From Halorubrum halophilum (lineage in GTDB: Archaea; Halobacteriota; Halobacteria; Halobacteriales; Haloferacaceae), in assembly GCF_000739595.1 (NCBI RefSeq), contig NZ_BBJP01000009.1, forward strand, positions 1-54,850: 54,850 nt of DNA, in the 5' to 3' direction. Positions within the stretch are counted from its first letter, which is position 1. Each line of letters begins with the position of its first letter. The position numbers were made by a program, and so were the translations under genes. Shown piece by piece: positions 1-54,850 of this stretch. Below the pieces are notes generated by a model. The model was not told where the DNA came from. It saw only the letters and a program-made list of their open reading frames with translations, and made no database searches.

Positions 1-87
1 CCCACCGCCGCAGTCGGAGTCATGGTTGCGAACCTGAAACTCCCACCGCTCGGGATTCCTCCGCCTTCAGGCGGAGGAGGATGTCAA
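1..87 (+). mobile_element. Right end of an IS200/IS605-type (TnpB) element, partial
   Basis: The sequence CCTCCGCC-TTCA-GGCGGAGG at 58-77 is a perfect 8-bp hairpin followed by AGGATGTCAA, ending at 87. From memory, haloarchaeal IS1341/IS605 elements end in such a hairpin plus a GTCAA-like terminus just after the tnpB stop. A frame from position 2 stops with TGA at 35-37 and could be the last residues of TnpB, but too little is visible to identify the protein. The end lies 6 nt from the stop codon of the next gene. This call rests on the hairpin and terminus alone. Confidence 0.5.
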
Positions 88-93
88 AACGGA

Positions 94-1257
94 TTACTCT
101 CGCTCAGTCTCCGCCAGCACGTCTTCGACGACCGACAGCGTCCGCTCCGCCTCGCGTACTCGATCGTCGATGACGTCCTCCTTTAAAAGCCGCAGTTCGG
201 GGTCGTCGAGCGCGTCGCGCACCGCGGCCGCGCGGCGGAGTCGCTCGTACTCCTCGTCGCGCGCGAGGTCGCGGACCGATCGGAGCGTCGCCACCGTCTC
301 GTCGTCGGCGACCCGCGAGACGAGGGGGATCAGCTCGTCGATCTCGTATGCCAGCTCGTCGCCGCCCGCCGGCGGCCAGTCGAGCGTCAGCGGCTCGGCG
401 TCGAGTCGCTCGACGTACGTGCGGTGAACCGCGACCGCAGTCCGGAGGGCGCCGGGGTCGTCGACGTAGTGTTCCAGCTTCGAGTTCGAGTAGTCGGCGT
501 ACTCCAAGAGGGTCGGGAGGGGCTCCTCCCCCGCCTCGTACTCGGCGACGTACTCGCGGAGGTCTGTCGGCGGCACGTCGGCGTCGACGAACGGGGTGCC
601 GTCGGCGCGGTCGAGGAACGAGAAGGCGTCTCGGGCCGACGCCGACTTGTAGAACTCGCGGAACGCCTCGCGGACCGCGTCGTTGTACGACTCGATCGGC
701 TCGCGGAGCCGGTCCACGTCGGCGCCGAGGTCGGCGTCGGCCATGTCGGCGACCTCGCGCAGCTCGTCGAGCCGAGCGTCGAGCGCTTTCTTCGCCTGGC
801 GAGCCGCCTTCCGCGCGGCGCGGTAGTCGTCGAGGGCCTCGTCGCGGTCGGCGAGCAGGTCGACGTACTCGCCGGCCGGCTCCAGCGCCTCGCGGGCGGC
901 GGCGAAGTCGGACTCCGAGAGTCGGCGCTTGTCGACCGCCTCGTCCGCGGCGGCGAACGCGTCGGCCGCGAGCGCGTCGTCGTCGACGTCGACCGCCTCG
1001 TCGAACTCCCCGCGGAACTGGACGTACGAGCCGAAGTCGCCGGTGCCGACCGCGTCCCCCTCGTACTGGTCGAGCACGCGGTGTGCCCGGCGGTACGCGT
1101 CGGCGGCGGTCTCGATCCGGTCCCGCCCGAGGTCGGCGATCCGACCCTCGATCCGGGCGAGCTCGTCGTAGCGCTCGCGCAGCGTCGCGGCCGACTCGCC
1201 CGCCTCGCGGACGGGATCGGTTTCCTCCGCGCCGGTCGTCGCCCCCGCGCCGCTCAT
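94..1257 (-). CDS. Uncharacterised haloarchaeal coiled-coil protein
   Basis: This is a 387-residue acidic soluble protein without signal peptide or membrane segments. It is almost entirely predicted helix: Ala/Leu/Glu/Arg-rich stretches around residues 20-60 and 110-180 have coiled-coil character, and a second helical block fills the C-terminal third. I see no catalytic motif and assign no function. Its ATG directly abuts the hisI stop codon with no gap, so the two are almost certainly co-transcribed and translationally coupled. It is the last gene of a minus-strand run starting at 3532. An RNA- or DNA-associated structural role is possible but unsupported. Confidence 0.85.
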   Translation of the reverse strand: MSGAGATTGAEETDPVREAGESAATLRERYDELARIEGRIADLGRDRIETAADAYRRAHRVLDQYEGDAVGTGDFGSYVQFRGEFDEAVDVDDDALAADAFAAADEAVDKRRLSESDFAAAREALEPAGEYVDLLADRDEALDDYRAARKAARQAKKALDARLDELREVADMADADLGADVDRLREPIESYNDAVREAFREFYKSASARDAFSFLDRADGTPFVDADVPPTDLREYVAEYEAGEEPLPTLLEYADYSNSKLEHYVDDPGALRTAVAVHRTYVERLDAEPLTLDWPPAGGDELAYEIDELIPLVSRVADDETVATLRSVRDLARDEEYERLRRAAAVRDALDDPELRLLKEDVIDDRVREAERTLSVVEDVLAETERE

Positions 1258-1641
1258 TCAGTACACCTCGTCCGGGTCGAAGACGCGCTCGCCGACGTTC
1301 TCCCCCTCGATCGTCCGATGGAAACAGGAGCGGTGTCCCGTGTGACACGCCCCCACGTTCTGGTCGACGAGGTACAGCAGGGTGTCGGCGTCGCAGTCGA
1401 CCCGCACTTCGCGGACCGCTTGCGTGTGTCCGGAGGAGCCGCCCTTGTGCCACAGCTCGTCGCGCGACCGTGAGTAGTAGTGCGCCTCTCCCGTCTCGCG
1501 GGTCCGTTCGAGCGCCGCCGGCGAGACGTACGCGAGCATCAGCACCTCGCCCGAGTCGGCGTCCTGCGCAATTGCCGGGACGAGCCCGTCGTCGCCGAAG
1601 TCCACCTCGATAGCCTCCTCTCCCGCGTCGGCGTCGGTCAT
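1258..1641 (-). CDS. hisI: Phosphoribosyl-AMP cyclohydrolase
   Basis: It opens the adenine ring of phosphoribosyl-AMP, the third step of histidine synthesis, in the cytoplasm. At 127 residues it is a monofunctional HisI without the HisE pyrophosphohydrolase domain. Family motifs are clear: WHKGGSSGH at 64-72, the metal-binding CDADTLL at 83-89, and the zinc cysteines C99 and C106 in the [10 protein letters not shown] segment. It sits alone among unrelated genes rather than in a his operon, as is usual in haloarchaea. The gene behind it starts exactly at its stop codon, and an acetyltransferase gene ends 45 nt upstream. Confidence 0.96.
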
Positions 1642-1686
1642 GTCTCGCCGGACGCGTGGGGCTCGAATAGTCCTTTTGTCTGTTCC

Positions 1687-2199
1687 CTACTCCCGACGCA
1701 GCACCAGCGCGTCGCCGTCGGCGTACGCGTCGGCGCGCCGGTCGACGACCTCGAACTCCAGTCCCTCGTACAGCGCCAGCGCGGCGTCGTTGTCGGGGTG
1801 CGCCTGCAGCGTCACGGGACCGGTCGCGTCAGCGATGACGGCCGCGAGTAGCCCGCGAGCACGGCCTTCTCGACGATAGTTCGGGTCGATCGCGAGCTCG
1901 GCGAGGTGGACGCCGGGGCGGTTCGGCGCGTCGACCGGCAGCAGATAGCCGACCGCCCGCCCGTCGGCGACGCTGACGAGCGCCGACCCGACCGCGAGCC
2001 CGTACTCCAGCAGGTCCGGGTTGGGCTGTCGGAGGTGGTCCTGTAGCTCTCGGATCCGGGCGGCGTCGGCCGGGCGGGCGGCGCGGACTCTGGGATCGGG
2101 GGCAGGGCGGTCGGCGGGGCGGTCGTCGGAGGCGGGGCGGTCGTCGGAGGCGGGGCGGTCGTCGGCGCCGTGACGATCCCCGGGCGGCTCCCTCGTCAT
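1687..2199 (-). CDS. GNAT-family N-acetyltransferase
   Basis: This is a 170-residue acetyl-CoA-dependent acyltransferase of the RimI-like type. The acetyl-CoA loop is RREGRARGL at 109-117, preceded by the LAELAIDPNY strand, and the fold closes with DNDAALALYEGLEFE, typical of GNAT motif B. The substrate cannot be told. The first ~40 residues are a disordered Asp/Arg/Pro tail containing DDRPAS-type repeats, encoded by an 18-nt tandem repeat at about 2113-2165, so repeat number may vary between strains or the true start may lie inside. The start codon is one base from the stop codon of the DUF92 gene, so the two are co-transcribed. Confidence 0.88.
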   Translation of the reverse strand: MTREPPGDRHGADDRPASDDRPASDDRPADRPAPDPRVRAARPADAARIRELQDHLRQPNPDLLEYGLAVGSALVSVADGRAVGYLLPVDAPNRPGVHLAELAIDPNYRREGRARGLLAAVIADATGPVTLQAHPDNDAALALYEGLEFEVVDRRADAYADGDALVLRRE

Positions 2200-2200
2200 C

Positions 2201-3532
2201 TCACGCGCCCACCCCGAGCGCGAGGGCAGCGGCGACAGCGACGATCGCTCCCGACAGCGTCGCGAGGAAGTTCACCGCCTGGTTGCCGATCCGCTCGCCC
2301 TCGATCAGCGCGCCGAGGAGGCTGTCGACGGTCATCCCCGCGACGCCCGCGAGGGCGACGATCCCTCCGCCGGCGACCGCGTCGCCGATCGGCATCCCGA
2401 ACGCGGCGAGGCCGGCGACGAGGAGCGCGCCCGCGAGCCCGGCCAGCTCGCCCTGCCACGTCACCGCGCCGTCGGTGCCCGGTTCGACGCGCCGTAGGGT
2501 GGTCACCAGCCGGGGACCGTCGAAGAGCCCGCCGATCTCCGAGGAGAGCGTGTCGGCCATCGCGGTCGCGGTCGCGCCCGCGAACGCGAAGCCGAAGAGC
2601 GCGCCCGGCACGCCGACGTGGGCGGTCGCCGCGTAGCCGACGACGGCGACGAGCGCGACCGCCGAGTTCGCCAGCACGTTCCCGGTGCCGCGGGCGCCCT
2701 CGTTCTCCTGTGCGACGCCCCGGTTCGCCTTCTCGTCGAAGCGGTACTTCGAGGCCAACCCGCCGATCGCGTAAAACGACATGAGCGTGGCGAACCACCC
2801 GACGCCGCCGAGGACGACGGCCAGTAGCGCGGACAACACCCCCGTCAGCATGCCGGGAACGGAGGCCGTCCCGAGCGCGAACGAGACGTAGCCGAGCGCG
2901 CCGGTCACTGCCAGCCCGAAGGCGACGACCGGGACGGTGACGGTCGGGTCCACCGCGACGAACCCCCAGACGGCGAACGCGACGAGGATGACCGTGATGT
3001 GTGCGTCTCGGTCGAACACGAGCGATCTGACGAGCGCCGCCGTGAGCGCGGCCACGGCCGCGAGGAAGACGATCTCGGGGAGGCCGTCGATGAGGTCGGT
3101 CCCGCCCGTCTGGAGCAGCACGCCGACCTGCCCGGCGAGGGCGCCGAGCGTGCCGCCGGCGACGTACCCCGCTACGAGGGAGAACTCGTCGGTAGAACGT
3201 CCGGCGACGACCGCTCGGCCGAGGCGGCCGCAGCCGACCGCGAGCGTCGCCGCGGCGAACGCTTCGTAGGGAAGCGGGGCGCGGGGGAGGGAGGCGAACA
3301 GCGCGAGGCCGGCGGCCGCGAGCGCGAACGCGACGAAGCCGTAGAGGCGTTCTTCCTCGCGGTCGCCCGGGAGGGCGAGCGTCTCGAACCACTCGCCGTC
3401 GCGGACCCCGAAGAAGGCGAGGCCGGCGACGGCGAGGAACGGCACGGCGGCGGCGTCGCCGAGCGACGGCGCGAGGACGGCGATCGCGGCCACCGCGGCG
3501 AAGATACTCGCCCGTCGAAGCCTCCGTATCAC
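2201..3532 (-). CDS. DUF92-family integral membrane protein
   Basis: This 443-residue protein has about 11-12 hydrophobic segments. The DUF92 hallmark DTLSSEIG lies near residue 325 and is followed by a glycine-rich membrane region. DUF92 relatives include the plant phytyl-phosphate kinase VTE6, so a role in polyprenyl-phosphate metabolism is plausible in a haloarchaeon with isoprenoid lipids, but this is inference. The N-terminal ~200 residues add membrane segments beyond the core domain. The start is GTG. It is the first gene of the minus-strand run DUF92, GNAT, hisI, coiled-coil protein. Confidence 0.9.
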   Translation of the reverse strand: MIRRLRRASIFAAVAAIAVLAPSLGDAAAVPFLAVAGLAFFGVRDGEWFETLALPGDREEERLYGFVAFALAAAGLALFASLPRAPLPYEAFAAATLAVGCGRLGRAVVAGRSTDEFSLVAGYVAGGTLGALAGQVGVLLQTGGTDLIDGLPEIVFLAAVAALTAALVRSLVFDRDAHITVILVAFAVWGFVAVDPTVTVPVVAFGLAVTGALGYVSFALGTASVPGMLTGVLSALLAVVLGGVGWFATLMSFYAIGGLASKYRFDEKANRGVAQENEGARGTGNVLANSAVALVAVVGYAATAHVGVPGALFGFAFAGATATAMADTLSSEIGGLFDGPRLVTTLRRVEPGTDGAVTWQGELAGLAGALLVAGLAAFGMPIGDAVAGGGIVALAGVAGMTVDSLLGALIEGERIGNQAVNFLATLSGAIVAVAAALALGVGA

Positions 3533-3641
3533 ACCCTCGGATACCTGCGACGCGCACTTAACGCTCCCGACAGCGCCTCGGTGCCGCCGACAGACGGTCG
3601 CCGCGCAGTCGCGCGGTTTCCCCGTGGCGCGGATCCGACGT

Positions 3642-3755
3642 TCAGTAGCGGTACTCGTTGAACTGCACCGCGTGCCCCTCGATCACGCGGACGGCCCGTT
3701 CCGGGTCTTTCTCGTCGTCGGTCGTCCCGTTCTCGTGTGAGGCAACGTCTCTCAT
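3642..3755 (-). CDS. Small hypothetical protein, 37 residues
   Basis: The frame runs ATG 3755-3753 to TGA 3644-3642 and gives MRDVASHENGTTDDEKDPER then AVRVIEGHAVQFNEYRY. The acidic disordered first half and the short ordered tail ending in aromatic residues look like other tiny haloarchaeal proteins. It stands alone between a HAD phosphatase gene and the DUF92 gene. There is no recognised domain. It is kept because composition and position fit a gene and nothing else occupies the interval. Confidence 0.45.
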   Translation of the reverse strand: MRDVASHENGTTDDEKDPERAVRVIEGHAVQFNEYRY

Positions 3756-3886
3756 ACTCTGACGAAGACAACTCTCCGCGATAAGTGTTGCCCACGAGGC
3801 GGAAGTGGTCGGTTCCAGGGTCGGGGTCACGGAGGGAAGCGATGCGATCGGCGGTTTAAGGGGTCGACGCACCGCACCACCGACTC

Positions 3887-4666
3887 TCAGTCGATGATGC
3901 GGTCGATCTCGCCGAGGTCGCCGAGCACGTAGTCCGGCGAGACGCTCGCGTCCGCGACGGCCGCCTCGTCGGTGACGCCGGACAGCACGAGCGCGGTGGT
4001 CATCCCGGCGCGCTCGCCGAGCGCGATGTCGGTGTCGAGACGGTCGCCGACGACGAGACACTCCTCAGGAGGGTACGGGAGCCGCTCGTGGACCATCTCG
4101 ATCGCGGTGTCCGAGGGCTTCCCGAGGACCGCGTCCGGCTCGCGCTCGGCGACCCCCGCGATCGCGTTGATCACGGCCCCGGAGCCCGGCACGTCGCGCT
4201 CGGGCGCCGGGATAACCACGTCGGGGTCGGTCCCGATGAAGGGGATGTCGCGTTCGAGCGCCCACAGCGCCGTACAGAGATCGCCGTAGTCGAACTCGCG
4301 GTCGATCGAGGCGACGAGCGCGTCCGCGGCGTCAACGTCGTCGGTCGTCGCGAGCCCGGCCGCCTCGAACTGGTCGACCAGCCCCGGGGCGCCGATACAC
4401 AGCAGCTCGTCGTCCGCGTGGCGCCCACGCAGGTACCGCGTCGTCACGGTCCCGGCGGTGAACACCTGCTCCGCATCGACCTCGTAGCCCGCGGCACCGA
4501 GTCGGTCGACGTACGCAGGCGGGGCCTTCGTCGGGTTGTTCGAGACGAACAGCGTCTCGGTGCCGGCCTCGCGGAGCCGTCGGTAGCCCGCCGGTGCGCC
4601 GGGGATCGGATCGTCGCCTCGCACGACCGTGCCGTCCACGTCGAGGACGGCGCCGCTGAACTCCAT
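3887..4666 (-). CDS. HAD-superfamily (subclass IIA) phosphatase, NagD-like
   Basis: This 259-residue protein has all HAD motifs: nucleophile D9 and acid/base D11 in DVDGT, motif II SNN at 42-44, Lys183 in GKPSD and the metal site GDRLDTD at 207-213. The long cap between motifs II and III makes it subclass IIA, like NagD, phosphoglycolate or p-nitrophenyl phosphatases. It probably hydrolyses a small phosphorylated metabolite such as a sugar phosphate or 2-phosphoglycolate; the exact substrate cannot be read from sequence. The gene is monocistronic and divergent from GTP cyclohydrolase III. Confidence 0.93.
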   Translation of the reverse strand: MEFSGAVLDVDGTVVRGDDPIPGAPAGYRRLREAGTETLFVSNNPTKAPPAYVDRLGAAGYEVDAEQVFTAGTVTTRYLRGRHADDELLCIGAPGLVDQFEAAGLATTDDVDAADALVASIDREFDYGDLCTALWALERDIPFIGTDPDVVIPAPERDVPGSGAVINAIAGVAEREPDAVLGKPSDTAIEMVHERLPYPPEECLVVGDRLDTDIALGERAGMTTALVLSGVTDEAAVADASVSPDYVLGDLGEIDRIID

Positions 4667-4824
4667 AGGAGGAATCGGGGCGCCACCGCCGTAGGGGTTG
4701 CGGCGCCCCGCCTGCGCCCGACCGCCTCTGACTACCGCGATCGATCTCGTTCCATATCCGATACCGGTTCCACCTTCGGGATAACGGAAGCGTAAAGCGG
4801 GACCGTTCCCAACCTGCGCTCACT

Positions 4825-5598
4825 GTGACGACGACTCAGGTGACGCTGGTCCAGATCGACAACTACGGGCCGTGGACTGTGACGCCGGAGCCTCGCCGGG
4901 AGATGGACCTCCAAGCCCTCCAGTCGCGGCTCTTCGCCGATATCGCCCAGTTCATGGGTCCGCGGGACGCCTACGTCTTCTCCACCCGCTACGACAACAT
5001 GATCGCCGTGACGAACGGCGTCGACGGCGCGGCCCACGCGGCGCTTCAGGAGTCCATCGGGAACCGCTACCCCGTGAGCGTCAGCCTCGGGACCGGGGTC
5101 GCCGATCGGCCGATCGACGCCTTAGAGGCCGCGAACCGCCTGCTCCAGACTGAAGGGAGCGCGCAAGACGAGGGCCGGACCGAGGTGCTTGCCGGCGACT
5201 ACCTCACCGAGACCGACCCCTCGGACCTCCAGATCGCCCACTTCGACGTGGTGGACGTGACCGGGAAGTACACCGACCGGCTCAACGAGTTCGACACGTT
5301 CCTGAACGTCGAGCGCGCCTACGGCTCGCTGACGCGGTACCTCCGCGAGACGCACGGCGCCCTCTCCTTTTTCGTCGGCGGCGACAACATCATCGCCGTC
5401 TGCCCGGACCTGCCCGAGGGGGCGTTCGCCGACGCGGTCGCGCACGTGGCCGACGACGCCGACATCGAACTGCAGGTCGGGGTCGGCCGCGGCGCCTCCG
5501 CCCACGAGGCGGGCTACGCGGCCAAACACGCCCTTGAGACCTGTCGTGACGGCGGGACGAGCGTGGAACTCTCCGCCGCGCCGGCTCTCAGCGACTGA
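4825..5598 (+). CDS. GTP cyclohydrolase III (archaeal GTP cyclohydrolase IIa)
   Basis: It converts GTP to a formylamino-pyrimidine nucleotide, an early step of archaeal riboflavin/F420 chromophore synthesis. The 257-residue protein matches the archaeal family: N-terminal QVTLVQIDNYGPWTVTPEPRREMD, the FSTRYDNMIAVTNG segment, and a second similar half with SFFVGGDNIIAVCP, reflecting the duplicated cyclase-like fold. The start is GTG at 4825; the protein begins MTTTQVTLVQIDNYGPW. A terminal repeat copy begins about 100 bp downstream. Confidence in the family is high. Confidence 0.94.
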   Translation: MTTTQVTLVQIDNYGPWTVTPEPRREMDLQALQSRLFADIAQFMGPRDAYVFSTRYDNMIAVTNGVDGAAHAALQESIGNRYPVSVSLGTGVADRPIDALEAANRLLQTEGSAQDEGRTEVLAGDYLTETDPSDLQIAHFDVVDVTGKYTDRLNEFDTFLNVERAYGSLTRYLRETHGALSFFVGGDNIIAVCPDLPEGAFADAVAHVADDADIELQVGVGRGASAHEAGYAAKHALETCRDGGTSVELSAAPALSD

Positions 5599-5702
5599 TC
5601 GCCGCGTCTGCGACGGTCGTTTTCTCCCTTTTTAGTTCTGTTAAAATCCGCTTTTCAGCCGGATCATCGCATGAAATGACAGTTCGATGAAACCCGCTCC
5701 TT

Positions 5703-6125
5703 GATCGATACCCGGAGTGAGTATTGCAGATCGGTGGTAGCGATAGAGTATTTAAACGCCCACGAGCGGCAGCGACGATTGCTTATAAAGAATGATGCGG
5801 TGGCGCGCCTGCGAGCGCCCACCGGGCGCGAGCAGCCCGCGAGGGAGTCGGTGGTCCGAAGCGAAGCGAAGGACCACCGACGAGGCTGGGGAGGCGTGAG
5901 GCTGCGGTCCCGCGAGCAACGCGAGCGGGAGCACGGAAGTCGCAGCCCGCGCAGCGAAGCGAGCAGAAACGTCTTCCGGCGGTGCGGTTGCGGGCGGCTG
6001 GGGCTTTGCGAGTCTTCACCGCAGCACCATCGCTCACGGATAAACAGCCGACAGCAACACCACTCGATCACGTATAAACAACCTCACTCGCGATGTACTA
6101 CACCCACTCCCGCAATCGCTCGTCA
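5703..6125 (+). repeat. Dispersed MITE-like repeat, copy A
   Basis: About 423 bp. The ends are imperfect inverted repeats around a CGGGAGT motif (GATCGATACCCGGAGTGAGT on the left; on the right the reverse complement GAGCGATTGCGGGAGTGGGT). Inside are TATA-like boxes (TATTTAAA, CTTATAAA, GTATAAAC), the core GGCTGGGGAGGCGTGAGGC at 5884-5902 and hairpins: GCGCCC/GGGCGC near 5815-5828 and an 11-bp perfect stem 5847-5857 with 5871-5881. Copies B and C share this layout with different stem sequences. There is no transposase, so it could only be moved in trans. Confidence 0.8.
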
Positions 6126-6264
6126 CGACGCCCGTATTGAGGGGGACTGGGAAAAACGGCAGCTACTGAGGGTTCGAACAGCACCGTACCGTTCCCACTT
6201 TCTCACTCCCTCGGTTTCTCCACAGTTCGCCTCCGTTATCCTACTTGATAATTTGACTGTGGCG

Positions 6265-6272
6265 TTTTTATA
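6265..6272 (+). promoter_or_regulatory. TATA box of the small Zn-finger-like gene
   Basis: TTTTTATA ends 25 nt before the ATG at 6298, the spacing of a leaderless archaeal promoter. Confidence 0.6.
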
Positions 6273-6297
6273 GACCCGGTCTGAACAGTCGGTCAAC

Positions 6298-6528
6298 ATG
6301 TCCGATGATATAGTGTTCGTCTGCACGGCGGACGGCTGCGACGAGGGCCCGTGGGAAGGGTCCCACGACGCGATGGCGCACTGCGCCGAGCACCCGGAGC
6401 ACGGCTACACCGGGCGCCCGCGCGACGCGGTCGACGAGGTCATTCCCGCGACGGCGACGCGCAAGCGTGACAACCGGAACCTCCAGCACAAGGGGCATCC
6501 GAAGGGCGCGCTCGCGCAGAACGACTGA
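6298..6528 (+). CDS. Small putative zinc-binding protein
   Basis: This is a 76-residue protein with C9, C14, H24 and a following HC-x2-HPEH cluster (residues 28-34), giving enough Cys/His ligands for one zinc-finger-like site. The basic C-terminal tail (TRKRDNRNLQHKGHPKG) could contact nucleic acid. No family is recognised with certainty; haloarchaea encode many such one-domain zinc proteins. It has its own promoter (TATA at 6265) and no operon partner; the next gene is convergent. The function is unknown. Confidence 0.8.
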   Translation: MSDDIVFVCTADGCDEGPWEGSHDAMAHCAEHPEHGYTGRPRDAVDEVIPATATRKRDNRNLQHKGHPKGALAQND

Positions 6529-6597
6529 CGACTCCGCTTCGCTCGTTCCGATTTTCAGTCGCTCTCACGGTTCTCTCCGCTCATCCTGTCAGGCCCG

Positions 6598-6804
6598 TCA
6601 GGCCTCGTCGAAGAGGCCGAGGTCCTCCGCGACGAGGTCCGCGAGTTGGTCTTTCAGCGCCGGATCGACCTCCGCGATCTCCTCCCCGTCGTGTTTCCCG
6701 TCGTTGTGTTTGGCGAGCGTGTCCGCCACGTCGGACAGCGGGACGCTGGTCTCCGTCTCGCACTCGGTGCACACGATCGGGACGGACGGTTCGTCGGTGG
6801 ACAT
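6598..6804 (-). CDS. Small hypothetical protein with a CxxC pair
   Basis: This is a 68-residue acidic protein. The N-terminal CTECETE at 12-18 provides one CxxC; H33 and H38 in AKHNDGKHDGEE could complete a zinc site. The C-terminal half is an acidic amphipathic helix (EEIAEVDPALKDQLADLVAEDL). The layout resembles half of a zinc ribbon followed by a helical tail, perhaps a protein-interaction module. It faces the gene at 6298 tail to tail across about 70 nt. No function is assigned. Confidence 0.72.
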   Translation of the reverse strand: MSTDEPSVPIVCTECETETSVPLSDVADTLAKHNDGKHDGEEIAEVDPALKDQLADLVAEDLGLFDEA

Positions 6805-6939
6805 ACGTCGAGTAGTCGCGGGTCGGCGGTATATGCCTTCGGGGGCGCGGCCCTCGCGGACCGAGAGTTCGGGCGGACCGGAGCCCCGCCACCGACTCGA
6901 ACCGCCAGCGTCACCCGTTTCGGAGTGCTACCGCTCCCC

Positions 6940-7755
6940 ATGCGCGTCCTCGTGACCGGAGCGGCCGGCGGGATAGGTGGCGGCGTCGTGCGAACGCTCG
7001 CGGCCGCCGGCCACGACGTGATCGGGGTCGACCGCGACGCCGCGGGGCTGGCGGCCCTCCCCGAGGCCGCGGAGACGCACGCGCTCGACCTGCGCGACGG
7101 CGACGCGGTCGAGGCGCTGCTCGCCGACCGCGAGTTGGACCGCGTCGTCTCCTGCGTCGGCGGGTACGAGATCGCGGCGATCGAGGACACCACCGTCGAG
7201 TCGTTCCGCCGCCAGATCGACACGAACCTGACCGCGGTCCACACCGTCGTCCGGGCGTCTCTCCCGTCGATCCGAGAGCGCGACGGCCGGATCATCGTGG
7301 TCGGGTCGATGGTCGGGTCGACCGCGCTCCCCTATCACGGCGCCTACAGCGCCGCGAAGGCCGGGCTGCGCGGGTACGCCGACGCCCTTCGCCGCGAGGT
7401 CGAGCCCCGCGACGTAACGGTCGCGTTCGTCGAGCCGGGGCCGGTCCCGACCGGATTCAACGAGCGCGCGGCTGCGGGGCTCGCGGAGCGGAACGCGGAC
7501 ACGGATTCCGATGGCCCCTACGCCGACGCCTATCGGGCGTTCGAGGGGTACGCGCCCGCCGCGACGGACCTGGAGACCGTGGTCGAGCGCATCGTCGTCG
7601 CGGCCACGACCGAGCGGCCGCGGGCCGTCTACCGGGTGAGCCGCCGCGCGCGCTGGCTCCCGCGGCTGGCCGCGGTGCTCCCCGACCGGCTGTACGACCG
7701 CCTGATTCGCGCCGGGCTACCGGGCGGGATACTCGGGCGACTCATCGATCGGTAG
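6940..7755 (+). CDS. SDR-family NAD(P)-dependent oxidoreductase
   Basis: A 271-residue classical short-chain dehydrogenase. The cofactor loop TGAAGGIG is at 6-13, Asp31 after the second strand favours NAD over NADP, and the catalytic set Ser123 or Ser127, Tyr136 and Lys140 (YSAAK) is intact. The start ATG at 6940 is chosen because it places the Rossmann strand MRVLVTG at the N-terminus; the frame is open further upstream but has no family match there. The C-terminal tail RRARWLPRLAAVLPDRLYDRLI is amphipathic and could touch the membrane. Substrate unknown. Confidence 0.92.
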   Translation: MRVLVTGAAGGIGGGVVRTLAAAGHDVIGVDRDAAGLAALPEAAETHALDLRDGDAVEALLADRELDRVVSCVGGYEIAAIEDTTVESFRRQIDTNLTAVHTVVRASLPSIRERDGRIIVVGSMVGSTALPYHGAYSAAKAGLRGYADALRREVEPRDVTVAFVEPGPVPTGFNERAAAGLAERNADTDSDGPYADAYRAFEGYAPAATDLETVVERIVVAATTERPRAVYRVSRRARWLPRLAAVLPDRLYDRLIRAGLPGGILGRLIDR

Positions 7756-7811
7756 CGCGGGCGCAGCCGTCGCCGTCGCCGTCCGGACTGTCATCGCCGT
7801 CGGTGGCCCGT

Positions 7812-9008
7812 TCACGGACGAGAGTCGCTCCGAGACGCGTCGTCAGACTCGGCCGAGAGCGTCCGGATTGTCTCGTGGAGGCCGAGGACGAGCGCCGGCA
7901 CGACGACCATGAAGAGATGCTCCTCGATCGGGATCCCGAACAGGTCGTACCCGGTTCGCAGCGTGATCTCGAAGACGCCGACCTCCAGCGTGTACCAGTC
8001 CCAGAGGTACGCGACCGGATACAGGGCGGCGATCGTCCGGGCCGCCCCGCGGAGCGCGCCGGCGTAGCGGAGCAGGCCGACCGCGACCGCGCCGAAGACG
8101 ACCTCAGTGGCGAGGTACGTGTACGGTCCGAGAACGGTGATGTCCGGGAGCGCGGCGCCCGACAGCGGCCGGAACCAGACGGCCACGAGCAGGAGCGCCA
8201 GGAAGACGTAGGCGCCGCGGATCAGCAGCATCGTCGCGATCGTCGGGTTCGCCCGACTGGCCACCAGCGCCACCGAGCCGAAAGCGAGCGCCGCGGCCGG
8301 CGCCGACGGCGGGAACAGCCCGGCGACCGTCCCCCAGAGCACGCCGACCAGCCCGATCATCAGGAGGGAGAACGCCAGCGTCCGGGCCCGCCGTCGGCCG
8401 AGCAGCACCGAGACGGTCCGCTTGTCGATCGACCGGTCGTACGCGTAGTCCTGTTCGTCGTCGATGATCTTCACGCCGGCGAGCGTCACGAGGAAGACGA
8501 GCGCGAATCCGAGTATCGTTCCGGTCACCGCGGCCGTCTGGACGTAGAACCCGCCGAGCAGCGCGAGGGCGATCCCGGTCGGGTACCCCAGCGTCGTGGT
8601 GATCGGGTTCGTGTCGAGCTGCGGCGCGTGGAGGTACCCGATGACCCACGTCGGCAGGGTGACGAGCGCGGCGCCCCGGCCGACGAGAGCGCCGAGCGCG
8701 AGCGTACAGGCGGCGAAGCCGACGCCGGCGGCGAGGAGGGAGCGTCGACAGCCGTGGACCGTCATCGGGTGGTCGTCGTCCTCGCCGCGTCGGTGGAAGT
8801 CGACGTAGCCGTCCTTCACGTGCGCCGTGTACACCGCGAAGAAGATCGCGGTCATGTGGATCGCACCGGCCGAGAGCGCGAACTCGCCGGCGACAGCGGC
8901 CCCGAACCACGAGGCCGCGAGCGGCGGCAGCATGAACACCGGGTGGACCTGCGAGAGCAACGCTCGGAGGTCAGCCCGTACTCCGCGTTCGTGCCGAGCG
9001 ATTGCCAT
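7812..9008 (-). CDS. UbiA-type prenyltransferase fused to a lycopene-cyclase-like domain
   Basis: This 398-residue polytopic membrane protein has two parts. Residues ~15-245 are a UbiA-like prenyltransferase with a variant first Asp motif (KDGYVD at 65-70, then GEDDD) and a clear second motif DDEQDYAYDRSID at 183-195. Residues ~260-390 form a lycopene-cyclase-like bundle ending in the motif IPIEEHLFMVVVP. Both families act in carotenoid or quinone metabolism, so a role in bacterioruberin or retinal-related isoprenoids is likely. It differs from the stand-alone C50 lycopene elongase. It is divergent from the PitA gene; no other carotenoid gene is nearby. Confidence 0.82.
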   Translation of the reverse strand: MAIARHERGVRADLRALLSQVHPVFMLPPLAASWFGAAVAGEFALSAGAIHMTAIFFAVYTAHVKDGYVDFHRRGEDDDHPMTVHGCRRSLLAAGVGFAACTLALGALVGRGAALVTLPTWVIGYLHAPQLDTNPITTTLGYPTGIALALLGGFYVQTAAVTGTILGFALVFLVTLAGVKIIDDEQDYAYDRSIDKRTVSVLLGRRRARTLAFSLLMIGLVGVLWGTVAGLFPPSAPAAALAFGSVALVASRANPTIATMLLIRGAYVFLALLLVAVWFRPLSGAALPDITVLGPYTYLATEVVFGAVAVGLLRYAGALRGAARTIAALYPVAYLWDWYTLEVGVFEITLRTGYDLFGIPIEEHLFMVVVPALVLGLHETIRTLSAESDDASRSDSRP

Positions 9009-9150
9009 GCGCTACCAACGCGCTAATCACGATTAATCCTGTTGGAGTTTTCACAAGTATGACTTTTCAACTCGTCGAGACGACTTCCGTCCCGGAGACG
9101 GGACGCCGACGACTCGCAAACCCCAAAGCCCCGGCGACCCAAGCGGAGGT

Positions 9151-10767
9151 ATGGTCGAGGCTCCACAGACCGAGGAGGGGTGGTTCGCGCTGCACGACTT
9201 CCGGTCCGTCGACTGGGACGCGTGGCGCGACGCCCCCGAGCGAGAGCGTGAACGGGCGATCGAGGAGGGGAAGCGCTTCCTGCGACATCGCGAACAGGTC
9301 GCCGACTCCGACGAGGGCGACTCCGGGCTGTTCTCCGTGCTCGGGCACAAGGCCGACCTGCTGTTCGTCCACTTCCGTCCCGCGCTCGACGACCTGTCGT
9401 CGATCGAGCGCCGGTTCGAGAACACCGCGCTCGCGAAGTTCACGGAGCAGACGACCTCCTACGTCTCCGTCACCGAGGTCTCCGGCTACGTCTCCGACGA
9501 GTACTTCGAGAATCCTGAGTCAGTCGACGCGGGCCTCAAACGCTACATCGAGGGGAAGCTGACGCCGGAGATCCCGGACGACGAGTACGTCTGCTTCTAC
9601 CCGATGAGCAAGCGCCGCGGCGAGGAGTACAACTGGTACGACCTCTCCTTCGAGGACCGCGCCGACCTCATGGCCGACCACGGCGAGGTCGGCAAGGAGT
9701 ACGCGGGCAAGATCAAGCAGGTGATCGCGTCCTCGGTCGGCCTTGACGATCACGAGTGGGGCGTCACGCTGTTCGGCTCGGACCCGACCGACATCAAGGA
9801 CATCGTCTACGAGATGCGGTTCGATCCCGCCTCCTCGCGGTACGGCGAGTTCGGCGAATTCTACATCGGTCGCCGGTTCCCGCCCGCGGATCTGGGCGCG
9901 TACCTCGCGGGGGAGACGGTACCGACGGGCGAGGGTGACGGAGACGAAGGCGGACACGGTGAGAGCGGGCACGCTCACGGCGAGGGCGGGCACCACGGCG
10001 AGGGCGGGCACCACGGCGAGGGCGGCGACCACGGTGCTGATCACGGCGGGGGACACGACCACGCCGGCTCCGGCGGCGGCTCCGCGCACGGCGATCACCC
10101 CCACGGCGAGGGGGAGGCGAGCGGCGAGGGCGACCATCCGCACGCGGGCGAGGAGGACGGCGAAGGCGGCGACGACGCCTCGGACGCCGACATCCGCGGC
10201 GAACTCGCGGATCTCGACATCTACGCCGGGAAGCCCAGCGGCGAGGACGTGTACGCGACCGTGCTGTACAGCGAGGCCGACGTGGACGAGCTGTTCGACG
10301 AGGTCGAGGGGCTCCGCGGCAACTTCGACCACTACGGCACCCACGTGAAGACGGCGGTGTACGAGGGGCGCGTCACCGACCGCGCCGCAGTCGTCTCCAT
10401 CTGGGACACGGCCTCCGCCGCGGAGACCGCCGCCGGCTTCCTCTCGGAGCTGCCGGAGATCGTCGCCCGTGCCGGCGAGGAATCCGGCTTCGGCACGATG
10501 GGGATGTTCTACACCGTCAAGCCGGAGCATCAGGGGGACTTCACCGACACGTTCGACGACGTGGGCGAGATCCTCGCGGAGATGGACGGCCACGTCGAGA
10601 CGGACCTGATGATGAACGTCGAGGACGAGAACGACATGTTCATCGCCAGCCAGTGGCACGCGAAGGAGGACGCGATGGCGTTCTTCGGCTCCGACGAGTT
10701 CCGCGAGACCGTCCAGTGGGGACGCGAGGTGCTGGCGGATCGACCGCGGCACGTCTTCCTGGCGTAG
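9151..10767 (+). CDS. pitA: PitA-type heme protein: chlorite-dismutase/HemQ domain, His-rich linker, ABM-like domain
   Basis: 538 residues in three parts. Residues 1-250 are a chlorite-dismutase-family domain close to coproheme decarboxylase (HemQ): the conserved Tyr150 in FYPMSKRR and probable proximal heme ligand His177 in MADHGEVGKEYAGKIKQ. Residues 268-345 are a Gly/Glu/His linker with over 15 histidines in HHGEGG-type repeats. Residues ~350-538 resemble antibiotic-biosynthesis-monooxygenase ferredoxin-like folds. This order matches haloarchaeal PitA. The likely job is the last step of coproheme-dependent heme synthesis or heme handling; the linker could bind metal. There is no export signal. 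Confidence 0.9.
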   Translation: MVEAPQTEEGWFALHDFRSVDWDAWRDAPERERERAIEEGKRFLRHREQVADSDEGDSGLFSVLGHKADLLFVHFRPALDDLSSIERRFENTALAKFTEQTTSYVSVTEVSGYVSDEYFENPESVDAGLKRYIEGKLTPEIPDDEYVCFYPMSKRRGEEYNWYDLSFEDRADLMADHGEVGKEYAGKIKQVIASSVGLDDHEWGVTLFGSDPTDIKDIVYEMRFDPASSRYGEFGEFYIGRRFPPADLGAYLAGETVPTGEGDGDEGGHGESGHAHGEGGHHGEGGHHGEGGDHGADHGGGHDHAGSGGGSAHGDHPHGEGEASGEGDHPHAGEEDGEGGDDASDADIRGELADLDIYAGKPSGEDVYATVLYSEADVDELFDEVEGLRGNFDHYGTHVKTAVYEGRVTDRAAVVSIWDTASAAETAAGFLSELPEIVARAGEESGFGTMGMFYTVKPEHQGDFTDTFDDVGEILAEMDGHVETDLMMNVEDENDMFIASQWHAKEDAMAFFGSDEFRETVQWGREVLADRPRHVFLA

Positions 10768-10819
10768 GCAAGGTTGATCGGAGCCGGATCGTTGCCGCCG
10801 ATCTGACTCCGCGATTTTC

Positions 10820-10920
10820 GAAGACTCACCCGTTGGTTTATAAGCGGTTCCCCGGTGACGGGACGGACATCTCCAAAGTCTCAGGCGTGAGGCGAGCCCT
10901 TTGAGTCCCGCCCCGCACGG
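10820..10920 (-). repeat. Relic of the dispersed repeat
   Basis: Read on the minus strand, the interval gives GTGCGGGGCGGGACTCAAAG, then CTTTGGAGATGTCCG and CTTATAAAC. This is the same order of blocks as the right half of copy D (GCGGGGCGGGACTCAAAGG, CTTTGGCGGTGTCCG, CTTATAA). The terminal repeats and the GGCTGGGGAGGCGTGAGGC core are missing, so it is probably a decayed copy. Confidence 0.5.
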
Positions 10921-10958
10921 CACCGTCGGAAGGCGATCGCCTTCCGTGCTCCCGCTCG

Positions 10959-12761
10959 CTACTTTTCGTCGACGTGCCGGACTTCGCTGGCGACGCCGCG
11001 CGTCGAGTCGACCATCTCCGGGCCGGACATCTCGGCGCGGCCGACCCCGAACGCCTTCGGTCCCTCGATGACGACCTCGTCGCCGACGCGGATGTCGTCG
11101 TCCGCGTCGACGACGCCCGGCGCGAGCACGGAGCCGTGCGGGACGAACGGGTCGATCTCGACCCGCTTGGTCGGGGCGTCGCTCTCGGCCCAGCGACGCG
11201 CGCCGGCGAGAGTGAAGGAGAGAGTGCCGTACTGCGGCACCATCGTCGCGAGCTGCTCGCCCGGCTCGCCCTCGCGGCCGGCGTCGGGATCGTCGCCCCA
11301 CACCTGCAGTTTGGGGTAGCGCCCGGTAGTCCGGATGTCCGCCTCGCCGGGGCCGCCGAACAGCTCGTCGCCGGCGCCGTCGCCGAGCAGGTAGTCGGCG
11401 AGCGCCCGGACCGTGTTGTGCTCGCGCTCGCGCTTGCTGTATGCGGGCTCGCCCTGCAGGGTCGCGTTCAGCTCCCCGAGCGACTCGTCGCTGGTCGGAT
11501 GGCCGACGCAGGTGTACTCGAAGGGGATATCGATCGCGGGGTCGCTCTCGACGCGCTCGCAGATCTCGCGGTAGCCGTGGTCCGGGACGTGCGCGATGAC
11601 GCGGGAGTAGTCGTTCCGCTCCAAGTACCGGCGGAGCACCTCCGCGACGAACCCGATCTCGTCTTCGCTCCAGTCGCCCGTGACGACCGCGTCGTAGTGC
11701 TGTGCCGGGTAGGTCGTCTCCAGCTCTTGGGGGACCACGCCGATCGGCGAGGTCATCGAGACGGTGTGACCGCGCCACTGGATCGCGTCGTGGAACTGCC
11801 CGTGGCTCTGGGAGTCGCTGTACGGCTTGGTCGCCGAACAGGGCACGAGGACGAGCGGCTGGTCCGTGAACCGATTCCGATACCGGCTCGTGACGCGGTC
11901 GGCGAACCGCCGGATCTCGACGCGGTCGAGCGTCTCGGCTGTCGCCGCGGTCACCTCGGCGTCGCGCATGAGGGGCGTCCGCTCTTCGAGGTATCCCCAC
12001 TGGTCGTCGAACTCGCGGAACGCGGCCGTGAGCCACTGCTCGTGACGGGCCTGTCCCTCGATGTAGTCGCGCAGGCGACCCGCCCGGATCCGCTCGCGGA
12101 CCCGCCGTAGCTCGGCGCGGAGGGCGTTGACGTTGTGTTCGGCGCAGTCGGCGCGGGTGAACTCCTCGCGGGGCCCCGCGCAGGCCGGGCAGGCGCACGG
12201 CAGCTCGTCGAGGTCTTCGAGGAAGTGCTCGGCGTCGGCGGTGCAGTACATCCCCTGCGTCCCCTTCGTCCGCGCGAGCGTCGCGTCCACGAGGTCGACG
12301 CCGGCGTACGCGAGGAGCGCGACGTTCCGGGGCGTGGCGACGCCCGACAGCGTGAGGGCGGTGTCGGCCGGGAGGGCCTCTTTCGCCGCCACGATCGCGT
12401 CGCGGAACGCCTCGCCGTGGCCGACGAACCCGGAGGCGTCCGCGAGGACGTACGCGTCGGCGCCGGCGTCGCGGGCGCTCTCGCTGTCGACGACCGCGGC
12501 TGAGGGATAGTCGACGTCGGGGTGATCGACCGCGAACGACTCGCGGACCTCTTCGCGGGTCCCCGCCGGGAACGCGCGATGCGGCAGGACGGTGAGCGAC
12601 CCCTCGTCGCCGTCGGGAACCTCGCGGGCGCCGGCCCAGAGACTGCCCGCGTCCTCAAGGAACGGGTCCGCGAGCGCCGGCGTCGTCACCGGGTCGGCGA
12701 GCCGGAGCTCACCGAGCCGGCCGGCGCCGTCGCGCTCGTGGACCTCGAAGTACTCGGTCAT
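10959..12761 (-). CDS. arcS: Archaeosine synthase ArcS
   Basis: It amidates preQ0 at position 15 of archaeal tRNAs to make archaeosine, downstream of TgtA. The 600-residue protein has a degenerate TGT-like barrel (no DSGS nucleophile motif), the Cys cluster CACPAC at 189-194, the ArcS signature PCSATKPYSDSQSH at 307-320 and a C-terminal PUA domain (~520-600, containing GDEVVIEGPKAFGVGRAEM). ATG 12761 is preferred because it starts MTEYFEVHERDGAGRLG, parallel to TgtA's [17 protein letters not shown]; the open frame 30 codons upstream lacks similarity. tgtA lies 2.3 kb away on the same strand. Confidence 0.96.
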   Translation of the reverse strand: MTEYFEVHERDGAGRLGELRLADPVTTPALADPFLEDAGSLWAGAREVPDGDEGSLTVLPHRAFPAGTREEVRESFAVDHPDVDYPSAAVVDSESARDAGADAYVLADASGFVGHGEAFRDAIVAAKEALPADTALTLSGVATPRNVALLAYAGVDLVDATLARTKGTQGMYCTADAEHFLEDLDELPCACPACAGPREEFTRADCAEHNVNALRAELRRVRERIRAGRLRDYIEGQARHEQWLTAAFREFDDQWGYLEERTPLMRDAEVTAATAETLDRVEIRRFADRVTSRYRNRFTDQPLVLVPCSATKPYSDSQSHGQFHDAIQWRGHTVSMTSPIGVVPQELETTYPAQHYDAVVTGDWSEDEIGFVAEVLRRYLERNDYSRVIAHVPDHGYREICERVESDPAIDIPFEYTCVGHPTSDESLGELNATLQGEPAYSKREREHNTVRALADYLLGDGAGDELFGGPGEADIRTTGRYPKLQVWGDDPDAGREGEPGEQLATMVPQYGTLSFTLAGARRWAESDAPTKRVEIDPFVPHGSVLAPGVVDADDDIRVGDEVVIEGPKAFGVGRAEMSGPEMVDSTRGVASEVRHVDEK

Positions 12762-12874
12762 ACTCCCCCTCGCGGGGGGACGGTCAATTCTCTTGTGTTC
12801 CGCGGCCGCGGGGCGCATCGGACCGTCATCAGTTTGATTTCTCGATCTCATCGCCGATACTCGCGTGCGAAGCG

Positions 12875-12883
12875 TTTTATTTA
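12875..12883 (+). promoter_or_regulatory. TATA box of the histidine kinase gene
   Basis: TTTTATTTA lies about 26 nt before the ATG at 12905, fitting a leaderless transcript. Confidence 0.6.
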
Positions 12884-12904
12884 GGCCTGCCGTCGCCGAA
12901 TGGG

Positions 12905-14080
12905 ATGGCAGGACGGTACGACACGCGAGATTCGGGAGAGGGACGACTACGAGAACTGTTGGTGACGCTCGGGGTGATCGACCCGGACCACGTCTCCGAG
13001 AGTCCCGAGGGCGGAGTCGCCCGCGCGGCCGCCGCGCTGTTCGTCTCGCTTTCCGGGTTCGTCTTACTGATCCCGAACGTGACCCCGCTGGCCTCGGGCG
13101 GCGAACCGCCGATCGGGATCGCCCTCTCGGCGCTGGGGACGGTCCTCTCGGTCGCGCTGGTACTCGTCGGCGCCCTCCTGTACCGCAGTACGTTCACGAC
13201 GCGCAACGCGGTCCGAATCGCCGTCTGGAGCCTTTTCGGGATCGTGGTGCTCGGCGCGATCATGCTCGGGATCATCCGGTATCAGGCGCAGCTCGGGTCG
13301 CCGATGGTCGCGCCGTCCTTCACCGTCGCGAAGGTGCTCGCGATCGGGGCGGTCGCGCACGTGATCATCGGCGTCTACGACGCCCGACGGGTCCGCGCCC
13401 AGCAGCTCGCCAAGGAGCAGCGCCGGGTCTCCGTGCTGAACCGGATGATCAGGCACAACCTCCGCAACGAGACGACGGTGCTCGGCGGCCACGCGTCGCT
13501 CATCGCCGAGGGCGTCGACGATCCGGAGCTCCGCAACTCGGCCGAGGCGGTGGCGAAGAGCGCCGACGTGATCGGCGGGCTCGCGGAGGACGCCAAGCGC
13601 CTGCAGGCGGCCTTCGAGCGACGACCCGGCGAGCGCGAGTCGGTGCCGGTCGAACCGATGCTGGAGGACGCCGCTGAGGCCGCCCGCGACGCCGGCGCCG
13701 AGACCGTCGCGGTCGACACCGAGCCCTGCGCCGCGCTGGCCGACGAGCGACTCGCGACCGCGGTCGAGGAGCTCGCGACGAACGCGCCCGAACACGGCGC
13801 GAGCAGGGTCGAGCTGTCGGCCCGCGAGATCGACGGCGACGTGGAGATCACTGTCGTCGACGACGGCCCCGGGATCCACGAGTCCGAGATCCGCGTGATC
13901 ACCGGTCGGGACCCGGAGACGCAACTTGAGCACGGAAGCGGGCTCGGACTCTGGATCGTCCGGGCGACCGCCGACGCGTTCGACGGGTGGCTCTCGATCG
14001 AGACGACGCGGGCGGACGACGAGGGCGCGAGCGACGGCGACACCGGTACGACGGTGACGATGGGGATCCCGGCGGCTTGA
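12905..14080 (+). CDS. Membrane sensor histidine kinase
   Basis: 391 residues. Four membrane segments (~40-62, 70-93, 103-125, 138-158) form the sensor, without a large outside loop, so it probably senses membrane state or a small ligand. The kinase core follows: H-box with phosphorylatable His184 in RHNLRNE, N-box ELATNAPEHG, G1 DDGPGI and G2 GSGLGLW. The H-box type is the one common in haloarchaeal orphan kinases. No response regulator gene is adjacent. The C-terminus ends just after the ATPase fold. Repeat copy B follows within 40 bp. Confidence 0.93.
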   Translation: MAGRYDTRDSGEGRLRELLVTLGVIDPDHVSESPEGGVARAAAALFVSLSGFVLLIPNVTPLASGGEPPIGIALSALGTVLSVALVLVGALLYRSTFTTRNAVRIAVWSLFGIVVLGAIMLGIIRYQAQLGSPMVAPSFTVAKVLAIGAVAHVIIGVYDARRVRAQQLAKEQRRVSVLNRMIRHNLRNETTVLGGHASLIAEGVDDPELRNSAEAVAKSADVIGGLAEDAKRLQAAFERRPGERESVPVEPMLEDAAEAARDAGAETVAVDTEPCAALADERLATAVEELATNAPEHGASRVELSAREIDGDVEITVVDDGPGIHESEIRVITGRDPETQLEHGSGLGLWIVRATADAFDGWLSIETTRADDEGASDGDTGTTVTMGIPAA

Positions 14081-14116
14081 GAGAGCCGTAGAAGGAGCCA
14101 GAAAGAATCTGGTTCT

Positions 14117-14471
14117 TGATCGATAGCGGGAGTAGGTATAGCGAATTTGTGAAACGGTTGTTTATAAGCGATCAAGTGATGTTGCTGACGGCTGTTTATA
14201 CGTCGTCGACGACGCGGTGAAGCCCTCGCTGCTGCCCCTTTGAGTCCCACCCGACCGCAACCGCACAGCCTCACGCCTCCCCAGCCTCGTCGCTGGCGCC
14301 TTATAAGGCGCCAGCGACTCCCTCGCACCGTCGATTCGCGGCCCTGCGGGCCGCTCACCGGGGCGCGCCACCGCCGTGTTCATTTATAAGTGGCCGTCGC
14401 CATCGCTCATGTCCTTTTAAATACTGTATCGTCGCTATTGATCTGCAACACTTACTCCCGCCATCGCTCAC
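14117..14471 (-). repeat. Dispersed MITE-like repeat, copy B
   Basis: About 355 bp in minus orientation. The right terminal repeat GATCGATAGCGGGAGTAGGT is at 14117-14136 and the left end (GAGCGATGGCGGGAGTAAGT on the minus strand) is at the far side. The conserved core lies at 14268-14286 in reverse complement. Hairpins sit at the same places as in copy A but with other sequences: GCGGCCC-GCA-GGGCCGC, and a perfect 30-nt palindrome at 14289-14318. TATA-like boxes TTATAAG and TTTAAAA flank the hairpin block. Confidence 0.82.
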
Positions 14472-14589
14472 CACTGTATCCGTCTTGGTCCGTCCGGTTC
14501 AGAGCGTGTCACCTACCGAGGAGTTCGACAAGCTCGATTGTACGCTGTCTGATTCCTCGACGGCAACCACGCTACGTCGACACCCACTG

Positions 14590-14596
14590 TTTAGGT
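14590..14596 (+). promoter_or_regulatory. Weak TATA-like box before the PPOX-fold gene
   Basis: TGTTTAGG lies about 25 nt before ATG 14618, the position of a TATA box in a leaderless gene; the match to consensus is poor. Confidence 0.35.
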
Positions 14597-14617
14597 CCCT
14601 CACGCCCTACGACTCAC

Positions 14618-15064
14618 ATGGAGATCACCGGCCCGTGGGACCGGGAGCGCGTCGACGAGTTCCTCGACGGAGCGCGGATTCCGGTCCGCATCGGCTGTCG
14701 CACCCCGAGCGACGCGCCGTGGATCGTCTCGCTGTGGTTCTCGTGGGACGGCGCGATCAACTGCGCGACGAGCGCAAGCGCCGACCTCGCCGACTTCCTC
14801 GCGCACGACGATCACGTCTCGTTCGAGGCCTCGACGAACGACCCGCCGTATAAAGGCGTCAGGGGACGGGGACGTGCGACGGTGTCGCCGGACGCGGACA
14901 AGGAGTTGCTCCGTGCGCTGTTGGAGCGGTACCTCGGCGGCGTCGACAACCCGACCGGCGAGCGGCTCCTCCGGCCGGAGCGCGAGGAGATTCGGGTGCG
15001 GATCGAACCGGAGCGGCTGCACTCGTGGGACTACAGCGAGCGGATGGACCCGAGTAAGCGCTGA
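14618..15064 (+). CDS. Pyridoxamine 5'-phosphate-oxidase-fold flavoprotein
   Basis: 148 residues with the split-barrel flow typical of PPOX/FMN-binding proteins: a helix (RERVDEFLDGARIPVRIGC), strand-rich PWIVSLWFSWDGAINCATS, and DPPYKGVRGRGRATV where FMN phosphate contacts usually lie. Substrate unknown; relatives bind FMN, F420 or heme. ATG 14618 is chosen because homology-like sequence and the promoter position both start there, although the frame is open 76 codons further upstream through the repeat flank. It is convergent with tgtA, 17 nt between stop codons. Confidence 0.85.
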   Translation: MEITGPWDRERVDEFLDGARIPVRIGCRTPSDAPWIVSLWFSWDGAINCATSASADLADFLAHDDHVSFEASTNDPPYKGVRGRGRATVSPDADKELLRALLERYLGGVDNPTGERLLRPEREEIRVRIEPERLHSWDYSERMDPSKR

Positions 15065-15081
15065 CTGCCGCCCCCGCGTTC

Positions 15082-16587
15082 TCAGCGACCGAGGTGCCGC
15101 AGGTTCTCCGTCTCGACTCGGTCCGGCACCGCGTCGACCGCGCGCGGTACCCAGTCGTCGTGGCCGAGGGTGAGTTCGGCTTCGGGGTTGGCGTCGGCGA
15201 GACTCGCGACGCCCTCGGCGGCCGCGACCTGCGCCGCGCCGTCGACCCGCTCGGGCACCTCCGCGGTGAGCGGGTACGTCTCGGAGAGCGCCCGCGGGAA
15301 GGGACCGAACGGCGGTTTCACGCGCCACACCGCGTCGTAGTCGTGCTCGGAGGGCGCGTCCGACTCGGTGAGGAGGAGCCGGTCGGGGACCGCGAGCCGG
15401 GAGAGCCGGTCGTGGTGTCGGCGGACCTCGGGGCGGCGGGCCGACTCGTGAGAGGTGTAGAAGAACGCGTCCTTCGAGACCGGATCCGTCTCCTCCAGTT
15501 CGTCGGCGTGGTCAAGGAGGGTCCGGAGCCCGTCGAGCATGGCGGGGTGGCCGCGGGCGCGGCGGTCGACGAGCTGGAGGAGGTTCCCGGACCGGATCGC
15601 GGCCTTCACGCGCCGAAGCTCCTCGAAGGTGACGTGGAGGTTGTGTTCGGCGAGGAGCACCTCCGTGGTTCGGTCGGCGTCGCCGCCCCCGTCGCTCCCG
15701 TCCAGCTCCCGCAGCTCCGCGGGCGTGTGCTCGGCGCAGACGGGACACGAGCAGGGGAAGTACTCCATCTCCTCGAGGTGTTCGGTCCCCGCGACGGTGA
15801 GGTACCGACCGTCGCGGGCCATCAGCGCGTAGGCGGCCGAGTCGAACAGGTCGCAGCCGGCGGCGACCGCCAGCGCGAGCATCATCGGGTGGCCGGCGCC
15901 GAACAGGTGGACCGGGGCGTCGGGGTCGAGCCCGCGCTTGGCCGCGCGCACCGCCTCGACGACCTCTGCGTAGCGGTAGGAGTTGAGGAGGGGGACCATC
16001 GCGCCGACCGGGAACACGTCTAGATCGGTCGCGCTCGCGCCGCGGCCCGCCTCCTCGCGGAGGTCCGGGAACGTCGACCCCTGCACGGGGGCGTTGACGA
16101 GCATCTCGCCCGTCTCCGCGGCCTCAGCGTCGGCGAGCGCCTGCTTCGTCGTCTCCAACTCCCGCTCCGCGCGCTCGCGGTCGACGTCCGGGGGCGTGGG
16201 CACGTCGACCGGAGTGGCCACGTCGCTGCCGATCTGCCGCTGGAACTCGATGATCTCCTCGGTGGTCACGTCGATGTCGCCGTACTCGGCGAGCTGGAAG
16301 GAGCCGGAGTCGGTCATGATCGCGCCGTCGAACCCGAGGAAGTCGTGGAGCCCTTGATCGAGCACCCGATCCCGGATCCGGTCGGTGCTCCGGATGATGT
16401 AGGAGTTGGTGATCAGCATCTCCGCGCCGAACTCCTCGGCGAGCCGCCGGGGCTCGACCGTGAGGACGTTGGGGTTGACGACCGGCAGGAGCGCCGGCGT
16501 CTCGACGGTAACCCCGGCGCGGGGGACCTCCAGCCGCCCGATCCGCCCGGCGGCGTCGTGGTCCCGGATCTCGAAGTGATCGCGCAT
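15082..16587 (-). CDS. tgtA: tRNA-guanine(15) transglycosylase (archaeal TGT)
   Basis: It exchanges G15 in tRNA for preQ0, the first tRNA-bound step to archaeosine. The 501-residue protein has the TIM barrel with DSGSFQ at 93-98, the probable nucleophile Asp249 in CDLFDSAAY, and the zinc site CSCPVC at 279-284 plus a later histidine. The C-terminal ~170 residues are the archaea-specific segment; the separate PUA part found in some archaea appears absent here. Its N-terminus is clearly parallel to ArcS, reflecting their paralogy. It stands alone on its strand. Confidence 0.97.
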
Positions 16588-16690
16588 ACCCGGAGTGCGG
16601 GGACGCGGGCGGTAAGAGTTGCGTTCGGGGGCGACGGGGCGGAGTCAGCGCCGCCACCGCCTCGGCGGTGGACCGTGAACTGCTCCCGAC

Positions 16691-17479
16691 TCAGAGCCCC
16701 GTCGGGTGGCTCACGTACGCCGTCTCCAACCCCCACTCCTCGGTCAGCGCCTGCAGCGACCGCACGCCGAACGTCTCGGTGGCGTAGTGGCCCGCGAGGA
16801 AGACGGTGATCCCGGCCTCGCGCGCGTCGTGGTACACTTGCCCCTTCCCCTCGCCCGTGATCAGCGCGTCGGCGCCCGCCGCGACCGCCTCGTCGAGCCA
16901 GTCGGTTCCGGAGCCGGTGACGACCGCGACGCGCTCGATCTCGTCGGGGCCGAAGTCGACGACCTGCGTCGGCGACTCCTCACTCTCGCCCTCACCGCCC
17001 GGCTGCCCCTCGAACCCGTCGAGCGTCTCGCGGAGCGACGCGGCCGACCGCGGCGCGTCCGTCTCACCGATCGTCCCGATCGTGACCGGCCCGATCTCAC
17101 CGAAGGGCTCCCGGTCGCCGAGGCCGAGTTCGGCCGCGACGCCCGCGGCGTTGCCGAGGTCCGGGTGGCCGTCGAGCGGGAGGTGCGAGACGTAGAGGGC
17201 GATGTTGTGTTCCGCGAGCGCCGCGACTCGGTCGTAGGTCCGGCCCGTGACGCGGTCGATCCCGCCCCACGAGATCCCGTGGTGAACGACGAGGAGGTCG
17301 GCGCCCGCCTCGGCCGCGGCCTCGATCGTCGCCTCCGCGGCGTCGACCGCGAAGGCGACGCGCTCGATCTCTCCCCGGTCCGACCCCACCTGTAACCCGT
17401 TCGCGCTGGCGTCGACGTCGGCGTACGCGGCCGTGTCGAGCCGGTCGTCGAGTCGTCGCACGTACTCGGAGCGCTCCAT
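16691..17479 (-). CDS. Nif3-like dinuclear metal protein
   Basis: 262 residues of the NIF3 / GTP cyclohydrolase I type 2 family. Metal ligands are recognisable: HHGISWGG near residue 76, DGHP in the next block and the C-terminal GHYATETFG. Biochemical function is unsettled in the whole family; proposed roles include metal chaperone or hydrolase. ATG 17479 is chosen since MERSEYVRRLDDRLDTAAYADVD is the normal family N-terminus; an open frame continues upstream over the kinase gene but is only an overlap. It follows the sugar kinase gene with an 80-nt gap. Confidence 0.93.
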   Translation of the reverse strand: MERSEYVRRLDDRLDTAAYADVDASANGLQVGSDRGEIERVAFAVDAAEATIEAAAEAGADLLVVHHGISWGGIDRVTGRTYDRVAALAEHNIALYVSHLPLDGHPDLGNAAGVAAELGLGDREPFGEIGPVTIGTIGETDAPRSAASLRETLDGFEGQPGGEGESEESPTQVVDFGPDEIERVAVVTGSGTDWLDEAVAAGADALITGEGKGQVYHDAREAGITVFLAGHYATETFGVRSLQALTEEWGLETAYVSHPTGL

Positions 17480-17559
17480 ACCGACAGCGTGCGCCGGGCG
17501 GGAAATAAAGCGCGCGGCTCCCGCCGGGGCCGCTCTCGCCGAACGGCCCCCGCCGACCG

Positions 17560-18552
17560 CTACTCCCGCTCCGCGACGAACGCCTCGACGGCCTCGCGGT
17601 CGGGGAGCGCGGTCATCCCCCCGTGATCTCGCACCGAGAGCGCCGCGGTCGCGTTGGCGAACGCGAGCGCGTCGTCGAGGTCGCCCTCGGCCGTCGCGGA
17701 GGACGTAGTGACGTCCACCCGCGCGGCCAGCCGGCCTATCAGCCCCGCGGTGAACGCGTCGCCCGCGCCGGTCGCGTCGACCGCCTCGACCGGGAATCCC
17801 CCGTGGCGCGCGGTCGTCTCGCCCCACGGCGCTGCGTCCATGCTCGCCGCGACCGCGCCCGCGGAGCCGAGGGTGACGACCGCCGTGTGGGGCCCGAGTC
17901 CCAGCAGGTCTCTGGCCAAGTCTTCGCCCTGCTGCGAGGAGATGCCGGTCGCCGCCACGTCCTCGTCGCTGGCGAACGCCACGTCGGTATCCGCGAGGAG
18001 GTCGCGGATCGCCTCGACAACCGCGTCCCGATCGCCCTCCGGAACCAGATCCGGGCGGTAGTTCACGTCGAACGAGACGGTGCAGCCGCGCTCGTCGGCC
18101 ACGGCCGCCACCCTGCGCATCGCCCTCCGGCCCGCGGGGTGCGTCAGGGCGACGCCGCCGAGGTGGACCCATGAGACCGAGGTCAGCGCGTCGGTCGGGA
18201 CCGCCTCGGGATCGAACCCGAAGGTCACGTCGCGCGAGCCGTAAAACCGGAAGCGCCGGCGGTCGACGCCCGGCGGCGAGACCACCGCGAGGGTGGTGTT
18301 GCCGGCGACGCGCCGAGAGAGCGCGTCCGGGACGCCCTCCTCGTCGAGGGTCTCCCGGAGGAAGTCGCCGAAGGGGTCGTCGCCGAGCCGGGTCCAGAAC
18401 GCCGGCGGCGAGCCGAGCCGCGAGAGCCCGACGGCAACGTTGGCCGGGGCGCCGCCCGGGCGGTGCGTGAAGCCGTCCACGTCGCGCAGCGTCTCGCCCG
18501 CCCCGGGGAGCAGGTCGACGAGCGTCTCGCCGGCCACGAGGATGTCGGTCAT
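17560..18552 (-). CDS. PfkB-family carbohydrate kinase
   Basis: A 330-residue ribokinase-fold kinase. The substrate side has GGAPANVAVGLSRLG at 33-47; the ATP side has DATGAGDAFTAGL at 259-271 with catalytic Asp265. It resembles fructokinases and 2-keto-3-deoxygluconate kinases. In haloarchaea this family covers KDG kinase, ketohexokinase and ribokinase-like activities, and sequence alone does not separate them. There is no sugar transporter nearby to help. It may share a transcript with the Nif3 gene 80 nt downstream. Confidence 0.92.
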   Translation of the reverse strand: MTDILVAGETLVDLLPGAGETLRDVDGFTHRPGGAPANVAVGLSRLGSPPAFWTRLGDDPFGDFLRETLDEEGVPDALSRRVAGNTTLAVVSPPGVDRRRFRFYGSRDVTFGFDPEAVPTDALTSVSWVHLGGVALTHPAGRRAMRRVAAVADERGCTVSFDVNYRPDLVPEGDRDAVVEAIRDLLADTDVAFASDEDVAATGISSQQGEDLARDLLGLGPHTAVVTLGSAGAVAASMDAAPWGETTARHGGFPVEAVDATGAGDAFTAGLIGRLAARVDVTTSSATAEGDLDDALAFANATAALSVRDHGGMTALPDREAVEAFVAERE

Positions 18553-18635
18553 GAGTGGAAGAAGCGTCGGCGGTCGGCATGAAGGTACGCGTTCGCCGCC
18601 GGGGTGGGGATGCCAGATCGCTCGCAGCCGAACGT

Positions 18636-19904
18636 CTACTCGTCGGCGCCGGAGTCAGACTCGTCGCCTTCTTCCGTCTCGTCCTCCCCCGCCGCGACCT
18701 CCTCCGCGACCGCCTCGAACGCCGCGAGGATGACCCGCTTGCAGGCCTGCCCCTCGGTCGTCCAGTGCTGCGCGTAGTCGAGCATGTCGTCGTAGATATC
18801 GGGCTTGCAGCCGGCCGCCTGCGGGTGGCCGCCCCCGTTCACCTTCCCGGCGACCTCGTGGGCGTGTTGGAAGTCCTCGGAGCCGCGGATCGACGCGGAG
18901 CCGGCGGGCTTGACGATGACCGCGGCATCGGCGCCCTCGCCGCGGAGCGTCTCCGCGACCTCGTTCTGCGAGCACCGGCCGTACGTCACGGCGACGCTCC
19001 ACTCGCCGACCTCGTGGACGACCGCGCGGTCGACGGCGGCGTCGATCCGGGCCTCCTTCTCGACCCGCCGGTCGGTGACGAACTCACGGACCGTCTCGGG
19101 GAGGTCGGCGCCGTACGCGCCCACGATCGTCGCGTACTCCTCGCTGCCGGCCCAGTAGGAGTAGTCGGCCAGGTCGTCGGAGCGCGGGTCCTCCTTGATC
19201 CAGAGGTCGTGGTCCCGAGTCACGGCCGCCAGCTCGTCCCAGCGCTCGTCGAAGTCGCCGTCGAGCGAGCGGAGCGCGACGTCGGCGGTGCACTCCTCGT
19301 CGGACTCGCCCACGACGAGGTCGACGCCGAGGTCGCGGACCGCCGCGGCGGTCGCCTCGTCCCACTGGTGGTGGTCGAACCACCGGATCGAGGCGGTCGA
19401 CTCCGCGAGCGCCTCCAGCGGCTCGGCGATCCACTTGTAGTCGTCGGGGCACAGATCGCAGATAAAGAGGTCCACGTCGTCGTCGGCGTACGCGAGCACG
19501 CGTTCGAGCGACGTGTCGAGGGAGTACGGCCCGGCGGCGACCAGCCCGACCGGCGACTCGGCGTGGGCGTCCTCGGTGGGGTCGTCGGCGTCGGACTCGT
19601 CGTCTTCGACTCCAGCCTCGTCGTCGTCTTCCTCCTCTCCCTCGTCGAGCCGCGCCGCGATGGCCGCCTCGAAGTCCGCGGGATCGAGCGCGGCGTCGTA
19701 CACCTCCCGGATCATCGCCGCGCAGGCGAGCCCGTCGGCGTCGCCGTCGGCGATGACGACCGCCTCGCTGCCCTCGATCGCCTCCTTCGCGCGGCGCTCG
19801 GCGCGCTCCTCGTCCAGCGAGTCCGGGTAGAAGAACCCCTTCCCCGGCAGCCGCGTGTACCGTGACCGGGGGATGTCACCCTCGTCGATGAGTTCGTCGT
19901 CCAT
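18636..19904 (-). CDS. DHH-family phosphoesterase (RecJ-like)
   Basis: 422 residues. Motif I is DGDADGL at 53-59, motif III is DHHQWD near residue 176, and the DHHA1 nucleotide-binding end has GGGHPQAAG, so the Mn-dependent nuclease/phosphoesterase core is intact. An acidic insert rich in Glu and Asp (~90-115) and an acidic C-terminal tail are haloarchaeal additions. Relatives include GAN/RecJ-like replisome nucleases and oligonucleotide or cyclic-dinucleotide phosphodiesterases. ATG 19904 (MDDELIDEG) is preferred over further upstream starts, which only add Arg-rich sequence. Confidence 0.92.
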   Translation of the reverse strand: MDDELIDEGDIPRSRYTRLPGKGFFYPDSLDEERAERRAKEAIEGSEAVVIADGDADGLACAAMIREVYDAALDPADFEAAIAARLDEGEEEDDDEAGVEDDESDADDPTEDAHAESPVGLVAAGPYSLDTSLERVLAYADDDVDLFICDLCPDDYKWIAEPLEALAESTASIRWFDHHQWDEATAAAVRDLGVDLVVGESDEECTADVALRSLDGDFDERWDELAAVTRDHDLWIKEDPRSDDLADYSYWAGSEEYATIVGAYGADLPETVREFVTDRRVEKEARIDAAVDRAVVHEVGEWSVAVTYGRCSQNEVAETLRGEGADAAVIVKPAGSASIRGSEDFQHAHEVAGKVNGGGHPQAAGCKPDIYDDMLDYAQHWTTEGQACKRVILAAFEAVAEEVAAGEDETEEGDESDSGADE

Positions 19905-19996
19905 ACCGTCGCGCCGGGCGGGAGGGGGAAAACTCCGCCGTTCTCGGGCGGTCGAAAGACGCGACTCCCGCGCGCCGCAGCCCTCAGATTGTCGCC

Positions 19997-20461
19997 TTAG
20001 ATCGTCGTCCGGCGCGGGTCCTCGTCGGTGAGCTGTCGGACGGTGAGCACCGGGATCGGGCACGTCCGGACGACACGCTCGGCCACCGAGCCGATGAGGA
20101 ACCGGTTCTCGCCGTGTCGCCCGCGCGTCCCCATCGCGACCACGTCGGCGTCGACCTGCCGCGCGTACCCGGCGATCTCGGGGGCGGGGCGACCCTCTCG
20201 CACCTCGGTCGTGATGTCGAGATCCGCGTCGCGAGCGGCCGCGGCGTCGGTCACCTGATCGAGCGCGTCCTCGCCGTGATCGTCGAGCGCGTCGCGGAGG
20301 TCGTCGCGGACCTCGTCCGGCGTGGATTCGACCTCGCCGCTGTCGACGACGTAGACGGCGTGGACCTCCGCGTCGAACCGCGCGGCGACGTCGACCGCGA
20401 CGTCGACGGCCCGGCGGACGCTGTCGGAGCCGTCGGTCGCGACCACTATCGTGTCGAACAT
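19997..20461 (-). CDS. Universal stress protein UspA family
   Basis: 154 residues with the Usp fold: MFDTIVVATDGSDSVRRAVD at the start and the ATP-binding signature G-x2-G-x9-GS in MGTRGRHGENRFLIGSVAERV. It is therefore of the ATP-binding class. Haloarchaea carry many Usp paralogues, so a specific stress cannot be assigned. ATG 20461 fits the family N-terminus exactly. It stands as a single gene divergent from the zinc ribbon gene at 20618. Confidence 0.95.
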   Translation of the reverse strand: MFDTIVVATDGSDSVRRAVDVAVDVAARFDAEVHAVYVVDSGEVESTPDEVRDDLRDALDDHGEDALDQVTDAAAARDADLDITTEVREGRPAPEIAGYARQVDADVVAMGTRGRHGENRFLIGSVAERVVRTCPIPVLTVRQLTDEDPRRTTI

Positions 20462-20617
20462 ATCACCCCGTTCGCCGAGGCGGTAGTTAAAAACAGGCGG
20501 TCGAATTCGGTCGCAGGGCGATCGACGGCACGAGCGCGGCGGCGGATTTGTCGGTGATCGACCGAGCACAACCGGCGAATCAGTAGCTTCAAAACCGCGC
20601 CGGACGGATCCGCGCAC

Positions 20618-20782
20618 ATGGCGCTCGAAAAGGACGTTGACTGTCCCGCGTGCGGAGAGGCCCAGTCGTTCTACCGAACCGCGGCGATGACGCTCCACCT
20701 CGGCGAGAAGACGAAGTGGCGCTGCCCCGAGTGCGGGTTCGGCTACGTCGAGATAAACGGGATCGACACGCTGCCGGCCTGA
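20618..20782 (+). CDS. Small zinc-ribbon protein, 54 residues
   Basis: It reads MALEKDVDCPACGEAQSFYR then a middle block and WRCPECGFGYVEINGIDTLPA. Two CxxC knuckles (C9/C12 and C36/C39) separated by about 23 residues form a classical zinc ribbon. Haloarchaea have a conserved family of such one-domain proteins; partners and function are unknown, but RNA or protein binding is usual for the fold. The ATG at 20618 sits after a GC-rich stretch with no obvious ribosome binding site. Confidence 0.88.
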   Translation: MALEKDVDCPACGEAQSFYRTAAMTLHLGEKTKWRCPECGFGYVEINGIDTLPA

Positions 20783-20862
20783 CCCGCGAGCACCGATCCG
20801 CTCCGTTCCCGCATCCGAACCGCTCCGCGTTTCCCACCTCCCTCGCGTTTCCTGCGCTTGTC

Positions 20863-20994
20863 TCACTCCTCCCGGTCCGTCCGAAAGTCGAAACCACTCG
20901 AAGGGGAGCCGGTCGCTCCCCGCCGGCGCGGCGCGCGCGCCCACCCGTCGTCCGGCTCGTCCGTCTCCGCCTCCTCGAACGCGACGTGTCCCAT
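20863..20994 (-). CDS. Small hypothetical protein, 43 residues
   Basis: The frame starts MGHVAFEEAETDEPDDGWAR and ends in a Ser/Gly/Arg-rich tail. The acidic first half is haloarchaeal in style; the Arg-rich middle is less typical. It lies 83 nt after the start of an intergenic gap behind the AEC transporter gene on the same strand and could be co-transcribed. No domain is recognised, and this could be an accidental open frame. Confidence 0.35.
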   Translation of the reverse strand: MGHVAFEEAETDEPDDGWARAPRRRGATGSPSSGFDFRTDREE

Positions 20995-21077
20995 GGGCGT
21001 CCGTAGGTGCCCCGGATCATCAGATCGGGTCGGGTCGCGGCGGGACGCTGGCCGGCTCCGCGTCGAACTCGCCCCTC

Positions 21078-22001
21078 CTACACCACGGGGCCGACCAACT
21101 CGATCAGCAGCGTCAGCGACGCGACTGACGCGACCGTGGTGACGAACACGTTCAGCGAGGCGAACCCGGCGTCGCCGCCGAGCTCGGTCGCGAACACGTA
21201 CGTCGACACCGCGGTCGGCGTCCCGAGCATGACGACCCCGGCGGTGAACGTCGCGGCGTCGACGCCGAGCAGCGCGAGGACGCCCCACGCGATGGCGGGC
21301 ATACACGCCACCTTGAGCGCGACCACCGAGGCGGTCGCCCCGCGGTCGATCGTCGAGGGGTCGACCTGCAGGGTCGCGCCGACGCAGAGCAGCGCGAGGG
21401 GGAGCGCCAGCGACCCGACCCCGTCAAGGGCGGTCGCGGCCGCGGTCGGTACGCCGAGCTCGAACCCGCCGATCGCCATGCCCGCGACGAGCGCGATGAG
21501 GACGGGGTTCCCCGCGAGCGACCGGAGGTGCCGCCCCAGCGCGCCCTCGGCATTCTCGCCGTTCATCGACACCAACAGGATCACGGTCAAGGGAACCTGC
21601 ACCAGCGCCCCGATCCCCAAGATGACGCTCGCGATCGCGGTCACCTCGGCGTCGAACGTCGCCGCCACCAGCGGGACGCCGAGGTACCCGAGGTTGGAGT
21701 GGTACGACTGGACGACCGCGACGCTGCGGCGCGCGATCGGCGATCGGTTCCGGTGGACGACCGACGCGACGAGCGCGGTCCCGAGCAGCGTGGCGACCAC
21801 GGCAACGAGGAGCTCCCACGAGACCACGTCGCCGATCGCCTGGTCGTAGGTCGCGACGAACACGAGTGCCGGGAGCGCGACGTAGTACGCGGTCTGGTTG
21901 AGCAGCTCCGTGCGGTCCGCGTCGAGGACCCCGACGCGCCGGAGCCCCGTCCCCGCGAGCAGCAGCGCGAGCAGCCCCGAGAGACGGATGAGAACCTCCA
22001 T
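21078..22001 (-). CDS. AEC-family transporter (auxin-efflux-carrier type)
   Basis: 307 residues with about ten membrane segments in two five-helix halves. Family features are the N-terminal GTGLRRVGVLD turn, the QTAYYVALPALVF helix and the VVQSYHSNLGYLGVPLV broken helix, which corresponds to the carrier cross-over. Prokaryotic AEC proteins export or exchange organic acids such as malate, but no specific substrate is indicated here. The next gene on the strand (an SDR) ends 53 nt before its start, so they may be co-transcribed. Confidence 0.9.
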   Translation of the reverse strand: MEVLIRLSGLLALLLAGTGLRRVGVLDADRTELLNQTAYYVALPALVFVATYDQAIGDVVSWELLVAVVATLLGTALVASVVHRNRSPIARRSVAVVQSYHSNLGYLGVPLVAATFDAEVTAIASVILGIGALVQVPLTVILLVSMNGENAEGALGRHLRSLAGNPVLIALVAGMAIGGFELGVPTAAATALDGVGSLALPLALLCVGATLQVDPSTIDRGATASVVALKVACMPAIAWGVLALLGVDAATFTAGVVMLGTPTAVSTYVFATELGGDAGFASLNVFVTTVASVASLTLLIELVGPVV

Positions 22002-22054
22002 CTACGCGGACCGTGTCGATCCCGGCGGTTGACGGTTGCGGGCAAACAACGTGA

Positions 22055-22849
22055 CTAGAGGTTCGAGCTCCCGCCGCCGCCGTCGATGACGATCGCCTGT
22101 CCGTTCACGTATCCGGACTTCGGCGAGGAGAGGAACGCGACAGTGTTGCCGAGTTCGATCGGGTCGCCGATGCGGTCGAGCGGATTGTCCACCCAGTCGG
22201 CGAGCCCCTCCTCGTAGGAGTCGTACTCGCCGCGCTCGATCGCCTGATCGACCAGCTCCCGGATCCGGCTGGTCTCGTGGGAGCCGGGGAGCACGGCGTT
22301 CGCGCGCACGTCCGGCCCGAGCTCCTTCGAGAGCGTCTTCTCCAGCCCGACCACGCTCATCCGCACCGAGTTCGAGAGCACCAGCCCGTCGATCGCCTCC
22401 TTCACCGACCGCGAGGCGACGGTGACGATGGTGCCGCCGTCGCCGTCGGCGAGGGGCTCGGCGCACTTCCGCGCGAGCCGGACGACACTCATCACGAGCA
22501 GCTCGTACGCCTCCTCCCAGTCCTCGTCGTCGGTGTCGAGGAACGCGCCCGACGGCGGCCCCCCGGCGGACGTGACGAGGTGGTCGAGCCGGCCGAACTC
22601 GTCGAGCGTCGTCTCGACGAGCCGGTCGAGGTCGTCCGGGTCCGTGATGTCGCCCTCGACCGCGACGACGCGCGCGTCGCCGGCCGCTTCCGCCTCCAGG
22701 TCTGACTTCGCCTCCGCGAGGCGGTCGGCGTCGCGGCCGTTGACGACCACGTTCGCGCCCTCGCGGACGAGCGCCTGCGCGGAGGCGAAGCCGAGGCCGC
22801 TGCTCGATGCCGTCGTCAGCGCGACGTTCCCCTCGATGTCGAGATCCAT
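22055..22849 (-). CDS. Atypical SDR-family protein lacking catalytic Tyr and Lys
   Basis: 264 residues with a short-chain dehydrogenase fold: Rossmann start VALTTASSSGLGFASA (9-24), NAG-like LVTSAGG at 91-97, Ser146 and the C-terminal GYVNGQAIVIDGGG. At the active site, where Tyr-x3-Lys should lie 13 residues after Ser146, the sequence is Ser159-Asn-Ser-Val-Arg163. The cofactor loop TTASSSGLG also departs from TGxxxGIG. Such SDRs exist as a subgroup annotated as 3-oxoacyl reductase-like; activity may be altered or non-redox. The gene is divergent from the CoA-transferase gene and may follow the AEC transporter. Confidence 0.88.
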   Translation of the reverse strand: MDLDIEGNVALTTASSSGLGFASAQALVREGANVVVNGRDADRLAEAKSDLEAEAAGDARVVAVEGDITDPDDLDRLVETTLDEFGRLDHLVTSAGGPPSGAFLDTDDEDWEEAYELLVMSVVRLARKCAEPLADGDGGTIVTVASRSVKEAIDGLVLSNSVRMSVVGLEKTLSKELGPDVRANAVLPGSHETSRIRELVDQAIERGEYDSYEEGLADWVDNPLDRIGDPIELGNTVAFLSSPKSGYVNGQAIVIDGGGGSSNL

Positions 22850-23000
22850 ACGGTTCCGATCGTCGCGGCGCGGTTTAACCGTTGGCGACGCGGCGGGCGT
22901 CGCCGGCGGGGGCGGCCGGCCGGAGACCTCCACCCGCCGGGAGGCTCATTACCCGCCCGCCCGAGTCGGGGTGCATGGACGAGAGATCGCTGTCGACCGC

Positions 23001-23007
23001 GGAGGTG
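23001..23007 (+). promoter_or_regulatory. Strong Shine-Dalgarno deciding the GTG start of the CoA-transferase
   Basis: GGAGGTG lies 7 nt before GTG 23015. Such strong sites are uncommon in haloarchaea, where most genes are leaderless. It supports the GTG over the ATG at 22975, which opens only a 16-codon frame (MDERSLSTAEVLPRGR) ending at 23025. Confidence 0.6.
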
Positions 23008-23014
23008 CTCCCCC

Positions 23015-24295
23015 GTGGTCGCTGAGGCGCGCGACCCCGACGGCGACGCCGGGCCGCTCGACGGGCTCACCGTGCTCGACGCCTCGCGGGTGCTGGTGGG
23101 ACCGTTCTGCACCATGCAGCTCGGCGACCTCGGCGCCGAGGTGATCAAGATCGAGCGCCCGGGCGAGGGCGACCAGACGCGGACGTGGCGCCCGCCCGCC
23201 TTCGGCGAGGACGATGGAGACGGCGATAGAGACGGCGACGATGCGGACGGGGCCAACGGCGCCCAGAGCGCCTACTACGCGAGCGTCAACCGCAACAAGC
23301 GCTCCGTCGAGCTGAACCTCGCGAGCGAGGCCGGCCGAGAGGTCTTCCGCGACCTCGCCCGCGAGGCCGACGTGCTGGTCGAGAACTTCCGCGTCGGGAA
23401 GATGGACGACTGGGGCCTCGACTACCCCGAACTCGCCGCGGAGAACCCCGGCCTGATATACTGCGGACTCTCCGGGTACGGCGAGTGGGGGCCGGACCGC
23501 GACGAGCCCGCGTACGACATCGTGATGCAGGCCCGCGGCGGCTTCATGTCGATCACGGGCGTCGAGGGCGGCGCCCCGGTCAGGATCGGCGTCGCGCTCG
23601 CGGACATCGGCGCCGGGATGTACGCGACGCAGGCGATCCTCGCCGCCCTTCTCGAACGGGAACTCGGCGACGGAACCGGCCAGAAGATCGACGTGAGCCT
23701 GCTCGACGGGCAGGCCGCGTGGACCAGCTACATGGCGGCGAACTACTTCGCGAGCGGCGAGCCGCCGGGGCGAATGGGGAGCAAACACCCGAACATCGCC
23801 CCGTATCAGGCGTTCGAGACGCGGGACGGGTACGTCGTCGTCGCCTGCGCGTCCGACGCGTTCTGGCCGCGGCTCTGCGAGGCGCTCGACCGTCCCGACC
23901 TGCTGGCCGACGAGCGGTTCGAGACCAACGAGAAGCGCGTGCGCAACCGAGACGCGCTTGACCCCGCGCTCGACGCCGCGTTCGCGGAGCTCACCACGGA
24001 ACGGGCCCTCGATCGACTCGGCGAGCACGGCGTCCCCGCGAGCCCCGTCCGCGACATGGCCGAGGTGTTCGACGACCCGCAGCTGGCCGCGCGGGACATG
24101 GTCGCCGAGTTTGATCACCCGACCGCCGGACCGATGCGGGTGCCGGGCTCGCCGATGCACTTCTCGCGAACGCCGACGACGGTCCGCCGGTATCCGCCGT
24201 CACTCGGCGAGCACACGGAGGCGGTGCTCGGCGAGTACGGCTACGGCGACGGCGACCTCGACGAGCTGAAAAGGCAGGGTGCGATCCCGGAGTGA
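23015..24295 (+). CDS. Class III (CaiB/BaiF) CoA-transferase
   Basis: 426 residues that move CoA between carboxylic acids through an aspartyl-CoA anhydride. Family features: RVLVGPFCTMQLGDLGAEVIKIE at 25-47, NRNKRSVELNL near 93-102, catalytic Asp168 in PAYDIVMQARGGFMSITG, and the C-terminal VPASPVRDMAEV. An acidic low-complexity insert (residues 65-85) is a haloarchaeal addition. The donor/acceptor pair is not readable. It is convergent with the CitE-type lyase and isocitrate lyase genes; succinyl-CoA:malate or succinyl-CoA:mesaconate transfer, both known in class III enzymes, would fit there. Confidence 0.92.
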   Translation: MVAEARDPDGDAGPLDGLTVLDASRVLVGPFCTMQLGDLGAEVIKIERPGEGDQTRTWRPPAFGEDDGDGDRDGDDADGANGAQSAYYASVNRNKRSVELNLASEAGREVFRDLAREADVLVENFRVGKMDDWGLDYPELAAENPGLIYCGLSGYGEWGPDRDEPAYDIVMQARGGFMSITGVEGGAPVRIGVALADIGAGMYATQAILAALLERELGDGTGQKIDVSLLDGQAAWTSYMAANYFASGEPPGRMGSKHPNIAPYQAFETRDGYVVVACASDAFWPRLCEALDRPDLLADERFETNEKRVRNRDALDPALDAAFAELTTERALDRLGEHGVPASPVRDMAEVFDDPQLAARDMVAEFDHPTAGPMRVPGSPMHFSRTPTTVRRYPPSLGEHTEAVLGEYGYGDGDLDELKRQGAIPE

Positions 24296-24383
24296 GTGCG
24301 GGACGCGCTCGAAGTCGGCTCGGAGTTCCGTGATGCCCACCGGAACCCCGAATCCGCGTTCGGCCCGAAAAGTCCCAAATCCG

Positions 24384-24399
24384 TTTTCGGGCCCGAAAA
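24384..24399. terminator. Palindrome between convergent genes, probable bidirectional terminator
   Basis: TTTTCGGGCCCGAAAA is a perfect 16-bp palindrome with a GC stem and T/A runs on both sides, placed in the 129-nt gap between two convergent genes. A similar half site (GGCCCGAAAAG) occurs about 20 nt to the left. Confidence 0.55.
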
Positions 24400-24424
24400 G
24401 GACCGAAAAAGACCGAACCGGTCG

Positions 24425-25345
24425 CTACAGGATCCCCGCCCGCTGCGCGCGAGCGACGATGCCGCGGGCCATCTTGTCGGTCGCCTCGTCGACCATCTCG
24501 CCGTCGACCGAGACTGCGCCTTTGCCCTGTTCCTTCGCCTCGGCGTAGGCGTCGACGATCCGACGGGCCTTCTCGGCCTCGTCGGGCGAGGGCGCGAACG
24601 TCTCGTTCGCGGGCTCGATCTGGCTCGGGTGGATCGCCCACTTGCCGTCACAGCCCAGCTGGCTCGCCCACCGGCAGGAGTCGCGGAACCCCTCGGCGTC
24701 CTCGATCTCGGCGTAGGGGCCGTCGATCACCTGCAGGTCCTGCGCCTTCGCCGCGTGGGCGATGCGCGCGAGCTGGTAGTGCCAGTAGTGGCCGGGGTAG
24801 TCGTCGCCGGAGCCGATGGTGAGCCCGGCGGCGCCGACGTTGGCGGTGTAGTCGCCGGGACCGAACACCAGCGACTCCAGCCGGTCCGACGCGCGGGCGA
24901 TGGCGGCGACTTTCGTCATCGCCTCCGGCGACTCGATCTGCGCCTGGAGGCCGATGTCGCCGACCGGCAGACCGCTGTTCTTCTCGACCTGCGTCAGCAG
25001 GTTGTCGACCGTAGCGACCGTCTCCGGGTTGTTCGCCATCGGCACCATGATCGTGTCGAGGTACTCGCCCGCCCGGCCGACGACCTCGATCACGTCGTCG
25101 TAGAACCACTCGGTGTCGACGCCGTTCATCCGGTAACACGGCCGGGTGTCGGACCAGTCGTACTCGATCAGGCCCTCGATGACGTTCTCCCGGGCGTCGA
25201 TCTTCTCCGAGGGCGCGACGGAGTCCTCTAAATCGAGGAACGCCTCGTCGGCGCCGGAGTCGGGCGCCCGCTCGATCATCTTCGGGTCCGAGCCCGGCGT
25301 CGCGAGTTGGCTCCGCCGGAGCGTCACGTCTTCCGGCCCGCCCAT
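24425..25345 (-). CDS. HpcH/CitE-family CoA-ester lyase, malyl-CoA lyase or malate-synthase type
   Basis: 306 residues with the CitE barrel: AFLDLEDSVAPSEK at 36-48, LQAQIESPEAM (metal/acid Glu), VFGPGDYTANVG (metal Asp) and CDGKWAIHPSQIEPAN. It joins or splits acetyl-CoA and glyoxylate-like aldehydes. Its ATG overlaps the isocitrate lyase stop by one base (TGATG), so the two are translated together. In haloarchaea CitE-type proteins serve as AceB malate synthase or methylmalyl-CoA lyase; this one is shorter than the ~430-residue Haloferax AceB as I recall it, so malyl-CoA lyase followed by CoA removal is an alternative. No classical malate synthase is nearby. Confidence 0.9.
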   Translation of the reverse strand: MGGPEDVTLRRSQLATPGSDPKMIERAPDSGADEAFLDLEDSVAPSEKIDARENVIEGLIEYDWSDTRPCYRMNGVDTEWFYDDVIEVVGRAGEYLDTIMVPMANNPETVATVDNLLTQVEKNSGLPVGDIGLQAQIESPEAMTKVAAIARASDRLESLVFGPGDYTANVGAAGLTIGSGDDYPGHYWHYQLARIAHAAKAQDLQVIDGPYAEIEDAEGFRDSCRWASQLGCDGKWAIHPSQIEPANETFAPSPDEAEKARRIVDAYAEAKEQGKGAVSVDGEMVDEATDKMARGIVARAQRAGIL

Positions 25346-26385
25346 CAGTCGTCCCCCTCGGAGGCCGTGATCGGGTCGTTCTCGTCCTCGGTGAAGCCGG
25401 CCGACTCCTCCTGCCGCTGGCGCGCCTCGGGATCGAACTCGGCCTCGATGTCCTGGTACCGCGGGACGAAGGAGAGCTCGTGGTGGCTCTCGGTCTCGTG
25501 GCCGATGTAGCGCTCTTCGAGGTCGAACTGCGCCTCCTCGTCGTTTTCGGCGATGTTCTCGAAGTCCTCGTAGGCGGCGTGGGCGCCCGAGTGGAGCCCG
25601 TACAGCGTGATGAAGATGTACTGGTAGCCCAGGTCGCCGAGTTCCTCGAAGGTGAGCGGGTCCTCCTCCGCGCCCCACTCGAACGAGGAGGAGTAGTTGA
25701 ACGCGAGGTCGAGGTCGGGGTGGGTCTCGTGGATCGTCTCGGCGTACTCGACCGCGTCCTCGCGGGACGGGTCGGGCATCTCGGGCCAGACGAGGTCAAC
25801 GCCGGCGTCGGCGTAGATCCGCCCGCGTTCGAGGTGCTCCTCCCAGTCGCCGTTGGCGGAGCCGTACGCGTCGGTGCGCGCGATGATGACGGTGTCCTCG
25901 CTCTGCTTGGCGTCGACCGCGGCCTCGAACCGCGAGCGCGCCTCCTCGCGGGAGACGATCTGCTTGCCCGCGATGTGCCCGCAGCGCTTCGGCGAGGTCT
26001 GGTCCTCGATGTGGATCGCGGCGACGCCGGCCTTCTCGTACTCGCGGACCGCACGTCGGACGTTGTGGACGCCGCCGTAGCCGGTGTCGCAGTCGGCGAT
26101 GACGGGGAGGTTCGTCGCCTCGACCATGCGCTTCGCGTTCTCGACCATCTCGCTCATCGTGACCATCTCCAGGTCGGGGAAGCCGAACTGGCCGAGCACG
26201 GTCGAGTAGCCGCTCATGTAGGCCGCGTCAAGCCCGGCCATCTCCGCGAGGCGGGCGTCGAGCGCGTGGTAGATCCCGGGCGCGAACGTGTAGTCCTGCT
26301 CCTCGAACAGCTCGCGGAGCTTCCGGCCGGCCGGGTTGTCGATGTCTCTCGTGAAGACGTCGTCGTCGAGTTCGTTGGGATTCAT
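25345..26385 (-). CDS. aceA: Isocitrate lyase
   Basis: 346 residues that split isocitrate to glyoxylate and succinate, the first step of the glyoxylate bypass for growth on acetate or fatty acids. Key parts: ADCDTGYGG at 97-105 (Mg-binding Asp), [12 protein letters not shown] at 126-137 with the catalytic Cys135 (the usual KKCGH reads KRCGH), and [23 protein letters not shown]. It is shorter than bacterial AceA, like other haloarchaeal versions. The start ATG overlaps (ATGA) the stop of a small upstream frame, and its stop overlaps the lyase start. A long leader separates it from an AT-rich promoter near 26950. Confidence 0.95.
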
Positions 26386-26516
26386 AGTGATGACTCCGTG
26401 GTGGTGTCGTCGAATTGGTCGGTCGTGTCGTCGAACTGCTCGGCCGCGCGCCGCGTGAACGTCGTCGGGTCCGGTCGCGGTCCGCGTCCGGTCCCCGCCA
26501 TAGGGACGGCGCTCAT
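26382..26516 (-). CDS. Possible small coupled protein upstream of isocitrate lyase, 44 residues
   Basis: The frame starts [20 protein letters not shown] and ends [18 protein letters not shown]. Its TGA overlaps the aceA ATG (ATGA) and its own ATG overlaps the stop of the next upstream frame in the same way. The C-terminal half carries the repeat QFDDTTD. There is no known domain. It could be a leader peptide coupling translation into aceA, or a chance frame; the double overlap is the only support. Confidence 0.38.
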
Positions 26517-26845
26517 CGCGACCCCCCGGCGGTCCGCGTGCGACTAGCCGGTCGCAGGTCGGGGACGAGCGGGGCGTCCCGCTCGCTATCGGTCGGCGGC
26601 GGACTCGGGCGTCGAGGCGTGTCGGTCGCGGTCGACCCCTCGGTCGGCGTCCGGGTCGTCGGGACGATCGGAGCGCCCGCCGCTTCGGTGATCGGCGTGC
26701 GCCCGGGGATCGTCCGGGGAGAAGGATCGGTCGACGCTCGATCGGTACCTCGTCGATCGGTCGCCGTTTGATCGGTCGGCGTACGGTCAGTCGTCGTCCG
26801 GTTCGTCGGGTCGTCCGCGGGTGTGGTGTCGTTAGGTGTCGTCAT
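26513..26845 (-). CDS. Possible Thr/Pro/Asp/Arg-rich leader protein, 110 residues
   Basis: It begins [20 protein letters not shown] and stays low-complexity throughout, with [18 protein letters not shown] repeats; no fold is expected. It ends in an ATGA overlap with the 44-residue frame that in turn overlaps aceA. The underlying DNA has degenerate GATCGGTCG repeats. It lies between the AT-rich promoter and aceA, so it would be transcribed as leader in any case. Whether it is translated cannot be told from sequence. Confidence 0.33.
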
Positions 26846-26949
26846 CGGGTCGTGTGGGCGGTTGCGGCGGTCGTCTGGTGATCGTGCTGTCGCCGGGTCG
26901 GGCTGCTGCGTGTCCGCGTACGGATACTGTCATTGCACTCGGTACGTTC

Positions 26950-27032
26950 GGAGGGTTGGTAATAAACATAATGATTGATAATGATAATATTCGTTAATGT
27001 GTATTATCGGTTTAATTGGTTATTGGTAACTC
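26950..27032 (-). promoter_or_regulatory. AT-rich promoter/operator block for the aceA operon
   Basis: It is the only AT-rich stretch in the region. Related boxes GGTTGGTAATAAAC (26954-26967) and GGTTATTGGTAAC (27017-27029) flank repeated TGATTGATAATGATAAT, suggesting regulator half-sites. On the minus strand GTTTATTA could be the TATA box, placing transcription start near 26930 and giving a leader of about 545 nt before aceA. Acetate-responsive control is known for Haloferax ace genes; here it is inference. Confidence 0.45.
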
Positions 27033-27086
27033 CCCACAGGACGTTAGGGAGAACAGGGGAGGGAGCCGCGTCAGCGGGACCGATCC

Positions 27087-27094
27087 CTTATAAT
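27087..27094 (+). promoter_or_regulatory. TATA box of thiL
   Basis: CTTATAAT lies about 27 nt before GTG 27121, a good match in sequence and spacing for a leaderless transcript and support for the GTG start. Confidence 0.65.
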
Positions 27095-27120
27095 CCGTTG
27101 GGGCCCGACACGCCGGTATC

Positions 27121-28017
27121 GTGAACGAGCGAGACGCGCTCCGGGCGCTCGCGGCCGACCTCCCGCACGCCGGCGACGACGCCGCCGTCGTGGGCGACAC
27201 CGTGATCACGACCGACATGCTCCACGAGCGGACCGACTTTCCGCCCGGGACGACGCGGTACACCGCCGGGTGGCGCGCGGTCGGCGCGTCGCTCTCGGAC
27301 GTGGCGGCGATGGGCGCGGCGGCGACCGCGGCGGTCGCGGTCTACGCCGACGCGACCTTCGAAGAGGGGGACCTCGACCGCTTCATCGCGGGCGCGGTCG
27401 ACGTCTGCGAGGCGGTCGACGCCGAGTACGTCGGCGGTGACCTCGACACCCACGACGAGTTCACCACGGCCTCGACCGCGGTCGGCGACGTGACGGACGC
27501 CGGCGCGGTCACGCGGTCGGGCGCGCGTCCCGGCGACGCGCTCTGCGTCACGGGCGCGTGGGGGCGCTCCGCCGCCGCGCTCCGGTTGTTTAAAAGGGAC
27601 GACGAGGAGGCGGTGGAGCGCGCAAACGACCTGTTCCGGTTCACGCCCCGCGTCGCCGACGGGCTCGCGCTCGCGGACCGGGCGACCGCGATGATGGACT
27701 CGTCGGACGGGCTCGCGCGCTCGCTCCACCAGCTCGCGGAGGCGAGCGAGGTTGGGTTCGAGCTCGACCGCGACGACCTCCCCGTTCACCCCGCCGTCGA
27801 CGCGGTCGCCGAGGGGGACGAGGCCGAGCGCTTCGAGCTGGCCGCGCACTTCGGCGAGGACTTCGAGCTCGTCTGCGCGCTTCCCGAAGAGGCGGTCGAC
27901 CCCGCCCGCGAGGCGTGTCCGGGCGGGCTGACCCGCGTGGGGCGAGTCGTCGACGCCGCCGACGGGGTGACCGCCGACGGCGACCCGCTCCCGGACCGCG
28001 GGTACACGCACGGGTAG
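27121..28017 (+). CDS. thiL: Thiamine-monophosphate kinase
   Basis: It phosphorylates thiamine monophosphate to the active diphosphate, the last step of the pathway. The 298-residue protein has the AIR-synthase-like fold: GDDAAVVGDTVITTDMLHERTDF at 18-40 (metal and phosphate loop), VGASLSDVAAMGA, YVGGDLD, MDSSDGLARSLHQL and HFGEDFELV. It is slightly short for the family through a trimmed C-terminus. The start is GTG, supported by the TATA spacing. It is monocistronic and convergent with menB. Confidence 0.96.
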   Translation: MNERDALRALAADLPHAGDDAAVVGDTVITTDMLHERTDFPPGTTRYTAGWRAVGASLSDVAAMGAAATAAVAVYADATFEEGDLDRFIAGAVDVCEAVDAEYVGGDLDTHDEFTTASTAVGDVTDAGAVTRSGARPGDALCVTGAWGRSAAALRLFKRDDEEAVERANDLFRFTPRVADGLALADRATAMMDSSDGLARSLHQLAEASEVGFELDRDDLPVHPAVDAVAEGDEAERFELAAHFGEDFELVCALPEEAVDPAREACPGGLTRVGRVVDAADGVTADGDPLPDRGYTHG

Positions 28018-28050
28018 GGGCGCGCTCGACCTCGCTGCGGCGAAACCGAC

Positions 28051-28962
28051 TCAGTAGTGCCACGGGTAGTCGCGGAACTCGGGCTCCCGCTTCTCTAAGA
28101 ACGCGTCCCGGCCCTCCTGCGCCTCATCGGTCATGTACGCCAAGCGGGTCGCCTCGCCCGCGAACACCTGCTGGCCGACCATGCCGTCGTCGGTCATGTT
28201 GAACGCGTACTTCAGCATGCGCATCGCGGTCGGGGACTTCTTCGTCATCTCGTCGGCCCACTCCAGCGCGACCTCCTCCAGTTCCTCGTGGGGGATCGCC
28301 TCGTTGACCATCCCCATGTCCGCGGCCTCCTCGGCGGAGTAGGTCTTCCCGCGGAAGAACACCTCGCGGGCCTTCTTCTGGCCGATCTGCTTCGCGAGGT
28401 ACGCGGAGCCGAACCCGCCGTCGAAGGAGGCCACGTCGGGGTCGGTCTGGAGGAACTTCGCGTGCTCCTCGCTGGCGAGCGTGAGGTCGCAGACCACGTG
28501 GAGGGAGTGGCCGCCGCCGACCGCCCAGCCCGGCACGACCGCGACGACCGGCTTCGGCATGAACCGGATCAGCCGCTGGACTTCGAGGACGTGGAGCCGG
28601 CCGGCGCGCGCCTCCTTGACGAGCGGGTCGTCCTCGTCGCTCGCCTCGTCGCCGTCGCGGTACTCGTAGCCGGAGCCGCCCCGAACCGACTGGTCGCCGC
28701 CCGAGCAGAACGCCCAGCCGCCGTCCTTCTCGGAGGGGCCGTTGCCCGTGAGCAGCACGCAGCCCACGTCCGCCTGCTTGCGCGCGTGGTCGAGCGCGGC
28801 GTACAGCTCGTCGACGGTGCCCGGCCGGAACGCGTTCCGGACCGCCGGGCGGTCGAACGCGATCCGGACGACCGGCACGTCGACGCCGCGGTGATAGGTG
28901 ATGTCGTCGAACTCGTCGGTAACCGGCTCCCACGCGTCGGGGTCGAAGATTTCCGAGACCAT
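28051..28962 (-). CDS. menB: 1,4-dihydroxy-2-naphthoyl-CoA synthase
   Basis: It closes the second ring of menaquinone from succinylbenzoyl-CoA. The 303-residue crotonase-fold protein has RPAVRNAFRPGTVDELYAAL (CoA side), GWAFCSGGDQSVRGGSGY (oxyanion hole, MenB type), VAVVPGWAVGGGHSLHVVCDLT and the C-terminal GRDAFLEKREPEFRDYPWHY, which is diagnostic for MenB among crotonases. Haloarchaea use menaquinone-8 as respiratory quinone. An acidic insert DGDEASDEDD around residue 105 is local. No other men gene is in the window. Confidence 0.96.
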   Translation of the reverse strand: MVSEIFDPDAWEPVTDEFDDITYHRGVDVPVVRIAFDRPAVRNAFRPGTVDELYAALDHARKQADVGCVLLTGNGPSEKDGGWAFCSGGDQSVRGGSGYEYRDGDEASDEDDPLVKEARAGRLHVLEVQRLIRFMPKPVVAVVPGWAVGGGHSLHVVCDLTLASEEHAKFLQTDPDVASFDGGFGSAYLAKQIGQKKAREVFFRGKTYSAEEAADMGMVNEAIPHEELEEVALEWADEMTKKSPTAMRMLKYAFNMTDDGMVGQQVFAGEATRLAYMTDEAQEGRDAFLEKREPEFRDYPWHY

Positions 28963-29050
28963 ACGCGCGTGTTGGCGGGCGCCCTCATAAACGACGGCGG
29001 GTCGGCCGCGGGAGTGAGGGTCCGACGACGACGCGAGGGAGGTCAGTCGC

Positions 29051-29218
29051 CTACTCCGTCCGCTCGTCGTCGACGGCGTCGGCCAGTTCGTCGATGTGCG
29101 TCCGGATCACCGAGATCGTCGCGTCGGCGTCCGCGTACCCCTGATCGTAGCTGTCCAGCGAGGACTCGGTCTCGTTGAGGAAGCGTTCGACCGCGGCCTC
29201 GATCGGCTCGTCGCTCAT
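29051..29218 (-). CDS. Small acidic hypothetical protein, 55 residues
   Basis: It reads MSDEPIEAAVERFLNETESS, then LDSYDQGYADADATISVIRT and a helical acidic end. Two amphipathic helices joined by a short turn are expected, so it may dimerise. Style and size match conserved small haloarchaeal proteins of unknown role. ATG 29218 is chosen because the open frame upstream is Arg-rich and lies in the control region of the divergent regulator gene. Confidence 0.7.
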   Translation of the reverse strand: MSDEPIEAAVERFLNETESSLDSYDQGYADADATISVIRTHIDELADAVDDERTE

Positions 29219-29450
29219 GGTCGCCGATTCGACCGCCGCCGGGTTATACCCCTCGCCGCGTCGTCGCGTCGCGATCCGATAGAGGAGGTCTCTCGCGGAA
29301 CGGTCTTGTTCGATCCGAGAACGACCTGTCGACCAAACGGACTCGTCCGCCGAAATACCGGGACACAGCCGCGTTCGAGACCGGTACTTCCGAACGGCGA
29401 GCGCGGCGGCCGCGGTCGCCGCGCCCGTCCGCGTTATCGGGATATCGCGA

Positions 29451-29473
29451 GATTGTGTCATTCACACACAATC
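29451..29473. promoter_or_regulatory. Palindromic operator before the HTH regulator
   Basis: GATTGTGT-CATTCAC-ACACAATC is a perfect 8-bp inverted repeat. It lies 36 nt before the regulator ATG and touches the T-rich stretch (CCTTTTGC, 29473-29480) where the TATA box would sit. Binding there would block TBP, so autorepression is the simplest reading. Confidence 0.6.
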
Positions 29474-29509
29474 CTTTTGCCGGTACGCACCGTACGCACG
29501 AGCAACAAC

Positions 29510-29914
29510 ATGCCGGATTCCCTGTCTGAACAGCTTCAGAGCGACATGGAGTGCGAGGGACTACTCGAGTGTTTCCACGGGCTCAAGCCGCTCGATCGGG
29601 AGTGCTTCGGGGTGCTCGTCGAGAGCGACGAGCCGATGACCATCGACGAGGTCGCCCAGGCGGTCGACCGCGAGCGCTCGACCGCGTATCGGGCGGTCCA
29701 GCGGCTGCTCCAGACCGGGTTCATCGCGAAAGAGCAGATCAACTACGATCAGGGCGGCTACTACCACGTCTACTCGCCGACCGATCCCGAGACGGTCACC
29801 GACGAGATGCAGCGCATGCTCAACGACTGGTACGCGAAGATGGGCCAACTCATCCAGGAGTTCGAGGAGAAGTACGACCGATCGGAGACCGAGTCCGCGG
29901 CCGCGTCGAGCTGA
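29510..29914 (+). CDS. Winged-helix transcriptional regulator, TrmB-like
   Basis: 134 residues. After an N-terminal stretch with three cysteines (C13, C19, C32) comes a winged helix: ESDEPMTIDEVAQAVDRERSTAYRAVQRLLQTGFI, with ERSTAYRAVQRL as recognition helix, and the wing EQINYDQGGYYHVYSP. A C-terminal helix (DEMQRMLNDWYAKMGQLIQEFEEKY) should make a dimer. The fold is TrmB/MarR-like without a sugar-binding domain. The cysteines could be redox or metal sensors, which is inference. An 8-bp palindrome in its promoter suggests autoregulation. Confidence 0.88.
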   Translation: MPDSLSEQLQSDMECEGLLECFHGLKPLDRECFGVLVESDEPMTIDEVAQAVDRERSTAYRAVQRLLQTGFIAKEQINYDQGGYYHVYSPTDPETVTDEMQRMLNDWYAKMGQLIQEFEEKYDRSETESAAASS

Positions 29915-29948
29915 TCGGTTTTCTCGTTTTCCCGCGTCGATCGTTCCC

Positions 29949-30179
29949 TCAGCGGCGGCGCAGCGCGTAGGTCGCGTAGCCGACGGCGACGAGCAGGCCG
30001 GCCGACAGCAGGCTTCCGAACACCGCCGGCGAGGTCCTGACGAACTCGCCGAACGGGTCGGTCAGCGCCAGCACGCCGACGATGAGCGCGACGGAGATGA
30101 GGATGCCCACCGCGCCGAACGCCTTGAACGCCGCGTCGAGGTCGGGTCCGCGCGATTCGGGTGCGGTCGAATGATTCAT
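29949..30179 (-). CDS. Small membrane protein, two helices
   Basis: 76 residues. Membrane segments at ~22-42 (VGILISVALIVGVLALT) and ~52-72 (AVFGSLLSAGLLVAVGYATYAL) are joined by the loop DPFGEFVRTSPA. The charged ends and RRR tail suggest both termini inside. No domain of known function is recognised. The gene is convergent with the regulator at 29510, 34 nt between stops, and its start has a TATAAAT-like box on the minus strand (30197-30203). Confidence 0.8.
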   Translation of the reverse strand: MNHSTAPESRGPDLDAAFKAFGAVGILISVALIVGVLALTDPFGEFVRTSPAVFGSLLSAGLLVAVGYATYALRRR

Positions 30180-30296
30180 ACACGCCTGTACGAGTTCGAC
30201 GTATAAATGGGTAAGACGGCATTCTCACGGCGAGAGAACGCTGCGGGGGAGCCGAAGCCGTCGTCGGTCGGGCTACCCGTCGACGATGGTCGGGCG

Positions 30297-30956
30297 CTAG
30301 CTCCCGTCCGCACTCGCGCTCTCGGGATACCCGTCGACGATGGCGACGCCGGAGGAGGCGCCGATCCGGACCGCGCCGGCGTCGAGCATCTCCATCGCCT
30401 CCGCGTAGGAGCCGACGCCGCCGGAGGCCTTCACCGGGAGGTACTCGCTCATCAGCTCCACGTCCGGAACCGTGGCGCCGCCGTCGGCGAACCCCGTGGA
30501 GGTCTTCACCATGTCTGCGTCGGCGTCGACGGCGGCCTCGCAGGCACGGCGCTTCTCGCCGTCGCTCAGGAGCGCGGTCTCGATGATCACCTTCACGGGG
30601 ACCGGCACCGCGGCGACCACGTCCGAGATCTCGGCGGCGACGGCGTCGTCCTCGCCGGCCTTCAGCCGGCCGACGTTAATCACCAGGTCTATCTCGTCGG
30701 CGCCGTCGTCCCACGCGGCGACCGCCTCGTCGCGCTTCGCCCCGGGCGCGTGCTGGCCGTGCGGGAACCCGACCACGGTCGCGATCGTCTCGGGCGCGTT
30801 TTCGTACTCGGCCGCGTCGGGGAGGTAACAGGGTGGGATGCAGGCGTTCATCCCGTGGTCGGCGGCCTCGTCGAGCACGGTCTCCACGTCGCCCCACGTC
30901 GTCTCCGGGCCGAGCACGGTGTGGTCGATGCTGGCGGCGAACTCGTCGCGGTTCAT
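30297..30956 (-). CDS. deoC: Deoxyribose-phosphate aldolase
   Basis: It splits deoxyribose 5-phosphate into glyceraldehyde 3-phosphate and acetaldehyde during deoxynucleoside breakdown. The 219-residue protein is a short DeoC of the archaeal/Gram-positive type: IDHTVLGP at 10-17, EIDLVINVG near 88-96, [10 protein letters not shown], Schiff-base Lys151 in MVKTSTGF and VKASGGV. ATG 30956 fits the family; an upstream open frame of 136 codons is Ser-rich and overlaps the gatD promoter region, so it is rejected. It is divergent from gatD. Confidence 0.96.
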
Positions 30957-31086
30957 GCGATTACGGTCGGGTGCGCGGGTGAAAGACGTACTGGGTCCGG
31001 GTCGGGGCTGAGTCCGGTCCGACACGGGACCGATCCCGGACCGCCGAACGGTTGGATTCAAGTCCGCCGGAGGGGAACCCGGTGGT

Positions 31087-32379
31087 ATGCAACCGGGAGA
31101 TCGCGTCCGCGTCGACCGCGGGGACGTCACGAACGAGGGCGTACTGCTCCCCTCGACGACTCGCGACCACCTCGTCGTCAAGCTCGACGGGGGGTACAAC
31201 GTCGGCATCGACCGCGACGAGGCCGACGTAGATGTGCTCGAATCCGGCGCCCGCGACGTCGACGAGGGCGCCGACGCGGGCGGCGGCGAGGCCTCCGAGA
31301 TCACCTTCGACGACGACCTGCCGACGGTCTCGCTCATCTCGACCGGCGGGACCATCGCCTCCACCGTCGACTACCGGACCGGCGCGGTCACCGCGCAGTT
31401 CGACGCCGAGGACGTGCTCCGGGCGGTCCCCGATCTGGCGGGCCGCGCGAACTACCGCGGTCGCGTCGTCGCCAACATCCTCTCGGAGAACATGGAGCCG
31501 GACATCTGGCGGGAGCTCGCCGAGGCCGTCCGCGAGGAGATCGCGGCCGGCGCCGACGGCGTCGTCGTCATGCACGGCACCGACACGATGCAGTACTCCG
31601 CGTCCGCGCTCTCGTTCATGCTCGACTCGCCGGTCCCGATCGTGTTCACCGGGAGCCAGCGCTCGGCGGACCGCCCCTCCTCCGACAACGTGATGAACGC
31701 GGTGTGCGCGGTCGAGGCCGCGAAGGCCGACCACGCCGAGACGCTGGTCTGCATGCACGCGACGCAGTCCGACGACGCCTGCGCGCTCCACCGCGGCACC
31801 CGCGTCCGGAAGAACCACACCTCCCGCCGCGACGCCTTCGAGACGGTCGGCGCCGCGCCCCTCGGTCGCATCGACTACGAGGCCGCGGCCGAGGCGGGCG
31901 CCGACGGGGACGCGGCCGACGCCGCCATCGAGTGGGCCCGCGAGCCGCTCCCGCGGGGAGAAGACGACGACTCCGTCGCCCTCGATCCGGACCTCGACGC
32001 CGACGTGGAGCTGGTGAAGTTCACGCCCGGCATGGACCCGGCCGCGTGGGACTACCTCGACGGGAAGGACGGCGTCGTCATCGAGGGAACCGGCCTCGGC
32101 CACGTCCACACCGACCTCATTCCGCGGATCGAGGAGCTCGTCGATTCGGGGACCGTCGTCGCGATGACGAGCCAGTGTCTCGCCGGCCGCGTCTGCGACC
32201 GCGTGTACGACACCGGCCGCGACCTCCTCGACGCGGGCGTCGTCGAGGCGGGCGACACCCTTCCCGGCACCGCGAAGGTGAAGCTGCTGTGGGCGCTCGC
32301 GAACCTGTCGGACCCCGCCGAGGCGATGGGCCGCGACCTCGCCGGCGAGCTGACCGAGGAGTCGCAGCCCTGGCGATGA
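31087..32379 (+). CDS. gatD: Glu-tRNA(Gln) amidotransferase subunit D
   Basis: With GatE it converts Glu-tRNA(Gln) to Gln-tRNA(Gln), the archaeal route to glutaminyl-tRNA; GatD is the asparaginase-type subunit freeing ammonia. The 430-residue protein has an SH3-like N-terminal domain ([20 protein letters not shown]), then the amidase with [10 protein letters not shown] (Thr86, Thr89) and [20 protein letters not shown]. gatE is not in the window. Its TGA overlaps the ATG of the following acetyltransferase (ATGA). Confidence 0.97.
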
Positions 32380-33440
32380 CGGGATCGGACGAGGAGTCGG
32401 CGCCCGATTCCGACTCGGCGCCGGCCCCCGTCGTCCGCGAGGCCCGCCCCGCCGACGCCGACGCGGTCGCCGCGTTCACGCGGGACACGTGGGGCGAGCG
32501 CTCCGACGACTACATCCCGCGCGTGTTCCCGGAGTGGGCCGCGTCCGACGACCCCGACCGCGGCACCTTCGTCGCGACGCTGCCGCCGGACGCCGTCGAG
32601 GCCGCCGACCTCGACGACCGCGAATCGGGCGACACCCTCGTCGAGGACGACGGGACGGACGCGGCCGCGTCGGGCGACCGAGAGGCGGTCGTCGGCTGTA
32701 TCCAAGGCGTTCTGCTCTCCGAGTGGGAGGCGTGGGGACAGGGGATCCGCGTCGACCCCGCCGCGCGCGGCCACGGCGTCGGGACCGTGCTCTCGGAGGC
32801 TGCGCTCGACTGGTCGCGCGAGCGCGGCGCGACGGTCTGCCGCAACATGGTGTTCTCGTGGAACATCATGGGGCTCGGGCAGTCGCGCGCGGTCGGCTTC
32901 GAGCCCGCGACGGAGTTCCGGTTCGCGGAGCCGGCACCCGACCCGGACGCGGTCGACCGTGATGCGACCGATCTCGACATCCTCGCCGATCCCGACCCGA
33001 ACGCCGCGTGGGCGCTCTGGAGCGACAGCGACGCCCGCGACCACCTGCGCGGACTCGCGCTCGATCCCGACGAGTCGTGGGCGTGCTCGGCGCTCACCCG
33101 CGAGCGCCTGCGAAGCGCGGCCGACGACGACCGGCTCCTCGCCGTCGCCGGCGCGGACGCGCTCGCCGGGTTCGCGGTCCGAGCGCGCGTGACGGAGCGC
33201 GAGGAGGAGGGAGAGACGACCCGAACCGCGACCTACGGCGTCGCGGCGTGGCGCGACATCGACGCGGCGGGAGCGCTGTACGACGCGATCGCGACCGACG
33301 CCGCCGCGGTCGACGCCGACGCGGCCCGCGTGCTGATCCCGGAGACGGTCGAACACGTGAGCGACACGGGCGCCAATCGGGTCCCGGTCGCGTCCGAACC
33401 GGACTTCGTGATGGCCGCGGACCTCACCGGTGAGCCGTGA
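32376..33440 (+). CDS. GNAT-family acetyltransferase, probable tandem domains
   Basis: 354 residues. Residues ~20-195 form a GNAT domain with the acetyl-CoA loop RVDPAARGHGVGTVL and following helix EAALDWSRERGATVCRNMVF. Residues ~200-354 are a weaker second GNAT-like half without the loop, probably structural. An acidic spacer (DDRESGDTLVEDDGTDAAASGD) interrupts the first domain. It starts inside the gatD stop codon (ATGA), so its synthesis is tied to gatD; a link to tRNA or translation is suggested by position only. The next small gene overlaps it in turn. Confidence 0.9.
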   Translation: MTGSDEESAPDSDSAPAPVVREARPADADAVAAFTRDTWGERSDDYIPRVFPEWAASDDPDRGTFVATLPPDAVEAADLDDRESGDTLVEDDGTDAAASGDREAVVGCIQGVLLSEWEAWGQGIRVDPAARGHGVGTVLSEAALDWSRERGATVCRNMVFSWNIMGLGQSRAVGFEPATEFRFAEPAPDPDAVDRDATDLDILADPDPNAAWALWSDSDARDHLRGLALDPDESWACSALTRERLRSAADDDRLLAVAGADALAGFAVRARVTEREEEGETTRTATYGVAAWRDIDAAGALYDAIATDAAAVDADAARVLIPETVEHVSDTGANRVPVASEPDFVMAADLTGEP

Positions 33441-33649
33441 GCCTCTTCGGCGCCGCGCTCCCGTGGTCGCTCCCGCTCACGCTCGTGATCTACGGCGTCG
33501 TCGTGGCCGCCGCGGTGTGGATCTACCGCGACGCGAGGGCGCGCGGGAGCCGCTACGCGATCGTTTGGGCGCTCGCGACGCTCCTCTTCACGATCGTTCC
33601 GGTGCTCGCGTACCTGTTTCTCCACCGCGACGCCGGCCCGGCGCGCTGA
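33437..33649 (+). CDS. Small membrane protein, two helices
   Basis: 70 residues: two membrane segments (LTLVIYGVVVAAAVWIY at ~14-30 and YAIVWALATLLFTIVPVLAYLFL at ~40-62) around a basic loop DARARGSR, so the loop is inside. It resembles the small phospholipase-D-nuclease-N-terminal-like two-helix family, without certainty. It starts with GTG overlapping the acetyltransferase stop (GTGA), making the third gene of the gatD overlap chain. Confidence 0.82.
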   Translation: MSLFGAALPWSLPLTLVIYGVVVAAAVWIYRDARARGSRYAIVWALATLLFTIVPVLAYLFLHRDAGPAR

Positions 33650-33710
33650 GCCGGTCGCGTTTCGCGCCGGACCGACACGGTATCCCGCCGCCGCCGACCG
33701 CTCCCGGCCG

Positions 33711-33717
33711 CTTATAT
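33711..33717 (+). promoter_or_regulatory. TATA box of the DUF6498-like gene
   Basis: CTTATAT ends 24 nt before ATG 33742. It supports this start over the frame extending upstream. Confidence 0.6.
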
Positions 33718-33741
33718 GCGACCGCGCGGAACGACCGACGG

Positions 33742-35019
33742 ATGCCCTCCCTCCACCTGAGCGACCGGCTACGTGCGCTCGGTCGCGGCCGTCGGCCCCG
33801 AGCGCTCTCGGTCGCCGTCGCCAATCTGTTTCCGCTCGTCGGCGTCGTCTCGCTCGGCTGGAACGCGGCCGCGCTGATGACGCTGTACTGGTTCGAACTC
33901 GGGATCGCCTCCGGCTGGGCGCTCGTCCGCGGGCTGTTCGCCGGGCGGCCGTCCGAGATCGAGCGCGAGATGCTGCTCTCCGGCCCCCTCGCGCAGCGCC
34001 GGATCGGACTGTCGCTCCCGTGGACTGACGTTCAGGTCCGGCTCTCCTCGCTGCTCGTGCTCCCGATTGCGGCGCCGATCCTCGCCGTTGTCTGGCTGTT
34101 CGTCGGCGGGCTCACGGTCGGCGTCGTCGCGGACGGGGGACTGGGTCCGGACGCGCTCGACACCGTGACGCTCGCGATCCTCGCCCTCTTCGTCGGGGAA
34201 GGGGCGACGACGCTCGTCGAGTACTTCGGCCGCGGCGAGCACCGCGACCACAGCGCACAGACGGCGATTCGAGGCGTGTTCGCCCGGGGCGCGGCGATAT
34301 TCCTCGGCGCGATGTTCACCGTCACCGTCGTCGGCGCGGGGAGGCTGGAGGACGACGCGCCGATATCCGCGCTCAGCTCCGACGCGATCGGACTCCCGCT
34401 CCTGCTCGGAATCGTGGCGGTGAAGGCCGCGTTCGACCTCGGCGGCCTGTACGGCGACCGGCTGGCGGCGTTCGACGAGTCGTCGGCGCTCGATCTGGGG
34501 TTCTCCTACGACCCGCCCCCGCCGGAGCCGGTCGACGGGTCGCTCGCGGAGCCGGTCGAGACGGTTCGCCAGTCCCGACGCGCGCGGGTCGCGGGAGCGC
34601 TGGCGACCCCCCTCGGCCACCCGGGCCTGTGGTACATCGCCGGGATCTTCGCGTTCGTCGGTCTCCTGTTCGCGGTCGGCGGCAACTGGCCGATCGCCGG
34701 TACCCTCGCTGCGGCCGCGGTCGCGGTCCCGCTGGCGCTCGCCGCGCTCGACCACGAGCTCCGGTACGGACTCGTCGAGTACCGCGCCGGCGACGATGCG
34801 CTCGTCGCCCGCGACCGGCTGTTCGGCGTCGCGCTGTGGCGCGTCGAGCCGTGGGACGAGACCGACCTGCGGGTGCGGCGCGGGCGGCTGGACCGCCGGT
34901 TGGACACGGAGACCGTCGTGATCGAACTCCGTGACGACGAGTACCGGATTCCGGGGCTGGCGGACTCGGAGCCGGTGCTTTCAGTCTTCGACAGGCGCGC
35001 GGACCGGCCGGACGGCTGA
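33742..35019 (+). CDS. DUF6498-like integral membrane protein
   Basis: 425 residues. Membrane segments fill residues ~25-280 (LSVAVANLFPLVGVVSLGWNAAALMTLYWFELGI first) and two more lie at ~300-340. The C-terminal ~90 residues are a soluble strand-rich domain (GLVEYRAGDDALVARDRLFGVALWRVEPWDETDLRV) that looks like a PH-like membrane domain. The Trp-Asn-x-x-TLYWFELG pattern is that of DUF6498. Function unknown. The N-terminus is basic, as expected for an inside start. Confidence 0.85.
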   Translation: MPSLHLSDRLRALGRGRRPRALSVAVANLFPLVGVVSLGWNAAALMTLYWFELGIASGWALVRGLFAGRPSEIEREMLLSGPLAQRRIGLSLPWTDVQVRLSSLLVLPIAAPILAVVWLFVGGLTVGVVADGGLGPDALDTVTLAILALFVGEGATTLVEYFGRGEHRDHSAQTAIRGVFARGAAIFLGAMFTVTVVGAGRLEDDAPISALSSDAIGLPLLLGIVAVKAAFDLGGLYGDRLAAFDESSALDLGFSYDPPPPEPVDGSLAEPVETVRQSRRARVAGALATPLGHPGLWYIAGIFAFVGLLFAVGGNWPIAGTLAAAAVAVPLALAALDHELRYGLVEYRAGDDALVARDRLFGVALWRVEPWDETDLRVRRGRLDRRLDTETVVIELRDDEYRIPGLADSEPVLSVFDRRADRPDG

Positions 35020-35075
35020 GCGATCGGACGACTGAGCGGCCGGACGGCTGAGCGATCGGCTGCTGAGTGCGGTGA

Positions 35076-35597
35076 TCAGCGGTTCTCGGCGCGGTAGATC
35101 GGATGTGCGTCGCCGACGATCCCCTTGAAGATCAGAATCACGCCGGCGTGAAAGCCAACGAGCACGGTCACGCTCGCGACGATGATCGCCACCTCGATCG
35201 GGGTCGAGAGGAGGCCGAGCGAGACGATGAGCGTCGTCGCGCAGGCGGGCGCGTGGACGGCGTCGGTCGCGATCATCGCCCAGCTCGTCGCCACGAGCGA
35301 GACGGTCGCGCTCGCGGCCAAGCGGAACCCCTCGGGGGAGAAGGCGGGGGGTGTCGCCGTGAGCGCAGCGCCGTCGGCGATAACCGTCCACGCCGCGATC
35401 CCGGCGACGCCGCCGATGAGGTGGCTCCCGACGATCCGGGCGGCGCGATCGCGCTCGCTCCGGCGGTCGAACGCGAGCAGGAACGCCGACGGTCCGAGGC
35501 TCGGGAAGACGAACGGCTGGCCGGTCCCCCACGCGATCGCACCGAGCACGGTGAAGAGGAGCCCGGCGTACAGACTGGTTCCGGCGCGGCGGCGCAT
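35076..35597 (-). CDS. HPP-family membrane protein
   Basis: 173 residues with four to five membrane helices. The family signatures FPSLGPSAFLL (about 31-41) and HAPACATTLIVSLG (about 116-129) are present, and the family is named for such conserved His-Pro-Pro-like loops. Some HPP proteins of plants and cyanobacteria are implicated in nitrite transport; there is no nitrogen gene nearby, so the substrate stays open. Single gene, convergent with the DUF6498-like gene. Confidence 0.9.
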   Translation of the reverse strand: MRRRAGTSLYAGLLFTVLGAIAWGTGQPFVFPSLGPSAFLLAFDRRSERDRAARIVGSHLIGGVAGIAAWTVIADGAALTATPPAFSPEGFRLAASATVSLVATSWAMIATDAVHAPACATTLIVSLGLLSTPIEVAIIVASVTVLVGFHAGVILIFKGIVGDAHPIYRAENR

Positions 35598-35773
35598 CGA
35601 CTGTCAGTCAGCGGCGGCTCCACAAAGCGGCGGCGATTCGCCGTCGAGTGCCCGTCGCGCCCGCCCGGTTCCGGACGCTCCAACTCCGACAGGTAGCGTT
35701 TGGTCCGATAGCTCCGAGCTTGACTGCCGGATTCGAGTTCGTTCACCCGTCGAACGGCGGCAGGAAACCGAAC

Positions 35774-37408
35774 TCAGTCCAACCCGGCGATGTGGTCCGC
35801 GAGCCGTAGCGACAGCGCCGCGATGGTCAGGGTCGGGTTCATCGCCCCCGCCGTGACGAAGACGCTCGACGAGGAGACGAACAGGTTGTCGAGGTCGTGC
35901 GTCCGCAGCTGCGGGTTCACCACGCTCTCGGTCGGGTCCTCGCCCATTCGGGTGGTACCCATGTGGTGCGACGCGTAGCCGGGGTTCTCGGGGTCGGTCG
36001 CCTCGATGTCCGTCGCGCCCATCGATTCGAGGATGCGCGTGCCGACGTCGATAGCGTGTTCCAGCGTTTCGACCTCTCGCTCTCCGACGTCCAGCGCCAC
36101 GTCGGGAACGGGGTTGCCGTGGTCGTCCGTCCGGCTCTCGTCGAGCGCCACGCGGTTGCGCTCTCGCGGGAGCATCTCGACGAGCGCGCTTATCGTCAGC
36201 CGCCAGCCGTCCCACTCGGGATCGTCCGCGACCGACAGGTCGTCGCCCACGAGTGGGCTGGCGAGGCTCTCCGACCCGTTGATCGCGTCGGTCGGGTCGG
36301 TCAGACTCCCCTGCTTGAACTCCAGTTTGATGCTTCCGGGCGTCGCTTCCTCGTGGTCGTAGAACTGGTGAGATTCGAGCGGCCACCAGAAGGTGGGTTC
36401 CTGACCGTCGGGCTTCGGTATCGTCCCCCGGACGCTCGCGATGGGGTGTTCCATGAAGCGTTTACCCACCAGACCGCTTGAGTTCGCCAGTCCGTCGGGG
36501 AACGCCTCCGAAGTCGAGGACAGGAGGAGGCGAGGAATTTCGACCGCGCCGCCCGCGAGCACGAAGTACCGGGCCTCCTGACGCAGTGCCGTCGCGTCGG
36601 GCGTGTTGTACACCGCGGCTTCGACGGTCTCCCCCGCGTCGTCGTGTTCGAGCGACTGAACGGGCGCGCGGTCGACGACGCGCGCGCCCGCCTCCTCCGC
36701 CTTCCGGACGTGCACGTCGCCGCTGTACTTCGCCCCCGAGGGACAGACCGGGATACAGGTGCCGTAGCCGATGCACGGACTGCGGCCGTCGTACGCCTCG
36801 GAGTTCCGGGCCTGCGGAGCCGAGTGCAGCGTTATCCCGAGGTCCGAACACGCTTCGGCGTAGCGCGAGTCGACGGGTCCCGTGGGGAACGGTGGGAGCG
36901 GGAGGTCCCGTTCGCGCGGCGGGGAGAACGGGTTGTCGTCGCCGCCCGCGACGCCAAGTTCCGTCTCCGCCTCGGCGAAGTACGACCGCAGGTCGCCGTA
37001 CCCGAGGGGCCAGTCGCTCGCGAGACCGTACCGCGAGCGCATCTCGAAGTCCTTCTCGTGGAGGCGCGGGGTGTACCCCGCCCAGTGGAGCGTCGTGCCG
37101 CCGACGCCCTTGACGCGTCTGTTATTGAGGTCGTAGTCCTCCGGCCCCGAGGAGGTGAACACGTCGCGCTCGCCGCCCATGTCCCAGACGGACTGGGGAC
37201 TGTCGGGACGGAGGGCACGCTCCATCCGCTCGATTCGCGAGTCGAACTCGAACCGGGGTCCGGCTTCGAGGACGACCACGTCGAGTCCCGCCGTCGCCAG
37301 CGAGTGCGTGAGGAGTCCGCCGGCGACGCCGGCACCCACGACGCAGACGTCAGCCCGCGACGACGGGGAGCGATCGATCTGCGTCGGTCGTCCGTCGTCC
37401 GCGCTCAT
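35774..37408 (-). CDS. GMC-family FAD dehydrogenase, large subunit
   Basis: 544 residues oxidising a sugar, polyol or sugar acid. It has the FAD loop VVGAGVAGGLLTHSLATAG at 23-41, the GMC motif GVGGTTLHWAG at 101-111 and the C-terminal HHMGTTRMGEDP plus FVTAGAMNPTLTIAALSLRLADHI. Cys212, Cys218 and Cys222 (C-x5-C-x3-C) have the spacing of the [3Fe-4S] ligands of FAD-dependent glucose dehydrogenases, so electrons probably leave through a cluster. There is no own signal peptide; it should be co-exported with the Tat-bearing small subunit, whose stop overlaps its start (ATGA). Confidence 0.92.
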   Translation of the reverse strand: MSADDGRPTQIDRSPSSRADVCVVGAGVAGGLLTHSLATAGLDVVVLEAGPRFEFDSRIERMERALRPDSPQSVWDMGGERDVFTSSGPEDYDLNNRRVKGVGGTTLHWAGYTPRLHEKDFEMRSRYGLASDWPLGYGDLRSYFAEAETELGVAGGDDNPFSPPRERDLPLPPFPTGPVDSRYAEACSDLGITLHSAPQARNSEAYDGRSPCIGYGTCIPVCPSGAKYSGDVHVRKAEEAGARVVDRAPVQSLEHDDAGETVEAAVYNTPDATALRQEARYFVLAGGAVEIPRLLLSSTSEAFPDGLANSSGLVGKRFMEHPIASVRGTIPKPDGQEPTFWWPLESHQFYDHEEATPGSIKLEFKQGSLTDPTDAINGSESLASPLVGDDLSVADDPEWDGWRLTISALVEMLPRERNRVALDESRTDDHGNPVPDVALDVGEREVETLEHAIDVGTRILESMGATDIEATDPENPGYASHHMGTTRMGEDPTESVVNPQLRTHDLDNLFVSSSSVFVTAGAMNPTLTIAALSLRLADHIAGLD

Positions 37409-37917
37409 GGTTCCCCCGTGTGCGAGGCGAACCCGCCGGGGAAGCCGATCGGGTTGCCGATACCGAACGGTTCGGTCCCGACGGGTCGGGTCAACAGCGC
37501 GTACAGGACGGAGTTGACGAGGTGATAGCGGGCGCGTTCGGCCAGCGTCCCCTCCGGTCTCGACTGAACTCGGTTCACCCCGAGCGTCGCCAGCAGACGC
37601 TCGCCCTGCGCGCGAGAGAGCCCGCCGAACGACGAGCCGAAGTGACGGCGCGAGCGACTGTCGAGCTCGGACAGCGCCCTGACGACTCCGCGAATCCGGT
37701 CCTGGTTCAGTCTGCCGACGTAGGCCGAAATCACGGGTTCGACATCTTCCCGGGCCGCCGGGTGGACGACATCGGCGACCGTGAGCAGGCCGTCCATTCC
37801 GGCGTCGGAGAGTGGGCCGTCGGTCGTCGTCCGGTCGAGCAGCTCGTGGACGCCGAGACCACCGGCGGAACTCGCGCCGACTAGACCGAGGAGGGCCCGC
37901 CGCCTGGTCAGTCTCAT
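37405..37917 (-). CDS. Dehydrogenase small subunit, gluconate 2-dehydrogenase subunit 3 type, Tat signal
   Basis: 170 residues. The N-terminus MRLTRRRALLGLVGASSAGG is a Tat signal; the rest (ADVVHPAAREDVEPVISAYV, then an Arg/Ser-rich helical region) fits the subunit-3 family that accompanies GMC dehydrogenases, chaperoning and carrying the flavoprotein outside. The C-terminus contains PIGFPGGFASHTG, normal for the family. It overlaps both neighbours by 4 nt. So the FAD enzyme should work on the outer face of the membrane. Confidence 0.9.
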   Translation of the reverse strand: MRLTRRRALLGLVGASSAGGLGVHELLDRTTTDGPLSDAGMDGLLTVADVVHPAAREDVEPVISAYVGRLNQDRIRGVVRALSELDSRSRRHFGSSFGGLSRAQGERLLATLGVNRVQSRPEGTLAERARYHLVNSVLYALLTRPVGTEPFGIGNPIGFPGGFASHTGEP

Positions 37918-38801
37918 CGGGCGGGGACCTCCGCTCGCTCCGACGGCTCGGCCAAGAGGACCACGAGCACCGACAGGAGCACCGCACCCAAAAGCACCTG
38001 TAGCCGGCCCGCGCCGGGTCCGAACAGCGCCGGCTGTCGCAACAGCAAGACGAACTCCAGATCCCGGCTCGTGAACGCACCGGCGGGGACCTTCTCGAAC
38101 GTTCGGTAGCCGACGCTCGCCACCGTCCCGACGGCGAGCCATCCGACCGATACGCCGGCGACTCGGCGGAGGTCTGGACGGCCGTCGAACTGCCGTCGCA
38201 GGGGGGCCGTGACCCCGAACGCCGACGTGCCCGCGGACGCGGCCCGTTCGAACAGACCGGCCAGCGGAAGCGCGAACGGAACACTCAGGAGGGCGAGTTC
38301 GGCGAACGCCACGGGAGCGGCGACGAAGAACGGCGTCCGGTGGGTGAGTTCGCCGCCCCATCCGAAGACGGCCGCCGCGCCGGCCGCCGCGAGGGCGACG
38401 GCGAGAACGAATCGGCCGAGACCGATTCGCTCGCGGACGACCGAGACGGAGAGGCGGGGGGCGTCGCCGTCGAACCGCCGGAGGAGGCTGCACGTCGCGT
38501 AGCCGAGATACAGGTGCGCGCTCGCGCTGACGAGGGTGCCCGGTCCGAGCGAACTCGTCGCCGCATCGCTCAGTACGAGACCGAGTGGAATCCCCCACAT
38601 CGCCGCGGGCCCGGCCGCCAACAGCACTGGAACCGGGAGCGCCGCGGTCAACTCGACGACCGAAAACGCCGGAATCGACACGACTCCGGAGAGCACCCGC
38701 TCTCCCAGCGTGACGAGAAGGTAAAGCCCACCGACGGCAGCGATCAGTGGGAGGGAATCGCGACCGGGGAGGAGTCCCCGACCGAGTTCGTAGTTTCGCA
38801 T
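37914..38801 (-). CDS. Polytopic membrane protein of the dehydrogenase operon
   Basis: 295 residues with eight or so membrane segments (first LPLIAAVGGLYLLVTLG; last LLGAVLLSVLVVLL). I do not recognise the family; the N-terminal half (PVPVLLAAGPAAMWGIPLGLVLSDAATSSLGPG) is reminiscent of integral sensor or ECF-S-like domains. It heads the operon and overlaps the Tat subunit by 4 nt. It has no heme-binding CxxCH, so it does not replace the usual cytochrome c directly; it may anchor the enzyme or pass electrons to quinone. ATG 38801 is chosen; upstream extension has low GC and is not protein-like. Confidence 0.85.
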   Translation of the reverse strand: MRNYELGRGLLPGRDSLPLIAAVGGLYLLVTLGERVLSGVVSIPAFSVVELTAALPVPVLLAAGPAAMWGIPLGLVLSDAATSSLGPGTLVSASAHLYLGYATCSLLRRFDGDAPRLSVSVVRERIGLGRFVLAVALAAAGAAAVFGWGGELTHRTPFFVAAPVAFAELALLSVPFALPLAGLFERAASAGTSAFGVTAPLRRQFDGRPDLRRVAGVSVGWLAVGTVASVGYRTFEKVPAGAFTSRDLEFVLLLRQPALFGPGAGRLQVLLGAVLLSVLVVLLAEPSERAEVPAR

Positions 38802-39199
38802 ATCCAGAAACAGCACCTCACATATCAAAAAGCTATGTAGTGTGATCCGGATGATATTCAGGTGAATTAACGGTGAGGCGATGGGGTCCAAGATGAGCTG
38901 TATCCGAAAAACACCGCCTTGTCGGCTGTTTACACGTAATAAACGCAGCGTGCGTAGAGCGAGAAGTGAAACCACGGCTGTTGATGAATATCTGTGCCAA
39001 CCGTACTTATCCAAAGTATGAATTTTCAGTACTATCTTGATTTTTTAGATATCCAGCGCTGATCGGGTTCGATCAACCGTTCGTAAATAGACGGTACCGG
39101 TGACTAGACCGGCGGTGTCCCGCCGCGACCGTGGGCCGCGCTATCGATCGCGATACGCGAACCCGAACGCCTAATTACGCCCGCGCCGCCCGTGGTGAC
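38802..39199. other. AT-richer intergenic region between divergent genes
   Basis: 398 nt with no gene. It contains the dehydrogenase operon promoter (a T-rich stretch and GAGGTG Shine-Dalgarno-like site about 12 nt before 38801 on the minus strand) and a TATA-like CTAATTA at 39171-39177, 23 nt before the prepilin peptidase ATG. A TCGGCTGTTTACACG block (38921-38935) resembles the TCGGCTGTTTATxCG boxes of the repeat family, perhaps a relic. Confidence 0.6.
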
Positions 39200-40201
39200 A
39201 TGTTCGCGACGCTGCCGGACGCCCTCCGCCTGTTCGTCGTCCCCGTCTTCGCGTGGGCGGCCCTGCGGGACGTTCGGACCCGACGCCTCCCGAACCGGCT
39301 GTGGCCGCCGCTGTACGCGTTCGGGGCGCTGCTGTTGCTCTGGGAGACCGCCCGGCTGTGGCCCCTCACGGGGCTCGACGGACGGCTGTTCCTCGTCCAG
39401 GCCGCGATCAGCCTGCTGTTCGTCGCGCCGCTGGGCTACGCGTTCTGGTACCTCGGCGCGTTCGGCGGCGCCGACGCGAAGGCGCTGATCGCGATCGCGG
39501 TCCTCTTCCCCACCTTCCCGGAGTACGTCGTCGCCGGAGCGGAACTCCCGCTCGTCGAGACCCAGATCGGCGTGTTCTCGCTGACGGTGCTCACGAACAC
39601 GGTCCTGATCGCGCTCGCGTACCCGCTCGCGCTCGCCGGGATCAACCTCATTCGGGGAGAGCGCTCGGCGACGATGTTCTTCGCGCGGCCGGTGGCGACC
39701 GACTCGCTGCCGGACCGCCACGGGCGCCTGTTCGAGGACGACGCGGGGACGACCCGGAACGGGCTCGATCTGGACGCCCTCCGGATGTACCTGCGGTGGC
39801 GCGGACTGACCCTCGCGGACCTGCGCGAGAACCCGGACCGCCTCCGCGACCCCGACAGCGTCGGCAAGACGCACGACCCGACCGACGGCGGGACGCACGT
39901 GGGACCGCGGACGGACGGGGGCGTCGCGACCGAGGGCGACGGCGACAGCGGCACCGATCGCTCCGGCGACCGTCTCGACGACCCGTGGGCCGCCGAGCGC
40001 TTCTTGGAGGAGATCGACCACGGCGCGTACGGTACCGACGCCGAGACGCTCCGGGGCGGACTGGCGGTCGTCGCCCGGACGGACCGCGTGCTGGTGTCGC
40101 CGGGGATGCCGTTCGTCGTCCCGATGGCGATCGGGCTGTTCGTCTCGCTGACGTACGGCGACGCGCTGTTCGCGGTGCTGGGCGCCGTCGGGTTGGTTTG
40201 A
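39200..40201 (+). CDS. pibD: Archaeal type IV prepilin peptidase
   Basis: It cuts the signal peptides of archaellins and pilins at the inner face of the membrane. The 333-residue protein has the aspartic protease pair: Asp24 in ALRDVRTRRLPNRLW and Asp92 in GGADAKAL (GxGD variant). Membrane helices fill residues 10-165. A ~130-residue hydrophilic, acidic insert (~168-300) precedes the last hydrophobic segment SPGMPFVVPMAIGLFVSLTYG; such inserts are typical of haloarchaeal PibD. No pilin gene is in the window. Repeat copy C follows. Confidence 0.92.
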   Translation: MFATLPDALRLFVVPVFAWAALRDVRTRRLPNRLWPPLYAFGALLLLWETARLWPLTGLDGRLFLVQAAISLLFVAPLGYAFWYLGAFGGADAKALIAIAVLFPTFPEYVVAGAELPLVETQIGVFSLTVLTNTVLIALAYPLALAGINLIRGERSATMFFARPVATDSLPDRHGRLFEDDAGTTRNGLDLDALRMYLRWRGLTLADLRENPDRLRDPDSVGKTHDPTDGGTHVGPRTDGGVATEGDGDSGTDRSGDRLDDPWAAERFLEEIDHGAYGTDAETLRGGLAVVARTDRVLVSPGMPFVVPMAIGLFVSLTYGDALFAVLGAVGLV

Positions 40202-40693
40202 GCGGCTTTGTTGCGATCCTCGGCGAGCAACACGCCTCGATCGGTTCCGATCAGTACGACACCGCGGCGATCGAGAACGGGAGAGGGTGTTGCAGATCGA
40301 TGGCGGCGAGCAAGTATTTAAACAGCCGTGAGCGACCGCGATGATCACTTATATACGCGATGCGGTGGCGCGCCCCGGTGAGCGGCCCGCAGGGCCGCGA
40401 GCCGCCGGTGCGAGGGACGCGGTGAGCGCTCGGAGAGCGCGAACCGCGAGGCTGGGGAGGCGTGAGGCTGCGGTTGCGGGTGGGTGGGCCTCGTCGGCTG
40501 GGGCTTTGGAGGTGTTCACCGCAGCACCATCGATCACGGATAACCAGCCGACAGCAACACCACTCGATCGCTTATAAACAACCGATCACCCAATTCGCTA
40601 TATCTACTCCCGCCGTCGATCACCGCCTTTTCGCGGTTGACGATCACCGAACAAGCCGCCGACCCGAACGATGACCGGCCTCAGAACTCGTCC
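40202..40693. other. Non-coding interval holding repeat copy C
   Basis: It consists mainly of repeat copy C (40267-40622). No other gene is visible; the short flanks are the 3' ends of the two convergent genes. Confidence 0.8.
40267..40622 (+). repeat. Dispersed MITE-like repeat, copy C
   Basis: About 356 bp in plus orientation. The right end, read in reverse, is GATCGACGGCGGGAGTAGAT, nearly the same as copy B; the left end (TCGAGAACGGGAGAGGGTGT) is more worn. The core is at 40449-40467. Hairpins: GCGGCCC-GCA-GGGCCGC (as in B), and an interrupted stem CGCGGT/ACCGCG with inner GCGCT/AGCGC where A and B have other paired sequences. ATTTAAAC, ACTTATAT and CTTATAAAC boxes are kept. Confidence 0.8.
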
Positions 40694-41773
40694 TCAGAAT
40701 CCGTCCTCGAAGACGAACGTCCCGTCGCGCTGGACGACCTCGCCGTCGACCTCGATGACGGAGTCCTCGCTCATGTCGACGATCATGTCGACGTGCTCGG
40801 CGGACTCGTTGACCTCGTTGTCGCCGCCGACCGTCTCCGGGTACGCGGAGCCGACCGCCATGTGGACCGTGTCGCCCATCTTCTCGTCGAACAGCATGTT
40901 GTAGGTGAACCGGTCGATCTGGCGGTTCATCCCGATACCGAGTTCGCCGAGGCGCCGGGAGCCCTCGTCGGTGTCGAGGATGCCGGAGAGGAGGTCCTCG
41001 TTGCGCTCGGCGGAGTGCGAGACGACTTCGCCGTCCTCGAACCGGAGCCGGACCCCGTCGATCTCGCGGCCGTAGCGGTAGAGGGGGAGATCGAAGTGGA
41101 CCTCGCCGTCGACGCCGTCTCGCGCGGGCGCGGTGAACACCTCGCCGCCGGGGAGGTTCGCCTCGCCGTAGTCGTTGAGCGTGGAGTTCCCGGACACGTC
41201 GAGCGTGAGGTCGGTCTCGTCGCCGGACTTGATCCGAACTTCGTCGGCGTCGTCGAGTATCTCGACCATCTCCGCCTGGAACTCGCGCTGTTCGTCCCAG
41301 TCGAGCGAGACGGCGTCCCACACGAAGTTCTCGTACGCCTCGGTGCTCATCCCGGCGAGCTGGGCGTGGCTCGCGGTCGGGTACTGCGTGAGACACCACG
41401 TCTTCGAGAGCCGCGTGCGCTTGACCTCCTCCATCGCGCGGTTGTACGCGGCGTTCGTCTCCGGAGCGATGTCGGCGTCCTCGGTGGCGTTCGCGCCGCC
41501 GCGCGCGATGACGAACACGTCGGCCTCCTCGTAGAGCGCGCGTCGGTGGCTCGGCTCGGAGAAGTCGTCGGCGGAGCGCTTGAAGGCGCGCTGCGCGCGC
41601 TTCGAGTAGTTGAGGTAGACGGGGTTCGCGCCGCGGTCCCCGCAGACCTCGTGGAGGGCGACCGCGAGGTCCTCGGCCTCCTTGGGCATCTGGATGACCA
41701 CGTCGTCGCCCGACTCGATGCCGGTGGAGTGGTCGGCGATGATCTCCGCGTGTTCGCGAACGCGTGCGTCCAT
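40694..41773 (-). CDS. M29-family aminopeptidase
   Basis: 359-residue dinuclear metallo-aminopeptidase of the thermophilic aminopeptidase T/AmpS family. Metal-site motifs are present: NLPGGEVFTAP near 206-216, ELGIGMN, DEKMGDTVHMAVG and HVDMIVDM. The N-terminal ~190 residues form the helical-beta entry domain. It trims short peptides in the cytoplasm. The gene is divergent from the M48 peptidase; both are peptidases, but no shared role is shown. Confidence 0.95.
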   Translation of the reverse strand: MDARVREHAEIIADHSTGIESGDDVVIQMPKEAEDLAVALHEVCGDRGANPVYLNYSKRAQRAFKRSADDFSEPSHRRALYEEADVFVIARGGANATEDADIAPETNAAYNRAMEEVKRTRLSKTWCLTQYPTASHAQLAGMSTEAYENFVWDAVSLDWDEQREFQAEMVEILDDADEVRIKSGDETDLTLDVSGNSTLNDYGEANLPGGEVFTAPARDGVDGEVHFDLPLYRYGREIDGVRLRFEDGEVVSHSAERNEDLLSGILDTDEGSRRLGELGIGMNRQIDRFTYNMLFDEKMGDTVHMAVGSAYPETVGGDNEVNESAEHVDMIVDMSEDSVIEVDGEVVQRDGTFVFEDGF

Positions 41774-41900
41774 ACACGGCGTTTCGCGGCCGGGGAATTA
41801 CGGCTTTCCTTCCGGCGGCGCGCGTGGGGAGCCGACCGGACCGTGCTCACGGGTCGACGCCGACGTAACGGGTTTGACGCCCCGCGTCGTACGAACGAGT

Positions 41901-42887
41901 ATGTCACGGCTCGCGTTCCGCGCGGCCGCGGCGGTCGTCGGGGTCGCGCTGCTCGCGCTCTACCTGACCGCGGCGCTGTTCGTCGCGGACCTGCTGCGCG
42001 CGGCCTGGGCCGCCCGCCCCGACCTCCCGGTCCTCCTCGCGCTGCTGGCCGCGGGCGCGCTCGCGTCGGCGTACCTCAGCTACCGGCTCGGCACCGCACA
42101 GCTCCTCGCGAACCTGGAGGGGGACCGCGTCCCGCGGGAGCGGGCGCCGGACCTCCACCGCCGGATCGACTCGCTCGCGGCCCGGATGGACCTCGCGCGC
42201 CCGAATCTGTACGTCACCGACGCGCGCACCCCCAACGCGTTCGCGGTCGGCGGCGGGAGCGACGGCGGTGCGCTGGTGATCGACCGGTCGCTGTTCCGGC
42301 TGCTCTCCCCGCGCGAGATGGAGGCGATCCTCGCGCACGAGTTGGCGCACTTAGAGGGGAACGACGGGTTCGCGATCGCGATGGCCGACGGGGTCGGGCG
42401 CTCGCTGGTCGGGATCGCCACGGTCGCCGCGCTGCCGGCGCTGCTCGCGCTCTCCGGACTCGCCGCCGCCTCGGGGTGGATCCGCGGGCGGCCGAGCGAT
42501 CGCTCGGGCCTCTTCGCGCGGCTTCACCACGCGCTCGCCGGCGGGCTGTTCGCCGGGTTCGTTGTCGCGACGCTCGTCTCCCGGTCGCGGTCGCGAAAGC
42601 GGGAGTTCGCGGCCGACGACCGCGCGGCCGAGGTGACCGGCGACCCGATAGCGCTCGCGCGGGCGCTCCGCCGGATCGAGCGCGCGGCCGAGCCGTCGTG
42701 GCCGCTCGCGCCCTTCTCGACGCACAAGCGGACCGACGAGCCGGCCGAGCGCTGGCTGTCGACGCACCCCTCGACCGACGAGCGCGTCGAGCGCCTGCGC
42801 CAGACGGCCGAGTCGCAGGGGCCGACGCGGCGGATCCCCGTGGGTCTGTCGGGGGCTAGCGTCGGGCGGGGGCGGTCACGGCGGTGA
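41901..42887 (+). CDS. M48-family membrane metalloprotease, HtpX-like
   Basis: 328 residues. Two N-terminal membrane helices (~8-30, ~43-62) precede the protease: zinc motif HELAH at 146-150, two further hydrophobic segments (~165-195, ~215-235), and third-ligand motif REFAADDRAAEVTG. The end THPSTDERVERLR is the family C-terminal signature. It acts in quality control of membrane proteins, active site on the cytoplasmic side. ATG 41901 is right because the first membrane helix starts just after it. Confidence 0.94.
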   Translation: MSRLAFRAAAAVVGVALLALYLTAALFVADLLRAAWAARPDLPVLLALLAAGALASAYLSYRLGTAQLLANLEGDRVPRERAPDLHRRIDSLAARMDLARPNLYVTDARTPNAFAVGGGSDGGALVIDRSLFRLLSPREMEAILAHELAHLEGNDGFAIAMADGVGRSLVGIATVAALPALLALSGLAAASGWIRGRPSDRSGLFARLHHALAGGLFAGFVVATLVSRSRSRKREFAADDRAAEVTGDPIALARALRRIERAAEPSWPLAPFSTHKRTDEPAERWLSTHPSTDERVERLRQTAESQGPTRRIPVGLSGASVGRGRSRR

Positions 42888-43298
42888 AAGGCGCGAGCGA
42901 CGCGATTCGACCGGTACTGCGGTGGCGCGTGCCGATGAGCGCCCGTAGGGCGCGAATCGCACGCGCGAGGGACGCCGCGAGCGAAGCGAGCGGCGAGGCT
43001 GGGGAGGCGTGAGGCGCGGTTGCTGTTGCGGGGCGGGACTCAAAGGGGCAGTCGCGAGGACGGCGCAGACGACGTAAGCACCGCAGCGAGTGAGCGGAGC
43101 GAACGAGCGAGGAGCGCAACGAGTGTGCGCCGTCCTCGCGGCTGGGGCTTTGGCGGTGTCCGCCGTCGATCCGTAATCAACTACTTATAAGTGAGCGGCT
43201 GGGACTTTAGAGGAGTTCGTCGTCGATCCGCTATCAACCATTTATAAGTGATCCGCCAGAGGTTCGGCCGTCCCCGGCGTCGATCCGCCAGCAACGAT
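42888..43298. other. Non-coding interval holding repeat variant D
   Basis: It contains repeat D and three tandem sub-units of about 55 bp, the last of which crosses the 3' end of the acetamidase gene. No gene is visible. Confidence 0.8.
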
Positions 43299-43306
43299 TT
43301 ATAAGT
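42905..43306 (+). repeat. Dispersed repeat, variant D with tandem right end
   Basis: It keeps the hairpin GCGCCC-GTA-GGGCGC, the core GGCTGGGGAGGCGTGAGGC (42997-43015) and GCGGGGCGGGACTCAAAGG, but has no recognisable terminal inverted repeat. A 15-bp perfect stem pairs 43053-43067 with 43126-43140. The right part is three tandem units (43140-43196, 43197-43253, 43254-43306), each a GGCTGGG-CTTT-like start, GTCGATCCG and an ATTTATAAGT-like end. It may be a fused or rearranged relative of copies A-C. Confidence 0.75.
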
Positions 43307-44606
43307 CGTACTTTTCGCGCGTCACGTCGTCGAGTCCGGAGTCTGCCAGCACGTCCGACGGAACCAACATATCGAGCTGGACAACGCCGGGGAGCCGGCC
43401 GATCTGGACGCCGCCGGTGAACGTACACCGGCCGCGGACCTCGCCCTCGCTCATGCCGAGCAGGGTCCCCGCGCGGTCGAAGGCGTTCTGCGTGGCGTCG
43501 TTGACGGTCGCGCCGGAGCCGACGACCTGAATCGGGGCGGCGTCGGTGTCGATGTCGACGCCGTGCTCTGCCCCAAGGTCGTCGCCCGCCGCGACCTCGT
43601 CGTCGCTGTAGGGCTTGCTAATAAAGGGGAGGTCCTCCTCGTTCGGGAGGAGCACGGGGCCGTCAAGGTCGACGTCCTCGATCACCTCCACATCCATCGT
43701 GACCGTCCCGCTCACGTCGGTCGTGTGGAGGGAGAGTTCGCCGTCGCCTTGGTTCGCGTGGAGGTCCCCGACGTAGACGCCGCCGCCGTCGACGACGACC
43801 GGGCAGATCAGCGTGGCGCCCGCCCGGACCTCCGGGATGTCCATGTGGCCGTCGGTTCGCAGTTCGAGGTCCTCCTCGGTCTCGACGCCGTAGTCGTGGT
43901 CGGCGCCGATGAGGCTCTGGCCGAAGTCGCCCGCATTGTGCGAGTCGGGCATCGTCACCGAGGGTGTCGTCCCGATGTTCCCGATGAAGGGTCGGAGGCG
44001 ACCGAGCGTGCCGGGCATCCCGTCCGGCTCGTACAGCAGGATCGGGTGTTGCCGCGAGTTCTCGGGGATGTCCATCACGCGCTCGGCGTCGAGCGCGAGT
44101 TCGTGGGCGCCCTCCTTGTCGAGGGTGATCCCGACCGCGTTCTCGTGGTCGAACGCGACGGTGTAGCCGTACTCGAAGCCGAACGAGGAGGCGTTGGCGC
44201 CGCACTCGGCACACCGGATCGCGTCCTCGCCGGTGCCCTCGACGATCGAGTCGGGCCAGGTCGTCCCGCACTCGGGGCAGCGGTGGTCGACGAAGGGGTC
44301 GTCGCCGAACGCGCCCTCGCGTTCCGCCATCGACCCCGTGCTGGTGGCCATGCTCGTCACGGTCACGTCGCGGATGTGGATCGCGATCGCGTCGCCGACC
44401 TCGGCGCCCTCGACGCGGATCGGGCGGGTCACCTCGTGGCCGCCGCGGAACGAGGGCGTGACCATCGGTCCCCAACACCCCGGCGGCGTGTACGTCTCCA
44501 CCGTCCCGCCGTCGGCGACCGTGCCGGCCCACTCCTGATCGGGCCCGACCAGCCCGAGCGTGTACTGGTCGACGTAGAGTTCGTCTTGAACGCCTTGCTG
44601 TGACAT
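43299..44606 (-). CDS. Acetamidase/formamidase family protein with zinc-ribbon insert
   Basis: 435 residues of the FmdA/AmdA family, hydrolysing formamide or acetamide to ammonia and the acid. Family parts: PGCWGPMVTPSFRGGHEVTRPI near 44-65, GFEYGYTVAFDHENAVGI, FIGNIGTTP, DSHNAGDFGQSL (metal/active-site region), GGGVYVGDLHANQGDGEL. Residues ~110-142 add two Cys knuckles (CPEC and CAEC), a zinc ribbon I do not expect in the typical enzyme. ATG 44606 is chosen. Its last codons and stop (TAA, 43301-43299) are made of the third tandem unit of repeat D. Confidence 0.9.
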   Translation of the reverse strand: MSQQGVQDELYVDQYTLGLVGPDQEWAGTVADGGTVETYTPPGCWGPMVTPSFRGGHEVTRPIRVEGAEVGDAIAIHIRDVTVTSMATSTGSMAEREGAFGDDPFVDHRCPECGTTWPDSIVEGTGEDAIRCAECGANASSFGFEYGYTVAFDHENAVGITLDKEGAHELALDAERVMDIPENSRQHPILLYEPDGMPGTLGRLRPFIGNIGTTPSVTMPDSHNAGDFGQSLIGADHDYGVETEEDLELRTDGHMDIPEVRAGATLICPVVVDGGGVYVGDLHANQGDGELSLHTTDVSGTVTMDVEVIEDVDLDGPVLLPNEEDLPFISKPYSDDEVAAGDDLGAEHGVDIDTDAAPIQVVGSGATVNDATQNAFDRAGTLLGMSEGEVRGRCTFTGGVQIGRLPGVVQLDMLVPSDVLADSGLDDVTREKYDL

Positions 44607-44694
44607 ACCACATCGTGGTACGGGCGTCAAGAGAATAACGCTACTGCTGGCGGAAGCCTGCGATCGATCTGGGGGGGACCGCAACGGCGAGGTC

Positions 44695-45159
44695 ATGAGC
44701 GCGAAGGCGGTCGTCGACGAAATCTACGGCATCATCCAGCAGGGAAGCGACCTCGGCGAGGTGGACGTGTTCCTCGACCTGCTGGAACTGGACAACCCTA
44801 CCTACAACGACCTGAACATGCTGACCCGCGGCACGAGCGCGAACCCCGACGAGATGAAGGAACTCCACCTCTACCGGATGGAGGGCGGCGAATTCGTCCT
44901 CGGCACGTGGGACGACGAGCGGCGATTGGCCTACGTCCAAGAGCGCGTCACCGGCGACGACGGCGAGGGACTGACACCCCTCGATAAGGCCCAGTTCCTG
45001 CGCCACCGCTACGAGCAGGGCAAGTCCACGCAGGAGTACCTCTCGAAGTGGGACGTGGACGACGACCTCCGCGATCTGTGCGAGGGCCTCGCCGACGCGA
45101 CCGGCGACGACACCTACCGACGCCTCCTCGGCGGCGACTCGACGCTCGGGGAGTTCTGA
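44695..45159 (+). CDS. Uncharacterised acidic protein, 154 residues
   Basis: A soluble, helical protein without signal or membrane segment. It starts SAKAVVDEIYGIIQQGSDLGEVDVFLDLL and has a middle strand pair (EGGEFVLGTWDDERRLAYVQERV). I recognise no domain. It is divergent from the acetamidase gene across 88 nt, and the two could share control. Composition is normal for the chromosome. Confidence 0.82.
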   Translation: MSAKAVVDEIYGIIQQGSDLGEVDVFLDLLELDNPTYNDLNMLTRGTSANPDEMKELHLYRMEGGEFVLGTWDDERRLAYVQERVTGDDGEGLTPLDKAQFLRHRYEQGKSTQEYLSKWDVDDDLRDLCEGLADATGDDTYRRLLGGDSTLGEF

Positions 45160-45345
45160 GGCGACTGCCCCGGCGGAAACGCCGAGGACCGCGCGTACCG
45201 CGGCCGGGAGTCGCCGTCGACGACGCGCTCCGTTCCCCCTGTGAAACGGTCTCACGCGACAGACGCGAATGGTCCGAATAACCGCCAACTGCGGTATCTA
45301 CACCGCTCATAACGATAGTGGGTGCGGCGGATATTCTCATGCGCT

Positions 45346-47931
45346 ATGTCAGATCGGGACAATATTACGACGGGGTTATCGCGCCGAACTGCGCTTCGAA
45401 TCGGTGCCGTTGGCGGTGTGAGCCTGTTCGGACTCTCGTCCGTCTCGCAGACGGACGCCCAGGAAGGACCGACCGCGATCACGGAGTGCCGGGAGATCGA
45501 CGAGCCCGGCGAGTACGTCCTCGACAGCGACCTCTCCGCGGAGGGGGGCTGTTTGCGGATCACCGCGGACGACGTGACGCTCGACGGGAACGGGTACACG
45601 ATCGACGGCGACGGGACCGGAACCGGACTATCCATGGAATCGTCCGGAAGTACCGTCCGAAACCTCACGGTCCAGAACTTCGGGACCGGCATCGAAGTCG
45701 AACTCAGCAATGACGTGACCCTCTCTTCGATAACGGTTCGAGACAACGACACTGGAGTACTGACTCGCAATTCCCGCGATATTCTCTGTGAGGATTCGAC
45801 GATCCGGCAAAACGGTTGGGGTGTGTCTCTCTCCGATTACTCCGGGGTAGTCACGATGCGGAACTGCGACCTGGTAGAGAACGAGTCGTATCCGATACGG
45901 GCGGGGAGCAGCGCTGTCATAGCCGTCGAGGACTGCCGCGTCGTCGACAACGGCGATCCGGTCCTGTTCACGCCGATGCCGGGATCGAAAATAGAGGGAA
46001 CGCTCGTCAGCGGGAGCGACGGGGCCGGAATGGAAACGAAGTACGGAGATTCCGGGATCTTCGACGATCCGACCCCGATACGGAACTGCGTGATCGAGGA
46101 CTGCGACGGCGCCGGCATCGATCAGCCGAACGGCTCCCTCGACGTTCGCGAGTGCACGCTTTCGGGGAATCGCGTCGGCTATCGGGCGGGCGAACCTTCC
46201 CCGGACCCCTACGAGACGACGCTCCGGGACAGCAATATCGAGGACAACGAGGAGTACGGGGTCGTGAATCCTGCGGAGGAGTACTCCCCCACCGTCGACG
46301 CGACGTGCAACTGGTGGGGGGCCGAGTCCGGCCCGGTTCACGAGGACAACCCCAACGAGGATCCGGGGGGCCAACGCGTCAGCGGCGACGTGGAGTTCGT
46401 TCCGTGGTCGACCGAGCGCATCGAGGACGGCGAGGGCGTATGCGATGGCGGCCTCGACGAGGAGCCGGAAGAGCCGGAGGGGCCGCCCGAGGGCGGAACC
46501 GGATACATCTCGAGGAAGTCCTACATGCGGATCAAGGAGATCGGACCGTACGAGGACGTGGACTGCTGGGGCGGAACCGTCTACGTCACCGACCCGTCGG
46601 ACGTCGAGGACGCCGGATTCGCGGGTCCCGGCGCGATCACGGTTCCTGCGTCCTCGGAGGAAGGAGAGGACGCCGAGGAGCGCGAACTCCCCGGACACGT
46701 CATCCGGGCGGAGTCGGACGCCGCGGTCACGCTGCCGACGTGGGGCGGCGAGCGGGGCGAGTGCGAGTCGCTGCTCTTCGTCGATCCCGATCAGGATCTC
46801 CGCGCCGACGTCGAGTACCGAATCGTCACCGACGACCCAGACGCCGCCTACGAGGAGGTCGATACGGGCGGGTTCGCCAGAACGATCCACGAGATCGTAC
46901 AAGTCGAGTACGAGCCCGTGCGTTCGGATCCCGAGGAGAACGTCATTACCGAACCGACGACGATCACGGAACCCGGCGAGTATCACGTTAGGTCCGATAT
47001 CAGATCGGACGACACGTGTATCGAAATCACACGGACGGGTGACGTGACCATCCACGGACACGGCTACTCGCTACTCGGATCGGGGAACGGTACGGGCATC
47101 CATAATGAGGGCGGTTTCGAGGCCCGGAATCTCACGGTCCACGGGTTCGAGACCGGGATTTACAACGAAATTGGCAGAGGTGTCCGTCTCGAAGGCGTGA
47201 CCGTCGAAGAGAACGTCGGGAACGCCGTGGTGGGAGACAGATATGTGAGATTCACGCTAACCGACTGTACAATCCGTGGAAACGGTGGTATAGGAGTCAT
47301 CACCGACGAGTACAGCGACCTCACGCTTACCGACTGTGAGTTACGGGGGAACGGCGGTAATGGGGTTAGCGGCGCGCCGTACACGACCGTCAGAGTACGG
47401 AACTGTCTCGTTGTCGACAACGATACGGGAGTGTACATCAATCACTACAGATCTGACCTCGAAACGGAGGTTATCGACAGCGTTGTGAGAGACAACGCGG
47501 GTTCGGGTGTTCGAGTCGGGGCGACCGAAGGCAGTGTCGGTGAGCCGGTTCCGATCCGGAACTGCGAGATCCGCGACAACGACGGCGCCGGAATCGTCCA
47601 AGCCGCCTCGTTCCTGGACATCCGCAACTGTACCTTGGTAGGGAATCAAGATGGATACCGGCTGAGGGATTCACAGATTTACGAGGCGATCCTCCGAAAC
47701 AACAACATCGAGGAGAACGAGGAGTACGGAGCCGTCGTCGAGGAGAGTTTCTCGGAAAACGATACCATCGACGCCACCTGCAACTACTGGGGCCACGAGT
47801 CGGGGCCCGACCACCCCGACAACCCCGAAGACGATCCCCAGGGACAGCCGGTGAGCGACTACGTGGAGTTCACTCCGTGGTCGACCGAGCGGATCGACGA
47901 CGGAAGCGGCGACTGCGCCGGCGGGACCTAA
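45346..47931 (+). CDS. Secreted right-handed beta-helix protein, duplicated
   Basis: 861 residues. A Tat signal (LSRRTALRIGAVGGVSLFG) is followed by two similar beta-helix modules at ~40-365 and ~540-861, both opening with an ITEPGEY-like strand and both ending with an ATCNxWGxESGP block and a VEFxPWSTERI closing strand. They contain NosD/CASH-type repeats (TLDGNGYTI, DNDTGVL, IEDNEEYG). A 170-residue non-repeat domain (~375-535) separates them. Such proteins bind or cleave polysaccharides, but catalytic residues are not apparent. ATG 45346 is chosen since it puts the twin Arg near residue 14; the frame is open 8 codons further up. Confidence 0.9.
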   Translation: MSDRDNITTGLSRRTALRIGAVGGVSLFGLSSVSQTDAQEGPTAITECREIDEPGEYVLDSDLSAEGGCLRITADDVTLDGNGYTIDGDGTGTGLSMESSGSTVRNLTVQNFGTGIEVELSNDVTLSSITVRDNDTGVLTRNSRDILCEDSTIRQNGWGVSLSDYSGVVTMRNCDLVENESYPIRAGSSAVIAVEDCRVVDNGDPVLFTPMPGSKIEGTLVSGSDGAGMETKYGDSGIFDDPTPIRNCVIEDCDGAGIDQPNGSLDVRECTLSGNRVGYRAGEPSPDPYETTLRDSNIEDNEEYGVVNPAEEYSPTVDATCNWWGAESGPVHEDNPNEDPGGQRVSGDVEFVPWSTERIEDGEGVCDGGLDEEPEEPEGPPEGGTGYISRKSYMRIKEIGPYEDVDCWGGTVYVTDPSDVEDAGFAGPGAITVPASSEEGEDAEERELPGHVIRAESDAAVTLPTWGGERGECESLLFVDPDQDLRADVEYRIVTDDPDAAYEEVDTGGFARTIHEIVQVEYEPVRSDPEENVITEPTTITEPGEYHVRSDIRSDDTCIEITRTGDVTIHGHGYSLLGSGNGTGIHNEGGFEARNLTVHGFETGIYNEIGRGVRLEGVTVEENVGNAVVGDRYVRFTLTDCTIRGNGGIGVITDEYSDLTLTDCELRGNGGNGVSGAPYTTVRVRNCLVVDNDTGVYINHYRSDLETEVIDSVVRDNAGSGVRVGATEGSVGEPVPIRNCEIRDNDGAGIVQAASFLDIRNCTLVGNQDGYRLRDSQIYEAILRNNNIEENEEYGAVVEESFSENDTIDATCNYWGHESGPDHPDNPEDDPQGQPVSDYVEFTPWSTERIDDGSGDCAGGT

Positions 47932-48056
47932 TCCCTCGACGGAGGTTCCCTCCGCGAACGGTTCCGACGGTACTCGTGAGGGCCGGGAGTACGGAACCCC
48001 CCGCGCTCCGCGGTCCCGTCTCTGCGTCCGCCGATCGACGGCCGCGATGCTTGCCG

Positions 48057-48062
48057 TTTTTA
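48057..48062 (+). promoter_or_regulatory. TATA-like box of the truncated gene
   Basis: TTTTTA lies about 26 nt before ATG 48088, the position expected for a leaderless haloarchaeal promoter. After integration it would also read into the integrase gene. Confidence 0.5.
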
Positions 48063-48087
48063 CCACCGCCCGCCCGACGTACGGCGT

Positions 48088-48147
48088 ATGCAGACCCACA
48101 TCGTGCCGGTCGGCTTCGACTACGACCGCATGATAGACGCCATCTAA
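48088..48147 (+). pseudogene. 5' fragment of a conserved haloarchaeal gene, cut by the integrated element
   Basis: It codes MQTHIVPVGFDYDRMIDAI then TAA. The first 14 residues are, from memory, the N-terminus of a conserved haloarchaeal family annotated as HFX_2341-type transcriptional-regulator domain, normally much longer. The GC-rich sequence stops here and AT-rich element DNA with an integrase gene begins. The rest of the gene should lie at the other end of the element, beyond the window. Confidence 0.65.
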
Positions 48148-48151
48148 CTCC

Positions 48152-48192
48152 CGTTTTCGGGCTTTAAGAGGAAAACACAATGTCCGAAAACG
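48152..48192 (+). promoter_or_regulatory. Inverted repeat around the integrase start codon
   Basis: CGTTTTCGG (48152-48160) and CCGAAAACG (48184-48192) are perfect 9-bp arms with the ATG at 48180 between them. In mRNA they would form a stem enclosing the GAGG Shine-Dalgarno-like site (48168-48171) and start codon; in DNA they could be recombinase arm sites near the junction. Confidence 0.5.
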
Positions 48193-49199
48193 AACTTGAA
48201 CCCATCCATCCAGAAGAGGGAATCAATCTCTATCTGAAGGATAGAGAATCAGAGCTAGCAGAGAACACAATCAAAGCGTATCGATACAAGCTTGGGAAAT
48301 TCTCCGATTGGTGTGAACAAGAAGAGATTCAGAATCTAAATGTCCTTTCCGGTCGCACCCTACTGCGATTCAAACAATATCGCCAAGAGGATCTTAATTC
48401 AGTCTCACTCAAGAACCAGATAGATACGTTAAGATCGTTTATCAGGTGGTGTGAGTCTATTGATGCGGTCGAACAAGACTTACACAACAAGATTCTCTCT
48501 CCCTCTCCAAGCCAAACCGAACGACAGAGGGACGAATTGATTCAACCAGAAACAGCTTCAGACATACTTGGGTATCTTTCTCGCTTTGAATATGGTTCAC
48601 TTCACCATGCGCTCTTAACCGTTCTATGGCGGTGTGGTGTACGTAGTGGTACACTCAGATCCTTCGATCTTTGTGATTATGATAGAGAAAATCAGAGACT
48701 CAGAGCGATACATCGACCGCCGGAAACGCCCTTAAAGAATAAGAACAAGGGTCAAAGGCTAATCTCTATCAGCGAGGATCTGAACCAAGTGATTAGCGAT
48801 TACGTCAATCACTCTAGACCGGAGGTAACAGGCAGTAACGGGCGAAATCCATTATTTGCCACACAATTCGGGAGGGTTTCGCGATCGACAATCCGTGAAA
48901 CCTGCTATCGGTGGAGTCACCCATGTAAGTACAATGGTGGAGATTGTCCCCACGGAGAAGATATTGATAGCTGCCAAGCTCTAGGGGGAGAAGATTATTC
49001 TCCCTCTGTTTGTCCTTCCTCAAGAAGCCCCCATGCTTGGAGACGTGGAGCAATCACCCACCACCTTACTCAAGATGTTCCCGTAGAAGTCGTGAGTGAT
49101 CGGATGAACGTATCTCCGGATGTATTGGAACAACACTACGATCGACGCTCTGAAGAGGTGAAAGTAGAGCAACGAAGAGAATATCTAAACGATATCTAG
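48180..49199 (+). CDS. int: Tyrosine recombinase (integrase)
   Basis: 339 residues. Residues 10-105 are a SAM-like core-binding domain; 120-335 are catalytic, with Arg155 in WRCGVRSGTLRSF, His285-x2-Arg288 in SPHAWRRG and nucleophile Tyr320 in LEQHYDRR. Between the two catalytic halves is a Cys-rich insert (C242, C249, C256, H258, C265, C278) that could bind zinc, as I recall from other haloarchaeal integrases. It should integrate and excise the element at the junction near 48,148. It ends in TAG sharing CTAG with the stop of the convergent small gene. Confidence 0.95.
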   Translation: MSENELEPIHPEEGINLYLKDRESELAENTIKAYRYKLGKFSDWCEQEEIQNLNVLSGRTLLRFKQYRQEDLNSVSLKNQIDTLRSFIRWCESIDAVEQDLHNKILSPSPSQTERQRDELIQPETASDILGYLSRFEYGSLHHALLTVLWRCGVRSGTLRSFDLCDYDRENQRLRAIHRPPETPLKNKNKGQRLISISEDLNQVISDYVNHSRPEVTGSNGRNPLFATQFGRVSRSTIRETCYRWSHPCKYNGGDCPHGEDIDSCQALGGEDYSPSVCPSSRSPHAWRRGAITHHLTQDVPVEVVSDRMNVSPDVLEQHYDRRSEEVKVEQRREYLNDI

Positions 49200-49390
49200 A
49201 ACCAATCTTGTTCTTTCTCTGTCGGTTCAGGAGAAGCGTCTAGCGTCTTTTTGGGTTCAGTAGTGGTTTCGGACGTATCGATATTGAACGACTCACAGAG
49301 CTTACTAGCATACTTTGCTGAACGTAGATCCGAATTTGCTACAGTCTTTAGAGCTTCAATATCTTCTTGAGTTAGATCGTCTTTGTCCAT
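49196..49390 (-). CDS. Small acidic hypothetical protein, 64 residues
   Basis: It begins MDKDDLTQEDIEALKTVANS and continues with DLRSAKYASKLCESFNI, then a disordered Thr/Pro/Glu tail. The N-terminal ~40 residues form two helices. It overlaps the end of the integrase gene by 4 nt, tail to tail. A possible partner or control protein of the integrase by position (small genes often sit there in haloarchaeal integrative elements); no domain recognised. Confidence 0.68.
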   Translation of the reverse strand: MDKDDLTQEDIEALKTVANSDLRSAKYASKLCESFNIDTSETTTEPKKTLDASPEPTEKEQDWF

Positions 49391-49763
49391 ATCTGTTTTC
49401 GGCTTGTAGCATACTAAATAAAGGGCTTTCGTGAGTCACGTTACCAAAACGGAAATTAGGTAGGTGTATTGTCCCCCACCTACAGGGTTTCTGAACCTAC
49501 TCAATCATCACTAGAACCGGATTTATTTTTTGTCCCCCGAAGGGAACAAAGGACAGGAATTTGCCCTTACATTACTTTGCATCTCCAAACTTAAATATTT
49601 GTCTATTTATCTTTGATATTTTTGGACAAATGCCCACATTCAGAGCTTATCAGATTTTGATATTTCTGATTTTTGGCTATTAAGTTTAAAAATAGTCTCT
49701 TGGGGGGATTCTGCGTCTCACGTCGCTCCAGAGAATTTGAGGGTAGGGTGTAGTCTATCCCGT

Positions 49764-49787
49764 GATAACAGGGAGTATTGTGTTATC
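49764..49787. repeat. TGTTATC inverted repeat, site 1
   Basis: GATAACA (49764-49770) and TGTTATC (49781-49787) face each other across 10 nt. The extended right half ATTGTGTTATC recurs exactly 200 bp downstream in site 2. Confidence 0.6.
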
Positions 49788-49956
49788 TACCCACCAAATA
49801 TCGATTATCACCCTAATTCTAAATCCTATATCCCTCGATTTTGGCTGCTACGATCCCCCTAGCCTGTCGATCTATAATCCAAAACGAAGGTATTACAGAT
49901 AGTAATCAAAATAGAATACTGTAAGAAGAGCTATTCTATCCTCTGAAATCACCAAT

Positions 49957-49987
49957 ATAACACTAACAATCCCCCCATTGTGTTATC
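49957..49987. repeat. TGTTATC inverted repeat, site 2
   Basis: ATAACAC (49957-49963) pairs with GTGTTAT (49980-49986); the 11-nt ATTGTGTTATC at 49977-49987 repeats 49777-49787. Site 2 lies about 85 nt before the lipoprotein gene and could be an operator or iteron pair. Confidence 0.6.
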
Positions 49988-50070
49988 AGGCTCACGTCGG
50001 CGTTTTAGGTTGAAGATAGCTCCTATTGTGTGACGACAATCATTATTACTGTTCAATTGTCATTCTAAAC

Positions 50071-50574
50071 ATGACGAATCGACGGCGGATATTGATTGCA
50101 ATCGGTGGCTCTGTATCTCTAGCGGGGTGTAGTGCCGAATTTGATACTAGCATAGAAACAGAAGGTTCTGAAAATGAAGATTCAGAGGAAACCCATGAAA
50201 ATGAATCTGAAACAGAAACAGATTCTCAAGAGAATATCGACCGGCCTAAGATAGATGAAGTATCGATTCAGTATGATGAAGATTGGTTAATGCTCTCAAG
50301 GGAGTATCGGGTTCCCAATTATTCTAGCGAATTTACTACTCAAGAGCATTGGACAATAACAAGCGAAGATTATGAGACAGAAAGAACAAGAGAAAACACA
50401 ATTGAAACTGAATCAGATCGAGAAACTATCCTAGTAGGAGAAAGTATGTGGTTCCTCGATCGGCGGGATAACGATATCCAAGCGGGAGACTATGAGATTA
50501 CACTTGTTGTTGAAGGTCCAGATGGATCTGAGAGTGATCCGGTTACTGAATCAATCACAATTGAGTCTGTATAG
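50071..50574 (+). CDS. Predicted Tat lipoprotein
   Basis: 167 residues. The N-terminus MTNRRRILIAIGGSVSLAGC has an Arg-rich start, a hydrophobic stretch and a lipobox with Cys20, typical of haloarchaeal lipoproteins. A Glu/Asp/Ser linker (25-60) leads to a strand-rich domain (~62-167) that looks immunoglobulin-like (WTITSEDYETERTRENTIE, ending DYEITLVVEGPDGSESDPVT). ATG 50071 is chosen over GTG 50026 because the signal starts there. It belongs to the AT-rich element. Confidence 0.85.
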   Translation: MTNRRRILIAIGGSVSLAGCSAEFDTSIETEGSENEDSEETHENESETETDSQENIDRPKIDEVSIQYDEDWLMLSREYRVPNYSSEFTTQEHWTITSEDYETERTRENTIETESDRETILVGESMWFLDRRDNDIQAGDYEITLVVEGPDGSESDPVTESITIESV

Positions 50575-50958
50575 CTAGATGGATTTTTTGAAACACGGAA
50601 AGCCCTATCCGTGATTCTTGAGAAAGTTTCTGCTATGGTTTGGAGCTTTGATACACAAATTATGAATGAGTATCAGAAAGTTGGGTTTAGAATCATACTC
50701 AAAAAGATTTCTTGGATCCTGTATGGTGGTATTTTGTGGCTATTTATTGAAGGATATTCAGATCCTCTTGTATGGATAGTTGCTTTTTTATTGGTAGTGT
50801 TAGCTGAAATAAAATTTTCAGAATCTTCGCTTAGAATTGAAGCTCGAAAACAGGATTTGATTGATGAGCTAAGGGGAAAACCCGTTTCTCTCCACCAAAC
50901 TCCTAAGTCTGGTTCAGCTAAATCTCAGACTATGGCTGATCCCGAGTGGAAAGATACT

Positions 50959-50966
50959 CTTCAAAT
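50959..50966 (+). repeat. Target site duplication, left copy
   Basis: CTTCAAAT directly before the IS; identical to 51907-51914. Eight bases is the usual length for the ISH1 group of IS5. Confidence 0.9.
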
Positions 50967-50998
50967 GGCTGTGTTGAATCGCTGTAAGGCGTGGAGAT

Positions 50999-51829
50999 TC
51001 ACTGTTTGACGAAGCGTTTGATGTTATAGACGACACACATCAGCGCGATTTCGCGGAACTCACGGAACCATGAGCGCGCTCGCACGGCGAAGCCGAGCGA
51101 GCGCTTCACAGCCGAGTTCACGGTTTCGGTCATAGAGCGCTGATTGTAGCGGTTATCGTCGATTCTGGCGTTGTGTGCGTGGTCGTACGGAGCGAAGATA
51201 CGGTGCTTGATCAGCGGTCTGATCCCGAGGTCGCGTAATCCTTCACGAAGCGATTGCTTGTCATAGCCTTTATCGGCCGCAAGAGACCGCAGATCGCCCG
51301 CGTTCCGGCGGGCGATCTGCTCAGCAAGGTCTGCGTCGCTTCCTTCCCGATTCGTTGAGCAGTGAACGTCAAGGACGGCTTGAGACGCTGTATCGACGAG
51401 TTTTGTGACTTTCAGCTTTTGAACGCGGTAGCTGATTCGCTGGCAGTAGTGGCGGCTCGCTGGTGAGCGGTCGTAGAACGTGGCGTCGATCGCGGCGTGT
51501 TCAGAGAGATCGTGCAGCTGCGCCGACTGGCGCAGCAGCACTCGACAGACGCTCATACTGATCCGGTCGAACGCCTTACACAACGTGGACGGCGCGGGGA
51601 GATCGGCCGCGTTGAGGCCGATCTCCCCGGTTATTTGTGGCATCTCTTTGAGCAGGTCGATCGTCATGCGGTACGATGAATCAAGGTAAATCCGCAGACA
51701 GTGAAGGGAAACGAGTGCATAGTCGGCGAATCCGCCGCCACCGTCCGGGGCGGCGGATTCGCCTCCATCGCCAGTAACTCTTTGAGCAACCGGTACAACC
51801 TCCCCGATGAAGCGGGAGATTTGGGTCAT
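50999..51829 (-). CDS. IS5-family transposase
   Basis: 276 residues. DDE catalytic residues are in AAIDATFYDRSPASRHY (first Asp), LAADKGYDKQSLRE (second Asp) and RSMTETVNSAVKRSLG (Glu, with the YxxxxR-E-like spacing of IS4/IS5 enzymes). An N-terminal ~100-residue region binds the ends. The start is ATG 51829; a TTG two codons earlier is in frame. The ATG lies in the loop of an 11-bp perfect inverted repeat (51809-51819 with 51842-51852), which should limit translation of read-through transcripts. Confidence 0.94.
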   Translation of the reverse strand: MTQISRFIGEVVPVAQRVTGDGGESAAPDGGGGFADYALVSLHCLRIYLDSSYRMTIDLLKEMPQITGEIGLNAADLPAPSTLCKAFDRISMSVCRVLLRQSAQLHDLSEHAAIDATFYDRSPASRHYCQRISYRVQKLKVTKLVDTASQAVLDVHCSTNREGSDADLAEQIARRNAGDLRSLAADKGYDKQSLREGLRDLGIRPLIKHRIFAPYDHAHNARIDDNRYNQRSMTETVNSAVKRSLGFAVRARSWFREFREIALMCVVYNIKRFVKQ

Positions 51830-51852
51830 AGGCAACTGAAGTCTCCCGCTTC
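51809..51852 (-). promoter_or_regulatory. Hairpin enclosing the transposase start codon
   Basis: GAAGCGGGAGA (51809-51819) and TCTCCCGCTTC (51842-51852) are perfect 11-bp arms; the transposase ATG (51829-51827) is in the 22-nt loop. In mRNA entering from outside, the stem would hide the start. Confidence 0.6.
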
Positions 51853-51906
51853 AACTCCTTTGATTTAGCGGCCTACCTCTCTGCCGTATGGCGATTCAAC
51901 ACAGCC

Positions 51907-51914
51907 CTTCAAAT
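51907..51914 (+). repeat. Target site duplication, right copy
   Basis: CTTCAAAT directly after the IS, identical to 50959-50966. Confidence 0.9.
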
Positions 51915-52399
51915 AGTATATGACAATCAGATACTTTGGTCGAAAGATTCAGACTATGATAGTGATCATCCTGTAGTAGAAGAATCTGATAAAGATCCTA
52001 AACAAGTACAAGAGGATTTAGCCTTTCTTCATGAGGTTGGTTTGATTGGATCCCATCATGTTGGACATCGAACAGAGATAAACCGCCCTAAGAAAAGTAG
52101 TTTAGCTGGTTTAACAGAACACGCAGAAAGAACAGGTACTCATTTGGGCCTAACACCCAAAGGATTCGAAGTAATTCATGAAGAAGAGCTAAATCAGAAC
52201 CAGATAAGAACCAATATTGGAATTGGAATTTTGACTATATTCTTGGTAACTGGTTCATTATTACAAGGATATTCAGCTTATCTCACACATAATGATATAT
52301 TTGACCAACTTATATTATTTGTTGTAGTTGTTGTTTCTGTTCTAATTGGATTGTTTGTAATCTCAATTATGATGGGTAAAAATCTAATAGAATATCTGC

Positions 52400-52555
52400 C
52401 TAGTGTGTAATTCTACACTCCTCTTCAAACACCCTATACAGTCCCTCGATAACAATGTCTTGTTCCGATAGTTCACTCTGATAAGTCGCTTCCTCAATCA
52501 ATTCTATTAGCTCAGGGTCGTTAACTGTCGCTCTTACGCTCTTATATTCACTCAT
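52400..52555 (-). CDS. Small ribbon-helix-helix-like protein, 51 residues
   Basis: It reads MSEYKSVRATVNDPELIELI then EEATYQSELSEQDIVIEGLYRVFEEECRITH. A short basic strand (KSVRATV) followed by two helices is the layout of CopG/RHH DNA-binding proteins such as antitoxins and plasmid copy-control proteins. Its ATG overlaps the stop of the 38-residue membrane peptide gene (ATGA), so they are co-translated. The 3' end overlaps the interrupted gene by 11 nt tail to tail. A likely regulator of its own operon through the inverted repeat at 52657-52706. Confidence 0.68.
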   Translation of the reverse strand: MSEYKSVRATVNDPELIELIEEATYQSELSEQDIVIEGLYRVFEEECRITH

Positions 52556-52668
52556 AGTCTAAAAGTCAAAACTGCTAGTCCTAGTCCTACTATTCCACCA
52601 AAACAGATCGATCCGAATGTTGCTATCATATTTCTAAAGTCCATGTTAGTGATTACCACGTGAGTCAT
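52552..52668 (-). CDS. 38-residue single-helix membrane peptide
   Basis: MTHVVITNMDFRNMIATFGS followed by ICFGGIVGLGLAVLTFRL: one membrane helix at about 16-36. It ends in an ATGA overlap with the RHH-like gene. The first start lies inside one arm of a 12-bp inverted repeat; an internal ATG (52644) would give a 30-residue peptide with the same helix. A membrane peptide paired with an RHH protein recalls toxin-antitoxin pairs, but the toxin role is speculative. Confidence 0.6.
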   Translation of the reverse strand: MTHVVITNMDFRNMIATFGSICFGGIVGLGLAVLTFRL

Positions 52669-52706
52669 ATCTTCTAATAAACTAATAAGCCGAAATGACT
52701 CACGTG
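52657..52706. promoter_or_regulatory. 12-bp inverted repeat, probable operator or attenuator
   Basis: CACGTGAGTCAT (52657-52668) and ATGACTCACGTG (52695-52706) are perfect arms around 26 nt of AT-rich DNA. On the minus strand the structure starts 3 nt after the helicase-like gene's stop and ends inside the first codons of the membrane peptide gene. It could be a dimer operator for the RHH-like protein or an RNA hairpin that hides the peptide start. Confidence 0.65.
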
Positions 52707-52709
52707 ACA

Positions 52710-54431
52710 TTAGTTACCACACCATTCATACTTGTCCGGGAAAAACGCGCCGGACGAATTGTATTTCTTAATCGATTCTAGTTGATTCAGAACCCTGCTA
52801 ATCTGTTTTTGACTGTATCCTGTAGCTTTCTCAATCTCCTTTTGGCTATGTTGCTCATCACTCTCCCGAAGATACCGGATAACTGCTAGTTTACTAGGAG
52901 AGTGAGACTGTAGCTCTTCTTTCTGAACCGGAACCCAATTCGGTAAACCAGAGGTATTAACGTATACTGTAGTTGGCTCTTTGGATCGTCCGAACCTGAA
53001 TACATCCTGTAGGGTCAAATTCCTATACAGAGGGAAGATATTGAATGTCTCATTTCCGAATTGGTATTCAGTCTCTCCCTCCCGATCTACTTGAACCGAT
53101 TTGCCAAGATAAGAACCCCACTTGAATACGTATTCATCACCATAATTTCTCATACCCGTGACAAATCCTAGTTGCTTATCTTGGAACTTGTTAGACGATA
53201 ATATCCGCGCAAAGTTCAGGGAGTTATCTGTATACTCTTCTATTTCGTCATCGTATTTCTGTATGGCTTTTTTCGACGTGATAACCCCCGGTTTCTCTCC
53301 CTCCTTTTGCTGAATAGAATACGCTAAGGAGGTATCCTGATTTACTGCTATATTATTTGAGTTTTGATAATACCTCTTATGCTCTGATACCTGTTTGATT
53401 TCTAGGTTCAGAATATCGGTGATATATCGCTTCTTTTCCTCTTCGGAAAGAACCTGAATATGCTCAAGATTCAAGCCTGTAGCACAATCCCACATTTCCG
53501 GGATCGGGGTTCCGTCTAGACCGATAAATCCATCAGCTGATTCAAAGTCGGGAGGATTGAGTAAATACATACTCTCGCGTTTCTCATCAAAGACAACTTG
53601 AGCATTATCACCGATATGAGTATCAATCCCATCGATTTCAGAGAATTGAGTATGGGTCTTTTCCCAACCCGGATTAACCTCAATCCCTACAAGAAGAGCA
53701 TAGGCCAATAACGGCGCATGGACGTGATACTCTTCGGGATCTAATGCTGTTTCTGTATCACGGTATACGTCGAATTCTTGGAACCAATTAACGACTTTCG
53801 CAGTCTCTTCTTGGGAAGCTTCCCTTATTTCAGTAAAGGAGTTTAGCGGGAAAGAATTAACACTATGTATAAACCTGTTTATCAATTCGCGCGGCTTGTG
53901 ATAGACTAATTCATATTCATTTTCGCTAAATTCGTCTTTTACTGCTACCCGATTAGTAAGATAATTGGGGTTATATGCGTGTTTTGGATTCCCGATCAAT
54001 ACGTCTATATCCGATAAATCACGGTTAAGAGACTCAATATATGGACATGAGCCATTACAGGGAAGCTCAAGCCTTTCATGTAACTCCTTTGCTGATATTC
54101 CCCTTCGGTATAGTTCTCTCAATCCATGTTTGTCGTTCTGAAAGGAGGGACATTCATCATGCGGAACCGGGATTTTATGGTACGATAAACCAAATTCATT
54201 ACACTTCTTAATAGAATCCTCCTTGAGTCTATTCAATGAAGTGAGATACAGGATTTGAGTATCAGTCTCTTGAGCCTGTTTGAATGTCGAATGGCTCTTA
54301 CCCGTGATCGGGAGAGATTCAATTAACACGTTATTTTTGTTTCTATACGATTCTGCTATTTGACTAGCTAATCGTTCTCTTATTCGCGGTAAATCAATAG
54401 GTTTAAATTCTTGAGGATGTAATTTAGTCAT
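52710..54431 (-). CDS. Degenerate SF2-helicase-like protein with C-terminal winged helix
   Basis: 573 residues. A Walker-A-like LPITGKS lies at 40-46; later come VFDEKRE (DE-box-like), GLDGTPIPEMW (like the LDATP motif III region of haloarchaeal plasmid helicases), LGFVTGMRNYGDEYV and LQDVFRFGRSKEP (motif-VI-like). A Cys group near residues 95-130 (DECPSF, CNGSCPYIE) could bind metal. Residues ~508-555 are a winged helix (QKEIEKATGYSQKQISRVLNQLESI). It probably acts in replication of the element. ATG 54431 is preferred to 54446 because GGTGAT, a strong ribosome site, lies 7 nt before it. Confidence 0.78.
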   Translation of the reverse strand: MTKLHPQEFKPIDLPRIRERLASQIAESYRNKNNVLIESLPITGKSHSTFKQAQETDTQILYLTSLNRLKEDSIKKCNEFGLSYHKIPVPHDECPSFQNDKHGLRELYRRGISAKELHERLELPCNGSCPYIESLNRDLSDIDVLIGNPKHAYNPNYLTNRVAVKDEFSENEYELVYHKPRELINRFIHSVNSFPLNSFTEIREASQEETAKVVNWFQEFDVYRDTETALDPEEYHVHAPLLAYALLVGIEVNPGWEKTHTQFSEIDGIDTHIGDNAQVVFDEKRESMYLLNPPDFESADGFIGLDGTPIPEMWDCATGLNLEHIQVLSEEEKKRYITDILNLEIKQVSEHKRYYQNSNNIAVNQDTSLAYSIQQKEGEKPGVITSKKAIQKYDDEIEEYTDNSLNFARILSSNKFQDKQLGFVTGMRNYGDEYVFKWGSYLGKSVQVDREGETEYQFGNETFNIFPLYRNLTLQDVFRFGRSKEPTTVYVNTSGLPNWVPVQKEELQSHSPSKLAVIRYLRESDEQHSQKEIEKATGYSQKQISRVLNQLESIKKYNSSGAFFPDKYEWCGN

Positions 54432-54438
54432 GTAGGAG

Positions 54439-54444
54439 ATCACC
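54439..54444 (-). promoter_or_regulatory. Ribosome binding site deciding the start of the helicase-like gene
   Basis: On the minus strand GGTGAT lies 7 nt before ATG 54431 and matches the 16S rRNA 3' end. It overlaps the alternative ATG at 54446, which therefore is less likely. Confidence 0.55.
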
Positions 54445-54446
54445 AT

Positions 54447-54617
54447 CTTCCCATCAAGGGTGTGTTGGTATCACACCTTTGGGCTTTCAATATCTCAAAG
54501 AGATACATCGATGAGATTTATATTCTAAATCTTTAGTGCGTAAAAATTGAAGTCTTATTAATTTAAGGCTTTCTTTTTAGTTATTATTGAAAATAATATA
54601 TTGTGTTGAATTAATGT
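54447..54617. other. AT-rich spacer with probable promoter
   Basis: Very AT-rich (for example a stretch around 54580-54615 of A/T runs). It separates the helicase-like gene from the small gene upstream on the same strand and probably holds the helicase promoter; no gene is seen. Confidence 0.5.
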
Positions 54618-54800
54618 TTAATGAATATACCCTATCTCTGTATCAATATCTGGCATTTTGAGTATCATGGTTACTTTTCCCTCCAAATCGTTGTGATAAT
54701 AACCCACAAGAGCATCAAATTCGTTCAGATCTGCTTGGATCTCGTCTAGATAATTGTCATCTACAACATACTCAAAGAATCCATTAGCAGTTTGAATCAT
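54618..54800 (-). CDS. Small acidic hypothetical protein, 60 residues
   Basis: It begins MIQTANGFFEYVVDDNYLDE and ends TMILKMPDIDTEIGYIH. A predicted mixed alpha/beta small domain without membrane segment. Its ATG overlaps the TGA of the gene before it (ATGA), so the two are coupled. No family recognised. Confidence 0.65.
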   Translation of the reverse strand: MIQTANGFFEYVVDDNYLDEIQADLNEFDALVGYYHNDLEGKVTMILKMPDIDTEIGYIH

Positions 54801-54850
54801 GTCAGATACTCCTTGAATTCTCTTTCAAAGTCGCTAGTTGTCCACTCTGG
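54797..54850 (-). CDS. C-terminal end of a further small gene, cut by the window
   Basis: The visible residues are PEWTTSDFEREFKEYLT followed by TGA, which overlaps the ATG of the 60-residue gene (ATGA). The acidic, helical composition is protein-like, and the other two frames on this strand are less so. The start lies beyond the window. Confidence 0.55.
   Translation of the reverse strand, partial: PEWTTSDFEREFKEYLT

Follow-up and report, generated by a model that had tools for sequence, protein, structure and literature searches.

The window, 54,850 nt in length, comprises all of contig C95 of Halorubrum halophilum (genome G000). Its GC content is 67% at 40-48 kb and falls sharply, at a junction, to 42% over 48135-54850. 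The features at this junction and around it are as follows, in window coordinates.

40637..42859, + strand: host gene of the left flank, located 5' of crr in thirteen relatives
43299..44696, - strand: host gene of the left flank with a weak formamidase-like match, located 5' of crr in nine relatives
48050..48076, + strand: native host crr promoter region with the weak TATA GTTTTTACC, now 5' of the stub and the integrase gene
48077..48134, + strand: attL, a 58-bp core made of 11 bp before crr, the ATG and 15 full codons (47 nt coding), 58/58 identical with C85:3051-3108
48088..48147, + strand: 5' stub of crr, an open reading frame encoding MQTHIVPVGFDYDRMIDAI*
48107..48128, + strand: inverted repeat CGGTCG-(10)-CGACCG in the codons for VGFDYDR, candidate core site of the integrase
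48115..48131, + strand: crossover interval, crr nt 28-44, transferred from the comparison of G324 with G249
48135..54850, no strand: left 6.7 kb of the integrated element, by GC content and repeat; the right 3.05 kb is G000:C85:1-3050
48180..49199, + strand: tyrosine integrase of the SNJ2 family, 339 aa, member of the crr-targeting clade
50999..51835, - strand: IS5-family transposase inserted in the element
52710..54446, - strand: 578-aa P-loop-like protein with a C-terminal winged helix, common to the crr element of G324 (40% identity)

The two junctions and the target gene

When the genome was searched with 48040-48300, a second copy of 48077-48134 was found on another contig (G000:C85:3051-3108, + strand, 58/58 identity). 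Element DNA adjoins opposite sides of the two copies. On C85, AT-rich DNA (41% GC, 1-3050) is followed by attR and a complete gene of 314 amino acids, and the DNA past this gene is host-like with 69% GC. Both junctions of an integrated element are thus present, attL on C95 and attR on C85. The exact core ends at 48134, not at 48147; positions 48135-48147 are element DNA, which by chance prolongs the frame to the MQTHIVPVGFDYDRMIDAI* stop.

An earlier note on this DNA had placed the ATG at 48088, the stop at 48145-48147 (TAA), the integrase start at 48180 and a GC shift at the junction, and all of these were verified in the window. It had also proposed that an integrase had inserted the element in the 5' part of a regulator-like gene instead of a tRNA gene. 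This is borne out by the 58-bp repeat, which is the att core that it had suggested identifying, and by the absence of tRNA: there is no tRNA att in the window and no tRNA gene at either junction. Its expectation that the rest of the gene would be found past 54850 holds in part; the gene does continue, on C85, but the window is already the entire contig.

The 314-aa protein is a full-length match to the HFX_2341 family (NF051475, 580 bits against a cut-off of 500) and also matches PF19810 and DUF7776. Judged by these matches, the target gene is HFX_2341/crr, a haloarchaeal global regulator. HFX_2341 was renamed crr, CRISPR-related repressor; its deletion alters many genes and its over-expression strongly lowers cas mRNA (PMC11434293). 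In Haloferax mediterranei, the crr locus together with a putative transposable element is the strongest self-spacer hotspot, which led to the discovery of crr (PMC11434293). This is the sole paper on HFX_2341 that we found, and it mentions the putative transposable element at the locus. The crr 5' pattern is present in 358 of 392 genomes of the order, and the DNA of the codons for PVGFDYDR, which contains the inverted repeat, is highly conserved.

Up to 13 relatives have the left-flank genes on the upstream side of crr, so the left flank of the window belongs to the crr locus; in G014, 48 bp separate crr from the start of the homologue of 43299-44696. An 869-aa parallel beta-helix (NosD-like) exported protein is encoded directly 5' of attL (45322-47931), and G014 lacks this gene in the interval from the flank gene to crr. 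A small protein associated with DUF1156 methylases lies just outside attL in the window (44695-45159) and inside the crr element of G009 (L078 3476-3925), a placement that suggests serial integrations and remnants at the crr site. Between the stub and the integrase, at 48148-48165, a hairpin CCCG-TTTT-CGGG is followed by CTTTAAG, and related hairpins occur in G009 and G203. It is possibly an attenuator or an arm site of the integrase.

Occupied crr sites and the position of the crossover

Two same-strand copies of the crr 5' end are present in 16 of the 392 genomes. A separate find, G009, brings the occupied genomes to 17, 16 of them besides G000, from four families (f1, f4, f7, f12). The elements in the genomes other than G000 are 1.6-20.9 kb long. 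They have a common order: native promoter, crr stub, about 90 bp, integrase, element, element promoter and intact crr. At the 16 sites that lie on a single contig, several of them of chromosome size, the copies are about 1.6-21 kb apart, and the upstream copy is the stub and the downstream one the complete gene in 16/16. Surviving integrases begin about 90-100 bp past the stub ATG on the same strand. Damaged integrases also occur, and the element of G362 and some other short ones are decayed with the integrase lost. Cargo includes a type I RM system (G311), a type IIG-like enzyme (G203), N6-methylases (G214 and G306) and a DUF1156-type methylase (G009), while other elements carry probable replication proteins, judged by eye as they match no family. 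No virion genes were recognised among the crr-element proteins tested, and in G000, where part of the element is missing, none of those tested has a PHROG or Pfam virion match. Scans of IMG/VR gave no free circular or viral copy and no circular attP.

Relatives with an empty site, a comparison that the earlier note had also proposed, were found for several occupied genomes, and they allow the crossover to be mapped. The last 50 bp of the native promoter in G249 (empty) are the same as at the stub of G324, and over nt 60-150 the genes of the two are 99% identical. The rebuilt crr of G324 has CAG/GGG as codons 2 and 9, against CAA/GGC in G249 and in the stub, while from codon 15 on the rebuilt gene agrees with G249 and it is the stub that departs. 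The crossover therefore falls within crr nt 28-44. With the crossover there, the promoter region of crr, the start codon and 9 or more codons come from the element, and the residues they encode stay the same. The pair G214/G148 (98% identity in the promoter, 99% in the gene) supports the same reading of the empty site, and the flanks in G053/G309, G136/G168 and G306/G379 likewise match empty sites. The crossover interval overlaps the CGGTCG-N10-CGACCG repeat. Shuffling lends this repeat modest support, both for the 6-bp arms of G000 (59/1000 shuffles as long) and for the commoner form with 7-bp arms (16/1000).

The frame of 19 codons at the left junction could be taken as a disrupted regulator, and the earlier note had indeed held that the insertion inactivates the gene and that excision repairs it. 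This is contradicted by the core, which includes the start codon with 15 codons, and by the gene at the far end: crr is complete and uninterrupted at the far junction in G000 and at the 16 other sites, that is at all 17 occupied sites found. Insertional inactivation is thus highly improbable, and any switch would act on the level or control of expression rather than turning the coding sequence on and off. As read from the junctions, integration alters the promoter, the start codon and the first codons, at least 9, and does not break the crr coding sequence. We consider it just as improbable that the anatomy is an artefact of assembly, in which C95 and C85 would come from different strains of a binned genome. 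The genome consists of 103 contigs with a contamination estimate of 3%, which would permit such a chimera, but the left flank is syntenic with crr in relatives, the same anatomy is present on single contigs in other genomes, and the facing ends of C95 and C85 have an 18-bp inverted match in common. This match suggests a small assembly gap at a repeat. Joining C95 and C85, we infer that the two junctions are the ends of one integrated element of at least 9.8 kb.

Exchange of promoters and its possible purpose

Most elements have a conserved right-end sequence that ends in CTGGTGnTTTATATAAACACCAG at a constant distance 5' of crr. In G000, GTTTTTATAA stands before crr where GTTTTTACC stood in the native promoter, with the distance unchanged. 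With TATA strength judged by consensus alone, a canonical TATA is present on the element side in 14/17 cases, against 4/17 on the stub side and 56/116 at empty sites (Fisher p=0.0016 and 0.009; best-match score p=3e-6). The elements of G357 and G362 have no clear TATA on the crr side, and in G053, G136 and G022 the native promoter already has a good one. The two arms that flank the TATA pair better when taken from one sequence than from different ones (p=0.0006) and form a covarying dyad. Such a pattern would be expected of an operator for a dimeric protein, and candidate binders are Crr itself or a small PhiH1-like winged-helix protein carried by some elements (at L112:3769-4032, for example).

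That element DNA supplies the promoter region and start codon of crr is evident from G324 and its empty counterpart G249, and from G214 and G148. We are confident, although short of certain, that the window holds the left half of an integrative element whose dedicated SNJ2-family integrase recombines in crr, and that its integration is a reciprocal exchange of promoters. On the sequence evidence, crr is rebuilt intact behind the promoter region of the element, and the native promoter is left 5' of the stub and the integrase. We suggest the following mechanism. The integrase would recombine inside codons ~10-15 of crr, and attP would carry a copy of the crr 5' end (the ATG and first codons), flanked on one side by the element promoter and on the other by the integrase gene. 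This promoter, in the circular form, would lie directly 5' of the crr core and the integrase and would drive the latter. After integration, going by the order of the parts, the element promoter would instead drive crr, and the integrase would come under the native crr promoter, which is usually weaker. Weaker expression of the integrase would stabilise the integrated state, and excision would reverse both promoter changes.

In the genus of G313, three genomes with no second copy (G372, G279 and G400) carry an element-type crr promoter, and three others (G344, G169 and G318) carry the native type, as at the stub of G313. Among the loci L254-L264 of this genus there are two haplotypes of the crr promoter, native and element-type without a stub. 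The stubless element-type promoters look like scars of former integrations, so replacement of the promoter may outlive the element.

What the exchange is for can be read in two ways. It is probable that crr is simply a safe and conserved attB and that the new promoter is a benign repair that spares the gene: crr is present in most haloarchaea by the 5' pattern counted above, the DNA of its PVGFDYDR codons is conserved together with the inverted repeat, and sister integrases use conserved tRNA 3' ends. Taken alone, this leaves the better TATA boxes of the elements relative to empty sites unexplained, although the needs of the integrase could explain them. It is compatible with the anatomy described here and differs in purpose only. 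Alternatively, the elements might be selected to put crr under their own promoter and so to damp CRISPR or reprogram metabolism. A lineage of integrases dedicated to crr would then place a repressor under a promoter that bears an operator, damping CRISPR, and the same crossover would silence the integrase. The strong effect of crr over-expression on cas mRNA (PMC11434293), the better TATA boxes with their covarying dyad and the persistence of element-like promoters without a stub in G372, G279 and G400 speak for this, but no Cas1 match was obtained in G000, and the integrase would be reason enough for a strong promoter. Moreover, cas1 is found in 8/16 occupied genomes and 123/376 others, which is not a significant difference (p=0.18). 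Given the lack of Cas1 in G000 and of a significant enrichment, we regard selection for control of crr as unlikely, and the lineage and operator scheme just described as equally doubtful. If it were true, recombination rather than a protein would serve to damp CRISPR and reprogram the host. Most safely, crr is read as a conserved attB whose use is benign, with a promoter that spares the host and an integrase that limits its own expression. The crr elements connect mobile DNA with crr expression and CRISPR activity in a way that can be tested, and those that bear RM systems can bring in one defence while touching the control of another.

The integrase lineage and known systems

The integrase of the window is 42% identical to that of SNJ2 and has the domains Phage_int_SAM_1 and Phage_integrase, the latter with a score of 21.4, which is under the Pfam gathering score of 27.1. 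Full-length integrases at crr sites are 67-71% identical to it. Across the 392 genomes, identity of 69% or more to the enzyme of G306 singles out eight integrases, and these coincide with the full-length ones found at crr. Five others follow at 54-58% identity to the G306 enzyme, none of them at crr; four of the five are at tRNA 3' ends, with 22-42 bp repeats, and many more distant paralogues also have repeats with tRNA 3' ends. In the integrase tree the crr integrases form one clade with support 100/100, which is unaffected by the long and meaningless branch of own_L007, a mistranslated row from G000. Given this clade and the tRNA sites of its relatives, tRNA use is probably ancestral and crr targeting would be a derived trait of a subgroup. 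In plasmid and phage collections only relatives of at most 51% identity were found.

G000 has six more SNJ2-family integrases (C33, C77, C82, C91, C93 and C94), and those on C91 and C77 have repeats with the 3' ends of tRNA-Val and tRNA-Ala, respectively. In G011 (contig C16, L223, integrase on the + strand), an SNJ2-family integrase lies beside a 106-bp repeat (1231-1336 and 12099-12204) located in the 5' end of a gene for a DinB-like DNA polymerase IV. The rebuilt polymerase gene has a new N-terminus supplied by the element.

In the literature searched we found neither a recurrent archaeal integration site in the promoter and 5' end of a global regulator, nor a reciprocal promoter exchange with the integrase, nor a crr-specific element family or any link between HFX_2341/DUF6293 and an integrase. 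Attachment at tRNA 3' ends with short att sites is usual for the SNJ2 family, whose relatives are found throughout Halobacteria. The crr integrase belongs to this family, in which the choice of target varies, but uses a protein gene instead, and while the reported attP of SNJ2 lies downstream of int, that of the crr element would not. As to betapleolipoviruses, no pleolipovirus genes were recognised in the crr element, and no virion match that would point to a spike or VP3-VP4 module was obtained among the element proteins tested. The integrases of the pTN3 type are alike in having attB in the 5' half of the target and in leaving the restored gene behind the integrase promoter; they differ in their tRNA target, in the splitting of the integrase gene itself (suicidal) and in their hosts, Thermococcales (PMC8371274). 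BJ1 in HMG-CoA reductase, Msmi-Pro1, and NitGar-E6 in an AsnC regulator also have att in chromosomal coding sequence, one of them a regulator, and the source passage describes for them neither an exchange of promoters nor repeated use of the site nor a clade of integrases dedicated to it (PMC8371274).

The closest likeness is to bacterial elements, the dusA-specific elements (IMEVchUSA3; PMC8409611) and the ICE SXT at prfC. Here, as there, a tyrosine integrase uses the 5' end of a conserved protein gene, and the element brings a promoter of its own and restores the open frame, with the gene intact at attR. In bacteria a tRNA-modifying enzyme or a release factor is the target, whereas the crr element uses a CRISPR-linked regulator; the N-terminus is altered in the bacterial targets and unchanged in crr; and only in the crr element would attP lie between the element promoter and the integrase. 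With these differences, the crr elements can be described as an archaeal version of the SXT/prfC and dusA-island type.
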